Source: Mycolicibacterium pulveris (GTDB lineage Bacteria; Actinomycetota; Actinomycetes; Mycobacteriales; Mycobacteriaceae). From it: 64,000 bases of DNA. Position numbers and translations under genes: made by a program. This document shows, one piece after another, positions 1-64,000 of the stretch (positions within the stretch are counted from its first letter, which is position 1; every line of letters begins with the position of its first letter). The DNA lies in assembly GCF_010725725.1 (NCBI RefSeq), contig NZ_AP022599.1:3286001-3350000 (forward strand), read 5' to 3'. The notes beneath the pieces are model-generated. The model saw only the letters and a program-made list of their open reading frames with translations. It did not search any database and was not told the origin of the DNA.

Positions 1-1
1 G

Positions 2-667
2 GATCTCACCGAGCAGCCGCTGCTGGACCGTGTCGACCTCGGCGCCAGCCCGGCGGCCGTGCTCGCAGCACGAGAAGCGTTGCGGGTCGCCGACATCGGC
101 GTCGACGACATCGCCACCTTCGACCTGTACAGCTGCTTTCCGTTCCCGGTCTTCATCGTCAGCGAGGCGTTGGGCATCGACGGCGCCGACCCGCGTGGGC
201 TCACGGTTACCGGTGGGCTGCCCTACTTCGGCGGCCCGGGCAACAGCTACTCGCTGCATGCCATCGCCGAGACTGTGACGCAATTGCGGGACAGGCCAGG
301 GCGATTCGGCTTCGTCGGCGCCAACGGCGGCACGATGAGCAAGTATTCGGTCGGTGTGTACTCCACTCGACCCGCCCCCTGGCGAGCCGACCGCAGCGAA
401 CAGCTCAACCAGCAGGTCAGCGCATTGCCGAAGGTCGCGGTCGCCGAAAGGCCCGACGGCGCAGCCACGATCGAAACCTATTCGGTGCGCTACGACTGGC
501 CCACCACCACCGGCATCATCATCGGGCGCCTCGACGCCGACAACTCGCGTTTCCTGGCCACCACCGAAGACCCCGAGCTGGTGGGGCTGATGTGCGACGG
601 CGATCCGCTGACGGCCGCCATCCACGTGCGGCCGACCGAGCACGGCAACCGCGCCACGTTGAGGTAG
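2..667 (+). CDS. Thiolase-superfamily protein, C-terminal part (5' end outside window)
   Basis: The frame is open from base 2 and ends at TAG 665-667, so only the last ~221 residues are seen. The stretch GGLPYFGGPGNSYSLHAIAE is the C-terminal thiolase motif around the catalytic His, as in SCP-x/acetyl-CoA acetyltransferase-like proteins. It is followed by an extra ~80-residue tail (ETYSVRYDWPTTTGIIIGRL) of the kind found at the end of type-1 thiolase-like proteins. Such proteins act on acyl-CoA thioesters, but the active-site Cys region is outside the window, so catalytic competence cannot be judged. modA follows 6 nt downstream, possibly co-transcribed by chance. Confidence 0.8.
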   Translation, partial: DLTEQPLLDRVDLGASPAAVLAAREALRVADIGVDDIATFDLYSCFPFPVFIVSEALGIDGADPRGLTVTGGLPYFGGPGNSYSLHAIAETVTQLRDRPGRFGFVGANGGTMSKYSVGVYSTRPAPWRADRSEQLNQQVSALPKVAVAERPDGAATIETYSVRYDWPTTTGIIIGRLDADNSRFLATTEDPELVGLMCDGDPLTAAIHVRPTEHGNRATLR

Positions 668-673
668 CCGACG

Positions 674-1420
674 GTGACGCGGGCGCTGCTGGCCGGGGTG
701 CTGCTGCTCGCGGTGCTGACCGGTTGCGGTTCGGGCACCTCGGCAAGCCAGACCATCGTGGTCTACGCCGCGGCGTCCCTGCGCGGTCCCTTCACCGATA
801 TCGGCGAGCAGTTCGAAGACGCCAATCCCGGTGCATCCGTGGAGTTTTCATTCGCCGGGTCCTCGGATCTGGTGACCCAGCTGACGCAGGGCGCCCGGGC
901 TGACGTATTCGCCTCGGCCGACGTCACCAACATGGACAAGGCCGCCGACGCCGGTCTGCTCCAGGGTCCGCCGGTGAACTTCGCGTCGAACACGCTGACC
1001 ATCGCCGTCGCGCCCGGTAACCCCAAAGGTGTCACGGCGCTCCGCGACCTGACCCGCCCCGACATCGCCGTCGTCGTCTGCGCCCCCCAGGTGCCGTGCG
1101 GCGCGGCCACCCGCCGCGTCGAACGGGCCGCGGCCGTCGACCTGTCCCCGGCCAGTGAGGAATCATCGGTCACCGACGTGCTCAACAAGGTGACCAGCGG
1201 GCAGGCCGACGCCGGGTTGGTCTACATCACCGACGCGATCGACGCCGGAGACAAGGTCACCGCCGTGCCCTTTCCCGAGGCGGAAGGCCTCGTCAACACG
1301 TACCCGATCGCGGTGCTCGAGCAGTCGCAAAACCCTGATCTCGCAACGAAATTCGTCGCGGCCGTCACGGGCGAACCCGGGCAGCGGGTGCTCGCCGCGG
1401 CCGGTTTCACGACACCCTGA
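674..1420 (+). CDS. modA: ModA-like molybdate-binding lipoprotein of an ABC importer
   Basis: A 248-aa periplasmic binding protein. The GTG start at 674 gives a signal peptide with lipobox LTGC (Cys near residue 17), so it should be lipid-anchored outside the membrane. The mature part has the ModA fold signatures VVYAAASLRGPF, FSFAGSSDLVTQ and GQADAGLVYITDA. The family captures molybdate or tungstate for ModBC. No modB or modC follows: the next gene is convergent and its stop codon abuts this one (1420/1421), so the permease must be elsewhere. Molybdopterin-related genes (moaB2, a MoeA paralogue) lie far downstream and are not linked to it. Confidence 0.9.
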   Translation: MTRALLAGVLLLAVLTGCGSGTSASQTIVVYAAASLRGPFTDIGEQFEDANPGASVEFSFAGSSDLVTQLTQGARADVFASADVTNMDKAADAGLLQGPPVNFASNTLTIAVAPGNPKGVTALRDLTRPDIAVVVCAPQVPCGAATRRVERAAAVDLSPASEESSVTDVLNKVTSGQADAGLVYITDAIDAGDKVTAVPFPEAEGLVNTYPIAVLEQSQNPDLATKFVAAVTGEPGQRVLAAAGFTTP

Positions 1421-2269
1421 TCACGACATGTCGGCCAGCTTGCCCGCCAGACGCTCGACATAGGCGGCGACATCGTCGGGGGACTTGTCGGGCAGCCCGA
1501 ACAGCACCTCGGTGACGCCCAGGTCGGCCCAGCGCGCCAGCTTGTCCGCATCCGGCTTGAAGTCCAGCGCGACGATCTGGGGTGCGCCCTGCCGGCCCGC
1601 GTCCGCCCAGATGTCCTGCAGCAGCTTCACCGGTTCGTCGATGTCGAAGTCGCGCGGCGTGGTGATCCAGCCGTCGGCCGAGCGGGTGATCCACTTGAAG
1701 TTCTTCTCGGTGCCCGCCGCGCCGACGAGCACCGGGATGTGCGGTTGCACCGGCTTGGGCCAGGCCCAGCTCGGGCCGAAGCTGACGAACTCGCCCTCGT
1801 AGGACGCCTCCTCCTGGGTCCACAGCGCCCGCATGGCCTCCAGGTACTCGCGCAGCATCGTGCGGCGCCGGCCCGGCGGCACGTTGTGGTCGGCCAGCTC
1901 GTCGGTGTTCCAGCCGAAGCCGACACCGAGGCTGACCCTGCCGCCGGACAGGTGATCGAGCGTGGCGATCGTCTTGGCCAGCGAGATCGGGTCGCGCTCG
2001 ACCGGCAGGGCGACCGCCGTCGACAGCCGCACCCGCGTCGTCACCGCGCAGGCCGTGGCCAGGCTGACCCAGGGATCCAACGTGCGCATATAGCGGTCGT
2101 CGGGCAGCGACTCGTCACCTGTGGTCGGATGGGCGGCCTGCCGCTTGACCGGGATGTGGGTGTGTTCGGGCACGTAGAAAGTGGTGAACCCGTGGTCGTC
2201 GGCGAGTTTGGCCGCGGCTGCCGGGGTGATTCCGCGGTCGCTGGTGAAAAGTACGAGCCCGTAATCCAT
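1421..2269 (-). CDS. LLM-class F420-dependent oxidoreductase (Rv0953c-like)
   Basis: A 282-aa luciferase-like monooxygenase-fold protein. I start it at ATG 2269 (MDYGLVLFTSDRG); the frame stays open upstream to 2572, but that stretch carries an operator-like palindrome and looks non-coding. The family signatures are VPEHTHIPV near the N-terminus, VSLGVGFGWNTDEL in the middle and GADGWIT-like SADGWITTPRD towards the end. Members usually bind F420 and oxidise or reduce small organic substrates; the substrate here is unknown. A KstR-type palindrome lies 8 nt upstream of the start, suggesting control with the sterol-catabolism regulon. It is convergent with modA. Confidence 0.85.
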   Translation of the reverse strand: MDYGLVLFTSDRGITPAAAAKLADDHGFTTFYVPEHTHIPVKRQAAHPTTGDESLPDDRYMRTLDPWVSLATACAVTTRVRLSTAVALPVERDPISLAKTIATLDHLSGGRVSLGVGFGWNTDELADHNVPPGRRRTMLREYLEAMRALWTQEEASYEGEFVSFGPSWAWPKPVQPHIPVLVGAAGTEKNFKWITRSADGWITTPRDFDIDEPVKLLQDIWADAGRQGAPQIVALDFKPDADKLARWADLGVTEVLFGLPDKSPDDVAAYVERLAGKLADMS

Positions 2270-2277
2270 GACTGGAT

Positions 2278-2291
2278 TAGAACGTGTTCTA
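2278..2291. promoter_or_regulatory. KstR-type operator
   Basis: TAGAACGTGTTCTA is a perfect 14-bp palindrome matching the published KstR consensus TnnAACnnGTTnnA. It sits 8 bp upstream of the ATG of the leftward oxidoreductase gene, where a bound repressor would block transcription. KstR is the TetR-family repressor of cholesterol degradation, relieved by a sterol-derived CoA ester. The remaining bases to 2570 show no gene I can support; they carry the promoter of the rightward gene at 2571. Confidence 0.75.
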
Positions 2292-2570
2292 GTCGCCGGA
2301 GCAACACCGGGGTGCGATAACCCATATTCACGCCCCGCCGGAACCACTTCGCGGAAGGTATTGCGGCGTATCGCAAACGTCGCCCGGTTCGGCGGCGCGG
2401 CGGCTTTTCGCGCCTTGACTAGGAGATCGAGGGCGTCGATGCGCCGGGGTCGTTGCAGATGCGCGAAATCGAAGATTCCGAAGAGAATTCGATCGGCCAA
2501 CCCGCGCCCGCGTCGGACCCATCCAGGTGCGCTAGCGTGGTCTGCACGCCCGTCCAGCACAGGAGAGGTC

Positions 2571-3482
2571 ATGACCTACCCGCCCGGTCCACCCGGTAGC
2601 CCCGGATACTCCTCGGCACAGCAGCCGACCAACCAGTTCGCCGCGCCCACACAGCAGTTCGGCAAGGTCGGCGAACCTTCTTCGTCAGCGCCGGAAGCCG
2701 CCAGCAGGCTGCCCCGCTACCTGACCGCCGCCATCGCCGCGCTCGGCCTGGCGGTGTACCTGTCGAGCTTCGGCCCGCTCTTCACGATCGCCGCATCCGA
2801 TTTCCCCGGCCTGGTGGACGTCAGCGGTGGCTCCTTCGGACTGGTGCTGACCGTCGCCGCCGCGGTGCTGGCCGGACTGCTCGCCGGCGTCGGCCTGCTG
2901 CCCAGGCAGACGGTCTCGACGTCGCTGGTGACGGTCCTCGCGCTGCTGGCGTTCCTGCTCGTCATCGCCGAGGTCATCAACAAACCCAGCGTCGCCTCCA
3001 TCGACTGGGGGCTCTACCTGGTCATCGCGTTCACGGTGCTGCAGGCGATCGTCGCCGTCGCGGCATTGCTGTTCGAGACCGGCATCATCGCCCCGCCCGC
3101 CCCGCGCCCGAAGTACGACCAGAACTACGGGCAGTACGGGGGTCCAGGCGGCTACTACGGTCAGCAGTACGGCGGACCGCAGCGGCAGCCGCACCAGCAG
3201 CGGCCGGGCTATCCCACCCCGTACGGCGGCTATCCGAGCGGCCCGTCGACCGGCGGGTTCGCCAGCCCGCAGACCGGCTCGCAATCCGGATCGCAACCCG
3301 GCTCCCAGCCCGGCTCGCAGGCGGGTTCGCAGTCCGGTGGCCAGGGCGGCGGTCAAAGCGGGCCCCCGACCCCGCCGACCGGGTTCCCGACCTACGGCCA
3401 ACCGCCGTCCAGCTCGACCCCGGCGACACAGACTCCCTCGCAGCCGTCGTCCTCCTCGCAGTCCGGGCAGCCGCCGTCGTAG
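2571..3482 (+). CDS. DUF5336 four-helix membrane protein with Gly/Ser/Gln/Pro-rich tail (Rv0954-like)
   Basis: 303 aa from ATG 2571, with AGGAGAGG directly upstream deciding the start; the frame runs further upstream but through non-coding sequence. A Pro/Gly/Gln-rich N-terminal stretch (~45 aa) precedes four hydrophobic helices (e.g. YLTAAIAALGLAVYLSSFG and FGLVLTVAAAVLAGLLAGVG), then a ~125-residue disordered tail rich in Tyr/Gly/Gln and later in GSQ/GSQP repeats. It is a conserved mycobacterial envelope protein of unknown function (the M. tuberculosis homologue has been called a 34-kDa antigen-like protein). Next comes another polytopic membrane gene in the same direction. Confidence 0.8.
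   Translation: MTYPPGPPGSPGYSSAQQPTNQFAAPTQQFGKVGEPSSSAPEAASRLPRYLTAAIAALGLAVYLSSFGPLFTIAASDFPGLVDVSGGSFGLVLTVAAAVLAGLLAGVGLLPRQTVSTSLVTVLALLAFLLVIAEVINKPSVASIDWGLYLVIAFTVLQAIVAVAALLFETGIIAPPAPRPKYDQNYGQYGGPGGYYGQQYGGPQRQPHQQRPGYPTPYGGYPSGPSTGGFASPQTGSQSGSQPGSQPGSQAGSQSGGQGGGQSGPPTPPTGFPTYGQPPSSSTPATQTPSQPSSSSQSGQPPS
3276..3360 (+). repeat. In-gene GSQ/GSQP codon repeat
   Basis: Imperfect tandem units encode GSQS, GSQP, GSQP, GSQA, GSQS and GGQG in the C-terminal tail of the preceding gene. The units are 12 nt long and vary at third positions, so copy number may differ between strains. It is a protein low-complexity repeat, not CRISPR. Confidence 0.7.
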
Positions 3483-3543
3483 TCTGAGCCGCGCGTGCGT
3501 CAACCTTCGCGCGCGCTGAGCTTGTGCGAGGAGCGGCCAACCA

Positions 3544-4944
3544 GTGGACAACCGACCGGTCGGCCCGCGCCAGGCACGGGAGCTGCTTCGGGTCGCGTTC
3601 GGGCCGTCGATCATCGCGCTCGTCCTCATCGCTGCGGTCGTCCTGATCCAGCTGCTCATCGCCAACAGCGAGATGACCGGCGCGTTCGGGGCGACCGCCA
3701 GCATGTGGCTGGGCGTGCACCTGGTGCCGGTGTCGATCGGCGGCGCCGAACTGGGCGTGCTGCCGCTGCTGCCCACACTGGTGATGATCTGGGGAACGGC
3801 CCGCACGACGGCGGCTGCGACCTCACCCCAGAGTTCGTGGTTCGTGACGCGCTGGGTGGTGGGCTCCGCGCTGGGCGGGCCGCTGCTGATCGCGGCAATC
3901 TGTCTGGCCGTCGTCCACGACGCCGCGTCGGTGCTGACCGATCTGCAGACGCCCAACGCCCTGCGCGCCTTCGGCAGCGTGCTGGCCGTGCACGCGATCG
4001 GCGCGGCCGTCGGGGTGGGATCCCGGGTGGGTCGACGGCTGCTGGACGCGTCGCCGCTGCCGGAATGGCTGCCCGACGCGATCCGCGCCGCCACCGCCGG
4101 GGTGCTGGCGCTGCTGGGTCTGTCCGGTGCGGTGGCGGCCGGATCGCTCATCGTGCACTGGTCGACCATGCACGACCTGTTCGGGATCACCGAGTCGACG
4201 TTCGGGCAACTCAGCCTCGCCGCGCTGTCGATCCTGTACATCCCGAACGTGCTCGTGGGTACCGCGGCCGTGGCCGTGGGCTCCAGCGCCCACATCGGGT
4301 TGGCGACGTTCAGCTCGTTCACGGTGTTCGGCGGCGACATCCCGGCGCTGCCGGTGCTGGCCGCCGTGCCGACGCCGCCGCTGGGCCCGGTCTGGGTGGC
4401 GCTGTTGATCGTGGCGGCCGTGTCGGGTGTGGCGATCGGCCAGCAGTGTGCGCGACGCCCGTTGCCTTTGCTGCCCGCGCTGCTCAAGCTCGTCGTCGCC
4501 GCAGCGCTGGCGGCCGTGACGATGGCGCTGCTCGGCCACGCCGGCGGGGGCCGGCTGGGCAACTTCGGCGACGTGGGCGTCGACCAGACCACGTTCGGGC
4601 CCGCCGTGTTCCTGTGGTTCGTCGCGATCGGTGGGCTGACGGTGGCGATGTCGGGCGGCGTCGCCCGCCGCCCCAAGGCACCGAAGCCCGCGCCCGAGCC
4701 CGAGCCCGAGGCACAACCCGAATCCGAGCCCGAACCCGAGCTCGAGGCGGACGACGACGGCGACGTCGAGCCGGAACCCGAGCCCGAGCCGTCCGAGGAG
4801 ACCGCCGCCGACACCTCTGCGGGGGTGGACGAGCACGTGCCGGCCGAGGCACCCGCGACCCTCGAGGACCTCGAGGAACACTTCCTCGTCGACGACGACG
4901 CCATGCCGGACACCGCGAAGCGACCCCGTAACGGTGACGATTAG
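3544..4944 (+). CDS. DUF6350 polytopic membrane protein with acidic tail (Rv0955-like)
   Basis: 466 aa from GTG 3544. The first ~380 residues are almost continuous hydrophobic helices (e.g. [56 protein letters not shown]), about ten membrane spans. The last ~85 residues are an acidic, disordered cytoplasmic-type tail made of Glu-Pro repeats and Asp runs. The family is actinobacterial and of unknown function, with a conserved position just before purN. The end overlaps a possible early purN start by 11 nt, so co-transcription with purNH is likely. Confidence 0.8.
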
Positions 4945-4954
4945 GCTCCCAGGC

Positions 4955-5584
4955 GTGCAGGAACCGCTTCGTGTGCCACCCAGCGCACCGGCGCGGGTGG
5001 TGGTGCTGGCATCGGGCACCGGGTCGCTGCTCGCCTCCCTGCTCGCCGCCGCGGTCGGGGATTATCCGGCCCGAGTGGTCGCGGTCGGCACGGACCGCGA
5101 GTGCGCCGCGCTGCAGATCGCCGCGTCGTCGTCGGTGCCGACCTTCACCGTCGCGCTGCGTGACCACCCCGACCGCGCGGCATGGGACGCCGCGCTCACC
5201 GAGGCCACCGCCGCATACGAGCCGGACTTGGTGGTCTCCGCCGGTTTCATGAAAATCCTTGGCCCGCAATTTCTTTCCCGATTCCCGGGTCGGGTGATCA
5301 ACACCCATCCGGCTCTGCTGCCAGCGTTCCCCGGCGCGCACGCGGTGCCCGACGCGCTGGCCTACGGCGTCAAGGTCACCGGCTGCAGCGTGCATCTGGT
5401 CGACGCCGGCACCGACACCGGGCCGGTGCTGGCCCAGGAGGCGGTGCCGGTCCTCGACGACGACGACGAAGCCACCTTGCACGAGCGGATCAAGGTCGTG
5501 GAGCGACGACTGCTCGTGGACGTAGTGGAAGCGCTCGCGACCCGCGGCGTGACCTGGACCGGACGAAAGGCGACCCTGGGATGA
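4955..5584 (+). CDS. purN: Phosphoribosylglycinamide formyltransferase
   Basis: 209 aa. I choose GTG 4955 ([20 protein letters not shown]), as in mycobacterial orthologues, over GTG 4934, which would overlap the upstream gene. PurN transfers a formyl group from 10-formyl-THF to GAR in purine synthesis. Visible are the phosphate loop [11 protein letters not shown], the catalytic region [11 protein letters not shown], the motif [15 protein letters not shown] (catalytic Asn and His) and the late Asp region [14 protein letters not shown]. The stop overlaps the purH ATG (ATGA at 5581-5584), showing translational coupling with the gene for the last steps of the pathway. Confidence 0.95.
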
Positions 5585-7149
5585 GCGATAAACGACCGAT
5601 TCGCCGCGCGTTGGTCAGCGTGTACGACAAGACGGGGCTGCCCGAACTGGCCCGCGGACTGCACGACGCCGGGGTCGCCATCGTCTCGACCGGATCGACT
5701 GCCAAAACCATTGCCGACACCGGGGTTCCGGTGACGCCGGTGGAGGAGGTGACTGGCTTTCCCGAGGTGCTCGACGGACGGGTCAAGACCCTGCACCCGC
5801 ATGTGCACGCCGGGCTGCTGGCCGATCAGCGCAAACCCGAACATGTTTCGGCGCTGGCCGAACTCGGTGTCGCCCCGTTCGAACTCGTCGTGGTGAACCT
5901 GTATCCGTTCAGCGAGACCGTCGCCTCGGGTGCGAGCATCGACGAATGCGTCGAGCAGATCGACATCGGCGGCCCGTCGATGGTTCGCGCCGCCGCGAAG
6001 AACCACCCGAGCGTCGCCGTCGTGGTCGACCCGCTCGGCTACGACGGCGTGCTCGCCGCGGTGCGCGCGGGCGGGTTCACGCTCGAGGAGCGAAAGAAGC
6101 TGGCGGCCCTCGCCTTTCGGCACACCGCCGAGTACGACGTCGCGGTGGCGTCGTGGATGGGATCGGTGCTGGCGCCCGAGGGCGACGCGGCGCCCGCCTC
6201 CCTGCCGCAGTGGCTCGGTGCGACGTGGCGGCGCGATGCCGTGCTGCGCTATGGGGAGAACCCGCACCAGCAGGCCGCGCTGTACCGCGACGACTCGGCG
6301 TGGCCCGGCCTGGCGCAGGCCGAACAGCTGCACGGCAAGGAGATGTCCTACAACAACTACACCGACGCCGATGCGGCCTGGCGTGCGGCGTTCGACCACG
6401 AGGAGATCTGCGTCGCGATCATCAAGCACGCCAACCCGTGCGGCATCGCGATCTCGACGGTGTCGGTGGCCGACGCGCACCGCAAGGCCCACGAATGCGA
6501 TCCGCTGTCGGCGTTCGGCGGGGTGATCGCGGCCAACACCACGGTCAGCGTCGAGATGGCCGAGACCGTCGCCGACATCTTCACCGAGGTGATCGTCGCG
6601 CCGGCCTACGAGCCCGGCGCCGTGGACGTGCTCGCGCGTAAGAAGAACATCCGGGTGCTGGTGGCCGCCGAACCGCAGCCGGGCGGCTCGGAGTTCCGTC
6701 AGGTCAGCGGGGGGCTGCTGGTGCAGCAGCGCGACGCGTTCACCGCCCCCGGCGACGACTCGGTCAACTGGACGCTGGTCGCCGGGTCGCCGGCCGATCC
6801 CGCGACGCTGGACGATCTGAAGTTCGCGTGGCGGGTGTGCCGCGCGGTGAAGTCCAACGCGATCGTCGTCGCGGCCGACGGCGCCACGGTCGGGGTGGGC
6901 ATGGGCCAGGTGAACCGGGTCGACGCGGCCCGGTTGGCGGTGCAGCGCGCAGGCGACCGGGTGCGCGGCGCCGTCGCGGCCTCCGACGCGTTCTTCCCGT
7001 TCCCCGACGGGCTGGAGGTGCTCATCGAGGGCGGGGTCAAGGCCGTCGTGCATCCCGGCGGATCGGTGCGCGACGAGCAGGTCACCGAGGCGGCCGCCAA
7101 GGCAGGCATCACGCTGTACCTGACCGGCGCCCGCCACTTCGCGCACTGA
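5581..7149 (+). CDS. purH: Bifunctional AICAR transformylase / IMP cyclohydrolase
   Basis: 522 aa, the usual length. The N-terminal MGS-like cyclohydrolase domain (~1-195) shows [13 protein letters not shown] and [20 protein letters not shown]. The C-terminal transformylase domain shows [11 protein letters not shown] (the catalytic Lys-His pair) and [20 protein letters not shown]. It catalyses AICAR to FAICAR to IMP, ending de novo purine synthesis in the cytoplasm. The ATG overlaps the purN stop by 4 nt. Confidence 0.96.
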
Positions 7150-7204
7150 GATCGAGATCGGCCGAACGTCGCACCAACAGCCGGGACGCGACTAAGTTGC
7201 TCCC

Positions 7205-7865
7205 ATGGTCACGGCATCGCGGACGGTCGCGGTCCTCGTTCTGGTCGCCACGACGCTGATGGCCTCGTGCACGCGGTACGTGGACGACGCGCGCGGTGGC
7301 CGGTGCCGAACTGTCGATGGCGGCCGAACCCGGTGGATCCGACTCGTCGCTGTGCGAGTCCGTCGATGTCCCGTTGACGACGATCCCGGCGAGGAACCAC
7401 GACGAGCCGGTGCTGAAGATTCCGAAGCCGCCGGGCTGGGGGCGGTCGACCATGTTGGATTCGCCGCTGATCCGCTTCGGTATGCGAAACGAGGCGCTTA
7501 CATCCGACGCCTTCACGGCGAACGTGATGGTGACGCTCGAGAGCACGCCGGGCGCCGAAGATGTGGACCTGATCTTCGCGACGATGCAAGACGCGTTGGA
7601 GTCCGGTCTGGGCGTGACCGACCTGCGGGTCAGCGAGCGCTCACTGTGCGGTCTGCCCGCCAGGACGTACCGCTACATGATGCCGGTGATGGGAAACATC
7701 GACCCGCACCCCGCGATTGCGCTTGGCGCGGTGATGCACGCCGAGGGTATGACGTACGTGATCAGCGTGACCGCCCAGGCGATGGACGCCGAGGACCCGA
7801 CCTATCAGCGGGACAGCGCGACGATCCTCGACGGGTTCCAGATGCTGCCGCCCTCACCGAACTGA
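7205..7865 (+). pseudogene. LpqN/LpqT-type lipoprotein gene with apparent 1-nt frameshift
   Basis: The frame opening at ATG 7205 encodes a classic lipoprotein signal (MVTASRTVAVLVLVATTLMA then SC, lipobox MASC) and ~8 mature residues. It then drifts into a high-GC nonsense frame. The mature domain is in the next frame (from about 7296 to TGA 7863-7865) and looks like LpqN/LpqT family proteins: PVLKIPKPPGWG, then a beta-rich domain ending ATILDGFQML. The switch lies in the GC-dinucleotide run ACGACGCGCGCGGTGG (about 7285-7297). A net +1 or -2 change there would join the two halves. Either the gene is broken, the reading is a sequence error, or translation starts at GTG 7296 without a signal (unlikely for this family). 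Confidence 0.75.
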
Positions 7866-7970
7866 CCTTTCGCCGGTGCGCCGAACGTGGGTTACCCGCA
7901 CGGCGTCGGGGCCGGAAGCGTGGCTTAACGACACACTCGACCGCGGCCGCGCGGAGTTGCGTAACTTGGA

Positions 7971-9356
7971 GTGGTGACCCAACCACGTGATCTACCCCGT
8001 ACCGTCGGCGAACTGAGGGCCTCCGGCCACCGCGAACGGGGCGTGAAGCAGGAAATCCGGGAAAACTTGCTGGCCGCTCTCGGCGAGGGCCGCGACCCCT
8101 GGCCGGGCATCCTCGGGTTCGAGGACACCGTGATCCCGCAGCTGGAGCGGGCCTTGATCGCCGGCCACGACGTCGTGCTGCTCGGCGAACGCGGCCAGGG
8201 CAAGACGCGGCTGCTGCGCGCCCTGACCGGTCTGCTCGACGAGTGGACGCCGGTCATCGAGGGCGCCGAGCTCGGCGAGCACCCGTACAGCCCGATCACC
8301 CCCGAATCGATCCGGCGCGCCGCCGACTCGGGTGAGGACCTGCCCGTCGTGTGGCGCCACCGCAGCGAGCGCTACACCGAGAAGCTGGCCACCCCCGACA
8401 CCAGCGTGGCCGACCTGGTCGGCGACATCGACCCGATCAAGGTGGCCGAGGGCCGTAGCCTCGGCGATCCCGAGACCATCGCCTACGGGTTGATCCCGCG
8501 CGCCCACCGCGGCATCGTCGCCATCAACGAGCTGCCCGACCTCGCCGAGCGCATCCAGGTGGCGATGCTCAACGTGATGGAGGAGCGCGACATCCAGGTC
8601 CGCGGCTACACGTTGCGATTGCCGCTCGACGTCCTCGTGGTCGCCAGCGCGAACCCCGAGGACTACACCAACCGCGGCCGCATCATCACACCGCTGAAGG
8701 ACCGGTTCGGCGCCGAGATCCGCACCCACTACCCACTGGCGCTCGACGCCGAGGTCGGCGTCATCAAACAGGAGGCCCAGCTCTCGGCCGAGGTCCCCGA
8801 ATACCTGCTGGCGGTGTTGGCGCGGTTCGCCCGCTACCTGCGCGAGTCCCGGTCCATCGACCAGCGCTCGGGTGTCTCGGCGCGGTTCGCGATCGCCGCC
8901 GCCGAAACCGTCGCCGCCGCCGCGCGGCACCGCTCGGCGCTGCTCGGCGAGGAGGATCCGGTGGCCCGGGTGGTCGACCTGGCCACGATCATCGACGTGC
9001 TGCGCGGCAAGCTCGAATTCGAGACCGGTGAAGAGGGCCGCGAACAAGCGGTGCTCGAGCACCTGCTGCGCCGGGCCACCGCGGACACCGCGCAGCGCGT
9101 GCTGGGCGGCATCGACGTCGGTCCGCTGGTGGTCGCGATCGAGAACGGGTCGGCGATCACCACCGGTGAGCGGGTGTCGGCGCGCGAGGTGCTGGCCGCG
9201 GTGCCCGAGGTGCCCGCGATCGCCGAGATCCAGACGCGGCTCGGCGCGACGACCGACGGGCAGCGCGCCGCCGCCGTCGAGTTGGCGCTCGAGGCGTTGT
9301 ATCTGGCCAAGCGAATCGACAAGGAGTCCGGAGAAGGCGAAACCGTTTATGGCTAA
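7971..9356 (+). CDS. MoxR/Mg-chelatase-type AAA+ ATPase (Rv0958-like)
   Basis: 461 aa from GTG 7971 (GTG 7974 is an equally plausible start). Walker A is GERGQGKT (residues 72-79) and the Walker B-like strand is GIVAINEL (181-188), followed by VVASANPEDYTNRGR (sensor region) and a C-terminal lid. Such ATPases usually work with a von Willebrand A-domain partner as a chaperone or metal-insertion machine, and the next gene encodes exactly that, overlapping this one by 8 nt. It is annotated in mycobacteria as a magnesium chelatase subunit, but no chlorophyll or B12 genes are nearby, so that name should not be taken as function. Confidence 0.9.
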   Translation: MVTQPRDLPRTVGELRASGHRERGVKQEIRENLLAALGEGRDPWPGILGFEDTVIPQLERALIAGHDVVLLGERGQGKTRLLRALTGLLDEWTPVIEGAELGEHPYSPITPESIRRAADSGEDLPVVWRHRSERYTEKLATPDTSVADLVGDIDPIKVAEGRSLGDPETIAYGLIPRAHRGIVAINELPDLAERIQVAMLNVMEERDIQVRGYTLRLPLDVLVVASANPEDYTNRGRIITPLKDRFGAEIRTHYPLALDAEVGVIKQEAQLSAEVPEYLLAVLARFARYLRESRSIDQRSGVSARFAIAAAETVAAAARHRSALLGEEDPVARVVDLATIIDVLRGKLEFETGEEGREQAVLEHLLRRATADTAQRVLGGIDVGPLVVAIENGSAITTGERVSAREVLAAVPEVPAIAEIQTRLGATTDGQRAAAVELALEALYLAKRIDKESGEGETVYG

Positions 9357-11325
9357 ACGGACGTCGCGGTATTCGCGGTACACCGGCGGGCCCGACCCGC
9401 TGGCGCCGCCGATCGACCTGCGCGAGGCGCTCGAACAGATCGGTCAGGACGTCATGGAGGGCAGCTCGCCTCGGCGCGCGCTGTCCGAGATGTTGCGACG
9501 CGGCACCAAGAACATGCGCGGCGCCGACAAGCTGGCGGCCGAGGCCAACCGTCGGCGTCGAGAGCTGTTGCAGCGCAACAATTTGGACGGCACCCTGCAG
9601 CAGATCAAGAAACTGCTCGACGACGCGGTGCTGGCCGAACGCAAGGAACTGGCCCGTGCGCTCGACGACGACGCGCGGTTCCAGGAGATGCGCATCGAGA
9701 ACCTGCCGTCGTCGCCGGCCAAGGCCGTCCAGGAACTCGCCGATTACCAGTGGCGCAGCCCGGAGGCACGCGAATCCTATGAGCAGATAAAGGATCTGCT
9801 GGGCCGCGAGATGCTCGACCAGCGGTTCGCCGGGATGAAGCAGGCGTTGGAGAACGCCACCGACGAGGACCGGCAGCGGGTCAACGACATGCTCGACGAC
9901 CTCAACGACCTGCTCGACAAGCACGCCAGGGGGGAGGACACGCCGCAGGATTTTCAAGACTTCATGGCCAAGCACGGCGAGTTCTTCCCGGAGAACCCGC
10001 AGAACGTCGAGGAGCTGCTGGACTCGTTGGCCAAGCGGGCCGCCGCCGCGCAGCGGTTCCGCAACAGCCTGTCCGCCGAGCAGCGCGCCGAGCTGGATGC
10101 GTTGGCGCAGCAGGCGTTCGGCTCGCCATCGCTGATGAACGCGTTGAACCGGCTGGACGCGCACCTGCAGGCCGCCCGGCCGGGGGAGGACTGGACCGGT
10201 TCGGAACGGTTCTCCGGCGAGAACCCGCTAGGGATGGGTGAAGGCGCCCAAGCGCTCGAGGACATCGCCGAGCTCGAACAGCTCGCCGAGGCGCTGTCCC
10301 AGAGCTACGCCGGCGCGACGATGGAAGACGTCGACCTGGACATGCTCGCCCGCCAACTCGGCGAGGAGGCCGCCGTCGACGCCCGCACCCTCGCCGAACT
10401 CGAGCGGGCGTTGATGGACCAGGGCTTTCTGGACCGCGGCTCCGACGGGCAGTGGCGGCTGTCGCCCAAGGCCATGCGTCAGCTCGGCCAGACCGCGTTA
10501 CGGGATGTGGCGCAACAGCTTTCGGGTCGGCACGGCGAGCGGGAGACTCGGCGTGCCGGCGCGGCCGGTGAGCTCACCGGGGCGACGCGGCCGTGGCAGT
10601 TCGGCGACACCGAGCCGTGGAACGTCACCCGCACGCTGACCAACGCGGTGCTGCGCCGCGCCGGCTCGGGCGCCGCGACGCTGCCGATGGACATCACCGT
10701 CGAGGACGTCGAGATCTCCGAGACCGAGACCCGCACGCAGGCCGCCGTCGCGCTGCTGGTGGACACCTCGTTCTCGATGGTGATGGAGAACCGGTGGCTG
10801 CCGATGAAACGCACGGCGCTCGCGCTCAACCATCTGGTCAGCACACGGTTCCGCTCAGATGCGTTGTCGATCATCGCATTCGGCCGCTACGCGCGCACCG
10901 TGACCGCCGCCGAGCTCACCGGCTTGGAGGGTGTCTACGAGCAGGGCACCAATTTGCATCACGCGCTGGCCCTCGCTCTGCGGCATCTGCGTCGACACCC
11001 CAACGCCCAGCCGGTGGTGCTGGTGGTCACCGACGGTGAGCCGACCGCGCACCTCGAGCACTATCCCAGCGAGGAGGGCGGACCCGCGGTGTTCTTTGAT
11101 TACCCGCCCCATCCGCGCACCATCGCCCACACGGTCAAAGGCTTCGACGACGTGGCCGGCATCGGCGCGCAGGTGACGATCTTCCGGCTGGGCAGTGATC
11201 CCGGTCTGGCGCGGTTCATCGATCAGGTGGCACGGCGGGTGGAGGGACGCGTGGTGGTGCCGGACCTCGACGGGTTGGGCGCCGCGGTCGTCGGCGACTA
11301 CCTGCGTTCTCGGCGGCGCCGCTAA
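9349..11325 (+). CDS. VWA-domain partner of the AAA+ ATPase (Rv0959-like)
   Basis: 658 aa from ATG 9349, inside the end of the ATPase gene (8-nt overlap, translational coupling). The N-terminal ~430 residues are charged and helical with many Asp/Glu/Gln stretches. The C-terminal third is a von Willebrand A domain with MIDAS motif LVDTSFSM (DxSxS) and a later VTDGEPTAH loop. By analogy with MoxR-VWA and BchI-BchD pairs, the VWA protein couples ATPase remodelling to a client protein; the client is unknown. The frame is open upstream to 8872 only because of GC bias. Confidence 0.88.
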   Translation: MAKRTSRYSRYTGGPDPLAPPIDLREALEQIGQDVMEGSSPRRALSEMLRRGTKNMRGADKLAAEANRRRRELLQRNNLDGTLQQIKKLLDDAVLAERKELARALDDDARFQEMRIENLPSSPAKAVQELADYQWRSPEARESYEQIKDLLGREMLDQRFAGMKQALENATDEDRQRVNDMLDDLNDLLDKHARGEDTPQDFQDFMAKHGEFFPENPQNVEELLDSLAKRAAAAQRFRNSLSAEQRAELDALAQQAFGSPSLMNALNRLDAHLQAARPGEDWTGSERFSGENPLGMGEGAQALEDIAELEQLAEALSQSYAGATMEDVDLDMLARQLGEEAAVDARTLAELERALMDQGFLDRGSDGQWRLSPKAMRQLGQTALRDVAQQLSGRHGERETRRAGAAGELTGATRPWQFGDTEPWNVTRTLTNAVLRRAGSGAATLPMDITVEDVEISETETRTQAAVALLVDTSFSMVMENRWLPMKRTALALNHLVSTRFRSDALSIIAFGRYARTVTAAELTGLEGVYEQGTNLHHALALALRHLRRHPNAQPVVLVVTDGEPTAHLEHYPSEEGGPAVFFDYPPHPRTIAHTVKGFDDVAGIGAQVTIFRLGSDPGLARFIDQVARRVEGRVVVPDLDGLGAAVVGDYLRSRRRR

Positions 11326-11405
11326 GTTCTTGCGCCGAGACCGACGCCAAGGCTGGTTTTCCGGCGCCCCGACGACCATTGCGTCGGTTTCGCGAAGAGT
11401 AGGCG

Positions 11406-11993
11406 TCAGGCGGCGGCAGACTTGCGCTTCTTGCGCTTGACGCCGACGCTGCCCCACAGCGAGAAGCCGCGGATGCGCACACACGGCGCGCCGGGGGAGC
11501 CGTCGCCGCTGACGCTGTGGTCGAAGCTGCCCATCACCCCGACACCGCGCAGGTCGACATTGACCTCCGGCGGTACCAGGATCGTCTGCCCGCCGAAGAT
11601 CGAATACGAGTTGATCTCCACCTCCGGCGAGGTGAAGTCGGCGTACCGCAAATCCACGACGCCGCCGCCGAAGATGGCAACGGTCGTCATCCGCTTGGGC
11701 ACGTTCCACCGGCCGCGGCGCTCGAAGCCGCTCAGGATCGCCAGCAGCAGCGTCGAAGGGGCGGGCCGGCAGGGGCCGCCGGTGCGGCCGCGGCTGAAGG
11801 CGCCGGGTAGGTCGGCGGACAGCCGGTCGAGTTCCTCGTACGTCTGGGCGGCGTATGCCCTGGTCAGCCGGTCTTCGTATTCGCTCAGCTGCAGCCGGCC
11901 CTGCGCGGCGGCGTCCGTCAGTAGCTGTGCTACCTGAATCCGATCGGTGTCAGCAGCACGCATCGAACCGTTCCGCGACGCTGGGGTACTCAT
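11406..11993 (-). CDS. DUF1707 protein with LiaF-like C-terminal domain (Rv0966c-like)
   Basis: 195 aa from ATG 11993. The N-terminal ~60 residues are the DUF1707 SHOCT-like domain (RAADTDRIQVAQLLTDAAAQ, GRLQLSEYEDRL, DRLSADLP). The C-terminal part has beta-helical repeats typical of the cell-wall-active antibiotic response domain (AIFGGGVVDLRYADF, SYSIFGGQTILVPPEVNVD). The family is probably an envelope-stress membrane-associated regulator; the function is unproven. The frame extends to 12158 upstream but without family sequence. The 94 bp up to the SDR gene hold nothing I can support. Confidence 0.85.
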   Translation of the reverse strand: MSTPASRNGSMRAADTDRIQVAQLLTDAAAQGRLQLSEYEDRLTRAYAAQTYEELDRLSADLPGAFSRGRTGGPCRPAPSTLLLAILSGFERRGRWNVPKRMTTVAIFGGGVVDLRYADFTSPEVEINSYSIFGGQTILVPPEVNVDLRGVGVMGSFDHSVSGDGSPGAPCVRIRGFSLWGSVGVKRKKRKSAAA

Positions 11994-12087
11994 CGGATAC
12001 GAGCCTACGACGAACGCTGGCACATGCAAGGCCGTTGTCCAAACTGTGCCCTCAGCGTTCTTGGCGAAGCCTGTAGATGTGCGAAGT

Positions 12088-12849
12088 TTATGACTTCTGC
12101 GCCAGGTAATCGGCGAAGCTGACGGAGCCGACCGCGTTGTCGGGCACCAGGTTGGCACCCGAGCGGTACCCGCCGACGATGCGGCCCGGCACCGGTAACG
12201 CCACCGCTTTGCGACGGCTGCCGCGCGCCGCGAGATACATCCGAGCCAGCTCCAGATGGGTGTGCACGGCGGGACCGCCGATGTCCGGCGCGTGCCCGAG
12301 CGGCTCGGCGTCGGCCAACTCGACGAGCCGGGCCGCGACGTCGTGGGTATCGATCGGCTGGAACCGCACCCCGCGCAGGGCGCACAGCACGGGCGAGAAC
12401 CGCTGGGCCGCGAAGATGGCGTGGATCAGGTCGTGAAACTGCGTGGCCCGCAGCACCGTGTGGCCGATATCCGACGTCTCCAGCAACTGCTCGACCCGCA
12501 GCTTCGTGCGGTAGTACGGCAACGGGATGCGGTCGATGCCGACGATCGACACGTGCACGATGTGGCCGACACCGGCCCGGCGCGCCGCCTCGATGAGGTT
12601 GGCCATCGAGGTGACGTCCTTGTCGCCGGCGAACTGCGTCGCGCAGTTCACCACCACGTCGACCCCGTCCAGCGCCGCGGCCAGGCCAGTGCCGGCGAGC
12701 AGGTCACCGCGCGCCCAGTGCACACCGGTGTAGCCCATCCGGTTCTTTCGGCTCAGCGCCCGGACCCGGTGACCGGCGTCGACGGCTTCCGGGACCACAC
12801 AGTGCCCCAGCGTGCCGGTGGCGCCGGTGACGAGGACGCTGCGGCCCAT
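12088..12849 (-). CDS. Atypical SDR, NmrA/NAD(P)-binding family
   Basis: 253 aa. The Rossmann motif is VTGATGTLG (residues 7-15), followed by HVSIVGIDRIPLPYYRTKLRVE (family YxxxK region) and RATQFHDLI. Proteins of this type bind NAD(P)H as enzymes or redox sensors. The ATG overlaps the stop of the enoyl-CoA hydratase gene by one base (TGATG), so it is the distal gene of the acyl-CoA operon. In the Atu comparison it would take the place of the SDR genes atuB/atuG, but this is inference from context. Confidence 0.82.
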   Translation of the reverse strand: MGRSVLVTGATGTLGHCVVPEAVDAGHRVRALSRKNRMGYTGVHWARGDLLAGTGLAAALDGVDVVVNCATQFAGDKDVTSMANLIEAARRAGVGHIVHVSIVGIDRIPLPYYRTKLRVEQLLETSDIGHTVLRATQFHDLIHAIFAAQRFSPVLCALRGVRFQPIDTHDVAARLVELADAEPLGHAPDIGGPAVHTHLELARMYLAARGSRRKAVALPVPGRIVGGYRSGANLVPDNAVGSVSFADYLAQKS

Positions 12850-13616
12850 CAGTCCGCCCAGCGCGGTGGCCGTTTCTGCAGAAACGCCGTCATGCCTTCG
12901 CGGGCCTCCTCGGAGACGAACAGCTCGGCGGATTGCTTGGTCAGTTCTTCGGCGTGGCGGTCGAAGGTCTCCAGTATGCGCGCCGTGGTCAAGGCCTTGG
13001 AAGCCGCGAGCCCCTGCGGCGAACCCTTGCCGATCGCCGTGGCCAGCTCGGCCACGCTGGCCTCGACGTCGTCGGCGGCGACGGTGACCAGCCCGATCTC
13101 GGCGGCCAGTCGGGCACCGAACTTCTCGCCCGTCAAGAAGTAGCGGCCGGCCGACCTCGGGGTCATCTTCGGCAGCAGCGTCAGCGAGATGATCGACGGC
13201 GCGACACCGATGCGCGCCTCGGTCAGCGCGAACGTGCTCGCCGGCCCGGCTACCGCGATGTCACAGGCGCCGACCAGGCCCAGCCCGCCCGCGCGCACGT
13301 GCCCGTCGACCGCCGCGATGACCGGCATCGGCAACTCGAGGATGCGGCGCAGCAGCCGGGTCATCTCGCGAGCGCGGTCGACGGCGACATCGCTGGGATC
13401 CCGGCCCGCTGCCTCGCCGAGATCAGCTCCCGCGCAGAAGGTTCCGCCGGTATGGTCGAGGACGACGACGCGCGCTGACGGTTCGGCTTCCGCGTCGGTG
13501 AAGCCCTGGTGCAGCTGGTCGACCAGCTCGGTGGACAGCGCGTTGCGGTTTGCCGGCGAGTCCAGCGTGAGCCGGGCGACCCGGCCGTCGACGCGGTAGC
13601 GAACGAGGGTGCCCAT
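12849..13616 (-). CDS. echA7: Enoyl-CoA hydratase/isomerase (EchA7-like)
   Basis: 255 aa from ATG 13616, whose TG is shared with the TGA stop of the upstream dehydrogenase gene. It is a crotonase fold: oxyanion-hole strand GGTFCAGADLGEA, then AAVDGHVRAGGLGLVGACDIAVA and a C-terminal helix bundle. Catalytic Glu candidates are in ALTEARIG. Family role: hydration of an enoyl-CoA, here probably the product of the carboxylase or dehydrogenase encoded in the same operon. In biotin-dependent branched-chain pathways this would be the methylglutaconyl- or isohexenylglutaconyl-CoA-like step. Confidence 0.88.
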   Translation of the reverse strand: MGTLVRYRVDGRVARLTLDSPANRNALSTELVDQLHQGFTDAEAEPSARVVVLDHTGGTFCAGADLGEAAGRDPSDVAVDRAREMTRLLRRILELPMPVIAAVDGHVRAGGLGLVGACDIAVAGPASTFALTEARIGVAPSIISLTLLPKMTPRSAGRYFLTGEKFGARLAAEIGLVTVAADDVEASVAELATAIGKGSPQGLAASKALTTARILETFDRHAEELTKQSAELFVSEEAREGMTAFLQKRPPRWAD

Positions 13617-14776
13617 CAATACGACCTCGGCAGGCCCAGCGAGGTCTGCGCCACGAAGTTCAGCACCATCTCCCGGCTGACCGGGGCGATACGCGCCAGC
13701 TTTGACGACGTCACCGCCGCGGCGATCCCGTACTCCTTGGTCAGCCCGTTGCCGCCCAGCGATTGCACGGCCTGATCGACCGCACGCACCGACGCCTCGC
13801 CGGCGGCGTACTTGGCCATGTTGGCGGCTTCGGCGGCCCCGGCGTCGTCGCCGATGTCGTACAGTGCGGCGGCCTTCTGCATCATCAGTTTCGCCAACTC
13901 GATCTCGATATGGTTCTGCGCCAACGGATGTGACAACCCCTGGTGCGCGCCGATCGGCGTGTTCCACACCTTGCGGGTCTTGACGTAGTCGACGGCCTTA
14001 CCGATCGCGAAGCGGCCCATGCCGACCGCGCTGGCCGCGCCCATGATCCGCTCGGGGTTCAGCCCCGCGAACAGCTGCGCGATCGCCGCGTCCTCGGAGC
14101 CGACCAGCGCATCGGCGGGCAGCCGCACCTCGTCGAGGAACACCTGGAACTGACTCTCGGGGCTGACCAGCTCCATCTCGATCTTGGTCCAGCTCAACCC
14201 CTTTGCATCGGTCGGCACGATGAACAACGCGGGCTTGAGGTTGCCGGTCTTGTGATCCTCGGTGCGGCCCACGATCAGCACCGCCTGGGACTGGTCGATG
14301 CCCGAGATGAACACCTTCTGGCCCGACAAAATCCAGTCCGAGCCGTCCCGACGGGCCGTGGTGGTGATGCGGTGGCTGTTCGATCCGGCATCGGGTTCGG
14401 TGATCGCGAAGGCCATCGTGATCGAGCCGTCGGCGATGCCGGGCAGCCATCGCTTCTTCTGGTCCTCGGTGCCGAACTTGGAGATGATCGTGCCGTTGAT
14501 CGCGGGGGACACCACCATCATCAGCAGCGCCGAACCGGCGGCGGCCATCTCCTCCATCACCAGCGACAATTCGTACATGCCTGCGCCGCCGCCACCGTAC
14601 TCGGCGGGCAGGTTGACGCCGATGAAGCCGAGTTTGCCTGCCTCCTGCCACAATTCGGTGGTGTGCTGACCGGTGCGGGCCTTCTCCAGGTAGTAGTCCT
14701 GGCCGTAGTTGGCGGCCATCGCGGCGACGGCCTTGCGTAGCTCCTGTTGTTCTTCGGTCTCGATGAAGCTGCTCAT
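13616..14776 (-). CDS. fadE12: Acyl-CoA dehydrogenase (FadE12-like)
   Basis: 386 aa from ATG 14776 with AAGGAGAG upstream; the frame is open to 14929 but without homology. FAD-dependent acyl-CoA dehydrogenase signatures are AFAITEPDAGSNSHRITTTA (flavin-contact motif) and the C-terminal QSLGGNGLTKEYGIAAAVTS. It introduces an alpha-beta double bond in acyl-CoA. The first four bases overlap the accA2 stop (ATGA 14773-14776), and its own stop overlaps echA7, so the three proteins are made from one message. Confidence 0.9.
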   Translation of the reverse strand: MSSFIETEEQQELRKAVAAMAANYGQDYYLEKARTGQHTTELWQEAGKLGFIGVNLPAEYGGGGAGMYELSLVMEEMAAAGSALLMMVVSPAINGTIISKFGTEDQKKRWLPGIADGSITMAFAITEPDAGSNSHRITTTARRDGSDWILSGQKVFISGIDQSQAVLIVGRTEDHKTGNLKPALFIVPTDAKGLSWTKIEMELVSPESQFQVFLDEVRLPADALVGSEDAAIAQLFAGLNPERIMGAASAVGMGRFAIGKAVDYVKTRKVWNTPIGAHQGLSHPLAQNHIEIELAKLMMQKAAALYDIGDDAGAAEAANMAKYAAGEASVRAVDQAVQSLGGNGLTKEYGIAAAVTSSKLARIAPVSREMVLNFVAQTSLGLPRSY

Positions 14777-16722
14777 CGGGGCTCTCCTTCTTCGGAATCG
14801 ACGGGGGCGAGGACCCGAGCCATCACCAAGCCGACGTCGACCTGCTGACCGGGTTCGACGTTGAGTTCGGCGAGGATGCCATCGGTCGGGGCGGCAACGG
14901 TGTGCTCCATTTTCATCGCTTCCAGCCACACCAGCGGCTGTCCGGCGCTCACCCGGTCGCCGACCGCGGCGCCTACGCGCAGCACCGAACCCGGCATGGG
15001 GGCCAGCAGCGAGCCGTGGGCGACGGCGGCGTCCGAGTCCGGAAAGCGCGACAGCGCACCGAGTTGCACCGGTCCCAGTGGCGAGTCGACGAACACGTCG
15101 TCGCGGTAGCGGGCGACGTCGAACGGGCGGTCCACGCCGTCCACGCGCAGCACCACACGCTCCGGCGCGTGCGACACCAGTCCCACCCCGGCCACGTCGG
15201 GCAGTTCCACCCCGGCGCGGGTGAACCGGTAACGCACCTCGTGCTCACCGCCTGAGGCGTCGGCGTAGCGTTTGGTCTGGAAACCGGATGGCAGGTTGCG
15301 CCAGCCGCTGGGTGCGGCGGCGAACACCGTTGCGCTCGCGCGGTTTTGGGCAGCCTCGGCGAACGCGGCGGCGACGGCGCTCAACGTGACGGCACGTTCG
15401 TCGCTCAACGGCGCCGACAATGCAGCCAGGTCGTGGGTGTCGAAGAACGCCGTGTCGGTGTTGCCGTCGAGGAACGCCGGATGTCGCAGCACGTTGACCA
15501 GCAGGTCGCGGTTGGTGCGCACGCCGTGGATGCGGGCGCGGGTCAACGCGTCGGCGAGCACCCCCGCGGCCTGGCGGCGGGTCGGCGCGTGCGAGGCAAC
15601 CTTGGCCAGCATCGGGTCGTAGTAGATGGAAACCGTTGAGTCATCGATGATCCCGGAGTCCACGCGCACGTTCCCGGGCACCTCGAACCGGTGCACCGTG
15701 CCGGCCTGGGGCTGCCAGTCTTTGGCCGGGTCCTCGGCATAGACGCGGGCCTCGATGGAGTACCCGTGGCAGGACGGCGGGTCGGCATCCAGGCGGCCCC
15801 CGTCGGCGACGCGCAGTTGCAACTCGACGAGGTCGAGGCCCGTGGTGAGCTCGGTGACCGGGTGCTCGACCTGCAGCCGGGTGTTCATCTCGAGGAAGAA
15901 GAACTCGCCCGACCCGTCGGCCATGAATTCGACGGTGCCCGCCCCGGCGTAGTCGATCGCCTGTGCGGCCAGCCGTGCGGCCTCGAACAGTTTGGCGCGC
16001 ATCCCGGGTGTGCGCTCGACGAGCGGCGACGGTGCCTCTTCGATGATCTTCTGGTGGCGGCGCTGAATCGAGCACTCGCGTTCCCCGACCGCCCACATCG
16101 TGCCGTGGAGGTCGGCGAGCACCTGGACTTCGACGTGGTGGCCGGTGGTCAGGTACCGCTCGCAGAACACCGTCGGATCGCCGAAGGCGGACTGCGCTTC
16201 CCGCCGGGCCGCCTCGACCTGGCCGGGCAGCTCGGCCAGCTCACGCACCACCCGCATGCCCCGGCCACCGCCGCCCGCCGACGCCTTGATCAGCACCGGC
16301 AGGTCTTCGGCTGTCACGGCGTCGGGATCCAACTCCTCGAGCACAGGCACGCCCGCGGCCGCCATCAGCTTCTTCGCCTCGATCTTGGAGCCCATGGCGG
16401 CCACCGCGGTGGCAGGCGGTCCGATCCAAGTCAGGCCCGCATCCTGGACTGTAATCGCGAAATCGGCGTTCTCCGAGAGGAATCCGTAGCCCGGGTGGAT
16501 CGCGTCAGCACCCGCGGCCCGCGCGGCGGCGATCAGTTGGGCGGCATCGAGGTATCCGCGGGTGCCCTCCAGCCGAACCCGGGCGTCGGCCTCGGCCACA
16601 TGCGCGGACCCGGCGTCGGGGTCGGTGTACACGGCGACGGTGCCGATGCCCAGACGGCGGCACGTGGCGAACACCCGCCGCGCGATCTCCCCGCGGTTGG
16701 CGACCAGCACCCGGTTGATCAT
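14773..16722 (-). CDS. accA2: Acyl-CoA carboxylase alpha subunit (biotin carboxylase + BCCP)
   Basis: 649 aa from ATG 16722. The N-terminal biotin carboxylase domain (~1-450) shows VLVANRGEIARRVF, the glycine-rich ATP loop KASAGGGGRGMRVV and EMNTRLQVEHPVTE. The C-terminal carrier domain has EAMKMEHTV, the Lys being biotinylated. It carboxylates biotin with ATP and bicarbonate for the adjacent beta subunit. The organisation matches MCC, GCC and ACC alpha chains; substrate identity comes from the beta subunit. A 76-bp gap from accD2 is the only notable break in this operon and could hold an internal promoter. Confidence 0.93.
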   Translation of the reverse strand: MINRVLVANRGEIARRVFATCRRLGIGTVAVYTDPDAGSAHVAEADARVRLEGTRGYLDAAQLIAAARAAGADAIHPGYGFLSENADFAITVQDAGLTWIGPPATAVAAMGSKIEAKKLMAAAGVPVLEELDPDAVTAEDLPVLIKASAGGGGRGMRVVRELAELPGQVEAARREAQSAFGDPTVFCERYLTTGHHVEVQVLADLHGTMWAVGERECSIQRRHQKIIEEAPSPLVERTPGMRAKLFEAARLAAQAIDYAGAGTVEFMADGSGEFFFLEMNTRLQVEHPVTELTTGLDLVELQLRVADGGRLDADPPSCHGYSIEARVYAEDPAKDWQPQAGTVHRFEVPGNVRVDSGIIDDSTVSIYYDPMLAKVASHAPTRRQAAGVLADALTRARIHGVRTNRDLLVNVLRHPAFLDGNTDTAFFDTHDLAALSAPLSDERAVTLSAVAAAFAEAAQNRASATVFAAAPSGWRNLPSGFQTKRYADASGGEHEVRYRFTRAGVELPDVAGVGLVSHAPERVVLRVDGVDRPFDVARYRDDVFVDSPLGPVQLGALSRFPDSDAAVAHGSLLAPMPGSVLRVGAAVGDRVSAGQPLVWLEAMKMEHTVAAPTDGILAELNVEPGQQVDVGLVMARVLAPVDSEEGEPR

Positions 16723-16798
16723 TCCCGGCCTCCCTCGGTGATTTCGGTGCACTTTGTCACGCTCACCGTGACCAAATACGCCGAAATCGCAGTCATCT

Positions 16799-18394
16799 TC
16801 ACATCCGGAAGACGCCGAAGTTCGACGTCCCCTTGATCGGGCCATTGGCGATGGCGGACAGACACATTCCCAGCACGGTGCGGGTGTCGCGTGGATCGAT
16901 CACCCCGTCGTCATAGAGGCGGCCGCTCAGGAACATCGGCAGCGACTCGGCCTCGATCTGAGCCTCCACGGCCGCGCGCAGGGCGGCGTCGGCGTCCTCG
17001 TCGAATTCCTGGCCGCGGGCTTCGGCGGCGGCGCGGCTGACGATGGAAAGCACCCCGGCCAACTGCGTTCCGCCCATCACCGCGGACTTCGCGCTGGGCC
17101 ATGCGAACAGGAACCGCGGATCGTAGGCGCGCCCGCACATGCCGTAGTGACCCGCGCCGTAGGAGGCGCCGATCAGCAGGGAGATGTGCGGGACGGTGGA
17201 GTTGGAGACGGCGTTGATCATCATCGACCCGTGCTTGATCATCCCGCCTTCCTCGTACGCCTTGCCGACCATGTATCCGGTAGTGTTGTGCAGGAACAAC
17301 AATGGCGTGTCGGCGCGGTTGGCCAGCTGGATGAACTGGGTGGCCTTCTGGGACTCCTCGGAGAACAGCACGCCGCGATGGTTGGCCAGGATGCCGATCG
17401 GATAGCCGTGCAACGTCGCCCATCCGGTCACCAGCGAGGAGCCGTAGAGCCCCTTGAACTCGTCGAACTCGGAACCGTCGACGATGCGGGCGATCACCTC
17501 GCGCGGGTCGAACGGCACCCGCAGGTCAGAGGGCACGATGCCGAGGAGTTCCTCGGCGTCGTACAGCGGCTCGGCGACCGGCCGCGGGGTGGGGCCGTGC
17601 TTGCGCCAGTTCAGCCGCGCCACGATGCGGCGCCCGATCCGGATCGCGTCGGGCTCGTCGACGGCGAAGTAGTCGGCCAGACCCGATGTGCGGGCGTGCA
17701 TTTCAGCGCCACCCAGTGATTCGTCGTCGGACTCCTCACCGGTGGCCATCTTGACAAGGGGCGGCCCGGCCAGAAATACCTTGGAGCGTTCCTTGATCAT
17801 CACCACGTGGTCGGACATCCCGGGAATGTAGGCGCCCCCCGCGGTGGAGTTGCCGAAGACCAGCGCGATCGTCGGGACGCCGGCCGCCGAGAGCCGGGTG
17901 AGGTCGCGGAACATCTGCCCGCCGGGAATGAAGATCTCCTTCTGCGTGGGCAGATCGGCACCGCCGGACTCCACCAGCGAGATCAGGGGCAGCCGGTTCT
18001 CCAGGGCAATCTGATTGGCCCGCAACACCTTCTTCAACGTCCACGGGTTGCTCGTGCCACCCTTGACGGTCGGGTCGTTGGCCACCAGCATGCACTCGAC
18101 GCCCTCGACCGCGCCGATCCCGGTCACCACGCTGGCGCCGACCGTGAAGTCGCTGCCGTAGGCGGCCAGCGGGCTCAGCTCCAGAAACGGGGAGTCCGGG
18201 TCGACGAGCAGTTCGATGCGCTCGCGGGCGGTCAGCTTGCCGCGGTCGTGGTGGCGCGCGACGTACTTCTCGCCGCCGCCGGCCAGCGCCTTGGCGTGCT
18301 CGGTGTCCAGCTCGGCCAGTTTGGCGGTCATCACCGCGGCCGCCTCATTGTATGCGGGGGAGCTCGGGTCCAGGGTGGAGCGCAGCGCGGTCAC
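16799..18394 (-). CDS. accD2: Acyl-CoA carboxylase beta (carboxyltransferase) subunit
   Basis: 531 aa from GTG 18394, which overlaps the fadE13 stop (GTGA). Upstream ATGs in the longer frame lack homology. Carboxyltransferase motifs are VEGVECMLVANDPTVKGGT (acyl-CoA oxyanion hole), FGNSTAGGAYIPGMSD and the biotin-site YGAGHYGMCGRAYDPRFLF. The AGAGHYGMCG-type motif is typical of methylcrotonyl/geranyl-CoA carboxylases rather than acetyl/propionyl carboxylases. This supports a role in branched-chain or isoprenoid acyl-CoA degradation, though the true substrate is unknown. Confidence 0.92.
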   Translation of the reverse strand: MTALRSTLDPSSPAYNEAAAVMTAKLAELDTEHAKALAGGGEKYVARHHDRGKLTARERIELLVDPDSPFLELSPLAAYGSDFTVGASVVTGIGAVEGVECMLVANDPTVKGGTSNPWTLKKVLRANQIALENRLPLISLVESGGADLPTQKEIFIPGGQMFRDLTRLSAAGVPTIALVFGNSTAGGAYIPGMSDHVVMIKERSKVFLAGPPLVKMATGEESDDESLGGAEMHARTSGLADYFAVDEPDAIRIGRRIVARLNWRKHGPTPRPVAEPLYDAEELLGIVPSDLRVPFDPREVIARIVDGSEFDEFKGLYGSSLVTGWATLHGYPIGILANHRGVLFSEESQKATQFIQLANRADTPLLFLHNTTGYMVGKAYEEGGMIKHGSMMINAVSNSTVPHISLLIGASYGAGHYGMCGRAYDPRFLFAWPSAKSAVMGGTQLAGVLSIVSRAAAEARGQEFDEDADAALRAAVEAQIEAESLPMFLSGRLYDDGVIDPRDTRTVLGMCLSAIANGPIKGTSNFGVFRM

Positions 18395-19551
18395 GATTGG
18401 AATCCCAACGTCTTGGCGGCCAGCGCGGTGAGGATCTCGGTGGTCCCGCCGCCGATGCCCAGGATCCGCATGTCGCGGTATTGCCGTTCGACTTCGGACT
18501 CGGTCATGTAGCCCATCCCGCCGAACATCTGCACCGCCTGGTTGGCGACCCATTCGCCGGCCTCCACGGCGGTGTTCTTGGCGAAGCACACCTCGGCGAT
18601 CAGATTCGTGTCACCCGCGAGCTGCCGCTCGACCACGTGGTGCGTGTACACCCGCGCCACGTCGATGCGACGGGCCATCTCCGCCAACGTGTTCTGCACC
18701 TGTTGGCGCGAGATCAGCGGCCTGCCGAAGGTCTCCCTGTCCCGGCACCACGAAACGGTCAGGTCGAGGCACCGCTGAGCGCTGGCATAGGCCTGCGCGG
18801 CCAGCCCGACGCGTTCGGCGACGAACGCTCCGGCGATCTGGACGAACCCGGAGTTCTCGGCACCGATCAGGTTGGCGGCCGGCACCCGGACGTCGGTGTA
18901 GGACAGCTCGGCGGTGTCGGAAGATCGCCAGCCCATCTTGTCGAGCTTGCGGCTGACCGCGAAGCCAGGCGCCTGCTTGTCGACCACGATCAGCGAAATC
19001 CCCGCTGCGCCAGGACCTCCCGTGCGCACCGCCGTGACGACGTAATCGGCTCTCACGCCGGAGGTGATGTAGGTCTTGGCGCCGTTGATGATGTAGTACG
19101 GCCCGTCGCCGTCGGACACCAGCTCAGCGCGGGTGGTCAGATGCCCGACGTCGGAGCCGCCGCCCGGTTCGGTGATCGCGAGGCTGCCGATCAGCTCGCC
19201 GCGCAGCGTGGGCCGCACGTACGTGTCGATCAGCCGCCGGTCGCCGGAGGCGATCATGTGCGGCACCGAGATACCGCAGGTGAACAGCGACGCGAACACA
19301 CCGCCGGGGCAGCCCGCCTGGTGCATCTCCTCGCAGATGATCACCGCATCGGCGCCGTCGCCGCCGCCCCCGCCGACCGACTCGGGAAATCCCGCGCCAA
19401 GCAGCCCGGCCTCACCGGCCTTGCGATGCAGGTCCCGGGGCAACTCGCCACTGCGCTCCCACTCGTCCACATGCGGCAGGATCTCGCGTTCGGCGAACGC
19501 GCGCACCGATTTTCGTAGTTGTTCGCGTTCGGGGGTGTGCCAGATGCTCAA
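18391..19551 (-). CDS. fadE13: Acyl-CoA dehydrogenase (FadE13-like)
   Basis: 386 aa. Signatures are SLAITEPGGGSDVGHLTTRA (FAD/substrate motif), YITSGVRADYVVTAVRTGG and C-terminal QMFGGMGYMTESEVERQYRD, with RILGIGGGTTEI carrying the flavin-binding end. The motif set is that of isovaleryl/citronellyl-CoA-type dehydrogenases. It overlaps accD2 (GTGA) and the AtuA-like gene (4 nt), so it is in one operon. It would supply the unsaturated acyl-CoA for the carboxylase. Confidence 0.9.
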   Translation of the reverse strand: MSIWHTPEREQLRKSVRAFAEREILPHVDEWERSGELPRDLHRKAGEAGLLGAGFPESVGGGGGDGADAVIICEEMHQAGCPGGVFASLFTCGISVPHMIASGDRRLIDTYVRPTLRGELIGSLAITEPGGGSDVGHLTTRAELVSDGDGPYYIINGAKTYITSGVRADYVVTAVRTGGPGAAGISLIVVDKQAPGFAVSRKLDKMGWRSSDTAELSYTDVRVPAANLIGAENSGFVQIAGAFVAERVGLAAQAYASAQRCLDLTVSWCRDRETFGRPLISRQQVQNTLAEMARRIDVARVYTHHVVERQLAGDTNLIAEVCFAKNTAVEAGEWVANQAVQMFGGMGYMTESEVERQYRDMRILGIGGGTTEILTALAAKTLGFQS

Positions 19552-21293
19552 GCCAACAGCTCCTCGGGTATCTCTGCCGACAACTCGACAGGTATGTCAA
19601 CGGTCCGGCTGCGCAGCCACTCGCCGAGCGCCTTGGCCTGCGGGTCGAACCGGGCGTGATAGGCCACCCCCTCGCCGAGGATGCCGTCGATAACGAAATT
19701 GACCGCCCGCAGGTTGGGCAGCACATGTCGGGTCACGGGCAAATCCGCTGTCTCCGGGAGCAGTTCGCGCAGCTTGTCCACGGTCAGCGCGTGCACCAGC
19801 CAGCGCCACTGCGGATCGGTGCGCACCCACACGCCCACGTTCGCGCTGCCGCCCTTGTCGCCGCTTCGAGCGCCGGCGATCGAGCCGAGCGGCACCCGTC
19901 GGGTCTCGCCGAACGGCAGCGGCTCGGGCAACGCGAACGGCGGGACCGGCGCGAGCTCCAAGGTCTGTGTGGCGGGTGCGATGTCGACGCGGGAGCCGTC
20001 GGCGTGCACCGCCACGTGTGGCACGTCGCCGGCCGCGACGAACGCCGGCCTGAACACCCCGTAGACCTGACCGTCACCCGGCGGGCTGGTGGCGTGGAAG
20101 CCCGGATAGCTGGACAACGCCAGTTCTACGGCGGCAGAGGAGAACTTGCGTCCGACGTTGGCCGGATCCGGATCGCGCACCACGCACCGCAGCAGCGCGC
20201 TGGCGGTTTCTTCGGTGTCGGCATCCTCATGGTCGGTGCGGGCCAGGGTCCACTCCATCTGGGCGGGTTTGGCCGTCATGCTGGTCTCCAGTTGCCTGCG
20301 CACCAGCTCGGCCTTGGCCTCGATGTCCAAGCCCGTCAGCACCAACGTCATCTCGTTGCGGAACCCGCCGATGCTGTTGAGCGACACCTTCAGTGTCGGC
20401 GGCGGCGGCTCGCCGCGCACCCCGCCGATGCGCACCCGGTCGGCGCCGTCGGAGGACAGCTCGACGGTGTCGACCCGCAGCGTCGCATCCGGATTGGCAT
20501 AGCGCGCACCGGTGATCTCGTAGAGCAGTTGCGCTGTGACGGTGTCGACGGTGACCGCGCCTCCGGTGCCGGGGTGCTTGGTGATGACCGACGACCCGTC
20601 GGGGTGGATCTCGGCCAGCGGAAACCCGGGACGGATCAAGGCGGTGAGGTCCGGAAAGTCCCGCGCGAAGAACGCGTAGTTGCCCCCGGTGGCCTGCGCG
20701 CCGCACTCGATGACGTGGCCTGCGGCGATCGCGCCGGCCAGCCGGTCGTAGTCGGTGCGCTGCCATCCGTGGTGCGCGGCGGCGGGCCCGACGATCACCG
20801 ACGCGTCGGTCACCCGGCCGGTGACGACGACGTCGGCGCCGGCGTTCAGGCATTCGACGATGCCCCACGCGCCGAGATAGGCGTTGGCCGCCAACACCGA
20901 GCCGAAACCGAGCTCGTCGGCCCTGGGCAGCAGGTCGTCGCCCTCGACGTGGGCGACGTTCACCGTCAACCCCAGCCGTTGGGCCAGCGCTCGCACCGCG
21001 TCCGCGAGGCCCGCGGGGTTCAGCCCGCCCGCGTTGGCGACGATGCGCACGCCGCGGTCCAGCGCGAGGCCCAGGCATTCCTCGAGCTGCTTGAGGAACG
21101 TCTTGGCATAGCCGCGGTCGGGAGCCTTCGCGCGGTCGCGGGCCAGGATCAACATGGTCAGCTCGGCCAGGTAATCGCCGGTGAGGTAGTCCAGATCGCC
21201 GCCGGTGAGCATCTCGTGCATCGCCGACAGCCGATCGCCGTAGAACCCCGAACAGTTGCCGATGCGGACCGGACCAGTCACCAGGCCTCCCAT
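19548..21293 (-). CDS. AtuA-family protein (DUF1446, Rv0976c-like), first gene of the acyl-CoA operon
   Basis: 581 aa from ATG 21293. The N-terminal two-thirds is the AtuA/DUF1446 domain (RIGNCSGFYGDRLSAM, DYLTGDYLAELTM, IVANAGGLNPAG, DVVVTGRVTDASVIVGPA). The C-terminal ~110 residues form the AtuA ferredoxin-like domain (VPLGSIAGARSGDKGGSANV). AtuA is required for acyclic terpene utilisation in Pseudomonas, but its reaction is unknown. As first gene of the leftward operon it is likely the promoter-proximal, operator-controlled member; an imperfect palindrome lies 40 bp upstream. Confidence 0.88.
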   Translation of the reverse strand: MGGLVTGPVRIGNCSGFYGDRLSAMHEMLTGGDLDYLTGDYLAELTMLILARDRAKAPDRGYAKTFLKQLEECLGLALDRGVRIVANAGGLNPAGLADAVRALAQRLGLTVNVAHVEGDDLLPRADELGFGSVLAANAYLGAWGIVECLNAGADVVVTGRVTDASVIVGPAAAHHGWQRTDYDRLAGAIAAGHVIECGAQATGGNYAFFARDFPDLTALIRPGFPLAEIHPDGSSVITKHPGTGGAVTVDTVTAQLLYEITGARYANPDATLRVDTVELSSDGADRVRIGGVRGEPPPPTLKVSLNSIGGFRNEMTLVLTGLDIEAKAELVRRQLETSMTAKPAQMEWTLARTDHEDADTEETASALLRCVVRDPDPANVGRKFSSAAVELALSSYPGFHATSPPGDGQVYGVFRPAFVAAGDVPHVAVHADGSRVDIAPATQTLELAPVPPFALPEPLPFGETRRVPLGSIAGARSGDKGGSANVGVWVRTDPQWRWLVHALTVDKLRELLPETADLPVTRHVLPNLRAVNFVIDGILGEGVAYHARFDPQAKALGEWLRSRTVDIPVELSAEIPEELLA

Positions 21294-21332
21294 CGCGTCA
21301 CCGGCGTGCCGTGCCGACCAACCGGTAGGTTA

Positions 21333-21352
21333 GCGATTACCAGCGGTATCGC
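21333..21352. promoter_or_regulatory. Imperfect palindrome upstream of the AtuA-like operon
   Basis: GCGAT-T-ACC-AGC-GGT-ATCGC forms two 8-base arms (GCGAT.ACC / GGTATCGC) with one bulged T and a 3-base centre. It sits 40 bp upstream of the leftward operon start and 139 bp upstream of rpmF. Position and size suit a TetR-type operator, but no regulator gene is adjacent, so this is a candidate only. Confidence 0.35.
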
Positions 21353-21490
21353 GTCAAGGCAATCCGTAATTTTGGAGGCTACGCAGCGCGGAGGCTATCC
21401 TGAAGGGCAATTGTCGGCGCTGGACGCTTCCCGCGGCGCAAGTTGAATTTCCGGCTCGACCGGTGACCCCCTCACGAGGAGACTTCGATC

Positions 21491-21664
21491 ATGGCTGTGC
21501 CCAAGCGCAGAGTGTCGCGCGCGAACACCCGTAGCCGTCGCGCCCAGTGGAAGGCCAAGCGCCCCGAGCTGGTCAGCGTCACCGTCTCGGGCCGCGAGCA
21601 CAAGGTGCCACGGCGGCTGCTTAAGGCTGCCCGCCTCGGCCTGATCGACCTCGACCGCCGCTAG
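21491..21664 (+). CDS. rpmF: Ribosomal protein bL32 (zinc-independent form)
   Basis: 57 aa (starts [20 protein letters not shown], ends LIDLDRR) from ATG 21491 with AGGAGA eight bases upstream. It is a component of the large ribosomal subunit near the exit tunnel. There is no cysteine in the protein, so it lacks the CxxC zinc motif of Zn-type L32; this is normal for the main mycobacterial copy. It stands alone between the divergent lipid operon and mprA. Confidence 0.95.
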
Positions 21665-21679
21665 TTGGTCCGGCACGCC

Positions 21680-21698
21680 TCTCAGGTCACTCTCAGAT
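21680..21698 (+). promoter_or_regulatory. MprA box (direct repeat) upstream of mprA
   Basis: TCTCAG at 21680-21685 is repeated at 21691-21696, an 11-bp (one helical turn) spacing, as TCTCAGgtcacTCTCAGat. MprA is known to bind two loosely conserved 8-bp direct repeats of this sequence in its own promoter and at targets. The site ends 14 bp before the GTG of mprA, so feedback control fits. Confidence 0.7.
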
Positions 21699-21712
21699 AG
21701 GGAGATGACACT

Positions 21713-22405
21713 GTGGCTGTGCGCATATTAGTCGTCGACGACGATCGCGCGGTGCGCGAATCCCTGCGCCGCTCGCTCTCGTTCAACGGATACTCCGTCG
21801 AGCTCGCCCAGGACGGTGTCGAAGCTCTCGACGTGATCGCCAGCGACCGGCCCGACGCCCTGGTGCTGGACGTGATGATGCCGCGGCTGGACGGCCTGGA
21901 GGTGTGCCGTCGGCTGCGCAGCACCGGCGACGATCTGCCGATCCTGGTGTTGACCGCGCGCGACTCGGTTTCGGAGCGGGTGGCCGGACTGGACGCCGGA
22001 GCCGACGACTACCTGCCCAAGCCGTTCGCCCTCGAGGAGCTACTGGCCCGCATGCGAGCGCTGCTGCGCCGCACCTCCTCCGACGACGGCGAAGAGTCGC
22101 CCGCGATGACCTTCTCGGACCTGTCGCTGGACCCCGCCACCCGTGAGGTCACCCGCGGCCAGCGCCGGATCAGCCTGACGCGCACCGAGTTCGCGCTGCT
22201 CGAGATGTTCATCGCCAACCCGCGCCGCGTGCTGACCCGCAGCCGCATCCTCGAGGAAGTGTGGGGCTTCGACTTCCCGACGTCCGGCAACGCACTGGAG
22301 GTGTATGTCGGATATCTCCGCCGAAAGACTGAGGCCGAAGGAGAGCCGCGACTGATCCACACCGTTCGAGGCGTGGGTTACGTGCTGCGCGAGACCCCGC
22401 CCTGA
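21713..22405 (+). CDS. mprA: Response regulator MprA
   Basis: 230 aa from GTG 21713. The receiver domain has the acidic pocket VVDDD (8-11), phospho-acceptor Asp53 in [11 protein letters not shown], Thr in VLTARD and Lys in DYLPKPF. The OmpR/PhoB winged-helix output domain has [13 protein letters not shown] and [14 protein letters not shown]. It is the envelope-stress regulator controlling sigE, pepD and persistence genes in mycobacteria. Its stop shares a base with the mprB ATG (TGATG). Confidence 0.96.
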
Positions 22406-23859
22406 TGACCGGCCCGAGCTACGGATTTCGGCCACAGCCCGACCCCTCGCTGGCGGTGCCGACCACCAAGTCCGTGTCCCTGCGCTGGCGGGTGATGCTG
22501 CTCGCGATGTCGATGGTCGCGATGGTCGTGGTGTTGATGGCGGTCGCGGTATGGGCGGTGGTGTCGCGGGCCCTCTACGACGACGTGGACAACCAGTTGC
22601 GCAGCCGGGCCCAGCTGCTGATCGAAAGCGGGTCGCTGCAGGTCGACCCGAGCAAGGCGATCGAGGGCACGGCCTATTCCGACGTCAACGCGATGCTGGT
22701 GATCCCGGGCCGGGCGATCTACACGGCGAACCAGCAAGGCGAGACGCTACCGATGGGCGAGCCGGAGAAGGCGGTGCTGCGGGGTGATCTGATCATGTCG
22801 CTGCGGACCGCCAACCACCAGCGGGTGCTGGCGATGCGGCTGTCCAACGACAGCTCGCTGCTGATCTCCAAGAGCATGGCCCCGACGACGCAGGTGCTCA
22901 AACGGTTGGGCACCGTGTTGTCGATCGTGGGTGGTATCGGGGTGGCGGTGGCCGCCATGGCAGGCGGCGCGGTCGCCCGTGCCGGCCTGCGCCCGGTGGC
23001 ACGGCTGACCGAGGCCGCCGAACGGGTGGCCCGCACCGACGACCTACGGCCTATCCCCGTCGTGGGCAGCGACGAACTCGCAAGGCTCACAGAGGCTTTC
23101 AATATGATGCTGCGGGCGCTCGCGGAGTCGCGGGAACGACAGGCCCGATTGGTCACCGACGCCGGCCACGAACTGCGCACCCCGTTGACGTCGCTGCGCA
23201 CCAACGTGGAGCTGCTGATGGCGTCGATGGCCCCCGGTGCGCCGCGGCTGCCGGACGAAGAGATGGCCGGTCTGCGTGCCGACGTGATCGCTCAGATCCA
23301 GGAATTGTCCACGCTGGTCGGCGATCTGGTCGATCTCACCCGCGACGACGCCGGCGTGATCATTCACGAACCAGTCGACATGACCGAGGTCATCGACCGT
23401 TCACTCGAGCGGGTTCGGCGCCGCCGCAACGATATCGAGTTCGACGTGCAGGTCATGCCGTGGCAGGTCTACGGGGACGGTGCCGGGCTGGGCCGCGCGG
23501 TGCTCAACCTGTTGGACAACGCCGCGAAATGGAGCCCTCCGGGCGGGCGGGTCGTCATCCGGTTGACCCAGATCGACCCGTTGCACGCCGAGCTGGTGGT
23601 GTCCGACGAGGGCCCGGGAATACCGCCGCAGGAACGGCAATTGGTGTTCGAGCGGTTCTTCCGGTCCGCGTCGGCGCGGGCGATGCCGGGCTCCGGTCTG
23701 GGATTGGCGATCGTCAAGCAGATCGTGGTCAAACACGGCGGCACGCTGTGGGTGGAGGACGCGGTGCCCGGCGGACAACCTCCCGGCACCGCCATGCACG
23801 TGGTGTTGCCGGGACGACCGATGCCTGCCGACGACGCCGACACCGACACGCCGCGCTGA
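22405..23859 (+). CDS. mprB: Sensor histidine kinase MprB
   Basis: 484 aa. A first membrane helix (RVMLLAMSMVAMVVVLMAVA), an extracytoplasmic sensor of ~110 residues and a second helix (VLSIVGGIGVAVAAMAGGAV) are followed by HAMP, the DHp H-box AGHELRTPLTS and the ATPase boxes NLLDNAAKWS, DEGPGIP and GSGLGLAIV. It senses envelope stress and phosphorylates MprA. In M. tuberculosis its sensor domain interacts with DnaK and unfolded proteins. The next gene is the protease pepD, a known MprA target. Confidence 0.96.
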   Translation: MTGPSYGFRPQPDPSLAVPTTKSVSLRWRVMLLAMSMVAMVVVLMAVAVWAVVSRALYDDVDNQLRSRAQLLIESGSLQVDPSKAIEGTAYSDVNAMLVIPGRAIYTANQQGETLPMGEPEKAVLRGDLIMSLRTANHQRVLAMRLSNDSSLLISKSMAPTTQVLKRLGTVLSIVGGIGVAVAAMAGGAVARAGLRPVARLTEAAERVARTDDLRPIPVVGSDELARLTEAFNMMLRALAESRERQARLVTDAGHELRTPLTSLRTNVELLMASMAPGAPRLPDEEMAGLRADVIAQIQELSTLVGDLVDLTRDDAGVIIHEPVDMTEVIDRSLERVRRRRNDIEFDVQVMPWQVYGDGAGLGRAVLNLLDNAAKWSPPGGRVVIRLTQIDPLHAELVVSDEGPGIPPQERQLVFERFFRSASARAMPGSGLGLAIVKQIVVKHGGTLWVEDAVPGGQPPGTAMHVVLPGRPMPADDADTDTPR

Positions 23860-23940
23860 CGTCGGCGTGGACCGGGCCGACGTCGCCGATGATTAATGGG
23901 CGCATTACTGGGCAAACACAACTCAGAGCATGTCCCGAAA

Positions 23941-23961
23941 ATTCTCTAAGTGGATTCTCAG
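23941..23961 (+). promoter_or_regulatory. Candidate MprA-type repeat upstream of pepD
   Basis: ATTCTC is repeated at 23941-23946 and 23954-23959; the second copy reads ATTCTCAGC, containing TCTCAG. Spacing is 13 bp, not the 11 bp of the mprA box, so this is a weaker match. It lies about 90 bp upstream of pepD, a gene known to be under MprA control. Nothing coding was found in the 189-bp gap. Confidence 0.4.
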
Positions 23962-24048
23962 CCCACTTGGGCACATTCGGCGTTGCTCGACCGTTGACCT
24001 TGATGAGCACGCACGCCGCCGTAACAGAAAGAAGAGCACCACAGCGTC

Positions 24049-25386
24049 ATGACAAACCATCCGAGGTATTCGTCGCCGCCACCACCGTCGGGTCGTCGGC
24101 CCGGCGGCCAGCAGAACGCGGGACCCGGTTACCCCGGTGCTCAGCGGCCCGGCCCCTACCAGCAGCCCTACGACTGGCGCTACGCGACACAGCAGCAACA
24201 GCAGCAGTCGGCGGCGTTTCGTGCGCCGTATGACCCGTACCGACCGATGGCCGGCGGGCCGTCCGGGCTGCCTCCTCAAAAGCGTTCGCGGACAGGGGTA
24301 TTGACGCTGGGCGCGATCGCGGTGGCGATGGTCTCCGCGGGCATCGGCGGCGGCGTAGCGGTGCTGGCACAGCCCGATCTGCCCGCGGCGACGTCGACGC
24401 TCAACGGGGCGGCGCCGACGGTGCCTGCCGCCAGCCTGCCCGCCGGTTCCGTCGAACAGGTCGCGGCCAAGGTGGTGCCCAGCGTGGTCAAACTCGAGGT
24501 CAATCTCGGCCGTCAATCCGAGGAAGGCTCCGGCATCATTCTCTCGTCGGACGGGCTGATCTTGACCAACAACCACGTCATCTCGGCCGCGGGCCCGGCG
24601 CCCCGCGGTGGCCCGGCCAATGCCGAGACCAAAGTGACGTTCTCCGATGGCCACACCACTTCGTTCAGCGTCGTCGGCACCGATCCGAGCAGCGACATCG
24701 CGGTAGTGCGCGCGGAGGGCGTGTCCGGTCTGACGCCCATCACGATCGGATCATCGGCGGATCTGCGGGTCGGCCAGGACGTGGTGGCGATCGGCTCACC
24801 GCTCGGCCTCGAGGGCACGGTGACGACCGGCATCATCAGCGCGCTGAACCGGCCCGTCGCGGCCGGCGGTGACGCCCGCAACCAGAACACCGTCCTCGAT
24901 GCGATCCAGACCGACGCCGCGATCAACCCGGGCAACTCCGGTGGTGCGCTGGTCAACATGAACGGCGAACTGGTCGGGGTGAACTCGGCGATCGCCACGC
25001 TCGGTGGCGACGCGGGTCCGCAGGCCTCCAGCGGGTCGATCGGGCTCGGGTTCGCGATCCCGGTGGACCAGGCCAAGCGCATCGCCGACGAGTTGATCAA
25101 GAACGGCTCGGCCTCCCATGCCTCGCTGGGTGTTCAGGTCACCAGCGACGCGTCCATCGACGGCGCGCGGATCGTGGAGGTCACCCGCGATGGCGCAGCC
25201 GCCGCGGCCGGGCTGCCGAGCGGGGTCGTGGTGACCAAGGTCGACGGCCGGGTCATCAACAGCGCCGACGCGCTGGTGGCCGCGGTCCGGTCGAAGGCCC
25301 CCGGTGATCAGGTGACGCTGACGTATCTGGACAACTCAGGTAAACCGCAGACCGTGCAGGTCACGCTCGGCAAGGCGCAGCAGTGA
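24049..25386 (+). CDS. pepD: HtrA-like membrane serine protease PepD
   Basis: 445 aa. A Pro/Gln-rich cytoplasmic N-terminus (~75 aa, with a QQQQQQ run) precedes one membrane helix (GVLTLGAIAVAMVSAGIGGG). The extracytoplasmic trypsin-like domain has His in LTNNHVI, Asp in PSSDIAVV and Ser in GNSGGALV. The C-terminal PDZ domain (~355-440) contains SLGVQVTSD and PGDQVTLTY. It degrades or refolds misfolded cell-wall proteins and feeds back on MprAB/SigE. It follows mprB with a 189-bp gap. Confidence 0.95.
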   Translation: MTNHPRYSSPPPPSGRRPGGQQNAGPGYPGAQRPGPYQQPYDWRYATQQQQQQSAAFRAPYDPYRPMAGGPSGLPPQKRSRTGVLTLGAIAVAMVSAGIGGGVAVLAQPDLPAATSTLNGAAPTVPAASLPAGSVEQVAAKVVPSVVKLEVNLGRQSEEGSGIILSSDGLILTNNHVISAAGPAPRGGPANAETKVTFSDGHTTSFSVVGTDPSSDIAVVRAEGVSGLTPITIGSSADLRVGQDVVAIGSPLGLEGTVTTGIISALNRPVAAGGDARNQNTVLDAIQTDAAINPGNSGGALVNMNGELVGVNSAIATLGGDAGPQASSGSIGLGFAIPVDQAKRIADELIKNGSASHASLGVQVTSDASIDGARIVEVTRDGAAAAAGLPSGVVVTKVDGRVINSADALVAAVRSKAPGDQVTLTYLDNSGKPQTVQVTLGKAQQ

Positions 25387-25469
25387 CGGCCACAACGAGG
25401 ACCGGGTCACGTGGAACCACATTGACAGTGGCCGCGCCGGCGTCGCTGCCCGCATATACGGTTGCACTC

Positions 25470-25967
25470 ATGGAACAACCAGGCGAGTTGGTGGGCCGGG
25501 CACTGGTCGTCGTCGTCGACGACCGCACCGCACACGGCGACGAAGAGGACCACAGCGGTCCGCTGGTGACCGAGTTGCTCGGCGAGGCCGGGTTCGTGGT
25601 CGACGGCGTGGTCGTGGTGTCCGCCGACGAAGTCGAGATCCGCAACGCGTTGAACACCGCGGTGATCGGGGGAGTCGACCTGGTGGTGTCGGTCGGTGGC
25701 ACCGGGGTCACCCCGCGCGACGTCACGCCCGAAGCGACGCGGGAGATCCTCGACCGCGAACTTCTCGGCATCGCCGAAGCGTTGCGCGCGTCGGGGTTGT
25801 CCGCGGGCATCGTCGAAGCCGGAGTGTCCCGCGGGCTCGCCGGAGTCTCGGGCAGCACGCTGGTGGTCAACATCGCGGGGTCGCGGGCGGCGGTGCGCGA
25901 CGGTATGGCGACGTTGGGCCCGTTGGCGACCCAGATCATCGGCCAGCTCTCCAGCCTGGAAATTTGA
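25470..25967 (+). CDS. moaB2: Molybdopterin-binding protein MoaB2
   Basis: 165 aa. I place the start at ATG 25470 (MEQPGELVGRALVVVVDDR), matching mycobacterial orthologues; GTG 25383 would overlap the pepD stop but adds an unconserved 29 residues. MoaB/MogA fold signatures are VVSVGGTGVTPRDVTPEATR and GVSGSTLVVNIAGSRAAV, involved in adenylylation of molybdopterin. No good Shine-Dalgarno lies before 25470, so translation could be leaderless or start upstream. Confidence 0.9.
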   Translation: MEQPGELVGRALVVVVDDRTAHGDEEDHSGPLVTELLGEAGFVVDGVVVVSADEVEIRNALNTAVIGGVDLVVSVGGTGVTPRDVTPEATREILDRELLGIAEALRASGLSAGIVEAGVSRGLAGVSGSTLVVNIAGSRAAVRDGMATLGPLATQIIGQLSSLEI

Positions 25968-26026
25968 CGTACGAGTCAGCCGCTTGCTGATCCATTGTGA
26001 TCTTCATCACACCAAAGGGGCCCGCG

Positions 26027-26185
26027 ATGGGAGACGTGCCCAAGCGTTCGCGCGAGGAGATCGACAAGATCTTCGGTGATCCATTGCCGGCCAAAGAAAC
26101 TGACGAGGACGACATTTCCCGTCGCGGCCAGGACGTCGCACACGAGCGATGGTTGCGAGACAACGTGCCGCCTCACCACGAGTGA
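26027..26185 (+). CDS. Small conserved-looking protein, function unknown
   Basis: 52 aa, highly charged (starts MGDVPKRSREEIDKIFGDPL and ends RDNVPPHHE). AAAGGGG lies 6 nt upstream of ATG 26027, better than the earlier GTG 25997. It has no membrane segment or cysteine. Strong Asp/Glu/Arg content and a good SD suggest a real gene, encoded just after moaB2. I do not recognise a function. Confidence 0.6.
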   Translation: MGDVPKRSREEIDKIFGDPLPAKETDEDDISRRGQDVAHERWLRDNVPPHHE

Positions 26186-26396
26186 TCAGCGATCCGAGAA
26201 CCGACTTGCCGGGCCGCGCCTGATGGTCGTGGCCGCCCAGGTGGTCACCCGAAGGGGGTATGACGGGTCGCTTCGTGCGGCCCCTATGCTGGGCATGCGT
26301 TCCAGTAGCGATCCGGGCGCGCGCAGGTTGGGTAAATGTGGAGGTCAGTAACGATTCGCGGGCTGCGGGCGATCACTCGTTGCCGGGGTAATTGAC

Positions 26397-27282
26397 CGAC
26401 CGTTATGTTCCTCCTGTCGAAGGATGAGCAAGACGTAAGTACCGCGTATGGGGTTTCTCATTCGCATCACATGGGGCTGCTGAGTCGTGTGTGGTGTAGC
26501 GGTACGGCCAGGCACGACGGGACAACGCACGCTGGGCCAGCCGGGCTTGGCGTCGACATAGCTAGGGAGATCATGAAGGCAATCAGTCGGGTGCTGATCG
26601 CGTTGGTTGCGGCCGTCGCGTCTCTGTTCGTGAGTACGGGCACCTCTCACGCGGGCCTGGATAATGAGCTGAGCCTGGTTGATGGTCAGGATCGCACGTT
26701 GACGATCCAGCAGTGGGATACCTTCCTCAACGGTGTGTTTCCGTTGGACCGCAACCGGCTTACCCGCGAGTGGTTTCATACCGGTCGAGCGGAGTACATC
26801 GTGACCGGCCCCAACGCCAACAAATTCGAGGGCACGTTGGAGCTGGGTTATCAGATCGGCTTTCCGTGGTCGTTAGGCGTGGGCATCAACTTCAGCTACA
26901 CCACCCCGAACGTGTTGTTCGACCAGGCACCGCTGGTGCTGGGTCCGCTCGACGCCCTCGGCTTCGGCTTCCTGACCACCCCGAACCTGTTTCCCGGCGC
27001 GTCGATCAGCGCGGATCTGGGCAATGGTCCGGGTATTCAGGAGGTCGCGACGTTCTCGGTGGACGTCAAGGGTCCTGAGGGCGGTGTGGCGGTGTCGAAT
27101 GCTCATGGCACGGTGACCGGTGCTGCCGGTGGTGTGTTGTTGCGTCCGTTTGCCCGGTTGATCTCCTCGGCCGGTGACAGCGTCACCACGTATGGCGAGC
27201 CCTGGAACATGAACTGACGATGAACTGACGCAGGCGAAGATTCTCCCAGGCAACGGCCCCCGGAAACCCCGGGGGCCGTTTT
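26397..27282 (+). repeat. Porin duplication unit, copy 1
   Basis: From the shared leader start CCGACCGTTATGTTCCTCCT to the terminator hairpin. The leader (to ~26515) matches copy 2 only in patches. From about 26520 (ACGCTGGGCCAGCCGGGC) through the gene and terminator the two units are nearly identical. The 26186-26396 stretch before it holds no gene I can support. Confidence 0.85.
26573..27217 (+). CDS. MspA-family octameric porin, copy 1
   Basis: 214 aa from ATG 26573. A Sec signal (MKAISRVLIALVAAVASLF, cleavage after SHA) gives a mature start GLDNELSLVDGQDRTLT essentially as in MspA. The rim and barrel segments EGTLELGYQIGFPWSLGVGI and GNGPGIQEVATFSVDVKG are conserved. The eyelet-loop region differs from MspA (VLFDQAPLVLGPLDALGFGF), so the pore constriction charge may differ. 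It forms goblet-shaped water-filled channels through the mycomembrane for small hydrophilic nutrients. Locus position next to pepD/moaB2 fits the mspC-type locus. A long 5' leader precedes it. Confidence 0.95.
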   Translation: MKAISRVLIALVAAVASLFVSTGTSHAGLDNELSLVDGQDRTLTIQQWDTFLNGVFPLDRNRLTREWFHTGRAEYIVTGPNANKFEGTLELGYQIGFPWSLGVGINFSYTTPNVLFDQAPLVLGPLDALGFGFLTTPNLFPGASISADLGNGPGIQEVATFSVDVKGPEGGVAVSNAHGTVTGAAGGVLLRPFARLISSAGDSVTTYGEPWNMN

Positions 27283-27283
27283 C
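27252..27283 (+). terminator. Intrinsic-type terminator after porin copy 1
   Basis: The 12-bp perfect stem AACGGCCCCCGG / CCGGGGGCCGTT with loop AAACC is followed by a short T tract (TTTT). It is placed 35 nt after the stop. Confidence 0.85.
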
Positions 27284-27715
27284 GTCGGTTTCGTCAAAAT
27301 GTCGCCGAGATTGCCGCACGGTGAATAAAAGTAGGGGAGCTAAGTGGTCTTGATCACAAGGGGCGCCGACGCATGCGGGTCTGCAAAAATTTCGTTTGCG
27401 CGGGCGACTGCCCGTTGACGTCGGGGCCGAGTGCTTGTCACGTGCGGTTCTGGGCTGAGTGATCGCGAAATCGCAACCACAGATTTGTCATCGCGGTCAG
27501 CGACACGTCGAGATCGCGACCCGCGCAAGGGAAGGCGAGCAAGCCTCGTTCGCGTTGCCGGTTCACCATCCGACCGTTATGTTCCTCCTGTCAATGATGA
27601 GCACAACGTAAGAGCAGCATGTGGCGCCTCTCATCTGCACCGCATGAGGCTCCTCGGGAAGCGGACAACCCACGCTGGGCCAGCCGGGCTTGGCGTCGAC
27701 ATAGCTAGGGAGATC

Positions 27716-28360
27716 ATGAAGGCAATCAGTCGGGTGCTGATCGCGTTGGTTGCGGCCGTCGCGTCTCTGTTCGTGAGTACGGGCACCTCTCACGCGGGCC
27801 TGGATAATGAGCTGAGCCTGGTTGATGGTCAGGATCGCACGTTGACGATCCAGCAGTGGGATACCTTCCTCAACGGTGTGTTTCCGTTGGACCGCAACCG
27901 GCTTACCCGCGAGTGGTTTCATACCGGTCGAGCGGAGTACATCGTGACCGGCCCCGATGCCGAAGAGTTCGAGGGCACGTTGGAGTTGGGTTATCAGATC
28001 GGCTTTCCGTGGTCGTTAGGCGTGGGCATCAACTTCAGCTACACGACTCCGAACGTGTTGTTCGACCAGGCGCCGTTGGTGCTGGGTCCGCTCGACGCCC
28101 TGGGTTATGGCTTCCTGACCACCCCGAACCTGTTTCCCGGCGCGTCGATCAGCGCGGATCTGGGCAATGGTCCGGGTATTCAGGAGGTCGCGACGTTCTC
28201 GGTGGACGTCAAGGGTCCTGAGGGCGGTGTGGCGGTGTCGAATGCTCATGGCACGGTGACCGGTGCTGCCGGTGGTGTGTTGTTGCGTCCGTTTGCCCGG
28301 TTGATCTCCTCGGCCGGGGACAGCGTTACCACGTATGGCGAGCCCTGGAACATGAACTGA
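27716..28360 (+). CDS. MspA-family porin, copy 2
   Basis: 214 aa from ATG 27716, differing from copy 1 at only a few residues: GPDAEEFEG instead of GPNANKFEG, and LGYGFL instead of LGFGFL. The signal peptide and mature N-terminus are identical. The near-identity with synonymous changes in the second half points to recent duplication or gene conversion. The NANK to DAEE change swaps neutral/basic for acidic residues on what in MspA is a surface segment, so the copies could differ in channel charge. The two products may form mixed octamers. Confidence 0.95.
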   Translation: MKAISRVLIALVAAVASLFVSTGTSHAGLDNELSLVDGQDRTLTIQQWDTFLNGVFPLDRNRLTREWFHTGRAEYIVTGPDAEEFEGTLELGYQIGFPWSLGVGINFSYTTPNVLFDQAPLVLGPLDALGYGFLTTPNLFPGASISADLGNGPGIQEVATFSVDVKGPEGGVAVSNAHGTVTGAAGGVLLRPFARLISSAGDSVTTYGEPWNMN

Positions 28361-28383
28361 CGCAAGCGAAGATTCTCCCAGGC

Positions 28384-28412
28384 AACGGCCCCCGGAAACT
28401 CCGGGGGCCGTT
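28384..28412. terminator. Terminator between porin copy 2 and convergent mscL
   Basis: The same 12-bp stem AACGGCCCCCGG / CCGGGGGCCGTT as copy 1, with loop AAACT. It lies between convergent stops at 28360 and 28424, so it can serve both directions. Confidence 0.85.
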
Positions 28413-28423
28413 TCGCTTGTGGT

Positions 28424-28882
28424 TCAGGACTTGTCGGCGCTCGTGGTCTTCGCGGTGTCCGGACTCGGTCCGGTGCCCGGGCCGCTGACATGCTTGCCGG
28501 AGGAGCCGTTGGTTTCGGCGAGGATGTTGCGGATCTCGGTCAGCAGCGACAGTTCGGTGTCCTGAGCCTGCTCGAGCTCGCCCCGCTGGCGCAGCCTGTT
28601 GTAGGGCACCACCACGAGGAAATAGACCACCGCGGCGACCAGGATGAAGTTGATCAGACCGGACAACAGGATGTTGAGATCGATGGTCTCGCCACCGCCG
28701 ATGTTGATTCGCAGAATGCCGTAGTCGGATTCACCGCCCGCCCCAACACGATTGATCAACGGTTGGATGATGCTGTCGGTGAAACGGGTGACCAGCCCGG
28801 TAAACGCCGTGCCGATGACCACCGCGACCGACAGGTCGACGATGTTGCCGCGAGCGAGAAATTCCTTGAACCCCTTCAGCAT
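28424..28882 (-). CDS. mscL: Large-conductance mechanosensitive channel
   Basis: 152 aa from ATG 28882 ([20 protein letters not shown]). TM1 is [20 protein letters not shown], the extracellular loop is [11 protein letters not shown] and TM2 is [19 protein letters not shown], with the cytoplasmic helix [13 protein letters not shown] and a polar tail. It is a homopentamer that opens under membrane tension in hypo-osmotic shock. The longer frame to 28930 lacks conserved sequence. Confidence 0.95.
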
Positions 28883-28988
28883 GGTGTCTCGATCCCTCCG
28901 TGCAGTGGTGTTGGCTGACAGACATGCCACGTTAGTCCGATGGAACTGCGCTGACGGCGGATCGACGTGAGCTCGCCGCGTTTCGTGA

Positions 28989-29639
28989 TCAGTGAAAGGT
29001 GAGCGTCACGGCCGAAACCAGCGTGGCCGCCGCGACTTCGTTGGCAGCCCGGGCAGGTAGCGCCACCAACACCGCTCGCTCACCACCGCTGCCTGCGCCC
29101 GTCGGCCTTTCGGACACCACCACCACGACCGCGTTCGTGGCGATCACGCTGGGTTTGGCCGTCGTCTCGGCACCGGCCGTCAGCACGTCGACGACGTCGC
29201 CGGGGCGCACGAGATCGAGCAGCGCCGGATCCTCGAGACGTAACGGCACGATTCGCGCGTCGGGGCCCGCAGCCGATTCGGCCAGCCGCGGACCGAGCAG
29301 TCGGACATCGGTGAGCGCTTCGCCGCGCCGGGCCGGGCCGGCAAGCGTCGCACCGACAACGGCGCTCAGATCGGCGTGTGTGCCGTCCGGAATCATTGTG
29401 GCGGAGCGGGATTCGAGGTCGACGTCCGCGGCGCTGAGTTTCCTGCCCGGCGCCAGATCGTGCGCGGCGACGACGACATCGACCCGCTGGTCGTCGGGAT
29501 CGGGACGCAGGGCCGCGACGGCGGCCAGCACGACAAGCACACCCGCCGCGACGCGGCGCGCGGCCAACGTGCGGGTCCAGTCGGGGCGTAGCGCGTCATG
29601 AAGTCGGCTCATCGCCGACGGGTTCAGAGATTCCCCCAT
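28989..29639 (-). CDS. SAF-domain (CpaB/RcpC-like) single-pass protein (Rv0990c-like)
   Basis: 216 aa from ATG 29639. One membrane helix ([18 protein letters not shown]) is followed by an SAF domain ([20 protein letters not shown]...[21 protein letters not shown]) and a beta-rich C-terminal region with [14 protein letters not shown]. It resembles the pilus-assembly protein CpaB or flagellar P-ring-like SAF proteins, but no tad pilus genes are nearby. The function in mycobacteria is unknown. It is followed on the same strand by none of its usual pilus partners. Confidence 0.75.
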
Positions 29640-29710
29640 ACCGCCAAACTAGGCAGCGAATCGCCGTGATGGTGCGAGCTGGACGCCCGCCTGTGGATAA
29701 CCGCCGGAGG

Positions 29711-30061
29711 CTAGCTGGACGCCGCGGCGGCCGGCGTCGAACTTGACGAACTCGAGCTCGAACTCGACGAGGTGGAACTCGAACCGGAGTCGCTGGCCGA
29801 ACTCGACTTCTCCGACTTCTCGGACTTCTCCGACGAGGCGCTCATCGAGCTGGTCGACTTGCCGTTGGAGGAGCTCTTGCCCGCTTCTCGGCTGTCGGTG
29901 CGATAGAACCCGCTGCCTTTGAAGACCACACCCACGTTGCCGAACAGCTTGCGCAGGCGGCCGTTGCACTTCTTACATGTGGTCAGCGTGGCGTCGCTGA
30001 AGGACTGCACGGCGTCGAACCGGTCATCGCATTCAGTGCACGCATAGGAGTAGGTGGGCAC
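29711..30061 (-). CDS. Zinc-ribbon, disordered redox chaperone (Rv0991c/Ruc-like)
   Basis: 116 aa from GTG 30061. The N-terminal FmdB-type zinc ribbon has paired cysteines (YACTECDDRFD...TTCKKCNGRLRKLFG). The C-terminal ~65 residues are almost only Ser/Lys/Glu/Ala, including an 11-Ser run, and must be disordered. The M. tuberculosis homologue was reported as a redox-regulated unstructured chaperone that holds aggregating proteins after oxidation and cooperates with the Hsp70 system. A CIRCE-type operator sits 27 bp upstream of the start, placing it under HrcA heat-shock control. Confidence 0.88.
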   Translation of the reverse strand: MPTYSYACTECDDRFDAVQSFSDATLTTCKKCNGRLRKLFGNVGVVFKGSGFYRTDSREAGKSSSNGKSTSSMSASSEKSEKSEKSSSASDSGSSSTSSSSSSSSSSSTPAAAASS

Positions 30062-30087
30062 GCGAACCTCCGAGGTGGTCAAACAAC

Positions 30088-30114
30088 TTAGCACTCTACC
30101 GTGTCAAGTGCTAG
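30088..30114. promoter_or_regulatory. CIRCE element (HrcA operator)
   Basis: TTAGCACTC-N9-AAGTGCTAG matches the CIRCE consensus TTAGCACTC-N9-GAGTGCTAA at 16 of 18 arm positions with exact spacing. It lies between the leftward chaperone gene (start 30061) and the 3' end of the 5-FCL gene, so it can only regulate the former. Confidence 0.85.
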
Positions 30115-30133
30115 AACCGCTATGTGGGTTGCG

Positions 30134-30736
30134 TCATTCCCGCTTGTCGACCGGTTTCGCGAGCGTGACCAGGCCGCGGCGGGGCGTCAGCGCGTGAGTC
30201 ATCGGGATGTCGTGCGGCTCGGCGGGCAACTCGTCGATCAACTCGTCGTCGCGCACCACCGCGATGATCCGCGCACCCGGGGCGGCCAGCCGTAGCGATC
30301 GGTCGTAGAACCCCGCACCCCGGCCGAGCCGCGTCCCGGTCCGGTCGACGGCCAGCGCGGGCACCAGGATCATCGACGCCTCCGCGATCGCTTCGGCGGC
30401 CAGCCACGGCGGTCCTGGCTCGCGCAGCCCGAACCGCGCGTCGACCAACCCGGCTGGCCGGTACTCACCCCACTGCAGGGGCAGCGGGACACCCGCCGCG
30501 TCATGGCGCGCCACCGGAAGCAACACCCGGACCCCTCGGCGGTATAGCGCATCGACGAGTTCCGTTGAGCCCGGCTCGGAGCCGACGGGCACATAGGCGC
30601 AGACGGTCCGGGCGTCGGACACGAGCGTGGCGAGATGCGTGACCAAGGCGTGCGCCTCGGCGTCGTGCTCATGCGGCGGAGACGCGCGGCGGGTCGCAAG
30701 GATCGTGGCGCGCAGGTCGGCTTTCGTCACGCCCAC
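30134..30736 (-). CDS. 5-formyltetrahydrofolate cyclo-ligase
   Basis: 200 aa. The start is GTG 30736 (VGVTKADLRATI) with GGAGGT six bases upstream; the reading frame is open to 32065 only through GC bias. Family motifs are AYVPVGSEPGSTELVDALY, RFGLREPG and the ATP-site VDRTGTRLGRGAGFYDR. It converts 5-formyl-THF to 5,10-methenyl-THF using ATP. It is divergent from galU, sharing a 66-bp intergenic region. Confidence 0.92.
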   Translation of the reverse strand: MGVTKADLRATILATRRASPPHEHDAEAHALVTHLATLVSDARTVCAYVPVGSEPGSTELVDALYRRGVRVLLPVARHDAAGVPLPLQWGEYRPAGLVDARFGLREPGPPWLAAEAIAEASMILVPALAVDRTGTRLGRGAGFYDRSLRLAAPGARIIAVVRDDELIDELPAEPHDIPMTHALTPRRGLVTLAKPVDKRE

Positions 30737-30802
30737 CGCACCACCTCCAAACCAGGAACCTTGGGAGGTTAAACCAACCGCGAGGGGGTTAATGTGTGAA
30801 CG

Positions 30803-31714
30803 ATGACACGGCATTCGAAAGCGATACCGCTCACGGCGGTGGTCCCGGCGGCTGGGCTGGGGACGCGATTCCTGCCTGCGACCAAAACCGTGCCCAAAGA
30901 GCTGCTGCCGGTGGTGGACACCCCCGGCATCGAGCTGGTGGCGGCGGAGGCAGCGGAGGCCGGCGCCGAGCGGTTGGTCATAGTCACCTCCGAGGGCAAG
31001 GACAGCGTCGTCGCGCACTTCGTCGAGGATCTGGTGCTGGAAGGCACGCTGGAAGCCCGCGGTAAGAAGTCGATGTTGGAAAAGGTGCGCCGCGCACCGG
31101 CACTGATCAAGGTCGAGTCGGTGGTGCAGGCCGAACCGCTCGGTCTCGGGCACGCGGTCAGTTGTGTCGAGAACGTGCTCGGCCCCGACGAAGACGCCAT
31201 CGCGGTGCTCTTGCCCGACGACCTGGTGGTGCCGAGCGGAGTGCTCGAGACGATGGCGAAGGTCCGGAGCAAACGCGGCGGCTCGGTGCTGTGCGCGATC
31301 GAGGTCCCCAGCGAGGACATCAGCGCCTACGGCGTGTTCGACGTCGAAACCGTTCCCGACGCGGACAATCCCGACGTGTTGCGGGTCAACGGCATGGTCG
31401 AGAAGCCCAAGGCCGAGGACGCGCCGTCGCCCTATGCCGCCGCCGGCCGCTACATCCTCGACCGCGCGGTGTTCGATGCGATCAAGCGCGTAGCGCCTGG
31501 TGCGGGTGGCGAAATCCAACTGACCGACGCGATCGCGCTGATGATCGACGAGGGCCATCCCGTGCACGTGGTCGTGCACCGCGGCTCTCGACACGACCTG
31601 GGAAATCCCGGCGGCTACCTCAAGGCTGCGGTTGACTTTGCATTGGAGCGCGAGGACTACGGGCCCGAATTGCGGCGCTGGTTGGTAGAGCGACTGGGCT
31701 TGACCGAACGGTAG
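30803..31714 (+). CDS. galU: UTP-glucose-1-phosphate uridylyltransferase
   Basis: 303 aa. The nucleotidyltransferase motif is VVPAAGLGTRFLPATKTVPK, followed by the sugar-nucleotide loops EPLGLGHAVSC and LLPDDLVV, and the C-terminal VEKPKAEDAPSPYAAAGRYI. It makes UDP-glucose for envelope polysaccharides and glycolipids. The SD is weak (GAGGGGG ~15 nt upstream of ATG). It starts a four-gene rightward group. Confidence 0.95.
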   Translation: MTRHSKAIPLTAVVPAAGLGTRFLPATKTVPKELLPVVDTPGIELVAAEAAEAGAERLVIVTSEGKDSVVAHFVEDLVLEGTLEARGKKSMLEKVRRAPALIKVESVVQAEPLGLGHAVSCVENVLGPDEDAIAVLLPDDLVVPSGVLETMAKVRSKRGGSVLCAIEVPSEDISAYGVFDVETVPDADNPDVLRVNGMVEKPKAEDAPSPYAAAGRYILDRAVFDAIKRVAPGAGGEIQLTDAIALMIDEGHPVHVVVHRGSRHDLGNPGGYLKAAVDFALEREDYGPELRRWLVERLGLTER

Positions 31715-31781
31715 ATCCACGCGCCCGCAGCCGCCCGGTCGGCAACATGGGGAGAGCCCCCGCAAGGCAGAAAGGCGTGTT

Positions 31782-33050
31782 GTGCGTTCGGTGGAGGAGC
31801 AGCAGGCTCGGGTAGCGTCCGCCGCGGTGGCTCCCCGGCCTGTCCGGGTGGCGATCGCGGAAGCCCAAGGGCTGATGTGCGCCGAAGAGGTGGTCACCGA
31901 GCGTCCGCTGCCCGGGTTCGACCAGGCGGCCATCGACGGATATGCCGTGCGCAGCGTGGACGTGCTCGGGGTCGACTCGGGCGACTCCGAAGACGGGGCC
32001 GACGGCTCGTCGGAGCGCGAGATCAGCCTGCCGGTGATGGGGTACATCGAGGCGGGGGCACGCACCCCCAGCCGGCTGCAGCCACGCCAAGCCGCGCGGG
32101 TGCAGACCGGCGCGCCGATGCCGACGCTCGCCGACGCGGTGCTGCCGCTGCGCTGGACCGACGGCGGTGACTCGCGGGTGACCGTGCTGCGCGGCGTGCG
32201 TTCCGGGGCCTATGTCCGCCGCACCGGCGACGACGTGCAACCCGGCGACGTCGCCGTGCGGGCGGGCACCATCATCGGACCGGCGCAAGTCGGGCTGCTC
32301 GCCGCGGTGGGGCGCGAACGCGTGCTGGTGCATCCGCGGCCGCGGCTGTCGGTGATCAGCGTCGGCGGTGAACTGGTCGACATCTCCCGCACACCCGGCA
32401 ACGGTCAGGTGTACGACGTGAACTCGTACGCGTTGGCCGCCGCGGGCCGAGACGCCGGCGCCGAGGTGAACCGGGTGGGCATCGTCGACTCCAACCCGGT
32501 GAAGCTTCGGGAAGTGGTGGAGGGCCAACTCAACCGCGCGGAGGCACTGGTCATCGCCGGCGCGGTCGGTGGGGCCGCCGCCGAAGGTGTGCGGTCGGTG
32601 CTCACCGAACTGGGTGACATGGAAGTCACCCGCATCGCGATGCATCCCGGCTCGGTTCAGGGCTTCGGTCAGCTCGGGCCGGAAGGCGTGCCGGTGTTTC
32701 TGCTACCCGCCAACCCGGTCAGCGCGTTGGTGGTGTTCGAGGTGATGGTGCGTCCGCTGATTCGGTTGTCGCTGGGCAGACGCCAGGCGCATCGGCGGAT
32801 CGTGCAGGCCAGGACGCTGTCGCCGATCAGCTCGGTGCCCGGTCGAAGAGGTTATCTGCGCGGGCAGCTGATGCGCGATCAGGACACCGGTGAGTACTTG
32901 GTGCAGGCGCTCGGCGGCGCGCCGGGGGCGTCGTCGCACCTGCTGGCCACGCTGGCCGAGGCCAACTGTCTGGTGATCGTGCCCAGCGAAGCCGAGCAGA
33001 TCCGCACGGGCGAAATCGTCGACGTCGCGTTCCTGGCCCAGCGCGGCTGA
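31782..33050 (+). CDS. MoeA/gephyrin-like protein (Glp)
   Basis: 422 aa from GTG 31782. MoeA domains in order are RPLPGFDQAAIDGYAVRSVD, GYIEAGARTPSRLQPRQAARVQTGAPMP, the molybdopterin-binding MogA-like domain IISVGGELVD-type SVISVGGELVDISRTPGNGQ, and the C-terminal domain IV (VQARTLSPISSV). In Corynebacterium the equivalent protein next to rimJ and the GlpR receptor gene binds FtsZ and functions in division instead of molybdopterin synthesis. The same neighbours occur here (sepX/glpR two genes on), so I favour Glp, although a MoeA activity is possible. Confidence 0.85.
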   Translation: MRSVEEQQARVASAAVAPRPVRVAIAEAQGLMCAEEVVTERPLPGFDQAAIDGYAVRSVDVLGVDSGDSEDGADGSSEREISLPVMGYIEAGARTPSRLQPRQAARVQTGAPMPTLADAVLPLRWTDGGDSRVTVLRGVRSGAYVRRTGDDVQPGDVAVRAGTIIGPAQVGLLAAVGRERVLVHPRPRLSVISVGGELVDISRTPGNGQVYDVNSYALAAAGRDAGAEVNRVGIVDSNPVKLREVVEGQLNRAEALVIAGAVGGAAAEGVRSVLTELGDMEVTRIAMHPGSVQGFGQLGPEGVPVFLLPANPVSALVVFEVMVRPLIRLSLGRRQAHRRIVQARTLSPISSVPGRRGYLRGQLMRDQDTGEYLVQALGGAPGASSHLLATLAEANCLVIVPSEAEQIRTGEIVDVAFLAQRG

Positions 33051-33064
33051 TCAGCGCGGCCGAC

Positions 33065-33718
33065 GTGAACTTCTGGCGGTCCAGTTCCCAGCACCCCGGT
33101 TGGCCGTTGCCCGTAGGCCCGCTTCGGGTCGCCGCCGGAATGGTGCGGCTGCGGCCGGTCCGGCTGCGCGACGGCGCGCAATGGAGCCGCATCCGGGTGG
33201 CCGACCGGGCCCATTTGGAACCGTGGGAACCCGCCACAGGCATGGATTGGGATGTCCGACATGCCGTTACGGCGTGGCCGACGGTGTATTCGGGACTGCG
33301 GGCGGAGGCCCGCAAGGGTCGCATGCTGCCGTATGTCATCGAGCTCGACGGCCAGTTCTGCGGCCAGCTCACGATCGGCAACGTGACACACGGGGCGCTG
33401 CGGTCGGCCTGGATCGGTTACTGGGTGGCGAGCTCTGTCACCGGCGGTGGGGTGGCCACCGCCGCGTTGGCGTTGGGTGTCGACCACTGCTTCGGCCCGG
33501 TCTCGCTGCATCGCGTCGAGGCGACGGTGCGGCCGGAGAACGCGGCGAGCCGCGCGGTGCTGGCAAAGGTCGGCTTCCGCGAGGAAGGCCTGCTGCGCCG
33601 CTATCTCGACGTCGACGGGGCGTGGCGGGACCACCTGCTGGTTGCGATCACCGTGGAGGAGATCGACGGATCGGCGGTCTCGACGCTGGTGCGCCGGGGT
33701 CGCGCGGCCTGGGCTTAG
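33065..33718 (+). CDS. rimJ: GNAT N-acetyltransferase (RimJ/RimL-like)
   Basis: 217 aa from GTG 33065, 14 nt after the glp stop. GNAT features are VRLRPVRLRDGAQW (N-terminal strand), acetyl-CoA loop GYWVASSVTGGGVATAALAL and HRVEATVRPENAASRAVLAK with GFREEGLLRRYLDVDG. The substrate in E. coli RimJ is the ribosomal protein S5 N-terminus; here it is unknown. The stop codon forms the left arm of an inverted repeat. Confidence 0.85.
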   Translation: MNFWRSSSQHPGWPLPVGPLRVAAGMVRLRPVRLRDGAQWSRIRVADRAHLEPWEPATGMDWDVRHAVTAWPTVYSGLRAEARKGRMLPYVIELDGQFCGQLTIGNVTHGALRSAWIGYWVASSVTGGGVATAALALGVDHCFGPVSLHRVEATVRPENAASRAVLAKVGFREEGLLRRYLDVDGAWRDHLLVAITVEEIDGSAVSTLVRRGRAAWA

Positions 33719-33795
33719 CCCTCCTGGCGACGTCGCTCTCGCGGTTGTCGCTTCTGGCACCGCGACGTCGTTTTCGCGAGGTGTGCAGGAGGGCT
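33717..33795. terminator. Inverted repeat after rimJ, possible terminator or long cruciform
   Basis: AGCCCTCCTG (33717-33726) and CAGGAGGGCT (33786-33795) are perfect 10-bp arms around a 59-nt loop. The loop itself has a direct repeat around GCGACGTCG (33727-33735 and 33762-33770). The left arm includes the rimJ stop. It is not a classical tight hairpin and has no U tract. Confidence 0.45.
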
Positions 33796-33849
33796 GTGCG
33801 CGGGGGTCAAATTGCAACCCTCGTGCAGATTTCGCGACACGACCTTGTT

Positions 33850-33866
33850 ACAAATGTGACATTTGT
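33850..33866. promoter_or_regulatory. 17-bp palindrome upstream of sepX/glpR
   Basis: ACAAATG-TGA-CATTTGT has perfect 7-bp arms and lies in the AT-richer 257-bp region between rimJ and sepX/glpR, 110 bp before the start codon. A GACAC core (the known WhiA motif) is at 33836-33840. It is a probable operator for a dimeric regulator; the regulator is unknown. Confidence 0.5.
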
Positions 33867-33975
33867 GGCTGGTGGTGCTTGTCAGCAGTGAATTACAGGT
33901 GTGTAATTGTCTCGGCGCGCCGCCCACGGATGCGCTGGTCACAGACCTAGCCTGATGGGGAAAGGAGCAGGCGCA

Positions 33976-34980
33976 ATGCCAAGCATCCCCCAATCCCTGC
34001 TGTGGATATCCCTCGTCATCCTCTGGTTGTTCGTGCTCGTCCCGATGCTGATCAGCAAGCGGGACGCGGTACGCAGGACCAGCGACGTGGCGCTGGCGAC
34101 GCGGGTACTCAACAGCGGCCGCAACGCCCGGCTGTTGCGACGGCCCCGGCCGGCGGCCGGCCACGCCAGCGACCCGGACTGGCGCCCCGCCGAAGACGAC
34201 GACTTCGACGACGCCGTCGACGACGAACCGGTCTCGCGCGAGCGATCGCTGGTGCGTGCGGCGGCGGTCGACGTCGAGCAGGACGCGGAGCCGGAGTACC
34301 TCGACGTCGACGTCGTGGGGGAGGACTCCGGCGCGCTGCCGGTCGGCGAGTCCGCGATGGCTGACGCCGAGGAGCCCGACGCCGAAACCGGCGAGCTGAC
34401 ACTGGAATTCGAGGAGCCCGCCGATGACGAGCCCGTCGAGGCGCGCAGTGAGTCCGAGGGTGCCGACGACGAGTACGAATACGTCGACGACTCGTCGGGG
34501 CTGGAGGCGCCGTCGGAGACCGACCTGAAGCTCGCCGATTCGATGAGTGCCGCGCGACGCCGCAGGCACGAATCCAAGACCGCCGCCGCGGTGAGCGCCC
34601 GCAAGTACAAATTCCGCAAGCGGATGCTGACGGCGATGACGGCGATGCTAGTGGCATCCGCCGTCGCGGCGGCCACCCTGACACCGTCGTTGTGGTGGCT
34701 CTGCGGCGCGGTCGGCGGCGTGACGGTGCTCTACCTGGGCTATCTGCGCAGGCAGACCCGCATCGAGGAGCGGCTACGGCGGCGCAGAGCCCAGCGGCTC
34801 GCCCGGTCGCGGCTCGGTGTGGCGAACACCCACGACGGCGAACTCGACGTCGTGCCGTCGCGGCTTCGGCGCCCGGGCTCGGTGGTGCTGGAGATCGACG
34901 ACGAGGATCCAGACTTCGAGCACCTGGAATACACGGCATTCGCTCGGGGTTTCGACCTGCCGAGGGCAGCGGGTCAGTAA
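33976..34980 (+). CDS. SepX/GlpR-type divisome membrane protein (Rv0996-like)
   Basis: 334 aa from ATG 33976 (AAAGGAG upstream). An N-terminal membrane helix (SLLWISLVILWLFVLVPML) with GRNARLLRRP after it is followed by ~130 residues of acidic disordered linker. Two close helices come next (MLTAMTAMLVASAVAAATL and LWWLCGAVGGVTVLYLGYL), then a basic segment and a C-terminal tail with RPGSVVLEIDDEDPDFE. This layout and the neighbourhood (glp, rimJ, galU) fit the actinobacterial SepX/GlpR family that links FtsZ, the gephyrin-like Glp and Wag31. The assignment rests on layout and context. Confidence 0.7.
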   Translation: MPSIPQSLLWISLVILWLFVLVPMLISKRDAVRRTSDVALATRVLNSGRNARLLRRPRPAAGHASDPDWRPAEDDDFDDAVDDEPVSRERSLVRAAAVDVEQDAEPEYLDVDVVGEDSGALPVGESAMADAEEPDAETGELTLEFEEPADDEPVEARSESEGADDEYEYVDDSSGLEAPSETDLKLADSMSAARRRRHESKTAAAVSARKYKFRKRMLTAMTAMLVASAVAAATLTPSLWWLCGAVGGVTVLYLGYLRRQTRIEERLRRRRAQRLARSRLGVANTHDGELDVVPSRLRRPGSVVLEIDDEDPDFEHLEYTAFARGFDLPRAAGQ

Positions 34981-35043
34981 GCCGGCTTCTCGTTATCGAT
35001 TTTCGGGGGCCGCGGGCAGGCTGGTAGCCTGCTATCGGTACCA

Positions 35044-35119
35044 GGGGCTATGGCGCAGTTGGTAGCGCGACTCGTTCGCATCGAGTAGGTCAGGGGTTCG
35101 ATTCCCCTTAGCTCCACCA
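35044..35119 (+). tRNA. tRNA-Ala (anticodon CGC), CCA encoded
   Basis: A 76-nt cloverleaf. Acceptor GGGGCTA pairs with TAGCTCC. The D arm contains GCGCAGTTGGTAGCGC. The anticodon stem ACTCG/CGAGT has loop TTCGCAT (anticodon CGC, reading GCG). The T arm is AGGGGTTCGATTCCCCT, then A-CCA at the end. The 3' half is the attachment site of the following prophage remnant and remains intact. Confidence 0.95.
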
Positions 35120-35130
35120 CGATTGGGCAG
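35078..35130 (+). repeat. attL: 53-bp direct repeat, tRNA 3' half plus 11 bp
   Basis: Identical to 45011-45063. It starts in the anticodon loop (GCATCGAGTAGGTCAGGGG), runs through the T arm and CCA and 11 bp beyond (CGATTGGGCAG). Typical of tyrosine-integrase insertion that restores the tRNA. Confidence 0.93.
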
Positions 35131-35151
35131 CGGATTCGCCGCCTCGGCGCG

Positions 35152-35838
35152 TCATCGCTTCGAGCCAGTCCGCAGCTGGTCCGCAGCAGATTTGATTGCC
35201 GCGTCGAGATTGTCCGCAACGATGTCCAGATCGTCGTCGAAAAAGTCGGCGTAAACGTCGAGCGTCATCGACGCCTTGGCGTGGCCGAGCATCCGTTGCA
35301 CCGCTTTGACATTCGCGCCCGCCGATACCGCAAGGCTCGCCGCAGTGTGCCGCAGATCGTGGGGAGTGATCGATGGGAATGTGTCGTCGGCCTTCTGGCA
35401 GACCTTCACCGCGGGCCCGAACACACGCGCGCGGTAGTTGGAATTGCGCAGCACGCCGCCGCGCATATCGGTGAACACCAGCGCGTCGCGGGCATTGCCG
35501 GCCATCAGCGCCGCGAGCTCGTCGGCCAGCGACGCAGGGAACGGCACCGAGCGACGCTCCCACGTCTTCGGAGTGCTCCACACCAGGCCGCCCGACTCGG
35601 TGACCGAACGCGACACGTTCACCCGGCGCCGCAACATATCGAAGTCCTGCACGCGCAGCGCCGCCATCTCACCCCACCGAAGGCCGGTATAGGAGAGGAA
35701 TCGGACAACCTCGGGATGGCGGTCGACGGCCCCGGCGAGCGCCGCAACCTGCGCATGGCTCAGATAGCCACGGTCAGCGTGCTTGCGTTTCGGCAGCTTC
35801 ACACCGTCGCACGGGTTGCGCGGGATCCGGCGGCGGGC
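35152..35838 (-). pseudogene. Tyrosine integrase, N-terminally truncated
   Basis: Homology runs from about RRIPRNPCDGVKLPKRKHAD to the stop at 35152, i.e. the catalytic domain only (~228 residues). All catalytic residues are visible: Arg in TGLRWGEMAAL, Lys in TPKTWERRS, His-Arg in ITPHDLRHTAASLA, His in MLGHAKASM and the Tyr nucleophile in LDVYADFF. The N-terminal arm- and core-binding domains (~150 aa) are missing. Beyond ~35838 the frame runs antisense into tape-measure sequence, marking a deletion joint. The open frame to 36051 is therefore not a real N-terminus. Confidence 0.85.
35165..35188. repeat. Left integrase arm-type site (tandem 11-bp repeat)
   Basis: AGTCCGCAGCT (35167-35177) is followed directly by GGTCCGCAGCA (35178-35188), sharing GTCCGCAGC. 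The whole 24-bp block recurs at 44882-44905 near attR. It overlaps the 3' end of int. Paired 11-bp direct repeats flanking the core are the form of arm-type sites in mycobacteriophage tyrosine integrase systems. Confidence 0.6.
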
Positions 35839-37454
35839 AGTCGTTGGCCGACCGCGCAGCCGGCATTCCTGGCTTGTGGGGGCTGGTCGGATCGCTGAAC
35901 AGTTCCAATCCCACTGAGAACCTCGCCAACTGGGGCAACAACACGATCGACTGGCTGGGTAACTTCGCCGCCGGCGCGGTGACCCGGCTCGGCACGTCGC
36001 TGTGGAAGGGTGCGCTCGGCCTCGTCGGCCTCGAGAACAGCATCCTCTCACCCGACAACGAGTGGTTTCAGGCCGCGGCGAAGTCGGCGGGGTTCTTCCT
36101 CGGCAACGACGGCCCGTTCGCCACGCTGCTCGGCCAGCCAGGCGACGCGACCTCAGCGACGAAGGCGGCGACGCCGAAGCAGTTACGCGAAGGCCAGGAC
36201 CGCATCACCGACAAGGACAACGCCGTCGCCGTTGCGTTGGCCCGGCTCAACGAGCTACCGGCGGATGCCAAGGAATCGCAGCGACTCTCGGCGCAGAACG
36301 CGCTCGACAAGGCTCGCCGCGAGGCCGAACAGGCCCGCACCGACTACGCGGCACTGACCAGCGGCGGCGCAGCCACCACGGGTTCGACGGGCCAACTCTC
36401 CTACGAGATGTTGCCGTCGATCGGGTCACGCGGCAGCGAACGCGGCCTGCAGGTCAACACACTCACGACCGCGCGGGCGATCGCCGCGACGTTCCCACAG
36501 ATCCGCGAGATCGGCGGATACCGCCAAGATCCGCTGAAGTGGCACCCCAACGGTCTGGCGATCGACGTGATGATCCCGAACTGGGACACACCGCAGGGCA
36601 AGGCGCTCGGCGACCAGATCTATTCGTTCGTCATGGGTCACGCCGACACGCTCGGCATCGACCGCTCGGCGACGCTGTGGCAGGTCAAAGACCACTTCAA
36701 CCACCTACACATCGCCACCACCGGCGGCGGCTACCCGGCGACCCACGACATCGGCGGCCGGGTTCCTCCCGGCCTGTCTGTGGTGTCGAACCAGACCGGC
36801 GGCGACGAGTACATCCTCAACCGGCCGCAGGCGATGGAAGCAGCCGCCGCGCTCGAGGCGCGACGCATCCTGCCGACCCCGCCGCCGCGGCCCGGCGGAT
36901 TCCAGCAGGTGCCTGACGCGCACCTCAAGCAGATCCCCGGCGGTGAACGCATCGCGCCATCAGGGCCGGCAGAACCGGCCCCGGCGCCAGGCGCTCCGAG
37001 CGAACCGACGCCGACGATTCCGCACGGCCCAGCACCGGGCGCGGGACCGGCGCCGTCGATCGCAATCCAGCCCACGGTGGCGCCGCCGCCCGGCGGCGGC
37101 GGGGGAGGCGGGAACAACAACCACCCCGCGCTGAACCAGGCGATCTCGTCCGGTGCGGCCACGCTGGGCAACCTCGCCTCAACTGCCGCGAGTTTCGGGC
37201 TGGGCGGTGGCCCGCTCGGCGGGGCGGCCGGATCGCTGATCAGCGGCCTGTTTCAGCAGGGCGGCAAGATCGCCCAAGGCGTCGCGAACGTCGCGAGTTC
37301 TTTCCTGATCGGCAACGTCACCGGCGGCACCACCCCCGAGGCGTACGGGCGCACGCTGCGCTCACGCCAGAACGTGCCCGTCACCGCGGCCGACCGAGGC
37401 GGCAACAAGAGCTACATATTCAACGGCATCAGCGACATCGGCAGGCTCACATAG
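35823..37454 (+). pseudogene. Tape measure protein, 5'-truncated, with embedded peptidase-like domain
   Basis: The frame reads continuously from the int junction (GSGGGQSLADRAAGIPG, TTG at 35844 is the first start-like codon) to TAG 37452-37454, ~540 aa. The full gene would be several times longer. An aliphatic region (WGLVGSLNSSNPTENLANWG) and a coiled-coil stretch (DALKEAEQAR-like LDKARREAEQARTDYAALTS) come first. Next is a domain with HPNGLAIDVMIP and DHFNHLHIATTGGG, matching metallopeptidase-like cell-wall domains often built into mycobacteriophage tape measures. A Pro/Gly-rich tail follows with a final GGNKSYIFNGISDIG. The start was lost in the same deletion that broke int. Confidence 0.85.
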
Positions 37455-37519
37455 GAGCTCGACCTGCGCGACGCCGTCGAACAGCAGGCAACTCTCGCTC
37501 ACCGTCCAGCGAGGGTCGG

Positions 37520-37825
37520 ATGATGACCGCCCACCAGTGCGATCCGCACCTGAGAACAACCGGGTACGGGCCTCTGACCCGATCGAGAGTCCTGCGCCTG
37601 CTGCTGACGCCGTTTGACGACGGGCCGGCCGAGGTCGAAAGCATCGCCGCCGTGGTGCTACACGAGGTCAAACCGTGTGCCGATTGCTTGACCGGCATGC
37701 TGCTGCTGATGACCGAGGTGGCGTATGCGCTTGTACCGGAGGCCGCCCGGCGGCAGGTGGTTGTGAATTGGGAGAGGCAGCTCATCGAGGCCCTGGACCA
37801 GATTGGCGGCCAGCGACCCACGTGA
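37520..37825 (+). CDS. Small phage tail-region protein, function unknown
   Basis: 101 aa from ATG 37520 (GAGGG upstream). It contains LHEVKPCADCLTGMLLLMTEVAYAL (a CxxC pair inside a hydrophobic stretch) and QVVVNWERQLIEALDQIG. It lies between tape measure and tail-protein genes, where mycobacteriophages carry small accessory tail genes. I do not recognise a family. Confidence 0.6.
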   Translation: MMTAHQCDPHLRTTGYGPLTRSRVLRLLLTPFDDGPAEVESIAAVVLHEVKPCADCLTGMLLLMTEVAYALVPEAARRQVVVNWERQLIEALDQIGGQRPT

Positions 37826-38102
37826 TGCAGCTAAGGAGTGTGACACCGTGCCCGAAATCGAGCTGACGAACGTGGCCCCGGCCGGAGTGGAGCAGTGGCC
37901 CACAGGAGTCGGGTTGGGTGTGCAGTACCACGACGGTCCGCCGGGGCCGAACGGCACCGCGAACACGTTCGTCGTCACCGATCGAATCATCGGCGGCCGC
38001 GCCATCGAACCGACCGGCCATTCGATTGAAGGCCGCGCATCCGTCGACTACGGCCATCGGCCAGAGCAGCACGTCGTTGAGGTGACTAGCTGTACTCAGC
38101 CA

Positions 38103-39062
38103 TCAGGTTGGTCGCAGTCGGCTGATGGGTGGTAGTCCCTGGAGTGCGCTGTGGCGGCGTTGAGTGTTGTAGAACTCGACCCAGGGTGCAAGGGCTTGGG
38201 TGCGGTCGGCGTTTGAGGCGAACACCCGGCGATATGACCATTCGCATTGCAGTGTGCGGTTATAGCGCTCCACCTTGCCGTTCTGCCATGGGCAGTGCGG
38301 CTTGATGAACAGGTGTTTGGCGTGCAGCTGGTCAATGACGGCGGCCACGTGTGCTGAGCGTCGATAGCTCAGATGGTTGTCGGTGATCACGCGTTCGATG
38401 TGCGAAATGCCCTGTGATTGAAAGTAGCGCGCCGCGCGAGCGATGAACTCGGCACAGGTCGGTCCTTTTTCATCGGCATGGATCTCCGAGTACGCGAGCC
38501 GGCTGTGATCATCGACCATCGAGTGGACATAGTCATAGCCGATGCCGCGTCCGCGGACCTCTTCGCTGCGCCCGTGAGCGCGCCACCCGCCTCCGTCAGG
38601 GATGCGGCCGAGTTTCTTGACATCGACGTGGACCAGTTCACCAGGATGGTTGCGTTCATACCGCCGTGTGGTGGCCTTCGATGCCTTGATCACCGCGCCG
38701 GTCATTGGATCGCAGTCACGCAGGTAGGGCACATTTCGGCGCCGCAGGATTCGTCCGACGGTGCGCGCGGGCAGCCCGAGCTGGGGGCCCAGCCAGTCCT
38801 GGCCCCGACGATGCTTGCGCCGGGCAGCGATCACCTGACGCTCCACGCGCGCTGACGCCTTTGTCGGGCAGTGGTGCGGTCGTGAGGACCGATCGTGCAA
38901 TCCGGCCTCGCCTTCAGCGGCGTAGCGGCTGATCCAGGTGTGAACACACTTGCGCGAGATACCCATCGCCGCGGCGATGTGTGCCTGTTTCCACCCTTGT
39001 TGGTGGCGCTGCACGATCAGCATCCGGCCGTGCAGCGTGGTGCGGGCATTACCGTGGGACAC
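38103..39062 (-). CDS. IS481-family DDE transposase
   Basis: 319 aa from GTG 39062 (SD GGAGG; GTG 39101 is an upstream alternative). The N-terminal helix-turn-helix has WKQAHIAAAMGISRKCVHTW and the second HTH is LPARTVGRILRRR. The integrase-core DDE domain has Asp in LVHVDVKKLG, Asp in ERVITDNHLSYR and Glu in NGKVERYNRTLQ. The last residues fall inside the left IR region. The SD is inside a 14-bp inverted repeat that may block translation of read-in mRNA. Confidence 0.93.
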   Translation of the reverse strand: MSHGNARTTLHGRMLIVQRHQQGWKQAHIAAAMGISRKCVHTWISRYAAEGEAGLHDRSSRPHHCPTKASARVERQVIAARRKHRRGQDWLGPQLGLPARTVGRILRRRNVPYLRDCDPMTGAVIKASKATTRRYERNHPGELVHVDVKKLGRIPDGGGWRAHGRSEEVRGRGIGYDYVHSMVDDHSRLAYSEIHADEKGPTCAEFIARAARYFQSQGISHIERVITDNHLSYRRSAHVAAVIDQLHAKHLFIKPHCPWQNGKVERYNRTLQCEWSYRRVFASNADRTQALAPWVEFYNTQRRHSALQGLPPISRLRPT

Positions 39063-39120
39063 GAGAACCTCCGGGTTAGCGATGGGCCTTCGACAAGCCA
39101 CACCTCACCCGGAGGTTCTC
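39063..39120 (-). promoter_or_regulatory. RBS-sequestering inverted repeat in the IS leader
   Basis: GAGAACCTCCGGGT (39063-39076) and ACCCGGAGGTTCTC (39107-39120) are perfect 14-bp arms with a 30-nt loop. In the transposase mRNA the Shine-Dalgarno GGAGG lies in the downstream arm, directly before GTG 39062. Transcripts entering from outside would fold and hide it; a transcript starting within the loop would not. The alternative GTG 39101 lies in the loop. Confidence 0.65.
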
Positions 39121-39996
39121 CTCACATCAAGCCAACACGCCTGCTACCAACGTCATGACCGGGTACAACTAGCGCCCCACTCATCACGCACGTCACTGTG
39201 TGGCCCGCCGTAGCTCCATGGTCGTTCTGGTCTGCCGAGCTTGCGTCTCCGGTGCAGGCGGAGCCCGGCACGATTCTGCGGATGGACGCGACCACCGGAA
39301 TGCTCGACGTGACGCCGGTGCCTGGCGATCCGACCTATGTGCCGGTCGCCTCGACGTATCCGACGGGCGTGTTCGTCAACTGGGGCATCGGCTTTGAGGT
39401 CGACGGCGCCGCCGTGATCCGTGAGCTGGACTCCGGCGGCGTCGAGGGTGACACCTATGGCGGGGGTGTATATCAGACGGCGATGGCCACGCTGCGGCAC
39501 CGGGTACTCGTTACCGCGGCGAACGCGGCCAGTGGCGGCAACAACCGCGGCATGGGCGGCGGCGTGCACGGCTCCGACGCCAGCTTCACCGACGGCGTGT
39601 TCTTCACCATGGACTCCGGCGCCAGCAGCGGCGGCTGCCAGATCTTCCACAAGAACGGCGCCACCATCACGCCGGTCGGGACGGCCACCGACGACGACAA
39701 CGACGACAACGACACCCTCGAGCTGCGCCCAACACTCACGGCTGGAGTGTGGACGTACACCGTTTACCGGAACGGCAACCCGACCGCGTGCGCCTGGACC
39801 GACAGCAGCAACGCCGCGACGCCCGGCCTGTACACGTGCTTCGCCTTCCAGCACCGCCGCGCCGGCGGACTCGAGTTCTACAGCAACGGGCTACGCGACT
39901 TCACGGCGGAGGACTTCTAGCAGCTAGAGTCGCACCAAAAGGCTGAGCGTTACTCTAGGCGGGCTGCCGATCAGCGACTGCAGAGGGGCTCCCAGT

Positions 39997-41538
39997 ATGG
40001 CCGTCATCCCTGACGGACGCGTCGACTACGACAAGCTGCTCGAGCTGTTGCTTGAAACCGAGGAAAACCACCTCGATTTCAAATCAGGTGTCGACCTCGA
40101 CGACAACGCAGATCGGCTGAAGCTGGTCAAGGACATCGTCACGATGTCCAATCGTCCTCCCGGCGGCTACATCCTAATCGGCGTCACTAACGACGGAAAG
40201 CCGTGCATGTCACAGGGAACCATCGCTGACCGCCGCGAGTTCGACGGCGCCAAGCTCGGCGACCTCGTGAGGCGCAACATCGAAGGCCAAGTCAACGTCC
40301 GCACGGTTGTACACGACCATGACGAATACGAGATCGTCCTGATCTTCGTCGAGCACTCGGGACTGCCAGTTCCGTTCAGCAAGCTCGGCCAGCACCCTGA
40401 TCCTTCGCTTCCCGACAAGCAGATCGTGATTTTCCGACCGGGCGACATATTCGTACGTGAGGGCGCTCAAAACGTCCCCATTCGAAACGCACACTGGCCA
40501 GATCTGCTGTCTGCCTACACCAAGCGGATTCGCGACGAGGCGGGAGACCTAGCCGAGACGGTCATGCGCGAGTTCATCAGCCAGTTCCGCCAGCATCCGA
40601 CGGGCGCCCCCGCGGAGATTCCGCTGCTTTGGGATATGGACGAAGCGACATTTACCGATGCGGTGGTGGCCATGATAGAGGCGAAAAACGATGTGCGGCT
40701 TCGTCAGTTCCTCCGCACACTCCGGAAGTATGTCAACGCTAGTAGCACGCTCGAGGACTGCGAGATGGCACTGGACAGATGGGCCATCTTTTGTGCGCAG
40801 GCGACGATTTTCGAGCGCGACGACTTGACGGGCAACGCGATCGCCGCACTATTCGACGCCTACCGCGAGCTGGGCGCTGGCCCCGATCTGACACGAAAGC
40901 GCCTAGCGGTCGTCATCCGGATCTACGCCATCGGCAGCCTGGCGGTGCGCATGGCAGCATGGGAGACGGTGCATTCCTTGGTGCTTCGGCCGGTGCCGTC
41001 GACTCCGTTCGACAACAGCTGGGTCTACTCCTCTTGGATTCGCCACGCGCAAGTAGAGGCCAGCCGCGCGGGCCTCATCAAGGATGACCGGGGCGGATTC
41101 TTGATCTCAGCAGCGCGCGAACTGATGATGAACCAACCGGGAATGCGCCCGGATATCGGCGATGATGAAATCCCGCCCCGGGACGAAGTCACGGCAAATG
41201 ACGTTCTCCTCAACACGTTGTGCGAATTCGACATCGCCTATTGTCTCGTCGTTGCCGCCGAAGGTACGGGCAAAGGCGCGTTTTACGCCTCTTCCGCCGC
41301 TTTCGACGAGGACCGAGCCAAACCGATGGCACTCAAGATCGTTGAGGATTCGAAAGTGCGGAGACTGCTATTCCCAGCGTCAGACGACGATCGGGTCGGC
41401 GACGCTCTAGCGCTTGTATATCACCGCACGATCAGGGAATCGGCCAACAACTTAGGCGGTCGATGGTGGACGGCACCGCAGGCTGTGATCGAGTTCATCA
41501 ATGACAACGGCGGTCCACGGACCTTCGATGACAGTTAG
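39997..41538 (+). CDS. Schlafen AlbA_2-domain protein, prophage cargo
   Basis: 513 aa from ATG 39997 (GAGGGG 8 nt upstream). The N-terminal ~170 residues match AlbA_2/SLFN domains: LETEENHLDFKSG, then LVKDIVTMSNRPPGGYILIG and VTNDG, and an EIVLIFVEHS strand. The family is a nucleic-acid- or nucleotide-linked domain found in regulators and in several phage-defence proteins. The remaining ~340 residues are helical and charged, with no motif I recognise. GC is visibly lower than in neighbouring tail genes. It sits where lysis genes would be and is convergent with a trypsin-like protease, suggesting acquired cargo. Catalysis is not claimed. Confidence 0.75.
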   Translation: MAVIPDGRVDYDKLLELLLETEENHLDFKSGVDLDDNADRLKLVKDIVTMSNRPPGGYILIGVTNDGKPCMSQGTIADRREFDGAKLGDLVRRNIEGQVNVRTVVHDHDEYEIVLIFVEHSGLPVPFSKLGQHPDPSLPDKQIVIFRPGDIFVREGAQNVPIRNAHWPDLLSAYTKRIRDEAGDLAETVMREFISQFRQHPTGAPAEIPLLWDMDEATFTDAVVAMIEAKNDVRLRQFLRTLRKYVNASSTLEDCEMALDRWAIFCAQATIFERDDLTGNAIAALFDAYRELGAGPDLTRKRLAVVIRIYAIGSLAVRMAAWETVHSLVLRPVPSTPFDNSWVYSSWIRHAQVEASRAGLIKDDRGGFLISAARELMMNQPGMRPDIGDDEIPPRDEVTANDVLLNTLCEFDIAYCLVVAAEGTGKGAFYASSAAFDEDRAKPMALKIVEDSKVRRLLFPASDDDRVGDALALVYHRTIRESANNLGGRWWTAPQAVIEFINDNGGPRTFDDS

Positions 41539-41577
41539 CACTAAGCCGTAGGCGAATCGGCCAAGTCTGACGAGCGG

Positions 41578-42681
41578 TCACTCCGGATTCTCCACTATCG
41601 CAATGCTATTGAACCCCATCTCTTCAATGGCGCGTACGACTTCGCTCGCGGGAATGCCCCGATAAAACGGCGGCGACCCTGATGTGTTCCCAGTGGCGCC
41701 AGCTCCGGCCTGACACAGCCCAGACCGCGTGTGGTCGATGACAAGACCGATCACTCGGCCGTCCTGGGCGACGATCGGGCCTCCGCTATTACCAGGCCGC
41801 TCGATCGCCGACGTCAGGAAGATCTTGTGTCGCGGGTATCCGCCACACGCTGGCGCCTCCGCCGCAGGGTTTACCACGTGGCCGCGCTCCACCGTGATCA
41901 CCTGTTCGGTCGTACCGGCAACATAGGGGTAGCCGAACACACGTACTTCGTCACCCCATCTGGGTTGCCGGAAAACCATGCCCGACAGTGCCGGAACGTC
42001 TTGCTGGTTGCCAAACTCACCCTCGATGACGGCAACGTCTACTTCTGCATGAGCGCGGACAATGCATTGACGCGACACCCATTGCGCGTCGGGCGGTTTG
42101 ACTGCCGGATGAATCTCAATCGCCGCAGTGCCGATATTGTGGCCGAACAGTTCCTCGACTACGTGTCTGTTGGTCAGGATATGCGAGCTGTCTAATACGA
42201 GCCCGGTCCCAGACGGCTTGCCCTCTCCGCCGCTGATCTGAACTGTAACGGCGTTATAGGAGCGGATGATGAGCTCGGGTCCGAGTATCTCTGAGAGCCA
42301 CAGGTTGCCCTTGGTCTGAGGCGATCTCGAGCCCTGCGTGACGTACAGCTGACCTTGCATTGGCACGCCTACCATGTCTGCTCGCCAACCACAGGGCAGC
42401 AGTATGCCGTGGCGCGCCATCTCAGCCAGGATCCGCCCAGTTTCCCAGGCATGGCTTGGGATGCTGAGCTTCTGCAGGTACATGGTGAAGTATGCAACTG
42501 GCCAGGGGCCGGCCCTTCCGGCATCGGCGGGCTGATTGATCGATCGCGCTATTTCCTCGTCATGAACCAGACCGAAGAAGCGATAGGCTGCCCAAGCGAC
42601 TGTGAGCCGCCATTCGAGGCTCCCCGGGACAAGCTCTGCGGCTAGCGGGGTGTCTGGCGGATTTTCACCGGGTTCCGACAT
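41578..42681 (-). CDS. Trypsin-like serine protease with N-terminal helical domain, prophage cargo
   Basis: 367 aa from ATG 42681. Residues ~15-130 form a helical, Trp-rich region with no signal peptide, so the protein is probably cytoplasmic. From ~135 on it is a chymotrypsin-fold protease with all triad residues: His173 (ILTNRHVVEE), Asp215 (HAEVDVAVIEG) and Ser299 (ERPGNSGGPIV). Non-secreted trypsin-like domains occur as effectors in bacterial conflict systems. It is convergent with the AlbA_2 gene (39-bp gap), so the two are neighbours but not one operon. Confidence 0.8.
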   Translation of the reverse strand: MSEPGENPPDTPLAAELVPGSLEWRLTVAWAAYRFFGLVHDEEIARSINQPADAGRAGPWPVAYFTMYLQKLSIPSHAWETGRILAEMARHGILLPCGWRADMVGVPMQGQLYVTQGSRSPQTKGNLWLSEILGPELIIRSYNAVTVQISGGEGKPSGTGLVLDSSHILTNRHVVEELFGHNIGTAAIEIHPAVKPPDAQWVSRQCIVRAHAEVDVAVIEGEFGNQQDVPALSGMVFRQPRWGDEVRVFGYPYVAGTTEQVITVERGHVVNPAAEAPACGGYPRHKIFLTSAIERPGNSGGPIVAQDGRVIGLVIDHTRSGLCQAGAGATGNTSGSPPFYRGIPASEVVRAIEEMGFNSIAIVENPE

Positions 42682-42870
42682 GTGCGCGAATTCATTTCCT
42701 CATCGAGCCAGCATCGAATCGTTGACGCTCGTCTTATAGCACTCGCGACCGACAACCGAATGGCCTCGGCCCCACATGGTCACTCCATCGTTCTAGCCTC
42801 ATCGATGAAAGTCCAAGCGCATACCGTCGCCGCGGATGTCCCAGATGGTCGATCGTGTGATTCCGTCGAA

Positions 42871-43212
42871 CTACTTGCCGTCAATGCGGGCGGCCAGTGC
42901 TCGGATTTGCGCCTCCAAGGCTTTGATGCAGACGATCGACGCTGCGGCGGTGGCTGCCGCAGCGTCCGCGCGCGTGACGTAGTTTGGCATCGCGTTCTCA
43001 AGCATGTTGACGAATGTCTTGGTGATTGGGAACTCGTCCAGTGGGCCGGCATTGATGACCGGGTGGTCATCCGGCTGATTACGGATGAGACTTTCAAGGT
43101 TGCCGAACCCGTTGGTAAGGGCGTCGACAAGAACAGAATCGGGGTGGTCGGCCAACTGTTCTGCCAGCTGTCGCGTCGCAGCCAGGTGGTGATTGATCGG
43201 CTTATCCGTCAT
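42871..43212 (-). CDS. Small hypothetical protein of the prophage right part
   Basis: 113 aa from ATG 43212 (MTDKPINHHLAATRQLAEQL). It is mostly helical, with ALTNGFGNLESLIRNQ and a C-terminal helix KALEAQIRALAARIDG likely to be a coiled coil. The frame is open upstream to 43401 but only in GC-rich non-coding sequence. It lies behind the protease gene on the same strand; co-transcription would run 43212 to 41578 through a 189-bp gap. Function unknown. Confidence 0.6.
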   Translation of the reverse strand: MTDKPINHHLAATRQLAEQLADHPDSVLVDALTNGFGNLESLIRNQPDDHPVINAGPLDEFPITKTFVNMLENAMPNYVTRADAAAATAAASIVCIKALEAQIRALAARIDGK

Positions 43213-43316
43213 GGCACCGACGCTATGCCACCCATGCGACAAAACCGGGCCAGACCTACCGGCGTGGCGACAGTGACGAGCGGCCCTGAACCCACCAGGC
43301 TGCGCACGTCTCTTAC

Positions 43317-43331
43317 ACTGAAGGTGAGCCC
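43317..43331 (+). repeat. Conserved 15-bp leader, copy A
   Basis: ACTGAAGGTGAGCCC, 23 nt before ATG 43355. The same 15 bases occur inverted at 44326-44340, 25 nt before the start of a paralogous gene. It probably marks a shared promoter or translation leader copied with the gene. Confidence 0.65.
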
Positions 43332-43354
43332 GCCTGGCAGGGAGGGGTACGCAG

Positions 43355-43549
43355 ATGCAGTACTTCACCGACGGCACCGGGTTGGTCGCCCGTGTGCTCA
43401 CAGATGCCCCGTTTGGTCGCGAGTTCTCCCGAGCTGAGGTGCAGACTTACAGCGCCAGGCGCGGCATCTGGAAGCCGGCTTCTCCAGGAATGACGACTGG
43501 GCTGCAGTTTGGTGGCGACTGGTCCGAGATCACCGCCGAAGACTTCTGA
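43355..43549 (+). CDS. Small phage protein, YF-DGTG family, paralogue 1
   Basis: 64 aa from ATG 43355 (GGGAGGGG upstream). It starts MQYFTDGTGLVARVLTDAPF and ends GGDWSEITAEDF. It has two homologues on the opposite strand nearby (44115-44300 and 43702-44103). The ending ITAEDF resembles the FTAEDF end of the split tail protein. Function unknown. Confidence 0.7.
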   Translation: MQYFTDGTGLVARVLTDAPFGREFSRAEVQTYSARRGIWKPASPGMTTGLQFGGDWSEITAEDF

Positions 43550-43558
43550 GGCAAGCTG

Positions 43559-43705
43559 GTGACTACGACTGCGCACCGCCCCGGCGACGACAAATATGCC
43601 GCTATGGCCGACAGCTACGAAGCAGAACCGCCCCGCGCGGAGGAAATCACCTCGATCGAGGTGTACCCGCACAGCGGCCGCGCCAACGGCGCCGACGACG
43701 CCTAA
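43559..43705 (+). CDS. Very small phage ORF
   Basis: 48 aa from GTG 43559 (starts VTTTAHRPGDDKYAAMADSY, ends GRANGADDA). It is 9 nt after the stop of the preceding gene; GGCAAGC is a weak SD. Its stop overlaps the stop of the convergent gene. It is acidic and unstructured. A gene by context only. Confidence 0.45.
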   Translation: MTTTAHRPGDDKYAAMADSYEAEPPRAEEITSIEVYPHSGRANGADDA

Positions 43706-44103
43706 CGCTCACCGGGATGCTCACGTAAGTACGCCTGGCGAGCAGGGGAATTGGCGAGCATGTCGTCGAGCATCTTGCGATAGCCAGTCATCCAGGCGAC
43801 GGCGAGACTCCTGCGGCCGCGGTACGGGTTTGGAGTGCCCACTGCGGCGGCCAACCCCTCAGCGTGGACGCGTTTGATCTCGTCCACGCGAGATAACCGG
43901 CGTGCGATCGCCGACTCGGCATCACGTTGCGAGCACGGGTCCCAATCGCCGGTGTACGCGATCTCTGACGTCATGCCTGACCGTTCGACCCAGACGCCGC
44001 GCTTCATGCTGTACACCTCGGCGCGCGCCGTGATGAAGTCCTCGCCGAACGACGCATCGGTGTGCACGCGTACAACGCGATTCCCGTTGCGGAAATAGCG
44101 CAT
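43702..44103 (-). CDS. Small phage protein, YF-DGTG family, paralogue 3 (extended)
   Basis: 133 aa from ATG 44103. The first ~60 residues (MRYFRNGNRVVRVHTDASFG...MTSEIAYTGDWDPC) are homologous to the two shorter paralogues. A ~70-residue helical, basic extension follows (ARRLSRVDEIKRVHAEGLAA). It lies 11 nt after paralogue 2, in one operon with it. Function unknown. Confidence 0.7.
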   Translation of the reverse strand: MRYFRNGNRVVRVHTDASFGEDFITARAEVYSMKRGVWVERSGMTSEIAYTGDWDPCSQRDAESAIARRLSRVDEIKRVHAEGLAAAVGTPNPYRGRRSLAVAWMTGYRKMLDDMLANSPARQAYLREHPGER

Positions 44104-44114
44104 CACGCCCCCTC

Positions 44115-44300
44115 TTAACCGCCTTCGCACTCGCTCCAGTCGCCGCTGAAACGGATCTCGGTCGTCAGGCCGGGGGCGTCCTTCCAGTCGTCCTGTTTGG
44201 CGCTGTAGGTCTGCGCCTGGGCCTGCGAGAATTCGGGGCCGAATGGGGCATCGGTGAGCACGCGGGCAACTAATCCGGTGCCGTCGGTGAAGTACCGCAT
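44115..44300 (-). CDS. Small phage protein, YF-DGTG family, paralogue 2
   Basis: 61 aa from ATG 44300 (GGGAAGGGAG upstream). MRYFTDGTGLVARVLTDAPF differs from paralogue 1 by one residue in the first 20. Its 15-bp leader is also shared. An inverted duplication of gene plus leader explains this. It ends FSGDWSECEGG. Confidence 0.72.
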   Translation of the reverse strand: MRYFTDGTGLVARVLTDAPFGPEFSQAQAQTYSAKQDDWKDAPGLTTEIRFSGDWSECEGG

Positions 44301-44325
44301 CGCCTGCTCCCTTCCCGTTTCCGTG

Positions 44326-44340
44326 GGGCTCACCTTCAGT
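44326..44340 (-). repeat. Conserved 15-bp leader, copy B
   Basis: ACTGAAGGTGAGCCC on the minus strand, preceding paralogue 2 in the same relative position as copy A precedes paralogue 1. Confidence 0.65.
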
Positions 44341-44413
44341 CTAGAAGTGGTGTACCGATCGGGGTAGGAAGCCGCTGGACGGGGGCTGCGCGGTGCCGAC
44401 GGCTAAAAACCCC

Positions 44414-44767
44414 TCAGCGCCGAGCCCATTCGGTCTCGATTGCGGCTTCGATGTCGTCGGCCGCCGCGGTGAGCACCGCGGCGAGCTGACGCGCCTGGCC
44501 CGGTGTCATCACGTCGCCGTCGAGCACCACGAAACGCTCGACAAGACCGTCGTCGGCGTACTGATTGCCATCGACCTGCACGAGCAGGGGCTTTTCTGAG
44601 GGGTCGGCGCGGGACACCTCCCACTTGCTGCCGATGAAGTAGCGCAGCGACCCAGGCTCACCGTTCGACGACTCAAACGCCGGCTTGTCGGGGTGATACC
44701 AGGGCTCCACGCAGACCGCGCCAACGGGCAGCGGGAGATTCTGGCCGGGATTGGCATTACTGTGCAT
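44414..44767 (-). CDS. Small prophage protein, function unknown
   Basis: 117 aa from ATG 44767, with AAGGAG eight bases upstream. It contains VGAVCVEPWYHPDKPAFESS, LLVQVDGNQYADDGLVERFV and a C-terminal helix TPGQARQLAAVLTAAADDIE. The helix resembles the ends of small actinophage proteins measuring variable values (such as dCTP-like folds), but I do not recognise the family. It is the right-most gene inside the element; 44768-45010 contains only the arm-type repeat. Confidence 0.65.
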   Translation of the reverse strand: MHSNANPGQNLPLPVGAVCVEPWYHPDKPAFESSNGEPGSLRYFIGSKWEVSRADPSEKPLLVQVDGNQYADDGLVERFVVLDGDVMTPGQARQLAAVLTAAADDIEAAIETEWARR

Positions 44768-44881
44768 CTGTCGAACTCCTTGTCAGTTCGGCCATACCCC
44801 GGGGCGGTGGCAGCCGTCGCCGGGGCCTTACTTTCGGGGGCAGGTTAACTGATGGTCGGGTGTCCGTGGTGGCGATCGCGC

Positions 44882-44905
44882 CCAGTCCGCAGCTGGTCCG
44901 CAGCA
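44882..44905. repeat. Right integrase arm-type site (tandem 11-bp repeat)
   Basis: The same 24 bp as 35165-35188, i.e. AGTCCGCAGCT followed by GGTCCGCAGCA, 105 bp inside attR. Here it is non-coding, which argues that it is a conserved protein-binding site and not only a copied piece of int. Confidence 0.6.
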
Positions 44906-45010
44906 CACTCGACAACAGCTATCGGGGGCCAACACAGCCAATGCTGTGACCTGCGGGTTAGTGGTGCTGCCAACGCAGCTTGGCGCTGCAAACGCCGAGA
45001 TCGACTCGTT

Positions 45011-45063
45011 GCATCGAGTAGGTCAGGGGTTCGATTCCCCTTAGCTCCACCACGATTGGGCAG
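45011..45063 (+). repeat. attR: 53-bp direct repeat with partial tRNA-Ala
   Basis: Identical to attL. The short flank to its left (CGACTCGTT) also matches the tRNA anticodon stem, but one C of the loop is absent (TTGCAT instead of TTCGCAT), so this half-tRNA could not function. Confidence 0.93.
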
Positions 45064-45249
45064 GTCGGGCGAGACAAATCCTTCCGTATGGACAGCGTTG
45101 ACGCTCTACGCTCGTTGCTGACGCATTCCCGCAGGTCGGCAAGGGGGATCACCGGTTGGTCAGCTTTCGCAGCGGATTTTGCTTCGGGTTGGTTTGCTGC
45201 GGCCGCAGTATCCTGGGCTAGCATGTTTGCTCGCGCGTGAGGAGGGGCT

Positions 45250-45573
45250 GTGCCGAAGGCAGTTCGGGTTGCTCCGGAGGACTTGCTGGCCTCTGGGTCG
45301 ACGGTCGATGCGCACGCCGGCATGCTGCGCGCCGCGCACGTGGCCGCCGACGGCCGCATCGAGTCCGCGCAAGCCGGTGTCCCTGCTGGGTCTGCCGCGG
45401 CGCTGACCGCCGCCGTCACCAAGTGGCAGGCAGACTCGGCCGCGCTGTTCGCCGGCATGTCGGACCATGCGACGGCGCTCCGGGACGGCGCGACCGCCTA
45501 CGCACAGGCCGACGAACACGGCGCGAGCGCAATCGGCGCCGCCGGCGATGACATCATCGACCTCGGCCTCTGA
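45250..45573 (+). CDS. EspC-like type VII secretion-associated protein (DUF2580)
   Basis: 107 aa from GTG 45250 (GAGGAGGGG upstream). It is a helical hairpin: VAPEDLLASGSTVDAHAGML, then ALTAAVTKWQADSAALFAGM, and the C-terminal signal YAQAD (YxxxD/E) in TAYAQADEHGASAI. Such proteins are ESX substrates or chaperone-partners, exported as a pair. The following hydrolase starts 9 nt later, so the two probably form one transcript and perhaps a secreted complex. It is the first chromosomal gene after attR. Confidence 0.85.
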   Translation: MPKAVRVAPEDLLASGSTVDAHAGMLRAAHVAADGRIESAQAGVPAGSAAALTAAVTKWQADSAALFAGMSDHATALRDGATAYAQADEHGASAIGAAGDDIIDLGL

Positions 45574-45582
45574 GCCGCTCCC

Positions 45583-47259
45583 GTGACGGTCTCGATCACC
45601 GACATCCATCGGTGGGATGCGGGCGATGTTCGTGAGGTCTTCCATGCGACGCGCAACCGGGCAGAAGCGGCCTTCGAGGCCGCCGACGGAATCGCCGAAC
45701 TTCCCGCGTTCGGAGGTTGGGGCGGTGACGCGGCCGAAGCCGCGAAGGAAGCCAACGGCCAGATCCGCAAGGACCTGGACGTTCACGGCAACGAGGCGTT
45801 GGTCGTTGCCCGGGCCGCCGCTGCTGCCGCTGATCGAATCCAGCAGGTCAAGAACGATTTGGTTCAGCTGGAGGCCGATGTCGCAGCCGCCGGTTTCGAA
45901 CTCGATCCCGCGAGCAGTACGGTCATGCCTGGACCGGCGCTGGAACACGACATGGTTGCGTTGCTTGCAAAGGAAGCCGAGCGGGAGGCGCTGCAGGCAC
46001 GCCTGAACACCATTCTCGCAGAGGCGGTTTCGGCCGATGAGGAGCTGGCCCGCGCGATCAACATGGCGACCGGCGCGGAGCCGATACCCGACACGCCGCA
46101 CACCAACGATCCCGAACTCCAGGGCGCACTGTCGCGGCCGCTGCCCGAGGACCCGAAGGAGTTCCACGACCTGTGGGAAAAGTTGACGCCGGAGCAGCGA
46201 GAGTGGCTGTACCGACAGGATCCCAACATCGGCAACCATCCGGGCATGCCGTTCGCGGGCGATCACACCGACCCCGGCAGGGACTATTTCAACCGACGGC
46301 ATCTCGGGGAGCTGACGGAAACGGCGCAGGCCGAGGTCGACCGCCTGGCAAGCCAACACCCCGATTGGGCGCGGAGCGGCGACCGGTTCCCGGTATCGGT
46401 CACACCACAGCAGAACGGCCAGTACGCAGACTGGAAACGCCAGTGGGACGCCGCGAACAGCGAGCTCAATGGCTACCACGCGGTATCCGAGACGCTGGCA
46501 CGAAACAACGGCGTGCCGCGCTACCTCGGGTTGCTCGATGACCAAGGGCACGCGGCCGTCTCGATCGGCAATCCCGACACCGCGACGCGGACTGCGACCC
46601 TGGTGCCAGGAACCGGCCAGGATATGGCGAGTTTCGTTGGTAGCGATGGCAAGTCGCTCGATATGTTCAACGCCGCGCTGGACGCCGATCCGAACCTGAG
46701 TGCCGAGGACGTCGCTGTCACGACCTGGATGGGCTATGACCGGCCGATGAATTTGTTCGAAGCAGCGTCTCCGGGCCGTGCAGAAGCGGGCGGCGCTGGG
46801 CTCGACGCGTTCATCGACGGCATGCACGCGTCGCATGAAGGGTGGTTCCCCGCAACGGATACCGTCGTCGGCCACAGCTACGGCTCGACGCTGGTGGGCG
46901 GCGCCAGTAGCGGCGGCAACCATTTGGCAGTCGACAACGTGATCGCGGTAGGCAGCCCCGGCATGCTGGTTGGACATGCGTCCGAAATGAGTCTGGACCC
47001 TGGCGCCCAGGTCTACGCCACCCGAGCGCAGCACGACATCATCCATCTGGTCTCCGGAGCTGCACTGGGCTTGAACCCCACCTGGGACGGATTCGGAGCC
47101 ATCGAGCTGGCGGCCGCACCTGGACCATCGACCGGACCACCCATACTGAACCTGCCGTCTATCGGCGCCCACAGCAGTTACTGGGATGAGGGCAACCCGG
47201 CGCTGGCCAATATGGGTGCGATCATTGTTGGCATGCCGCCACCCGAGGTTGTGCCATGA
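45583..47259 (+). CDS. DUF1023 alpha/beta hydrolase with WXG100-like N-terminus
   Basis: 558 aa from GTG 45583. The N-terminal ~170 residues are helical with FGGWGGDAAEAAKEANGQIR (WxG turn), as in type VII substrates. The C-terminal domain is DUF1023 with nucleophile elbow VVGHSYGS (Ser432), preceded by TWMGYDRP and followed by AVGSPGMLV and HDIIHLVSG (acid/His region). It is probably an exported lipase or esterase acting on envelope lipids, or a toxin. Its stop overlaps the lipoprotein ATG (ATGA). Confidence 0.82.
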   Translation: MTVSITDIHRWDAGDVREVFHATRNRAEAAFEAADGIAELPAFGGWGGDAAEAAKEANGQIRKDLDVHGNEALVVARAAAAAADRIQQVKNDLVQLEADVAAAGFELDPASSTVMPGPALEHDMVALLAKEAEREALQARLNTILAEAVSADEELARAINMATGAEPIPDTPHTNDPELQGALSRPLPEDPKEFHDLWEKLTPEQREWLYRQDPNIGNHPGMPFAGDHTDPGRDYFNRRHLGELTETAQAEVDRLASQHPDWARSGDRFPVSVTPQQNGQYADWKRQWDAANSELNGYHAVSETLARNNGVPRYLGLLDDQGHAAVSIGNPDTATRTATLVPGTGQDMASFVGSDGKSLDMFNAALDADPNLSAEDVAVTTWMGYDRPMNLFEAASPGRAEAGGAGLDAFIDGMHASHEGWFPATDTVVGHSYGSTLVGGASSGGNHLAVDNVIAVGSPGMLVGHASEMSLDPGAQVYATRAQHDIIHLVSGAALGLNPTWDGFGAIELAAAPGPSTGPPILNLPSIGAHSSYWDEGNPALANMGAIIVGMPPPEVVP

Positions 47260-47912
47260 CCAGCGGACGTCGACGCGAGGAAGTCACACCATCCGGCGCG
47301 ATGGTGCGCGCTGCGGCGCTATTGCTGTTGGTGGCGCTGGTTGGCGGTTGCAGCGACGATCGTCCGCTAGGCCCGCCGGTACCTACCGGTGCGACTGACA
47401 TTGGAGGTCCGCCCATGACATCCGCCCCACCGCCGCCGCCCGGCTGGGACCCGAAAGATGTTGTGCCACAGAGCCAACAGGAAGCCCAGGACACACTGGC
47501 GGATTACCTCACCCGCACCTTGCGCGGACTACCGCCGGGCACGGTTCTCGACGCCACCCGGTACGGCAGCGCCGGCCACAACAGCTGGTGCGAAGACGAA
47601 CCTGCGGATCCGAAGAACGCGCCCACCCGCTACCACACCACGGGTGATCTCAAGTTCCCGCCCGAAACTGACCTCGATGCGATGGTCCGACGCGTGGGCG
47701 ACATCTGGCGCGGCTGGGGGTGGTATGTCTTTGAGCGTGACGGGTTCCGCAAGCCCAACGAGTTCGGCTACGGGCCGGATGGGTATCGCATGCAGATTGT
47801 GACAGCGGGACGACCAGGCTACTCGCCGACACTCAGCGCTTCGTCACCATGCTTCCCGGGAGACATTGCCAACAACGACATTCCGTTCCCGGTCGTCGTT
47901 CGTGCGGAGTGA
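47256..47912 (+). CDS. Lipoprotein, LppV/LppJ-like
   Basis: 218 aa from ATG 47256. The signal core is AAALLLLVALVGG with lipobox VGGC. The mature part has a Pro-rich spacer, then ADYLTRTLRGLPPGTVLDAT, HNSWCEDEP and RVGDIWRGWGWYVFERDG, with CFPG near the end (a likely disulphide). Similar lipoproteins are encoded next to DUF1023 or toxin-like genes in mycobacteria. It may bind or restrain the hydrolase; this is inference from translational coupling (ATGA). Confidence 0.75.
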   Translation: MTSGRRREEVTPSGAMVRAAALLLLVALVGGCSDDRPLGPPVPTGATDIGGPPMTSAPPPPPGWDPKDVVPQSQQEAQDTLADYLTRTLRGLPPGTVLDATRYGSAGHNSWCEDEPADPKNAPTRYHTTGDLKFPPETDLDAMVRRVGDIWRGWGWYVFERDGFRKPNEFGYGPDGYRMQIVTAGRPGYSPTLSASSPCFPGDIANNDIPFPVVVRAE

Positions 47913-47953
47913 GGCCAATTGCGGTGCCGGGCAGTCGCATCCGCGTCGTTGCC

Positions 47954-48334
47954 TCAGGCGTCGAAGATCGCCCGCACCGCTTCTCGGTCACCGTCGATCT
48001 CGATGATCTCGGAGACGTCGTCGAGGACGAGCGCGCCCGCGGCCAGCCCGAGCACCAGTGGGGCCTCGGCAGTCACGACCGCATCGAACTCGCGCCCGTC
48101 GGGCATGCCCACGTCGACCCCGGACGGGGCGACCTGGACCTGGAGCGTCGCCCCCTCAACCGCGATACCGACCGTCGCGGATCGGCCCGTCGGCGCCCTG
48201 CGCGCGAACAGCGCGGGTAGCGCGAGCAGCAGCCACTCGGCGCGGAACTCGTCGCCCTCCGGTCCGCGGATCATCAGCGGCGTCGACCAGCGGATGAGCC
48301 CTTCGATCGGCTCTCGAAGCCTCCTGAAAACCAC
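47954..48334 (-). pseudogene. C-terminal (SCP2-like) fragment of an HxlR-type regulator
   Basis: 126 residues beginning at the end of a wHTH linker (FRRLREPIEGLIRWSTPLMI) followed by an SCP2-like sensor domain (EWLLLALPALFARRA, TVGIAVEGATLQVQV, VSEIIEIDGDREAVRAIF). The winged-helix N-terminus (~90 aa) typical of this fusion is absent and no frame upstream supplies it. Probably a decayed gene. Confidence 0.6.
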
Positions 48335-48347
48335 TGCCGCACAACCG

Positions 48348-48491
48348 ATGGAGATGAAGGGCCGACCCTACCGCGGCTGGCTACACATCGACGGTGAGCA
48401 CCTACGTACCAAGCGTGCACCGGAGAAGTGGATAGCGATCGGAATCGACTCTGCGATAGCCACTCTCAAGTCCGAGGCCCGGGCCCGCTAG
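48348..48491 (+). CDS. Short ORF, likely gene fragment
   Basis: 47 aa from ATG 48348 or 48354: GRPYRGWLHIDGEHLRTKRA then EKWIAIGIDSAIATLKSEAR. The RxWLxxxxxxLRTKRxxxxW pattern looks like the C-terminus of a known small-protein family (MmcQ/YjbR-like or TfoX-like), but the N-terminal half is missing. It overlaps the SDR stop by 4 nt. Confidence 0.35.
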   Translation: MEMKGRPYRGWLHIDGEHLRTKRAPEKWIAIGIDSAIATLKSEARAR

Positions 48492-49252
48492 GTGATGGTC
48501 ACGCCGCCGTCGACCACGATGGTTTGCCCGGTGACATATCCGCCGGCCTCCGACGCCAGCCAGACCAGCGTTGCCGAAAGCTCGTCGGGATCCCCGGCCC
48601 GCTGCAGCACCACCCGCTGGGCGAGGGTGCGTTCCAGGTATCCGGGAGCATACTGGTCGGTCATCTCCGAGTGGAAGAAACCCGGCGCAATGGCGTTGAC
48701 CCGGATGCCTTTTCGCGAGCCCCACTGCTGCGCGAGATCACGGGTGAGTCCGATGATGGCGGCCTTGCTGGCGCTGTATGCGGCCTGCGGTAGTCCGGCC
48801 GTGGTCAGGCCCAGCACGCTGGAGATGTTGACGATCGAGCTGCCCGGCTGCATCACTTTGCCGCACGCTTGCGCGGTCCAGTACGACCCGTGCAGGTTGA
48901 TGTCGACGACCGAGCGGAACTCGTCAGGGGTCTCGCGGGTGGCGGGCACCGCGGTGCCGACGCCGGCGTTGTTGACCAGCACGTCGACCCGGCCGAACTC
49001 CTGCATCGCCGCGTCGACGAGGGCGGCGCACTGCTGAGGATCGGTGACATCGGTGGGCACGATGTGTGCGCGTCGTCCTGCTTTCTGAACCAGTTCAGCT
49101 GTGGCCGTGAGCTTTTCAGCTCGTCGGGCTGCCAAGACCACATCGGCGCCCGCCTGCGCACACGCGTCGGCGAAAGAGACGCCCAAGCCCGACGAAGCTC
49201 CGGTGATGATGACGACTTTGTCGTCGAGGCGGAACTTGTCCAGAATCGTCAT
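48488..49252 (-). CDS. Classical short-chain dehydrogenase/reductase
   Basis: 254 aa. The cofactor motif is VIITGASSGLG (TGxxxGxG). The structural motif is VLVNNAGVG. Catalytic residues are in NISSVLG (Ser) and YSASKAA (YxxxK). It resembles FabG/glucose-1-dehydrogenase-type SDRs; the substrate is unknown. It is followed on the same strand (upstream side) by sodA with a 114-bp gap, possibly co-transcribed. Confidence 0.9.
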   Translation of the reverse strand: MTILDKFRLDDKVVIITGASSGLGVSFADACAQAGADVVLAARRAEKLTATAELVQKAGRRAHIVPTDVTDPQQCAALVDAAMQEFGRVDVLVNNAGVGTAVPATRETPDEFRSVVDINLHGSYWTAQACGKVMQPGSSIVNISSVLGLTTAGLPQAAYSASKAAIIGLTRDLAQQWGSRKGIRVNAIAPGFFHSEMTDQYAPGYLERTLAQRVVLQRAGDPDELSATLVWLASEAGGYVTGQTIVVDGGVTIT

Positions 49253-49366
49253 TCCATTGGCCCTTTCGCATAAGCCGGTTGTCCGTCCTGAGACATCCTG
49301 ACCGGCTCTGTTGCGCGGGGTGCGACGGGGTGGGCCTGTCGCCGTGGGCCGTGGGCTTGGTGGTGC

Positions 49367-49987
49367 CTAAACGATCAGGCCGCTGGCCTTGGTGGTGGCC
49401 GTGGCGAACCTGTTCTGCACGTCTTCCCAGTTGACGACGTTCCAGAACGCCTTGACGTAGTCGGCTTTGACGTTCTTGTACTGCAGGTAGTAGGCGTGCT
49501 CCCACATGTCGACCTGCAGCAGCGGGATGATGCCGAGCGGGACGTTGGCCTGCTGGTCGTAGAGCTGGAAGGTGAGCAGTCGCTGTCCGAGCGTGTCGTA
49601 GCCCAGCACCGCCCAGCCGGAACCCTGCAGCCCGTTGGCGGCGGCGGTGAACTGTGCGCGGAACTTGTCGAATGACCCGAACTGGTCGTCGACGGCCGCC
49701 GCGAGGTCGCCGGCGGGCTTGTCGCCGCCGTGGGGTGAGAGGTTCTTCCACCAGATCGTGTGGTTGACGTGCCCGCCCAGGTGGAAGGCGAGGTTCTTTT
49801 CCTGCAGGAAGATCGCCGAGTGGTCGCCGTTGGCGCGGGCCTCCTCGAGTTTGGCGATCGCGTCGTTGACGCCCTTCACGTATGTCGCGTGATGCTTGCC
49901 GTGGTGGATCTCGTTGATCTGGCCGGAGATGTGGGGCTCCAGCGCGCCGTAGTCGTAGTCCAGGTCCGGCAGCGTGTACTCGGCCAT
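49367..49987 (-). CDS. sodA: Superoxide dismutase, Fe/Mn family
   Basis: 206 aa, starting [20 protein letters not shown] with AGAAGGAG upstream. Metal ligands are His in [12 protein letters not shown], His in HVNHTIWW, and Asp and His in [14 protein letters not shown]. There is no signal peptide, yet mycobacterial SodA is known to be exported by SecA2. It dismutates superoxide. Confidence 0.95.
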
Positions 49988-50889
49988 CTTGCTCCTTCTT
50001 GAGGTTGTTCCGTTGTCGCGTCGACGCCCGCACTCCCGCGGTTCCTACGCCGCCGGGGTCGGGTGGACCACACGAGATCGACGTTCTGTCGCGTTCGTCT
50101 CGCACTTTGGTGCCCGAATGTCCCTTTGGGCGCAGTAGCAGACTAGCCCATCTGTTCAGCTGTTCACATGTTCATGTGTTAGGTTGGCGCCTGCGGGTCG
50201 GTCGCGTGCGGCGTCGATGCAGCACATCGGAACCGACTTCTTCGAGGCGGTAGCTGGTGCCCGGCCGACCCGCTCCAAAGTTCCTGGACGCGATGCAGCG
50301 ATCGCGTAACCGGAGCCCGCACGACGGATGGTTGCCCAGCCCGCGACAGCCTTACCAAGTTGCTGGTGCCACCGTCGGGGGCGCGGACGCACTGCCCGAC
50401 GAGGGCATCGGCCGAAATAATGAGCGCAACTAACTATTTGCGAAATTTGCCTTTTGTTGCGCTTCTCTTTCTTACTCAATTTGCCATTCTTGCGGGGTAG
50501 CGGACCGATTCCCGGCAAATCCCCACGTCGCACCAGGCCATGTGATGAACGTCACCGCCGAGCGGAAAATTGCCCTCGAAAAACGTGCCGGAACCACCCT
50601 GAAGTGCGAGGAGGCGGCGGCCTGGCGGATTATTCGCGCCCAAACCGTGACGCAACCGTTGCCGGATCTTCGTGAACGATGGTTCCAGATGGCCGTAGAG
50701 GTGCGCCGGGACAGCCCGCAAGCTTCTTTGCCAGAGTTAGCCACCGAGCAGCATGTAAGCAGTATATTAACGATGAAGTTAGTCTCGGGACGTTTGCTGA
50801 CTCAGCATGGATTTTCACGGTCATGCGGACCGAGAGCGAATCTGGGAAATATGTCCCAATCTTGGGAATCGCCTGCTAGATTGACTCCC
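49988..50889. other. Long intergenic region, AT-rich in its second half
   Basis: About 900 bp without a gene I can support. The first part is the sodA promoter region. From ~50410 on it is unusually AT-rich for this genome (e.g. TAACTATTTGCGAAATTTGC and CTTTCTTACTCAATTTGCC). The open frame at 50542 lacks recognisable protein features. Such AT-rich stretches are typical binding regions for the nucleoid protein Lsr2. Confidence 0.5.
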
Positions 50890-51183
50890 ATGCTCGATCT
50901 AACTGGCCTGAAGCAAACCAGCTGCGACGCAGCGTGGCCACGGGATCTGCTAACGGTCGACTTCCGCGACTGGTTTGCGGAGTCGGCGGTGCCTTCTGAG
51001 GCTGGCCGCGCAAACTACGGGATAGTTGCCGTCGCCAGGGGCGCGTGGCGCTCCCGAGCGGGGTGCAGCTGCGGCTGGCAGGGAAGGCAACACTGGTTGT
51101 CAGCTATAGCGGTCTACGATGCGCATCTGCATGCGGCCAGCAACGAATGCCGGCCGGCAGTGCCATTAGTATTCAGGAGTTGA
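50890..51183 (+). CDS. Small hypothetical protein with CSCGW motif
   Basis: 97 aa from ATG 50890 (the frame is open to 50542; the start is uncertain). The C-terminal half reads RAGCSCGWQGRQHWLSAIAV, then YDAHLHAASNECRPAVPL. The CxCGW...DAxxHAA...P pattern resembles small conserved mycobacterial proteins, so I keep it as a probable gene. It lies 73 bp upstream of the PKS in the same direction. Confidence 0.45.
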   Translation: MLDLTGLKQTSCDAAWPRDLLTVDFRDWFAESAVPSEAGRANYGIVAVARGAWRSRAGCSCGWQGRQHWLSAIAVYDAHLHAASNECRPAVPLVFRS

Positions 51184-51256
51184 GACAGGGCGCGACTTTC
51201 CCTTTATTCTGATCCGGGTCGCATTCAGTGCTCACTCCTGAGAGAGGTATACAGAC

Positions 51257-54200
51257 GTGGGTGAAACGCGCACAATTTCCGTCGCTGTTATCGGAATGTC
51301 GTGCCGCCTTCCGGGGGGGATTGTTTCCCCTGAGCAGCTGTGGGAAGCGTTGCTGCGTGGCGACGATTTCGTCACCGAGGTGCCTGCCGAGCGCTGGGAC
51401 GCCGAGCAGTACTACGACCCGGAGCCGGGTGTGCCCGGGCGGTCCGTCTCGAAGTGGGGCGCTTTTCTCGACGACGTAGCCGGCTTCGACGCCGACTTCT
51501 TCGGCATCACCGAGCGTGAGGCCACGGCGATCGACCCTCAGCACCGACTCCTCCTCGAGACCGCGTGGGAGGCGGTGGAGCACGCGGGTCTGAACCCGAC
51601 GGCGCTGACCGGATCCAAGGCCGGCGTGTTCATGGGCGTGACGCACAACGACTATGCGTACCTGGCCGCCGACACCCAGACCCTGGAGGGCCCATACGGG
51701 TTCACCGGCACGAGCTTCAGCCTGGCCTCCGGACGCATCGCCTACGCGCTGGGCGTCCACGGCCCCGCCTACACGGTTGACACCGCCTGCTCCTCGGGGC
51801 TGAGCGCGATCCACATGGCCTGCCGCAGCCTGCAGGACGGCGAGAGCGATCTCGCGCTGGCCGGCGGGGTGTCCGTACTGCTCGAAGCCCGCAAGGCGGC
51901 CGGCGGTTCGGCGGCCGGGATGTTGTCACCGACGGGCCACTGCCGCGCCTTCGACGAAGGCGCCGACGGGTTCGTCTCCGCCGAGGGCTGCGTGGTGCTC
52001 ACGCTCAAACGGCTCGACGACGCTCTCGAGGCGGGCGACCGGGTCATGGCGGTCATTCGGGGCACCGCGGTCAACCAGGACGGCCGCACGGTCAACATCG
52101 CCACCCCGTCCTCGGACGCGCAGATCGTGGTGTACCGGGCGGCGCTGGCGGCCGCAGGCGTGGACGCAGGCACCGTCGGCATGGTGGAGGCGCACGGCAC
52201 CGGAACCCCGGTCGGTGACCCCCTCGAGTACGCCAGCGTGGCCGAGGTGTACGGCACCGAAGGACCCTGTGCGCTGACGTCCGTCAAGACCAACTTCGGC
52301 CACACGCAGTCGGCGGCCGGCGCGCTGGGCGTCATGAAGGCCGTCTTGGCCGTGCAGCACGGCGTCATCCCGCCGAACCTGCACTTCAACCGGCTGCCCG
52401 ACGAGCTGTCGCGGATCGAGACGCATCTGTTCGTGCCCCAGTCGACGACGGCGTTTCCGACCAGCGGGCCGCAGCCGCGGCGGGCTGCGGTCTCGGCGTA
52501 CGGGCTGTCCGGCACGAACGCGCACGCGATCGTCGAGCAGGCCCCGGAGCCGGTGGCGCCGCAGAAGCCCGCCGAGGTCGCCGGTCCGCTGCTGTTCCCG
52601 TTGTCCTCGACTTCGGCAGGCGAACTGCGCCGCACCGCAGGAAATCTCGCGGATTGGCTGGCCAAGAGCGGTGACGGCAACGGTCGCGGACCCGCGGTCG
52701 ATCTGTTCGACCTCGGCTACACGCTGTCGCGTCGGCGCGGCCACCGCTCGGTACGCACCTCCGTGATCGCCGGTGGCCGTGAGGAGCTGATCGCGGCGCT
52801 GCGCGACGTGGCCGACGGGGAGAGCCCCTACGAGGCGGCGGTCGGGCAGGACGACCGCGGGCCGGTGTGGGTGTTCTCCGGGCAGGGCTCGCAATGGGCC
52901 GGCATGGGGGCCGAGCTGCTGGCGCGCGAGCCCGTGTTCGCCGCGACCGTCGCCGAGCTGGAGGAGCTGATTCGGCAGGAGTCGGACTTCTCCGTCACGC
53001 AAGCGATGTCGGCACCCGAGACGATCACCGGGATCAACCGGGTGCAGCCGACCGTGTTCGCGGTGCAGGTCGCCCTCGCCGCGACGATGAGGTCGTACGG
53101 TGTCACACCCGGCGCGGTCATCGGGCACTCCATGGGTGAGGTGGCGGCCGCGGTGGTCGCCGGGGCGCTGACCCTCGAGGACGGTGTGAAGGTCATCTGC
53201 CGCCGGTCGAAGCTGATGTCGCGGATCGCCGGTTCGGGTGCGATGGCATCGGTGGAATTGCCTGCCTCCCAAGTTCTCTCGGAGCTTGCCGCACGCGGCA
53301 TCACCGATGTGTCGCTCGCAGTGGTCGCCTCGCCGCAGTCGACCGTCATCGGCGGTGCCACCGGTTCGGTGCGCGACCTGGTCTCCGGCTGGGAGCAACG
53401 CGACGTGATGGCGCGCGAGGTCGCCGTGGACGTCGCCTCTCACTCGCCGCAGGTCGATCCGATCCTCGACGAGCTGGAAGAGGTCCTTTCCGACCTCAAC
53501 CCGAAGCAGCCCGAGATCCCCTACTACTCGGCAACGTTGTACGACCCGCGTGACGAGCCGGAGTGGGACGCCTACTACTGGGTGGACAACCTGCGTCACA
53601 CGGTGCGGTTCGCCGCGGCGGTGCAGGCCGCCCTCGAGGACGGCTTCCGGGTGTTCGGGGAGCTGTCCCCGCATCCGCTGCTGACCCACGCCGTCGACCA
53701 AACGGCGCGCAGCCTCGACATCCCGCTGACCGTGCTGGCGGCCATGCGTCGCGACCAGGAGCTGCCGTTCGGGCTGCGCGAACTGGTCGCCGACGTCCAC
53801 AACGCCGGCGCCGCCGTCGATTTCGCCGTGCTGTATCCGGCAGGGCGGCTGGTCGACGCACCGCTGCCGACCTGGACGCACGAGTCGCTGCTGCTCGACC
53901 GCGATGGTCAGGACGCGACCGCGCGTGGGGCGTGCACGGTTTCGGTGCACCCGCTGCTGGGTTCGCACGTCGTGCTGCCCGAGGAGCCCGAGCGCCACGT
54001 CTGGCAAGGCGAGGTCGGCACGGAAGCGCAGCCGTGGCTGGCCGACCATCAGGTCCACGAGGTGGCGGTCCTCCCGGGCGCGGCGTACTGCGAAATGGCG
54101 CTGGCCGCCGCGCGCACCGTGCTCGGCGGCACCGCCGAGGTCCGCGACATCGTGTTCGAGCAGATGTTGATGCTCGATGAGACGACCCCGATTTCGGCCT

Positions 54201-57200
54201 CCGCATCAGCGCTGGCGCCGGGGATCCTCGACTTCGCGGTGGAGACATTCGAGGCAGGCGACCGCACGCGGCGCGCACACGCGGTGCTGCATGCGGAGGT
54301 GGCCTCAGACGAACCAGCCACCCACGACATCGACTCGCTGCTGACCGCCCACACCGACGCGGTGGACGGCACAGACCTGCGGGCGGCATTCGGCGCGTTG
54401 GGAATTCACCACGGGCCCGCCTTCTCGGGCCTGGCCACGGCCTACCACGCCGACGGTCCCGCGCACACGGTGCTGGCCGACGTCGCGCTGCCCGGGCCCC
54501 TGCGGGCGAATCAGGGCGCCTACGGCGTGCACCCGGCGCTGCTTGACGCCTGCTTCCAATCGGTGCTGGCACATCCGGTCGCGCAGAACGCGGCCGGCGG
54601 CGGCATGCTGCTGCCGCTGGGCGTGCGCCGGTTGCGGGCCAACGGTTCGGCCCGAAACGTTCACTACTGCTACAGCCGGATCGTCAAGGCCGACGCGGAC
54701 GGCATCGAGGCAGACCTCGACGTTCTCGACGAGCGAGGCGCAATCCTGTTGAGCCTCGAAGGGTTACGGCTCGGCGCCGGGGCTTCGCAGCAGGCGCAGG
54801 CGGACCGGGTGCTCAACGAACGGCTGCTGAGCATCGAATGGCTGCAGCGCGACCTGCCCGAGGCCGACTCCGTCGACGCGGGGTCCTGGCTGCTCATCAG
54901 CACCAGCGCCACCGGAGACATCCTCGCTGCCGCGCTCGGCGATGCCCTGAAGGCTGCGGGCGCAGACTGCTCGACGATGACGTGGCCGCAGCACGCCGAC
55001 CATCAGGCCAACACCGAGTTGCTGACGTCCTACCTCGGTGACCAGGTGCTGGCCGGCGTCGTGGTCGTGCCGAGCCTCGCCGACGCCGATGGCGGCACCC
55101 ACGTGTCGGTCCGCGGCGGTGAGCATGTCCGGCACCTGGTGCGGATCATCCGCGAGCTGCCTGAAACGCCCGGGGAGCCGCCGCGGCTCTATGTCGTGAC
55201 CCGCAACGCGCAATCGGTTGTCGCCGACGATGTTCCGAACTTGGAGCATGCCGGACTGCGCGGCTTCATCCGGGCGATGGGGATGGAGCATCCGCGGCTG
55301 CGCGCCAGCCAGGTCGACGTCGACGAGGCGACCGGCGTCGAGCAGTTGGCCCATCAGCTGCTGAGCAGGTCGGACGAGGACGAGACCGCATGGCGCGACG
55401 GCCAGTGGTACACCGCGCGGTTGACCCCCGCCCCGCTGCGCGCCGACGAGCGATACACCGCGATGGCATCCAACGAGCATGACGGTATGCGGCTGCAGGT
55501 CCGCACACCCGGTGACCTGGAATCGCTGGAAATGGTTTCGTTCGAACGGGTTCCACCGGGTCCCGGGCAGATCGAGGTCGCGGTCAGCGCGTCCAGCATC
55601 AACTTCGTCGACGTGCTCGTCGCGTTCGGGCGCTGCCCCAGCTTCGATGGACGGCTGCCGGAACTGGGTTCGGAATTCGGCGGTGTCGTCACCGCGGTCG
55701 GCCCGGGGGTGACCACCCATCAGGTCGGGGACCGCGTCGGTGGCGTCTCGGCCAACGGCTGTTGGGGCAACTACGTCATCTGCGAGGCGAACCTCGCGAC
55801 GAAGCTGCCCGACGGGCTGGAAGAGCACCAAGCCGCGGCCGTCGGCCTCGCCTACGGCACGGTGTGGCTCGGCCTGCAGGAGCTGGCGCGGATTTCCTCG
55901 ACGGACAAGGTGTTGATCCATTCCGCCACCGGCGGTGTCGGCCAGGCCGCGATTGCGGTGGCCCGCGCGGCCGGAGCCGAAATCTACGCCACGGCAGGCA
56001 GCGAGGCCCGGCGCCAGCTGTTGCGGGACTGGGGCATCGAGCATGTCTACGACTCCCGCAGCACCGAATTCGCCGACCAGATTCGTCGCGACACCGACGG
56101 CTACGGCGTGGACATCGTGCTGAACTCGGTGACCGGTGCGGCACAGCGCGCCGGGTTGGAGTTGCTCGCCTTCGGCGGCCGGTTCCTCGAGATCGGTAAG
56201 CGTGACATCTACGGTGACACCCGGCTGGGTCTCTTCCCGTTCCGCCGCAACCTGTCGTTCTACGCGATCGACCTGGCGTTGATGACGGTCACCCATCCCG
56301 ACAAGGTTCGCGGTCTGCTGGAGAAGGTGTACCAACTGACCGCCGACGGCTCGTTGCCGCTACCGGACATCACGCGCTACCCGGTCGCCGACGCGGCCGA
56401 GGCCATCCGGAAGATCGGCGGCGCCCAGCACATCGGGAAGTTGGTGCTCGACGTGCCCCACTCCGGCACCACCGAGGTGATGGTGCCGCCGCAGGAGGCC
56501 CCGACGTTCCGTTCCGACGGCGCGTACATCGTGACCGGTGGCCTCGGCGGGCTGGGTCTGTTCCTCGCCGAGAAGATGGCTGAAAAGGGGTGCGGGCGCA
56601 TCGTTCTCACTTCGCGCAGCCAGCCAAGCGTCAAGGCGCAGGAGATCGTGGAGCTCATCCGGTCCACGGGCGCCGACATCGTTGTCGAGTGTGGTGACAT
56701 CTCCGCGGAGGGTACGGCCGAACGGCTGGTGGCCGCGGCGACGGCGACCGGGTTGCCGCTGCGCGGCGTGCTGCATGCGGCTGCGGTCGTCGAGGACGCC
56801 ACCCTGCCGAACATCACCGACGACCTCGTCGAACGGGACTGGGCGCCGAAGGTGTACGGGGTCTGGAACCTGCACCGCGCGACGCAAGACCAGCCACTGG
56901 ACTGGTTCTGCTCGTTCTCGTCGGCCGCCGCGCTGGTGGGGTCGCCGGGCCAGGGTGCCTACGCCGCGGCCAACAGCTGGCTGGACGCGTTCACGCGCTG
57001 GCGCCGGGCCCAGGGCCTTCCGGCCAGCGCCATCGCCTGGGGTGCGTGGGGCGAGATCGGTCGGGGTACGGCACTGGCCGAGAACGACGCGGCGATCCTT
57101 CCCGACGAGGGCGCCTACGCGTTCGAAACGCTGCTGCGCTACGACCGCGCCTACACCGGGTACGCCCCGATTCTGGGGACACCCTGGCTGACCGCGTTCG

Positions 57201-57547
57201 CGCAGCGCAGCCCGTTCGCCTCGGCGTTCAAGTCGGCAGGGCAGGGGTCCAGCGAGGGCCGAAAGCTTCGGGCCGAGCTGGCCGCGCTGCCGCGCGACGA
57301 GTGGCCGACGCATCTGCGGCGGCTGATCTCCGAACAGGTCGGCCTGATCCTGCGGCGCGCGATCGATCCTGACCGCCCGCTGTCGGAGTATGGGCTGGAC
57401 TCGCTGGGCAACCTCGAACTCCGCACCCGGATCGAGGCCGAGACGGGAATTCGCATCACCGCGATGGGAGTGAATACCGTCCGCGCACTGGCAGATAGCC
57501 TTTGCGAAACACTCGCGGCGGATGAGACGGTCGCGGCGCCCTCATGA
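51257..57547 (+). CDS. Iterative methyl-branched-lipid polyketide synthase (KS-AT-DH-ER-KR-ACP)
   Basis: 2,096 aa from GTG 51257 (GAGAGAGG upstream). KS (~8-430): Cys178 in VDTACSSG, His313 in EAHGTGT, His349 in TNFGHTQ. AT (~537-845): [10 protein letters not shown], Ser625 in [10 protein letters not shown] signature (methylmalonyl-CoA type). DH (~895-1190): His931 in LADHQVHEV with VLPGAAY. ER (~1410-1735): [18 protein letters not shown] loop [12 protein letters not shown] (~1755-1940): [11 protein letters not shown] (~2015-2090): Ser2049 in YGLDSLGNL. No thioesterase; release is probably by the adjacent Pap protein. The type matches mycocerosic-acid synthases Pks2/Pks3-4/Pks5, which extend a fatty acid with methylmalonyl units. 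The acyltransferases downstream make a pks5-like lipooligosaccharide role most likely. Confidence 0.92.
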
Positions 57548-57572
57548 TGACGGCACGGAAGGAGGCGAAAGT

Positions 57573-59018
57573 ATGTTCGCGCTAGAGGCGATCCACGAGT
57601 GGGTGGATGCTCCGGGCCAGCTCATCACGTGGGTTCCTTCACCGGCGACGCTTGCCAAGGTCAGCGAGGCGCCCATCAGCGACGTGCCTGCCAGTTACCA
57701 GCAAGCGCAACATCTCCGGAACTACCGCGCGCACGCGGCTCAGGGAAACGAGATGGCCCGGTTGACCATTCCGGCGTGGAACATCGCCGGGCGGTGTGAT
57801 GTGCGGGCGATGACCCACGTGCTCAACGCCTACCTCCGACGCCATGACACCTATCGCAGCTGGTTTCAGTTCACCGAGGACGACCGCATCGTGCGGCGCA
57901 CGCTGCGCAACCCCAGGGACATCAAGCTCGTCGCCACTGAGCGTGGTGAGAAGACATCGGCCGAATGGCGCGACTACATCCTGGCCACACCGTCGCCGCT
58001 GAACTGGGATTGCTTCCGATTCGGCGTGATTCAGCGCTCCGATCACTTCACGTTCTGGATGAGCATGGATCATCTGCACGTCGACGCCATGTTCATGGGC
58101 CTGGCGTTCGTCGAGATCCACATGATGTATGCCGCGCTGGTGGGCGGGGGAGCGCCGATCCCGCTGCCGGAGGCCGGCAGCTACGAGGACTACTGCGTCC
58201 GGCAGCGCGAGTTCACCTCGACGCTGACGCTGGACTCGCCACAGGTCAACGAATGGATCGAGTTCGCCATCGACAACGACGGAACCCTGCCGCAGTTCCC
58301 GCTTCCGCTGGGAGATCCGACGGTCCCCTGCGAGGGAGATCTGCTGACCATTCAGTTGATGGACGAAAACCAGTCGGACCGCTTCGAATCGGCGTGCATC
58401 GCGGCCGGTGCGCGGTTCATCGGTGGGGTGTTCGCCGCGGCGGCACTCGCCGAGCATCAGCTCACCCGATCGGACACCTACCACGTCATCACGCCCACCA
58501 GCACCCGTAGCACGCAAGCCGAAGTGATGACCACGGGCTGGTTCACCGGCACGGTGCCGATCACGGTGCCCGTCAGCTCCGCGTCGTTCGCCCAAACCGC
58601 AAGGGCGGCACAGGCTTCCTTCGATTCCGGTCTGGCGCTGGCGCACGTTCCGTTCGACCGGGTGCTGGAACTGGCCGCCGCCGAACGCGGGTTGACGCCG
58701 CCGAGGCCGGGTGTGCCGATGATCTCCTACCTCGACGCCACCATCGCCCCGCTGTCACCCGCCGTCGTCGCGGAGTGGAACGGGTTGAACGGCAAGATCT
58801 ACAGCGAACTCGGCGCCGCCCATCAAGTCGGCATGTGGATCAACCGGTTCGGCAACGGCACGTCGGTGACGCTGGCGTTCCCGAACAATCCGATCGCGCG
58901 CGAGTCGGTCACCCGCTACGTCGACGCGATGAAGTCGGTGTTCGTCCGGGTCGCCGAGGGCCGTGGCGAGCTGGCGGCGTCGCCCGAACTGGTCGACGTC
59001 ACCCAGAAGTTGTCCTGA
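57573..59018 (+). CDS. Polyketide-associated acyltransferase (PapA family)
   Basis: 481 aa from ATG 57573 with GGAAGGAGG upstream, 25 nt after the PKS stop. The condensation-domain fold has active-site sequence MDHLHVDAMFMG: His167 and Asp171 of HxxxD are present, but the usual following Gly is Ala172. Later motifs are WFTGTVPITVP and YVDAMKSVFVRV. PapA proteins transfer the PKS-bound acyl chain to a sugar (trehalose in LOS/SL/DAT lipids). The tight arrangement supports a dedicated partner of the PKS. Confidence 0.88.
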   Translation: MFALEAIHEWVDAPGQLITWVPSPATLAKVSEAPISDVPASYQQAQHLRNYRAHAAQGNEMARLTIPAWNIAGRCDVRAMTHVLNAYLRRHDTYRSWFQFTEDDRIVRRTLRNPRDIKLVATERGEKTSAEWRDYILATPSPLNWDCFRFGVIQRSDHFTFWMSMDHLHVDAMFMGLAFVEIHMMYAALVGGGAPIPLPEAGSYEDYCVRQREFTSTLTLDSPQVNEWIEFAIDNDGTLPQFPLPLGDPTVPCEGDLLTIQLMDENQSDRFESACIAAGARFIGGVFAAAALAEHQLTRSDTYHVITPTSTRSTQAEVMTTGWFTGTVPITVPVSSASFAQTARAAQASFDSGLALAHVPFDRVLELAAAERGLTPPRPGVPMISYLDATIAPLSPAVVAEWNGLNGKIYSELGAAHQVGMWINRFGNGTSVTLAFPNNPIARESVTRYVDAMKSVFVRVAEGRGELAASPELVDVTQKLS

Positions 59019-59041
59019 TCGCGCGGTAGGCGGACGGCTCG

Positions 59042-60400
59042 ATGACTGAGGCGGTACAAGCGCGGCCGGACAACCGGCTCTCGTTCACCGACCAGCTGCT
59101 GTTTCTCGGCCAGTGCGCCACCGGCCAGGAACTCGTCATGCAGTGCGTGTGGATCTACGAGCACCCCATCGACATGGACGGGCTGCGGCGGTTCCACGAG
59201 AATTTCGGTTTCGGGTTGTACGGCCGACTGATCGAACGCTCGCCGCTGCCATTCGGCAGGCATCGGTGGGTGTCCTCGCCCGGACCCGCCGCCGACCTCG
59301 ATATCGCCGAAACCCCGCGCCCCCGAGCCGAACTCAGCGACTGGATCGACGAACGCGCGCAGCTGCCCATCGATTCCGAGAACGGGCCCAGCTGGCATCT
59401 CGGGGTGCTGCCGATGACCGACGGTTCCACGGCGGTCTCCATGGTGGCCTCGCATCTGCTGGCCGACGGCCTCGGCGGGCTGCTGACGATCGTCGACGGG
59501 ATCCAAGGAAATCGGCGCGATTTCGGCTATCCGCCGCCGCGGTCACGCACACCGTTGCGGGCCGCGGTCACCGATCTCAAAGAGACGGCACGCGGACTAC
59601 CCGAGGTGGCGCGCACGTTGGCGAAGGCCGCTAAGCAAGCGGTGCGCCGGCGTCACGAGATCAGCGGATCGAACAAGGCGCCCGTCGCGACGAATCGCCC
59701 TGGCATGGACGAACACGTCGTCGTGCCTTCGGTCACCATCTACCTCGACCTCGCCGACTGGGACGCCCGTGCGCAGGCGCTCAACGGGTCGAGTCACTCG
59801 TTGATCGCCGGGTTCGCCGCGAAACTGGCCGAACGCCTTGAGCGGTACCGCGCCGACGGCGCCGTCACCCTGCATTTGCCGATCAGCACCCGAACCGAAA
59901 ACGACACGCGGGCCAACGCGGCGGCCATCGCCACCGCCGTCATCGATCCCGCCTCGGTGACCACCGACCTGTCGGCGGCCCGACGCGAGATCAAACAGGC
60001 GCTCACGACGCTGCGCGAAGAGCCCGACGAGACCCTTGAGCTTCTTCCGCTGACCCCGTACATCCCCAAGCGCGCCGTCAAACGCGGCTCCGACGTGGTG
60101 TTCAGCTTCGCCGACATGCCCGTATCCTGTTCCATCCTCGGCGATGTCGATTCCATCGTCGCGCGCGCCGACGGTACCGAAGCCGAGTACGTCATGCTTC
60201 GCGGGGTGGACCGGCACGTGCCGCGCGGATACCTCGAGCACCGCGGCGGCCTGTTGACCGTGCTGGCCGGACGCATCTGCGGCAAGGTGTCGATCACCGT
60301 GGTCGCCTACCAGGCCGGTGAGGAGAACTCCAAGGCGCGACTGCGTGAGCTGGCCGCCAAGGTGCTGGCCGAGTTTGAGCTCACCGGCACGATCGAGTAA
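59042..60400 (+). CDS. Condensation/WS-DGAT-like acyltransferase A
   Basis: 452 aa from ATG 59042. Active-site motif SHLLADGLGG: His138, Asp142, Gly143 (HxxxDG). Shared family segments are [44 protein letters not shown] and MPVSCSILGDVDS. It is homologous to the next gene and to the one at the window end. The three plus PapA suggest several acylation steps on one acceptor. The 23-nt gap to papA indicates one operon. Confidence 0.85.
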   Translation: MTEAVQARPDNRLSFTDQLLFLGQCATGQELVMQCVWIYEHPIDMDGLRRFHENFGFGLYGRLIERSPLPFGRHRWVSSPGPAADLDIAETPRPRAELSDWIDERAQLPIDSENGPSWHLGVLPMTDGSTAVSMVASHLLADGLGGLLTIVDGIQGNRRDFGYPPPRSRTPLRAAVTDLKETARGLPEVARTLAKAAKQAVRRRHEISGSNKAPVATNRPGMDEHVVVPSVTIYLDLADWDARAQALNGSSHSLIAGFAAKLAERLERYRADGAVTLHLPISTRTENDTRANAAAIATAVIDPASVTTDLSAARREIKQALTTLREEPDETLELLPLTPYIPKRAVKRGSDVVFSFADMPVSCSILGDVDSIVARADGTEAEYVMLRGVDRHVPRGYLEHRGGLLTVLAGRICGKVSITVVAYQAGEENSKARLRELAAKVLAEFELTGTIE

Positions 60401-60409
60401 CAACTGAGC

Positions 60410-61813
60410 ATGGCCATCCAAGCTAATCCGAAGTGGCAACGGTTGAGACGTCGTGCCGCCGAAACCGAAGGTGCGCTGGATAATCAACTCACCTTCATGG
60501 ATCAGGCCGGCTTTCAGCTGCTGCGCGCGACGGGCCGCGGTCAGCTCATGCAGATGCTGTGGATCTATGAGCACCCGGTCGACATGGACGGGTTGCGGCG
60601 CTTCCACCGCAACTTCGGCTACGGGGTGGCCGGCCGCCGGATCGAGCGCTCGACGCTGCCGTTCGGCAGGCACCGGTGGATCTCTGCACTGGGGCCCGCG
60701 GCGGCCCTCGACATCGACCAACCGCGCCCTCGTACCGAGGTCAGCGATTGGTTCGACGAACGTGCCCAACTGCCGGTCGATCCCGAATGGGGTCCCGGCT
60801 GGCACATGGGGGTGTTGCCGATGACCGACGGCTCCACCGCGGTCACCCTGGTGGGTTCGCACCATCTCGGCGACGGCGTCGCGGCGCTGCTGTCGGTGGT
60901 CGAGGCGGTCCACGGCGTGCGACGTGACTTCGGCTTTCCACCGCCACAGTCGCGCAAGCGTTTTCGCGGTGCCCTGGCTGATCTCGGCCAGACTGTCAAA
61001 GGCGTACCCGAGGCGGCCCGGACAACGGTGACCGCCGCGAAGCTCGGTCTGCAGAGCCGTGGCGAGGCGGCGGCGAAGGTGCCCACGCCACCGGTCGCCG
61101 GGACGTCCGATCCCGAGGCCCGCGTCGTGGTGCCCGCTGTCAGCGCGCTGGTGGATTTGGCGCAGTGGGACGCGCAAGCGGAGTTGCTCAACGGAACAAG
61201 CTATTCGCTGGTGGCCGGTTTCGCTGCCCGGTTGGGTGAACACATGGGGCGCAAGAGCTCCGACGGCGCCGTGACGTTGGTGATGGCCCTCAACGGACGT
61301 ACCGGGCTGGAGGACACCCGGGCCAACGCGATGCTTTTCGCATCCGCCGACATCGACCCGGCCCCGGTGACGACGGATCTCTCCGCTGCGCGCAGCACCG
61401 TGCGACAGGCGCTGCAGGCGGCCAGAGATGAGCCCGACGCCGCGCTGCAGCTGCTTCCGTTGGTGCCGTTCGTGCCGCGACGCGCTCTCAGGCGAGTGGT
61501 CGAACAGTTTCTGGGATCCGGTGCGGACCTTCCGGTTTCATGTTCCAACCTCGGCGATGTGCACCCATCGGTGGCCTGTCCCGACGGCACCGAAGCGGAG
61601 TACACCATGCTCCGCGGTGCGGACCAGAACGTGCGTCGAGCCGATCTCGAGCGGGCCGGCGGTCAGCTCGTGGTGGTGGCCGGCCGCATCAGCGGCAGGA
61701 TTTCCATCGACGTCATCGGCTATCGGGTCGGTGCCGAGAACTCCAAACAGAGGTTGCGTGAGTTGGTGGCGAGCACTCTGGCCGAGTTCGGGCTCAGCGG
61801 TGAAATCATCTAG
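60410..61813 (+). CDS. Condensation/WS-DGAT-like acyltransferase B
   Basis: 467 aa from ATG 60410, 9 nt after the previous stop. HxxxDG motif in [11 protein letters not shown] (His151, Asp155, Gly156). It shares [24 protein letters not shown] [32 protein letters not shown] and [13 protein letters not shown] with protein A. Its TAG stop shares the palindromic CTAG with the stop of the convergent methyltransferase gene (61810-61813). Confidence 0.85.
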
Positions 61814-62631
61814 TTCTTGACCAAGCAGTACAGCCGGTAAGACAGGTCGCCCCGTTCGACCTCTTCGTACAGCGGGGAGCCCTTGGTGACGGCGACGTCA
61901 CGGCCGAACCTGCGCAACAGCTTCGGCGCATGCCGGTTGATCAGCTCCTGGTAGCGCGGCGAGTTCATTTCGAGCCCGCGCAGCACCTGCTTGTTGATCT
62001 CCTCTTCCGACACCAGCTGCAGCGACGAATCCCTAAGTGCGGCTTCCCATTCCGGAATACCGGCCCGATCACGGAGATCGGCGTAGAGGAAGTGCCCGCC
62101 TGGCGCGAGCACCCTGACGACTTCGGCCAAGAACCGACGGTAGTTGGGGTAGAGGTGCGCCGCTTCGACGTTGATGACCGCGTCGAAGCTCTCGTCGGGA
62201 AACGGCAGGTTCTCGGCATCGCCCTGCACGAACGACAATCCGGGCAGTTGGTGCCTGCGCTTACAGAACTCGATGCCCGCCGGGTTGAGATCCAGACCGG
62301 TGTAGGACGCCGGGCGCATGGTGCGCGTGATGTAGGAGGCGGCGCCGCCGTGACCGCAACTGACCTCCAGCACCCGTTTGCCTTCAAGATCGGTCTGCGC
62401 CGCCACCCGGTGGTAGAGCTGAATGCAGAGCCGGTCGGGCTCGTCCGAGGGGTCCAGCGGCAGATTCATCGGCGGATCTTCCTCATATCCCCAGTTGAGG
62501 AAGAGGACTTCGTCGGTACCGAGCCGCCGGGTCACCAGGCTGTACCCGTACTTACCGATGACCTTCCCGAGGTGTCGGTGCGAGAAGTTGACGACCTTGG
62601 TGACCACCGGTCGGTAAATTTGCTCAATCAT
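61810..62631 (-). CDS. SAM-dependent methyltransferase, phthiotriol-O-methyltransferase-like
   Basis: 273 aa from ATG 62631; the frame to 62793 upstream is not family-like. Motif I is [15 protein letters not shown], followed by [40 protein letters not shown] and [14 protein letters not shown]. The overall sequence ([20 protein letters not shown]) closely resembles Rv2952, which methylates phthiotriol in PDIM/PGL, and the glycopeptidolipid methyltransferases. In this cluster the substrate may be an acyl-chain hydroxyl or a sugar. It is divergent from the third acyltransferase (88 bp). Confidence 0.85.
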
Positions 62632-62719
62632 CGGCTCCAGTATTTCAGGCGCACGACATAATGTCTGCGGCAGGTGCGAAGTGCGCACGGGTCGGAGAGA
62701 ATCGGAGAGAAGAGGTGAC

Positions 62720-64000
62720 GTGAGGTTCGGCGATGCCCAACCCGAGTCGAGATCCGGCCTCCCCGCCAGCGGTGACCCCACGGTCGACAACACGTTGGCC
62801 TACATGGACCAGGCGTCATATCTGTGGGTACGGGTCAGCGGCCACGTCCACGGTATCCAGTGCACGTGGGTGTATCCACGCGACGTCGACCTCGACGGAT
62901 TGCGCCGGCTGCGCGACAACCTCGCCTACGGCCTGTTGGGACGCCGGGTCGAGCCGTCCCCGTTTCCGTTCGGACGACACCGCTGGGTGGCGTGCCACGA
63001 GGCGCCGGAGATCGACATCGCCGAACCGGCCCGCGCGCGTACCGCGGTCGCGGAGTGGGTCGACGAACGCGCACAGGTGCCAGTCGACCCGGAGTTCGGT
63101 CCGGGTTGGCACCTCGGGGTCCTTCCGATCGAGAACTATGGCGGGGCGGTCAGTTTGGTGGCCTCCCACACCGTGGTCGACGGGCTCGGCCTGTGTCTTG
63201 CGGTCGCGGACGCGGCCAAGGGGGTACGGCACGACTTCGGTTATCCACCGCCGGGTTCTCGCGCCAGAAGGCAAGCCTGGACGGAGGATGCCCGCCGGGC
63301 CGCACGCGACCTACCGCGAGTCGCCCGCGCGCTCGGCGCCACGGTGAAGCTGGGGGTTCGCGACCTGCCCGACCTCGTCAAGCAGAGGCCCGCGCGGCCC
63401 CGTCGCAGCCGCGAGCCCGACCGGCCGGCAGTGGTGCCCACCGCGACCGTCTACATCGATCTGGCCGACTGGGACGCCTGCGCCGAGCGGCTGCACGGCA
63501 CGAGCAACGCGCTCATCGCCGGGTTCGCGGCGCAGCTGGGACGGCGATTCGGGCGGGTGCGCGCCGCAGACAACTTCGTCACCTTGTCGTATCCGGTCAA
63601 CGACCGCACCGAAAACGACTTGCGCGCCAACGCGATCAAGGGCATCGACTTCGCCGTCGATCCCGGCCCGGTGACGTCGGACCTTCGCGACATGCGCAAC
63701 ACGATCAAGCAGGCGCTCGTCGAGGGGATGGGCAAGTTCAAGGACTTCGAGCGCGTCTTCCCGCTGGTTCCGATGGTCCCCACAGGGTTGGTGAAGAAGG
63801 TGCCGCTGGGCGCGATGAACTCCGCTGACCTGCAGGTCGGCTGCTCGAACCTCGGTGAACTCGACCCTGCGGTGGCCTATGCCGACGGCACCGAAGCCGA
63901 GACCGTCTCGTTTCGGATGGTGGAGCAGAACCTGACGACAAAAAGCCCCGAACTCGCCGGGGGCGAGCTCAATTTGGGAACCGGGAGAATCAACGGCAAG
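62720..64000 (+). CDS. Condensation/WS-DGAT-like acyltransferase C (cut by window end)
   Basis: 427 residues seen, no stop before base 64000. The start is GTG 62720 with AGAAGAGG nearby. It is homologous to A and [53 protein letters not shown], catalytic [10 protein letters not shown] (His150, Asp154, Gly155), [18 protein letters not shown] and [15 protein letters not shown]. It is the third HxxxDG copy, separated from the others by the leftward methyltransferase. Confidence 0.85.

Follow-up and report, generated by a model that had tools for sequence, protein, structure and literature searches.

Does a gene pair that looks like a defence system in one mycobacterial genome form a conserved unit, or have two separate genes come to lie side by side? 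The question arises from a 64,000-nt stretch of Mycolicibacterium pulveris DNA (the window; the genome is 5.48 Mb in a single contig), in which a gene for a Schlafen/AlbA_2 protein faces a gene for a trypsin-like protease. A reading made from sequence only had proposed that the two are prophage cargo and a candidate defence system. Mycobacterial phage defence bears on both phage ecology and phage therapy, and the cataloguing of satellite cargo is still under way. As kinds, both Schlafen-type defence and defence proteases of the trypsin-like type are already known. Our literature search found no description of this protease family, and in the literature searched its occurrence as mycobacterial satellite-like cargo, its adjacency to Hma and the Schlafen-SIR2 overlap reported below are apparently undescribed. 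We conclude, with a probability of roughly 0.6, that the window contains a decayed prophage-like element in a tRNA-Ala gene, with two separately acquired, intact and independently acting cargo genes of anti-phage type. We propose that they sit together because the end of the element accumulates such cargo. For both proteins, we infer the anti-phage function, the trigger and the targets.

Two intact genes in a defective tRNA-Ala element

The two open reading frames are convergent, with 39 nt between their stops, and their GC contents (59.5% for the Schlafen gene, 60.7% for the protease gene) are lower than that of the window (67.3%), in agreement with the sequence-only reading; both genes are intact. 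Since homologues exist for both (137 proteins for Schlafen and 282 for the protease at E ≤ 0.001, many spanning the full length), neither is a chance ORF. Only 1 of 76 strongly conserved columns deviates in the Schlafen protein and 1 of 63 in the protease, and the corresponding means of the 84 other aligned rows are 1.7 and 1.2.

Table 1. Features of the window element, and of related loci discussed in the text (positions within the window or within the named locus).
Locus	Feature	Position	Strand	Details
Window	tRNA-Ala (CGC), attachment site	35044..35119	+	ARAGORN
Window	attL, 53-bp direct repeat copy over tRNA 3' part	35078..35130	.	100% identical to 45011-45063
Window	Tyrosine integrase, 5'-truncated remnant	35152..36051	-	PF00589 2.1e-20; tblastn with G387 integrase
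Window	Tape-measure protein fragment (phage tail)	35844..37454	+	phrog_3547 3.8e-53; blastn to mycobacteriophage tape-measure genes
Window	IS481-family insertion sequence inside element, ends approximate	38086..39176	-	transposase 38103-39101; Pfam rve/IS481; similar inverted ends
Window	Schlafen/AlbA_2 protein	39997..41538	+	513 aa; AlbA_2 22-162, long linker helix 164-198, helical C-terminal domain 208-504; PF04326, model, fold matches
Window	Trypsin-like protease without export signal	41578..42681	-	367 aa; N-terminal domain ~15-130, HtrA-type protease fold 131-359; PF13365 8.4e-17, model, fold matches, triad
Window	Small phage-type gene, RMF-like	43702..44130	-	PF04957 1.7e-8; phrog_1757 4.3e-23
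Window	Small possibly phage-type gene	44414..44767	-	phrog_22972 9.4e-4, weak
Window	attR, other 53-bp repeat copy	45011..45063	.	repeat search; perfect identity to attL
L124	tRNA-Pro			att repeats ~10.5 kb apart
L134 (G387)	tRNA-Ala			att repeats ~11.6 kb apart
L135	tRNA-Leu			att repeats ~6 kb apart
L136	tRNA-Asn			att repeats ~11.5 kb apart; 22-nt repeat
L043	Schlafen + SIR2 gene pair	9998-13299		
L055	Schlafen + SIR2 gene pair	10106-13290		
L044	Schlafen + SIR2 gene pair	380-2433		

The sequence-only reading had placed the genes in the slot where a prophage would carry its lysis genes. They do lie in a prophage-like element, but we restate their position: both are inside a defective element flanked by att copies 9,933 bp apart, with the protease 2.3 kb from attR. 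A called 'tRNA-Cys' (44954-45052) overlaps the tRNA-Ala fragment of the attR copy. Integrase homology is confined to 35170-35832, which corresponds to residues 192-428 of a 433-residue relative in genome G387 (78% identity, tblastn); for residues 1-191 of that relative, tblastn found no homology. Because the truncated integrase abuts the tape-measure fragment, and an IS481-family element comes next, we regard the insertion as defective and prophage-like, and it is probably unable to excise via its own integrase. The att repeats, truncated integrase and tape-measure fragment thus bear out the earlier description of a degraded prophage-like insertion with cargo. Four neighbouring window ORFs gave no significant defence match in PADLOC.

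Several minor features accompany the element. A 1.1-kb stretch of the IS481-family element is 83% identical in locus L157. An imperfect inverted repeat (43305-43474 and 44181-44352; 121 nt at 79% plus 27 nt at 81%) surrounds the RMF-like gene, and a 31-nt direct repeat (90%; 35165-35195 and 44882-44912) lies just within each att end; from their placement, the latter are possibly integrase arm-type binding sites. Immediately outside attR, the gene at 45583-47259 has an Abhydrolase_8 domain. A gene with Hydro_N_hd and Abhydrolase_8 domains is also found in L134, and the same cluster in protease loci L085, L121, L124 and L140. PMC10654092 reports an ESX-secreted class near mycobacterial phage integration functions, to which the Abhydrolase_8 gene may belong.

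The protease recurs near the ends of tRNA-integrated elements and beside Hma

We examined 23 chromosomal protease loci in relatives; omitted from the 26 genomes with a protease match were those of the window, G305 (fragment) and G575 (weak match, short contig), and also a second protease in G387. At 4 of the 23 (L124, L134, L135 and L136), the 3' end of a tRNA is repeated beyond the protease (Table 1). The L134 element uses the same type of tRNA-Ala as the window element, its integrase (a frame of 433 residues) is 78% identical to the window remnant, and its protease is ~1.2 kb from the far att. It also has a capsid gene (Phage_capsid_4, 2e-17), and genes that cluster with this one are present in L085, L124 and L136. 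As given in PMC10654092, the definition of a PICI is an integrase plus a major capsid gene, and L134 has both of these genes with its att repeats ~11.6 kb apart. By that definition, and judging from gene content, the elements of L134, L085, L124 and L136 are candidate PICIs. They resemble the candidate mycobacterial PICIs and phiRv-like elements in that paper: L124, L134 and L136 combine an integrase and a capsid gene with ~10-12 kb between tRNA att repeats, and L085, a viral contig, has an integrase and a capsid gene. In contrast, the window element falls outside the definition, having a truncated integrase and a tape-measure fragment, with no capsid gene among its ORFs scanned against Pfam and PHROGs. 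The word 'protease' is absent from the main text of PMC10654092.

With the L134 integrase as query and a density control, integrase pieces were found within 10 kb of the protease at 7 of 23 loci (0.36 expected) and within 20 kb at 13 of 23 (0.70 expected), with none within 20 kb at the other 10. The query came from G387, itself among the 23 loci; without this genome the count within 10 kb is 6 of 22, with 0.35 expected. We use 7 of 23, the figure with the density control, in place of the 9 of 23 counted from integrase cluster 2. In the protease tree, where only 11 of the 23 inner branches have good support, the att-flanked proteases are scattered among deep branches; the association with att sites is therefore unlikely to reflect one inherited event.

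A second context is the Hma operon. HmaA was detected at E ≤ 1e-150 in 45 of 396 same-genus genomes. Four genomes (G358, G544, G587 and G609) have the protease immediately upstream of a co-directional HmaA, the two matches being separated by 100-130 nt; by position, 0.001 such arrangements are expected. PADLOC confirmed HmaA and HmaB in the G544 locus, and these two fall into the same clusters as the genes at the corresponding position in G358, G587 and G609. The Hma-adjacent proteases fall within one clade of five in the protease tree; hence, we count the adjacency as about one capture event. Co-presence of the protease and HmaA, in 6 of 396 genomes with 3.0 expected, is not significant (P = 0.06). 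In G609 (L137, ~9196-10313), the protease is split by breakage into two frames and the adjoining HmaA is open, suggesting that Hma may not need the protease. Elsewhere, the gene that precedes the protease matches type IIG/DrmMI methylases (L128; the called ORFs overlap by 4 nt), and the protease is also found on two Rhodococcus plasmids.

The sequence-only reading had allowed that the protease might cluster only with housekeeping or secreted proteases. We found instead a full-length family of its own that is associated with integrative elements and, within one clade, with Hma; ordinary trypsin-domain matches are present beside it in many genomes. This family, which recurs close to the att end of satellites and adjoins Hma in one clade, offers a concrete candidate for satellite-encoded immunity that can be tested. 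We tentatively suggest, as a possibility that falls somewhat short of even odds, that the protease is an unrecognised single-gene anti-phage system of mycobacterial satellites: soluble, gated by its N-terminal domain, directed against competitor or helper phages, moving between elements at different tRNA genes and captured as an additional effector beside the Hma operon. For the protease, the main competing explanation is satellite-helper interference, whereby it would serve the mobile element itself, through control of lysogeny or induction, or through processing or disruption of helper-phage capsids, like satellite interference genes. Its recurrence in satellite-like elements with capsid genes is consistent with this, but its positions next to Hma and the type IIG-like methylase and on the plasmids speak against it, as does its intactness in the window where the integrase is truncated, and we consider such a role rather unlikely.

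Members of the family also occur, under general protease names, in records named as pathogenic mycobacteria; the function of the protease, once established, would change how these generally named genes are read. Rv1043c is, we presume, a possible relative.

An HtrA-type fold with neither PDZ match nor export signal

The catalytic triad that had been read from the window sequence is present as H173, D215 and S299, invariant in 85 of 85 aligned sequences. There is no sign of a signal peptide, as had also been read, or of a transmembrane-like stretch: the highest 19-residue hydropathy within the first 60 residues is only 0.74. The N-terminal ~130 residues, for which we found no Pfam match, had been described as a helical domain; they are helical in the structure model, but not purely so, since the model adds a beta hairpin (E94-99 and E111-115).

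The nearest solved folds are DegS, Deg1 and HtrA. HtrA family proteins are recognised by a PDZ domain together with an export signal or transmembrane segment, and neither was found: Pfam identified the trypsin domain alone. The mobile distribution of the window protease family is a further difference from the HtrA/DegS/Deg1 family. It is improbable that the window encodes a DNA-binding AlbA_2 regulator and an HtrA-like stress protease of the ordinary kind, or that the two genes are neutral relics with no role in defence. These folds, and the fact that sources name some Schlafen relatives DNA-binding or regulator proteins, favour such a view; the lack of a PDZ match and of a hydrophobic N-terminus, the sporadic occurrence of both families among the 396 genomes (protease profile in 26, Schlafen profile in 18, counting fragments and broken copies), their mobile and defence contexts, and their intact conserved residues argue against it.

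According to PMC7159879 and PMC8195603, trypsin-like domains are predicted effectors in other conflict systems. Like RT-Protease XI, Avs1 and LmuA, and like the EAD-trypsin proteins covered there, the window protease combines a trypsin-like domain with an associated non-catalytic domain. Unlike them, it has an N-terminal domain of its own: the PADLOC matches are limited to the protease domain (profile residues 343-485 of 506, 9-110 of 1924 and 7-167 of 425 for RT-Protease XI, Avs1 and LmuA, respectively), and the whole architecture of none of the three (RT with protease, protease with STAND, and LmuA) was recovered. Under our preferred reading, that of independent cargo, the protease belongs to an actinobacterial family without an export signal, often near the far att of small tRNA-integrated satellite or prophage elements. 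Its N-terminal domain would sense, or be recruited to, an infection-specific partner, and the gated protease would then cut a phage or host protein, halting competing phages.

The Schlafen protein

The sequence-only reading of an AlbA_2 N-terminus followed by a long helical remainder was confirmed. PF04326 matches residues 22-162 (E = 1.6e-10; 42 bits against a gathering score of 25.3), and in the structure model (mean pLDDT 91.4) the residues from 164 on are mostly helical, with one beta hairpin (333-344). The fold matches the Schlafen N-domain and the SAMD9 tRNase. We take E206, E211 and D249 of SLFN14 to be its three catalytic acids. Among 85 aligned sequences, the acid at E22 is kept in 84, and position 27 is D in 59 and E in 26. 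In the third acid column, which is D in 73, N in 9 and E in 3, the window protein has N65 with D66 alongside. Since T64-N65-D66 replaces the DD that most relatives have at 64-65, the metal site of the window copy may be weakened.

Like bacterial Schlafen anti-phage proteins, the window protein has an AlbA_2/Schlafen RNase-fold domain and relatives in defence contexts; it differs in its C-terminal module, a helical domain of ~300 residues belonging to one actinobacterial family. Residues 13-164 match the PADLOC candidate PDC-S50 (E = 3.4e-7), a match confined to the AlbA_2 part (profile 8-152 of 387). PMC12839542 describes Schlafens that carry a minimal histidine kinase and wHTH as fusion partners, and cites a preprint (10.1101/2025.07.24.666596) whose title claims an anti-phage role for bacterial Schlafens. 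Compared with the SAMD9/SAMD9L tRNase and the bacterial SAMD9 family (PMC5445408; PDB 9o0d), the 513-aa protein has no Pfam match to a STAND NTPase or OB domain. We suggest that it would act as an infection-triggered tRNA or rRNA nuclease of the SLFN/SAMD9 kind, with the helical C-terminal domain as a putative sensor or regulator, and that it and the protease would act independently. We found neither protein among 50,697 phage records, nor any match to the Schlafen family in viral_contigs; hence, the phage link of the Schlafen family rests on the window element.

The two families co-occur no more than by chance

A scan of GTDB contigs identified 27 Schlafen loci, 21 of them (L037-L057) full-length or nearly so, with flanks of up to 10 kb (shorter at contig ends). 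With tblastn, the protease was found in the fetched flanks of 0 of these 21. Both families are present in 3 of the 396 same-genus genomes, with 1.2 expected (P = 0.11): the window's own, G553 (37 kb apart, the Schlafen match being a fragment) and G575 (separate contigs, with a weak protease match). They are adjacent in 1 of 396, the window's own. Among 301 genomes of the family, three others have a Schlafen match, and none of these three has a protease match. The sequence-only reading had named a lack of co-occurrence in other genomes as its refutation; co-occurrence, although not zero, is no more than chance, and we conclude that the pair is not a conserved unit. What stands of the proposed defence system is defence-type cargo of mobile elements; the pairing does not. 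A co-evolved two-component system, in which, for example, the protease activates the Schlafen nuclease by cleavage, is very improbable and largely refuted by these counts, by the convergent transcription and by the overlap of Schlafen genes elsewhere with another gene, SIR2, even though the two genes lie side by side, both have stayed intact where the rest of the element is decayed, and G553 has HmaA between its Schlafen fragment and protease, all within ~38 kb.

Schlafen gene neighbourhoods

In L043, L044 and L055, a SIR2 gene lies downstream of the Schlafen gene and overlaps it at an in-frame ATGA junction; the overlap is between 4 and ~60 nt, the called SIR2 frame starting further upstream. 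The SIR2 protein matches the PADLOC candidate PDC-S65 (8e-204). The 24 genomes searched gave 3 PDC-S65 matches, all adjoining a Schlafen gene, and the match in the L045 genome contains a stop. The AlbA_2-SIR2 order is fused in SAMD9 (PMC5445408), and the overlap resembles a two-gene counterpart of it.

We compared neighbouring ORFs with PADLOC, using 105 of 155 picked Schlafen neighbours, 101 of 166 protease neighbours plus 7, and 97 of 100 arbitrary control ORFs. These sets (105, 108 and 97 ORFs) matched 128, 84 and 60 families, respectively. Because the control ORFs match 60 families, the tally does not discriminate and is no evidence by itself; our reading of the neighbourhoods therefore rests on named, located systems, among which GajA, LmuB and CBASS were picked from the same tally and are thus partly circular. 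In G376, LmuB and a divergent Schlafen relative are 139 nt apart (23 genomes gave two LmuB loci, including this one), GajA is ~2 kb from the Schlafen gene in L047 (one of three GajA loci), and a CBASS cyclase, the sole one found, is ~3 kb from it in L055. In L037, L043, L046 and L142, genes of the TrwC relaxase cluster (Pfam-confirmed in L037) adjoin the Schlafen gene or are one to two genes away from it.

In L050-L054, L056 and L057 (Yaniella, Enteractinococcus and a Micrococcaceae MAG), the Schlafen relative lies among shared neighbours, which suggests that this copy is stable and chromosomal, and possibly domesticated. In L150 (G052, ~9040-10540), the relative, matched as three pieces apart from one another and close to a tRNA-Val/Gly/Cys cluster, is probably a decayed copy.
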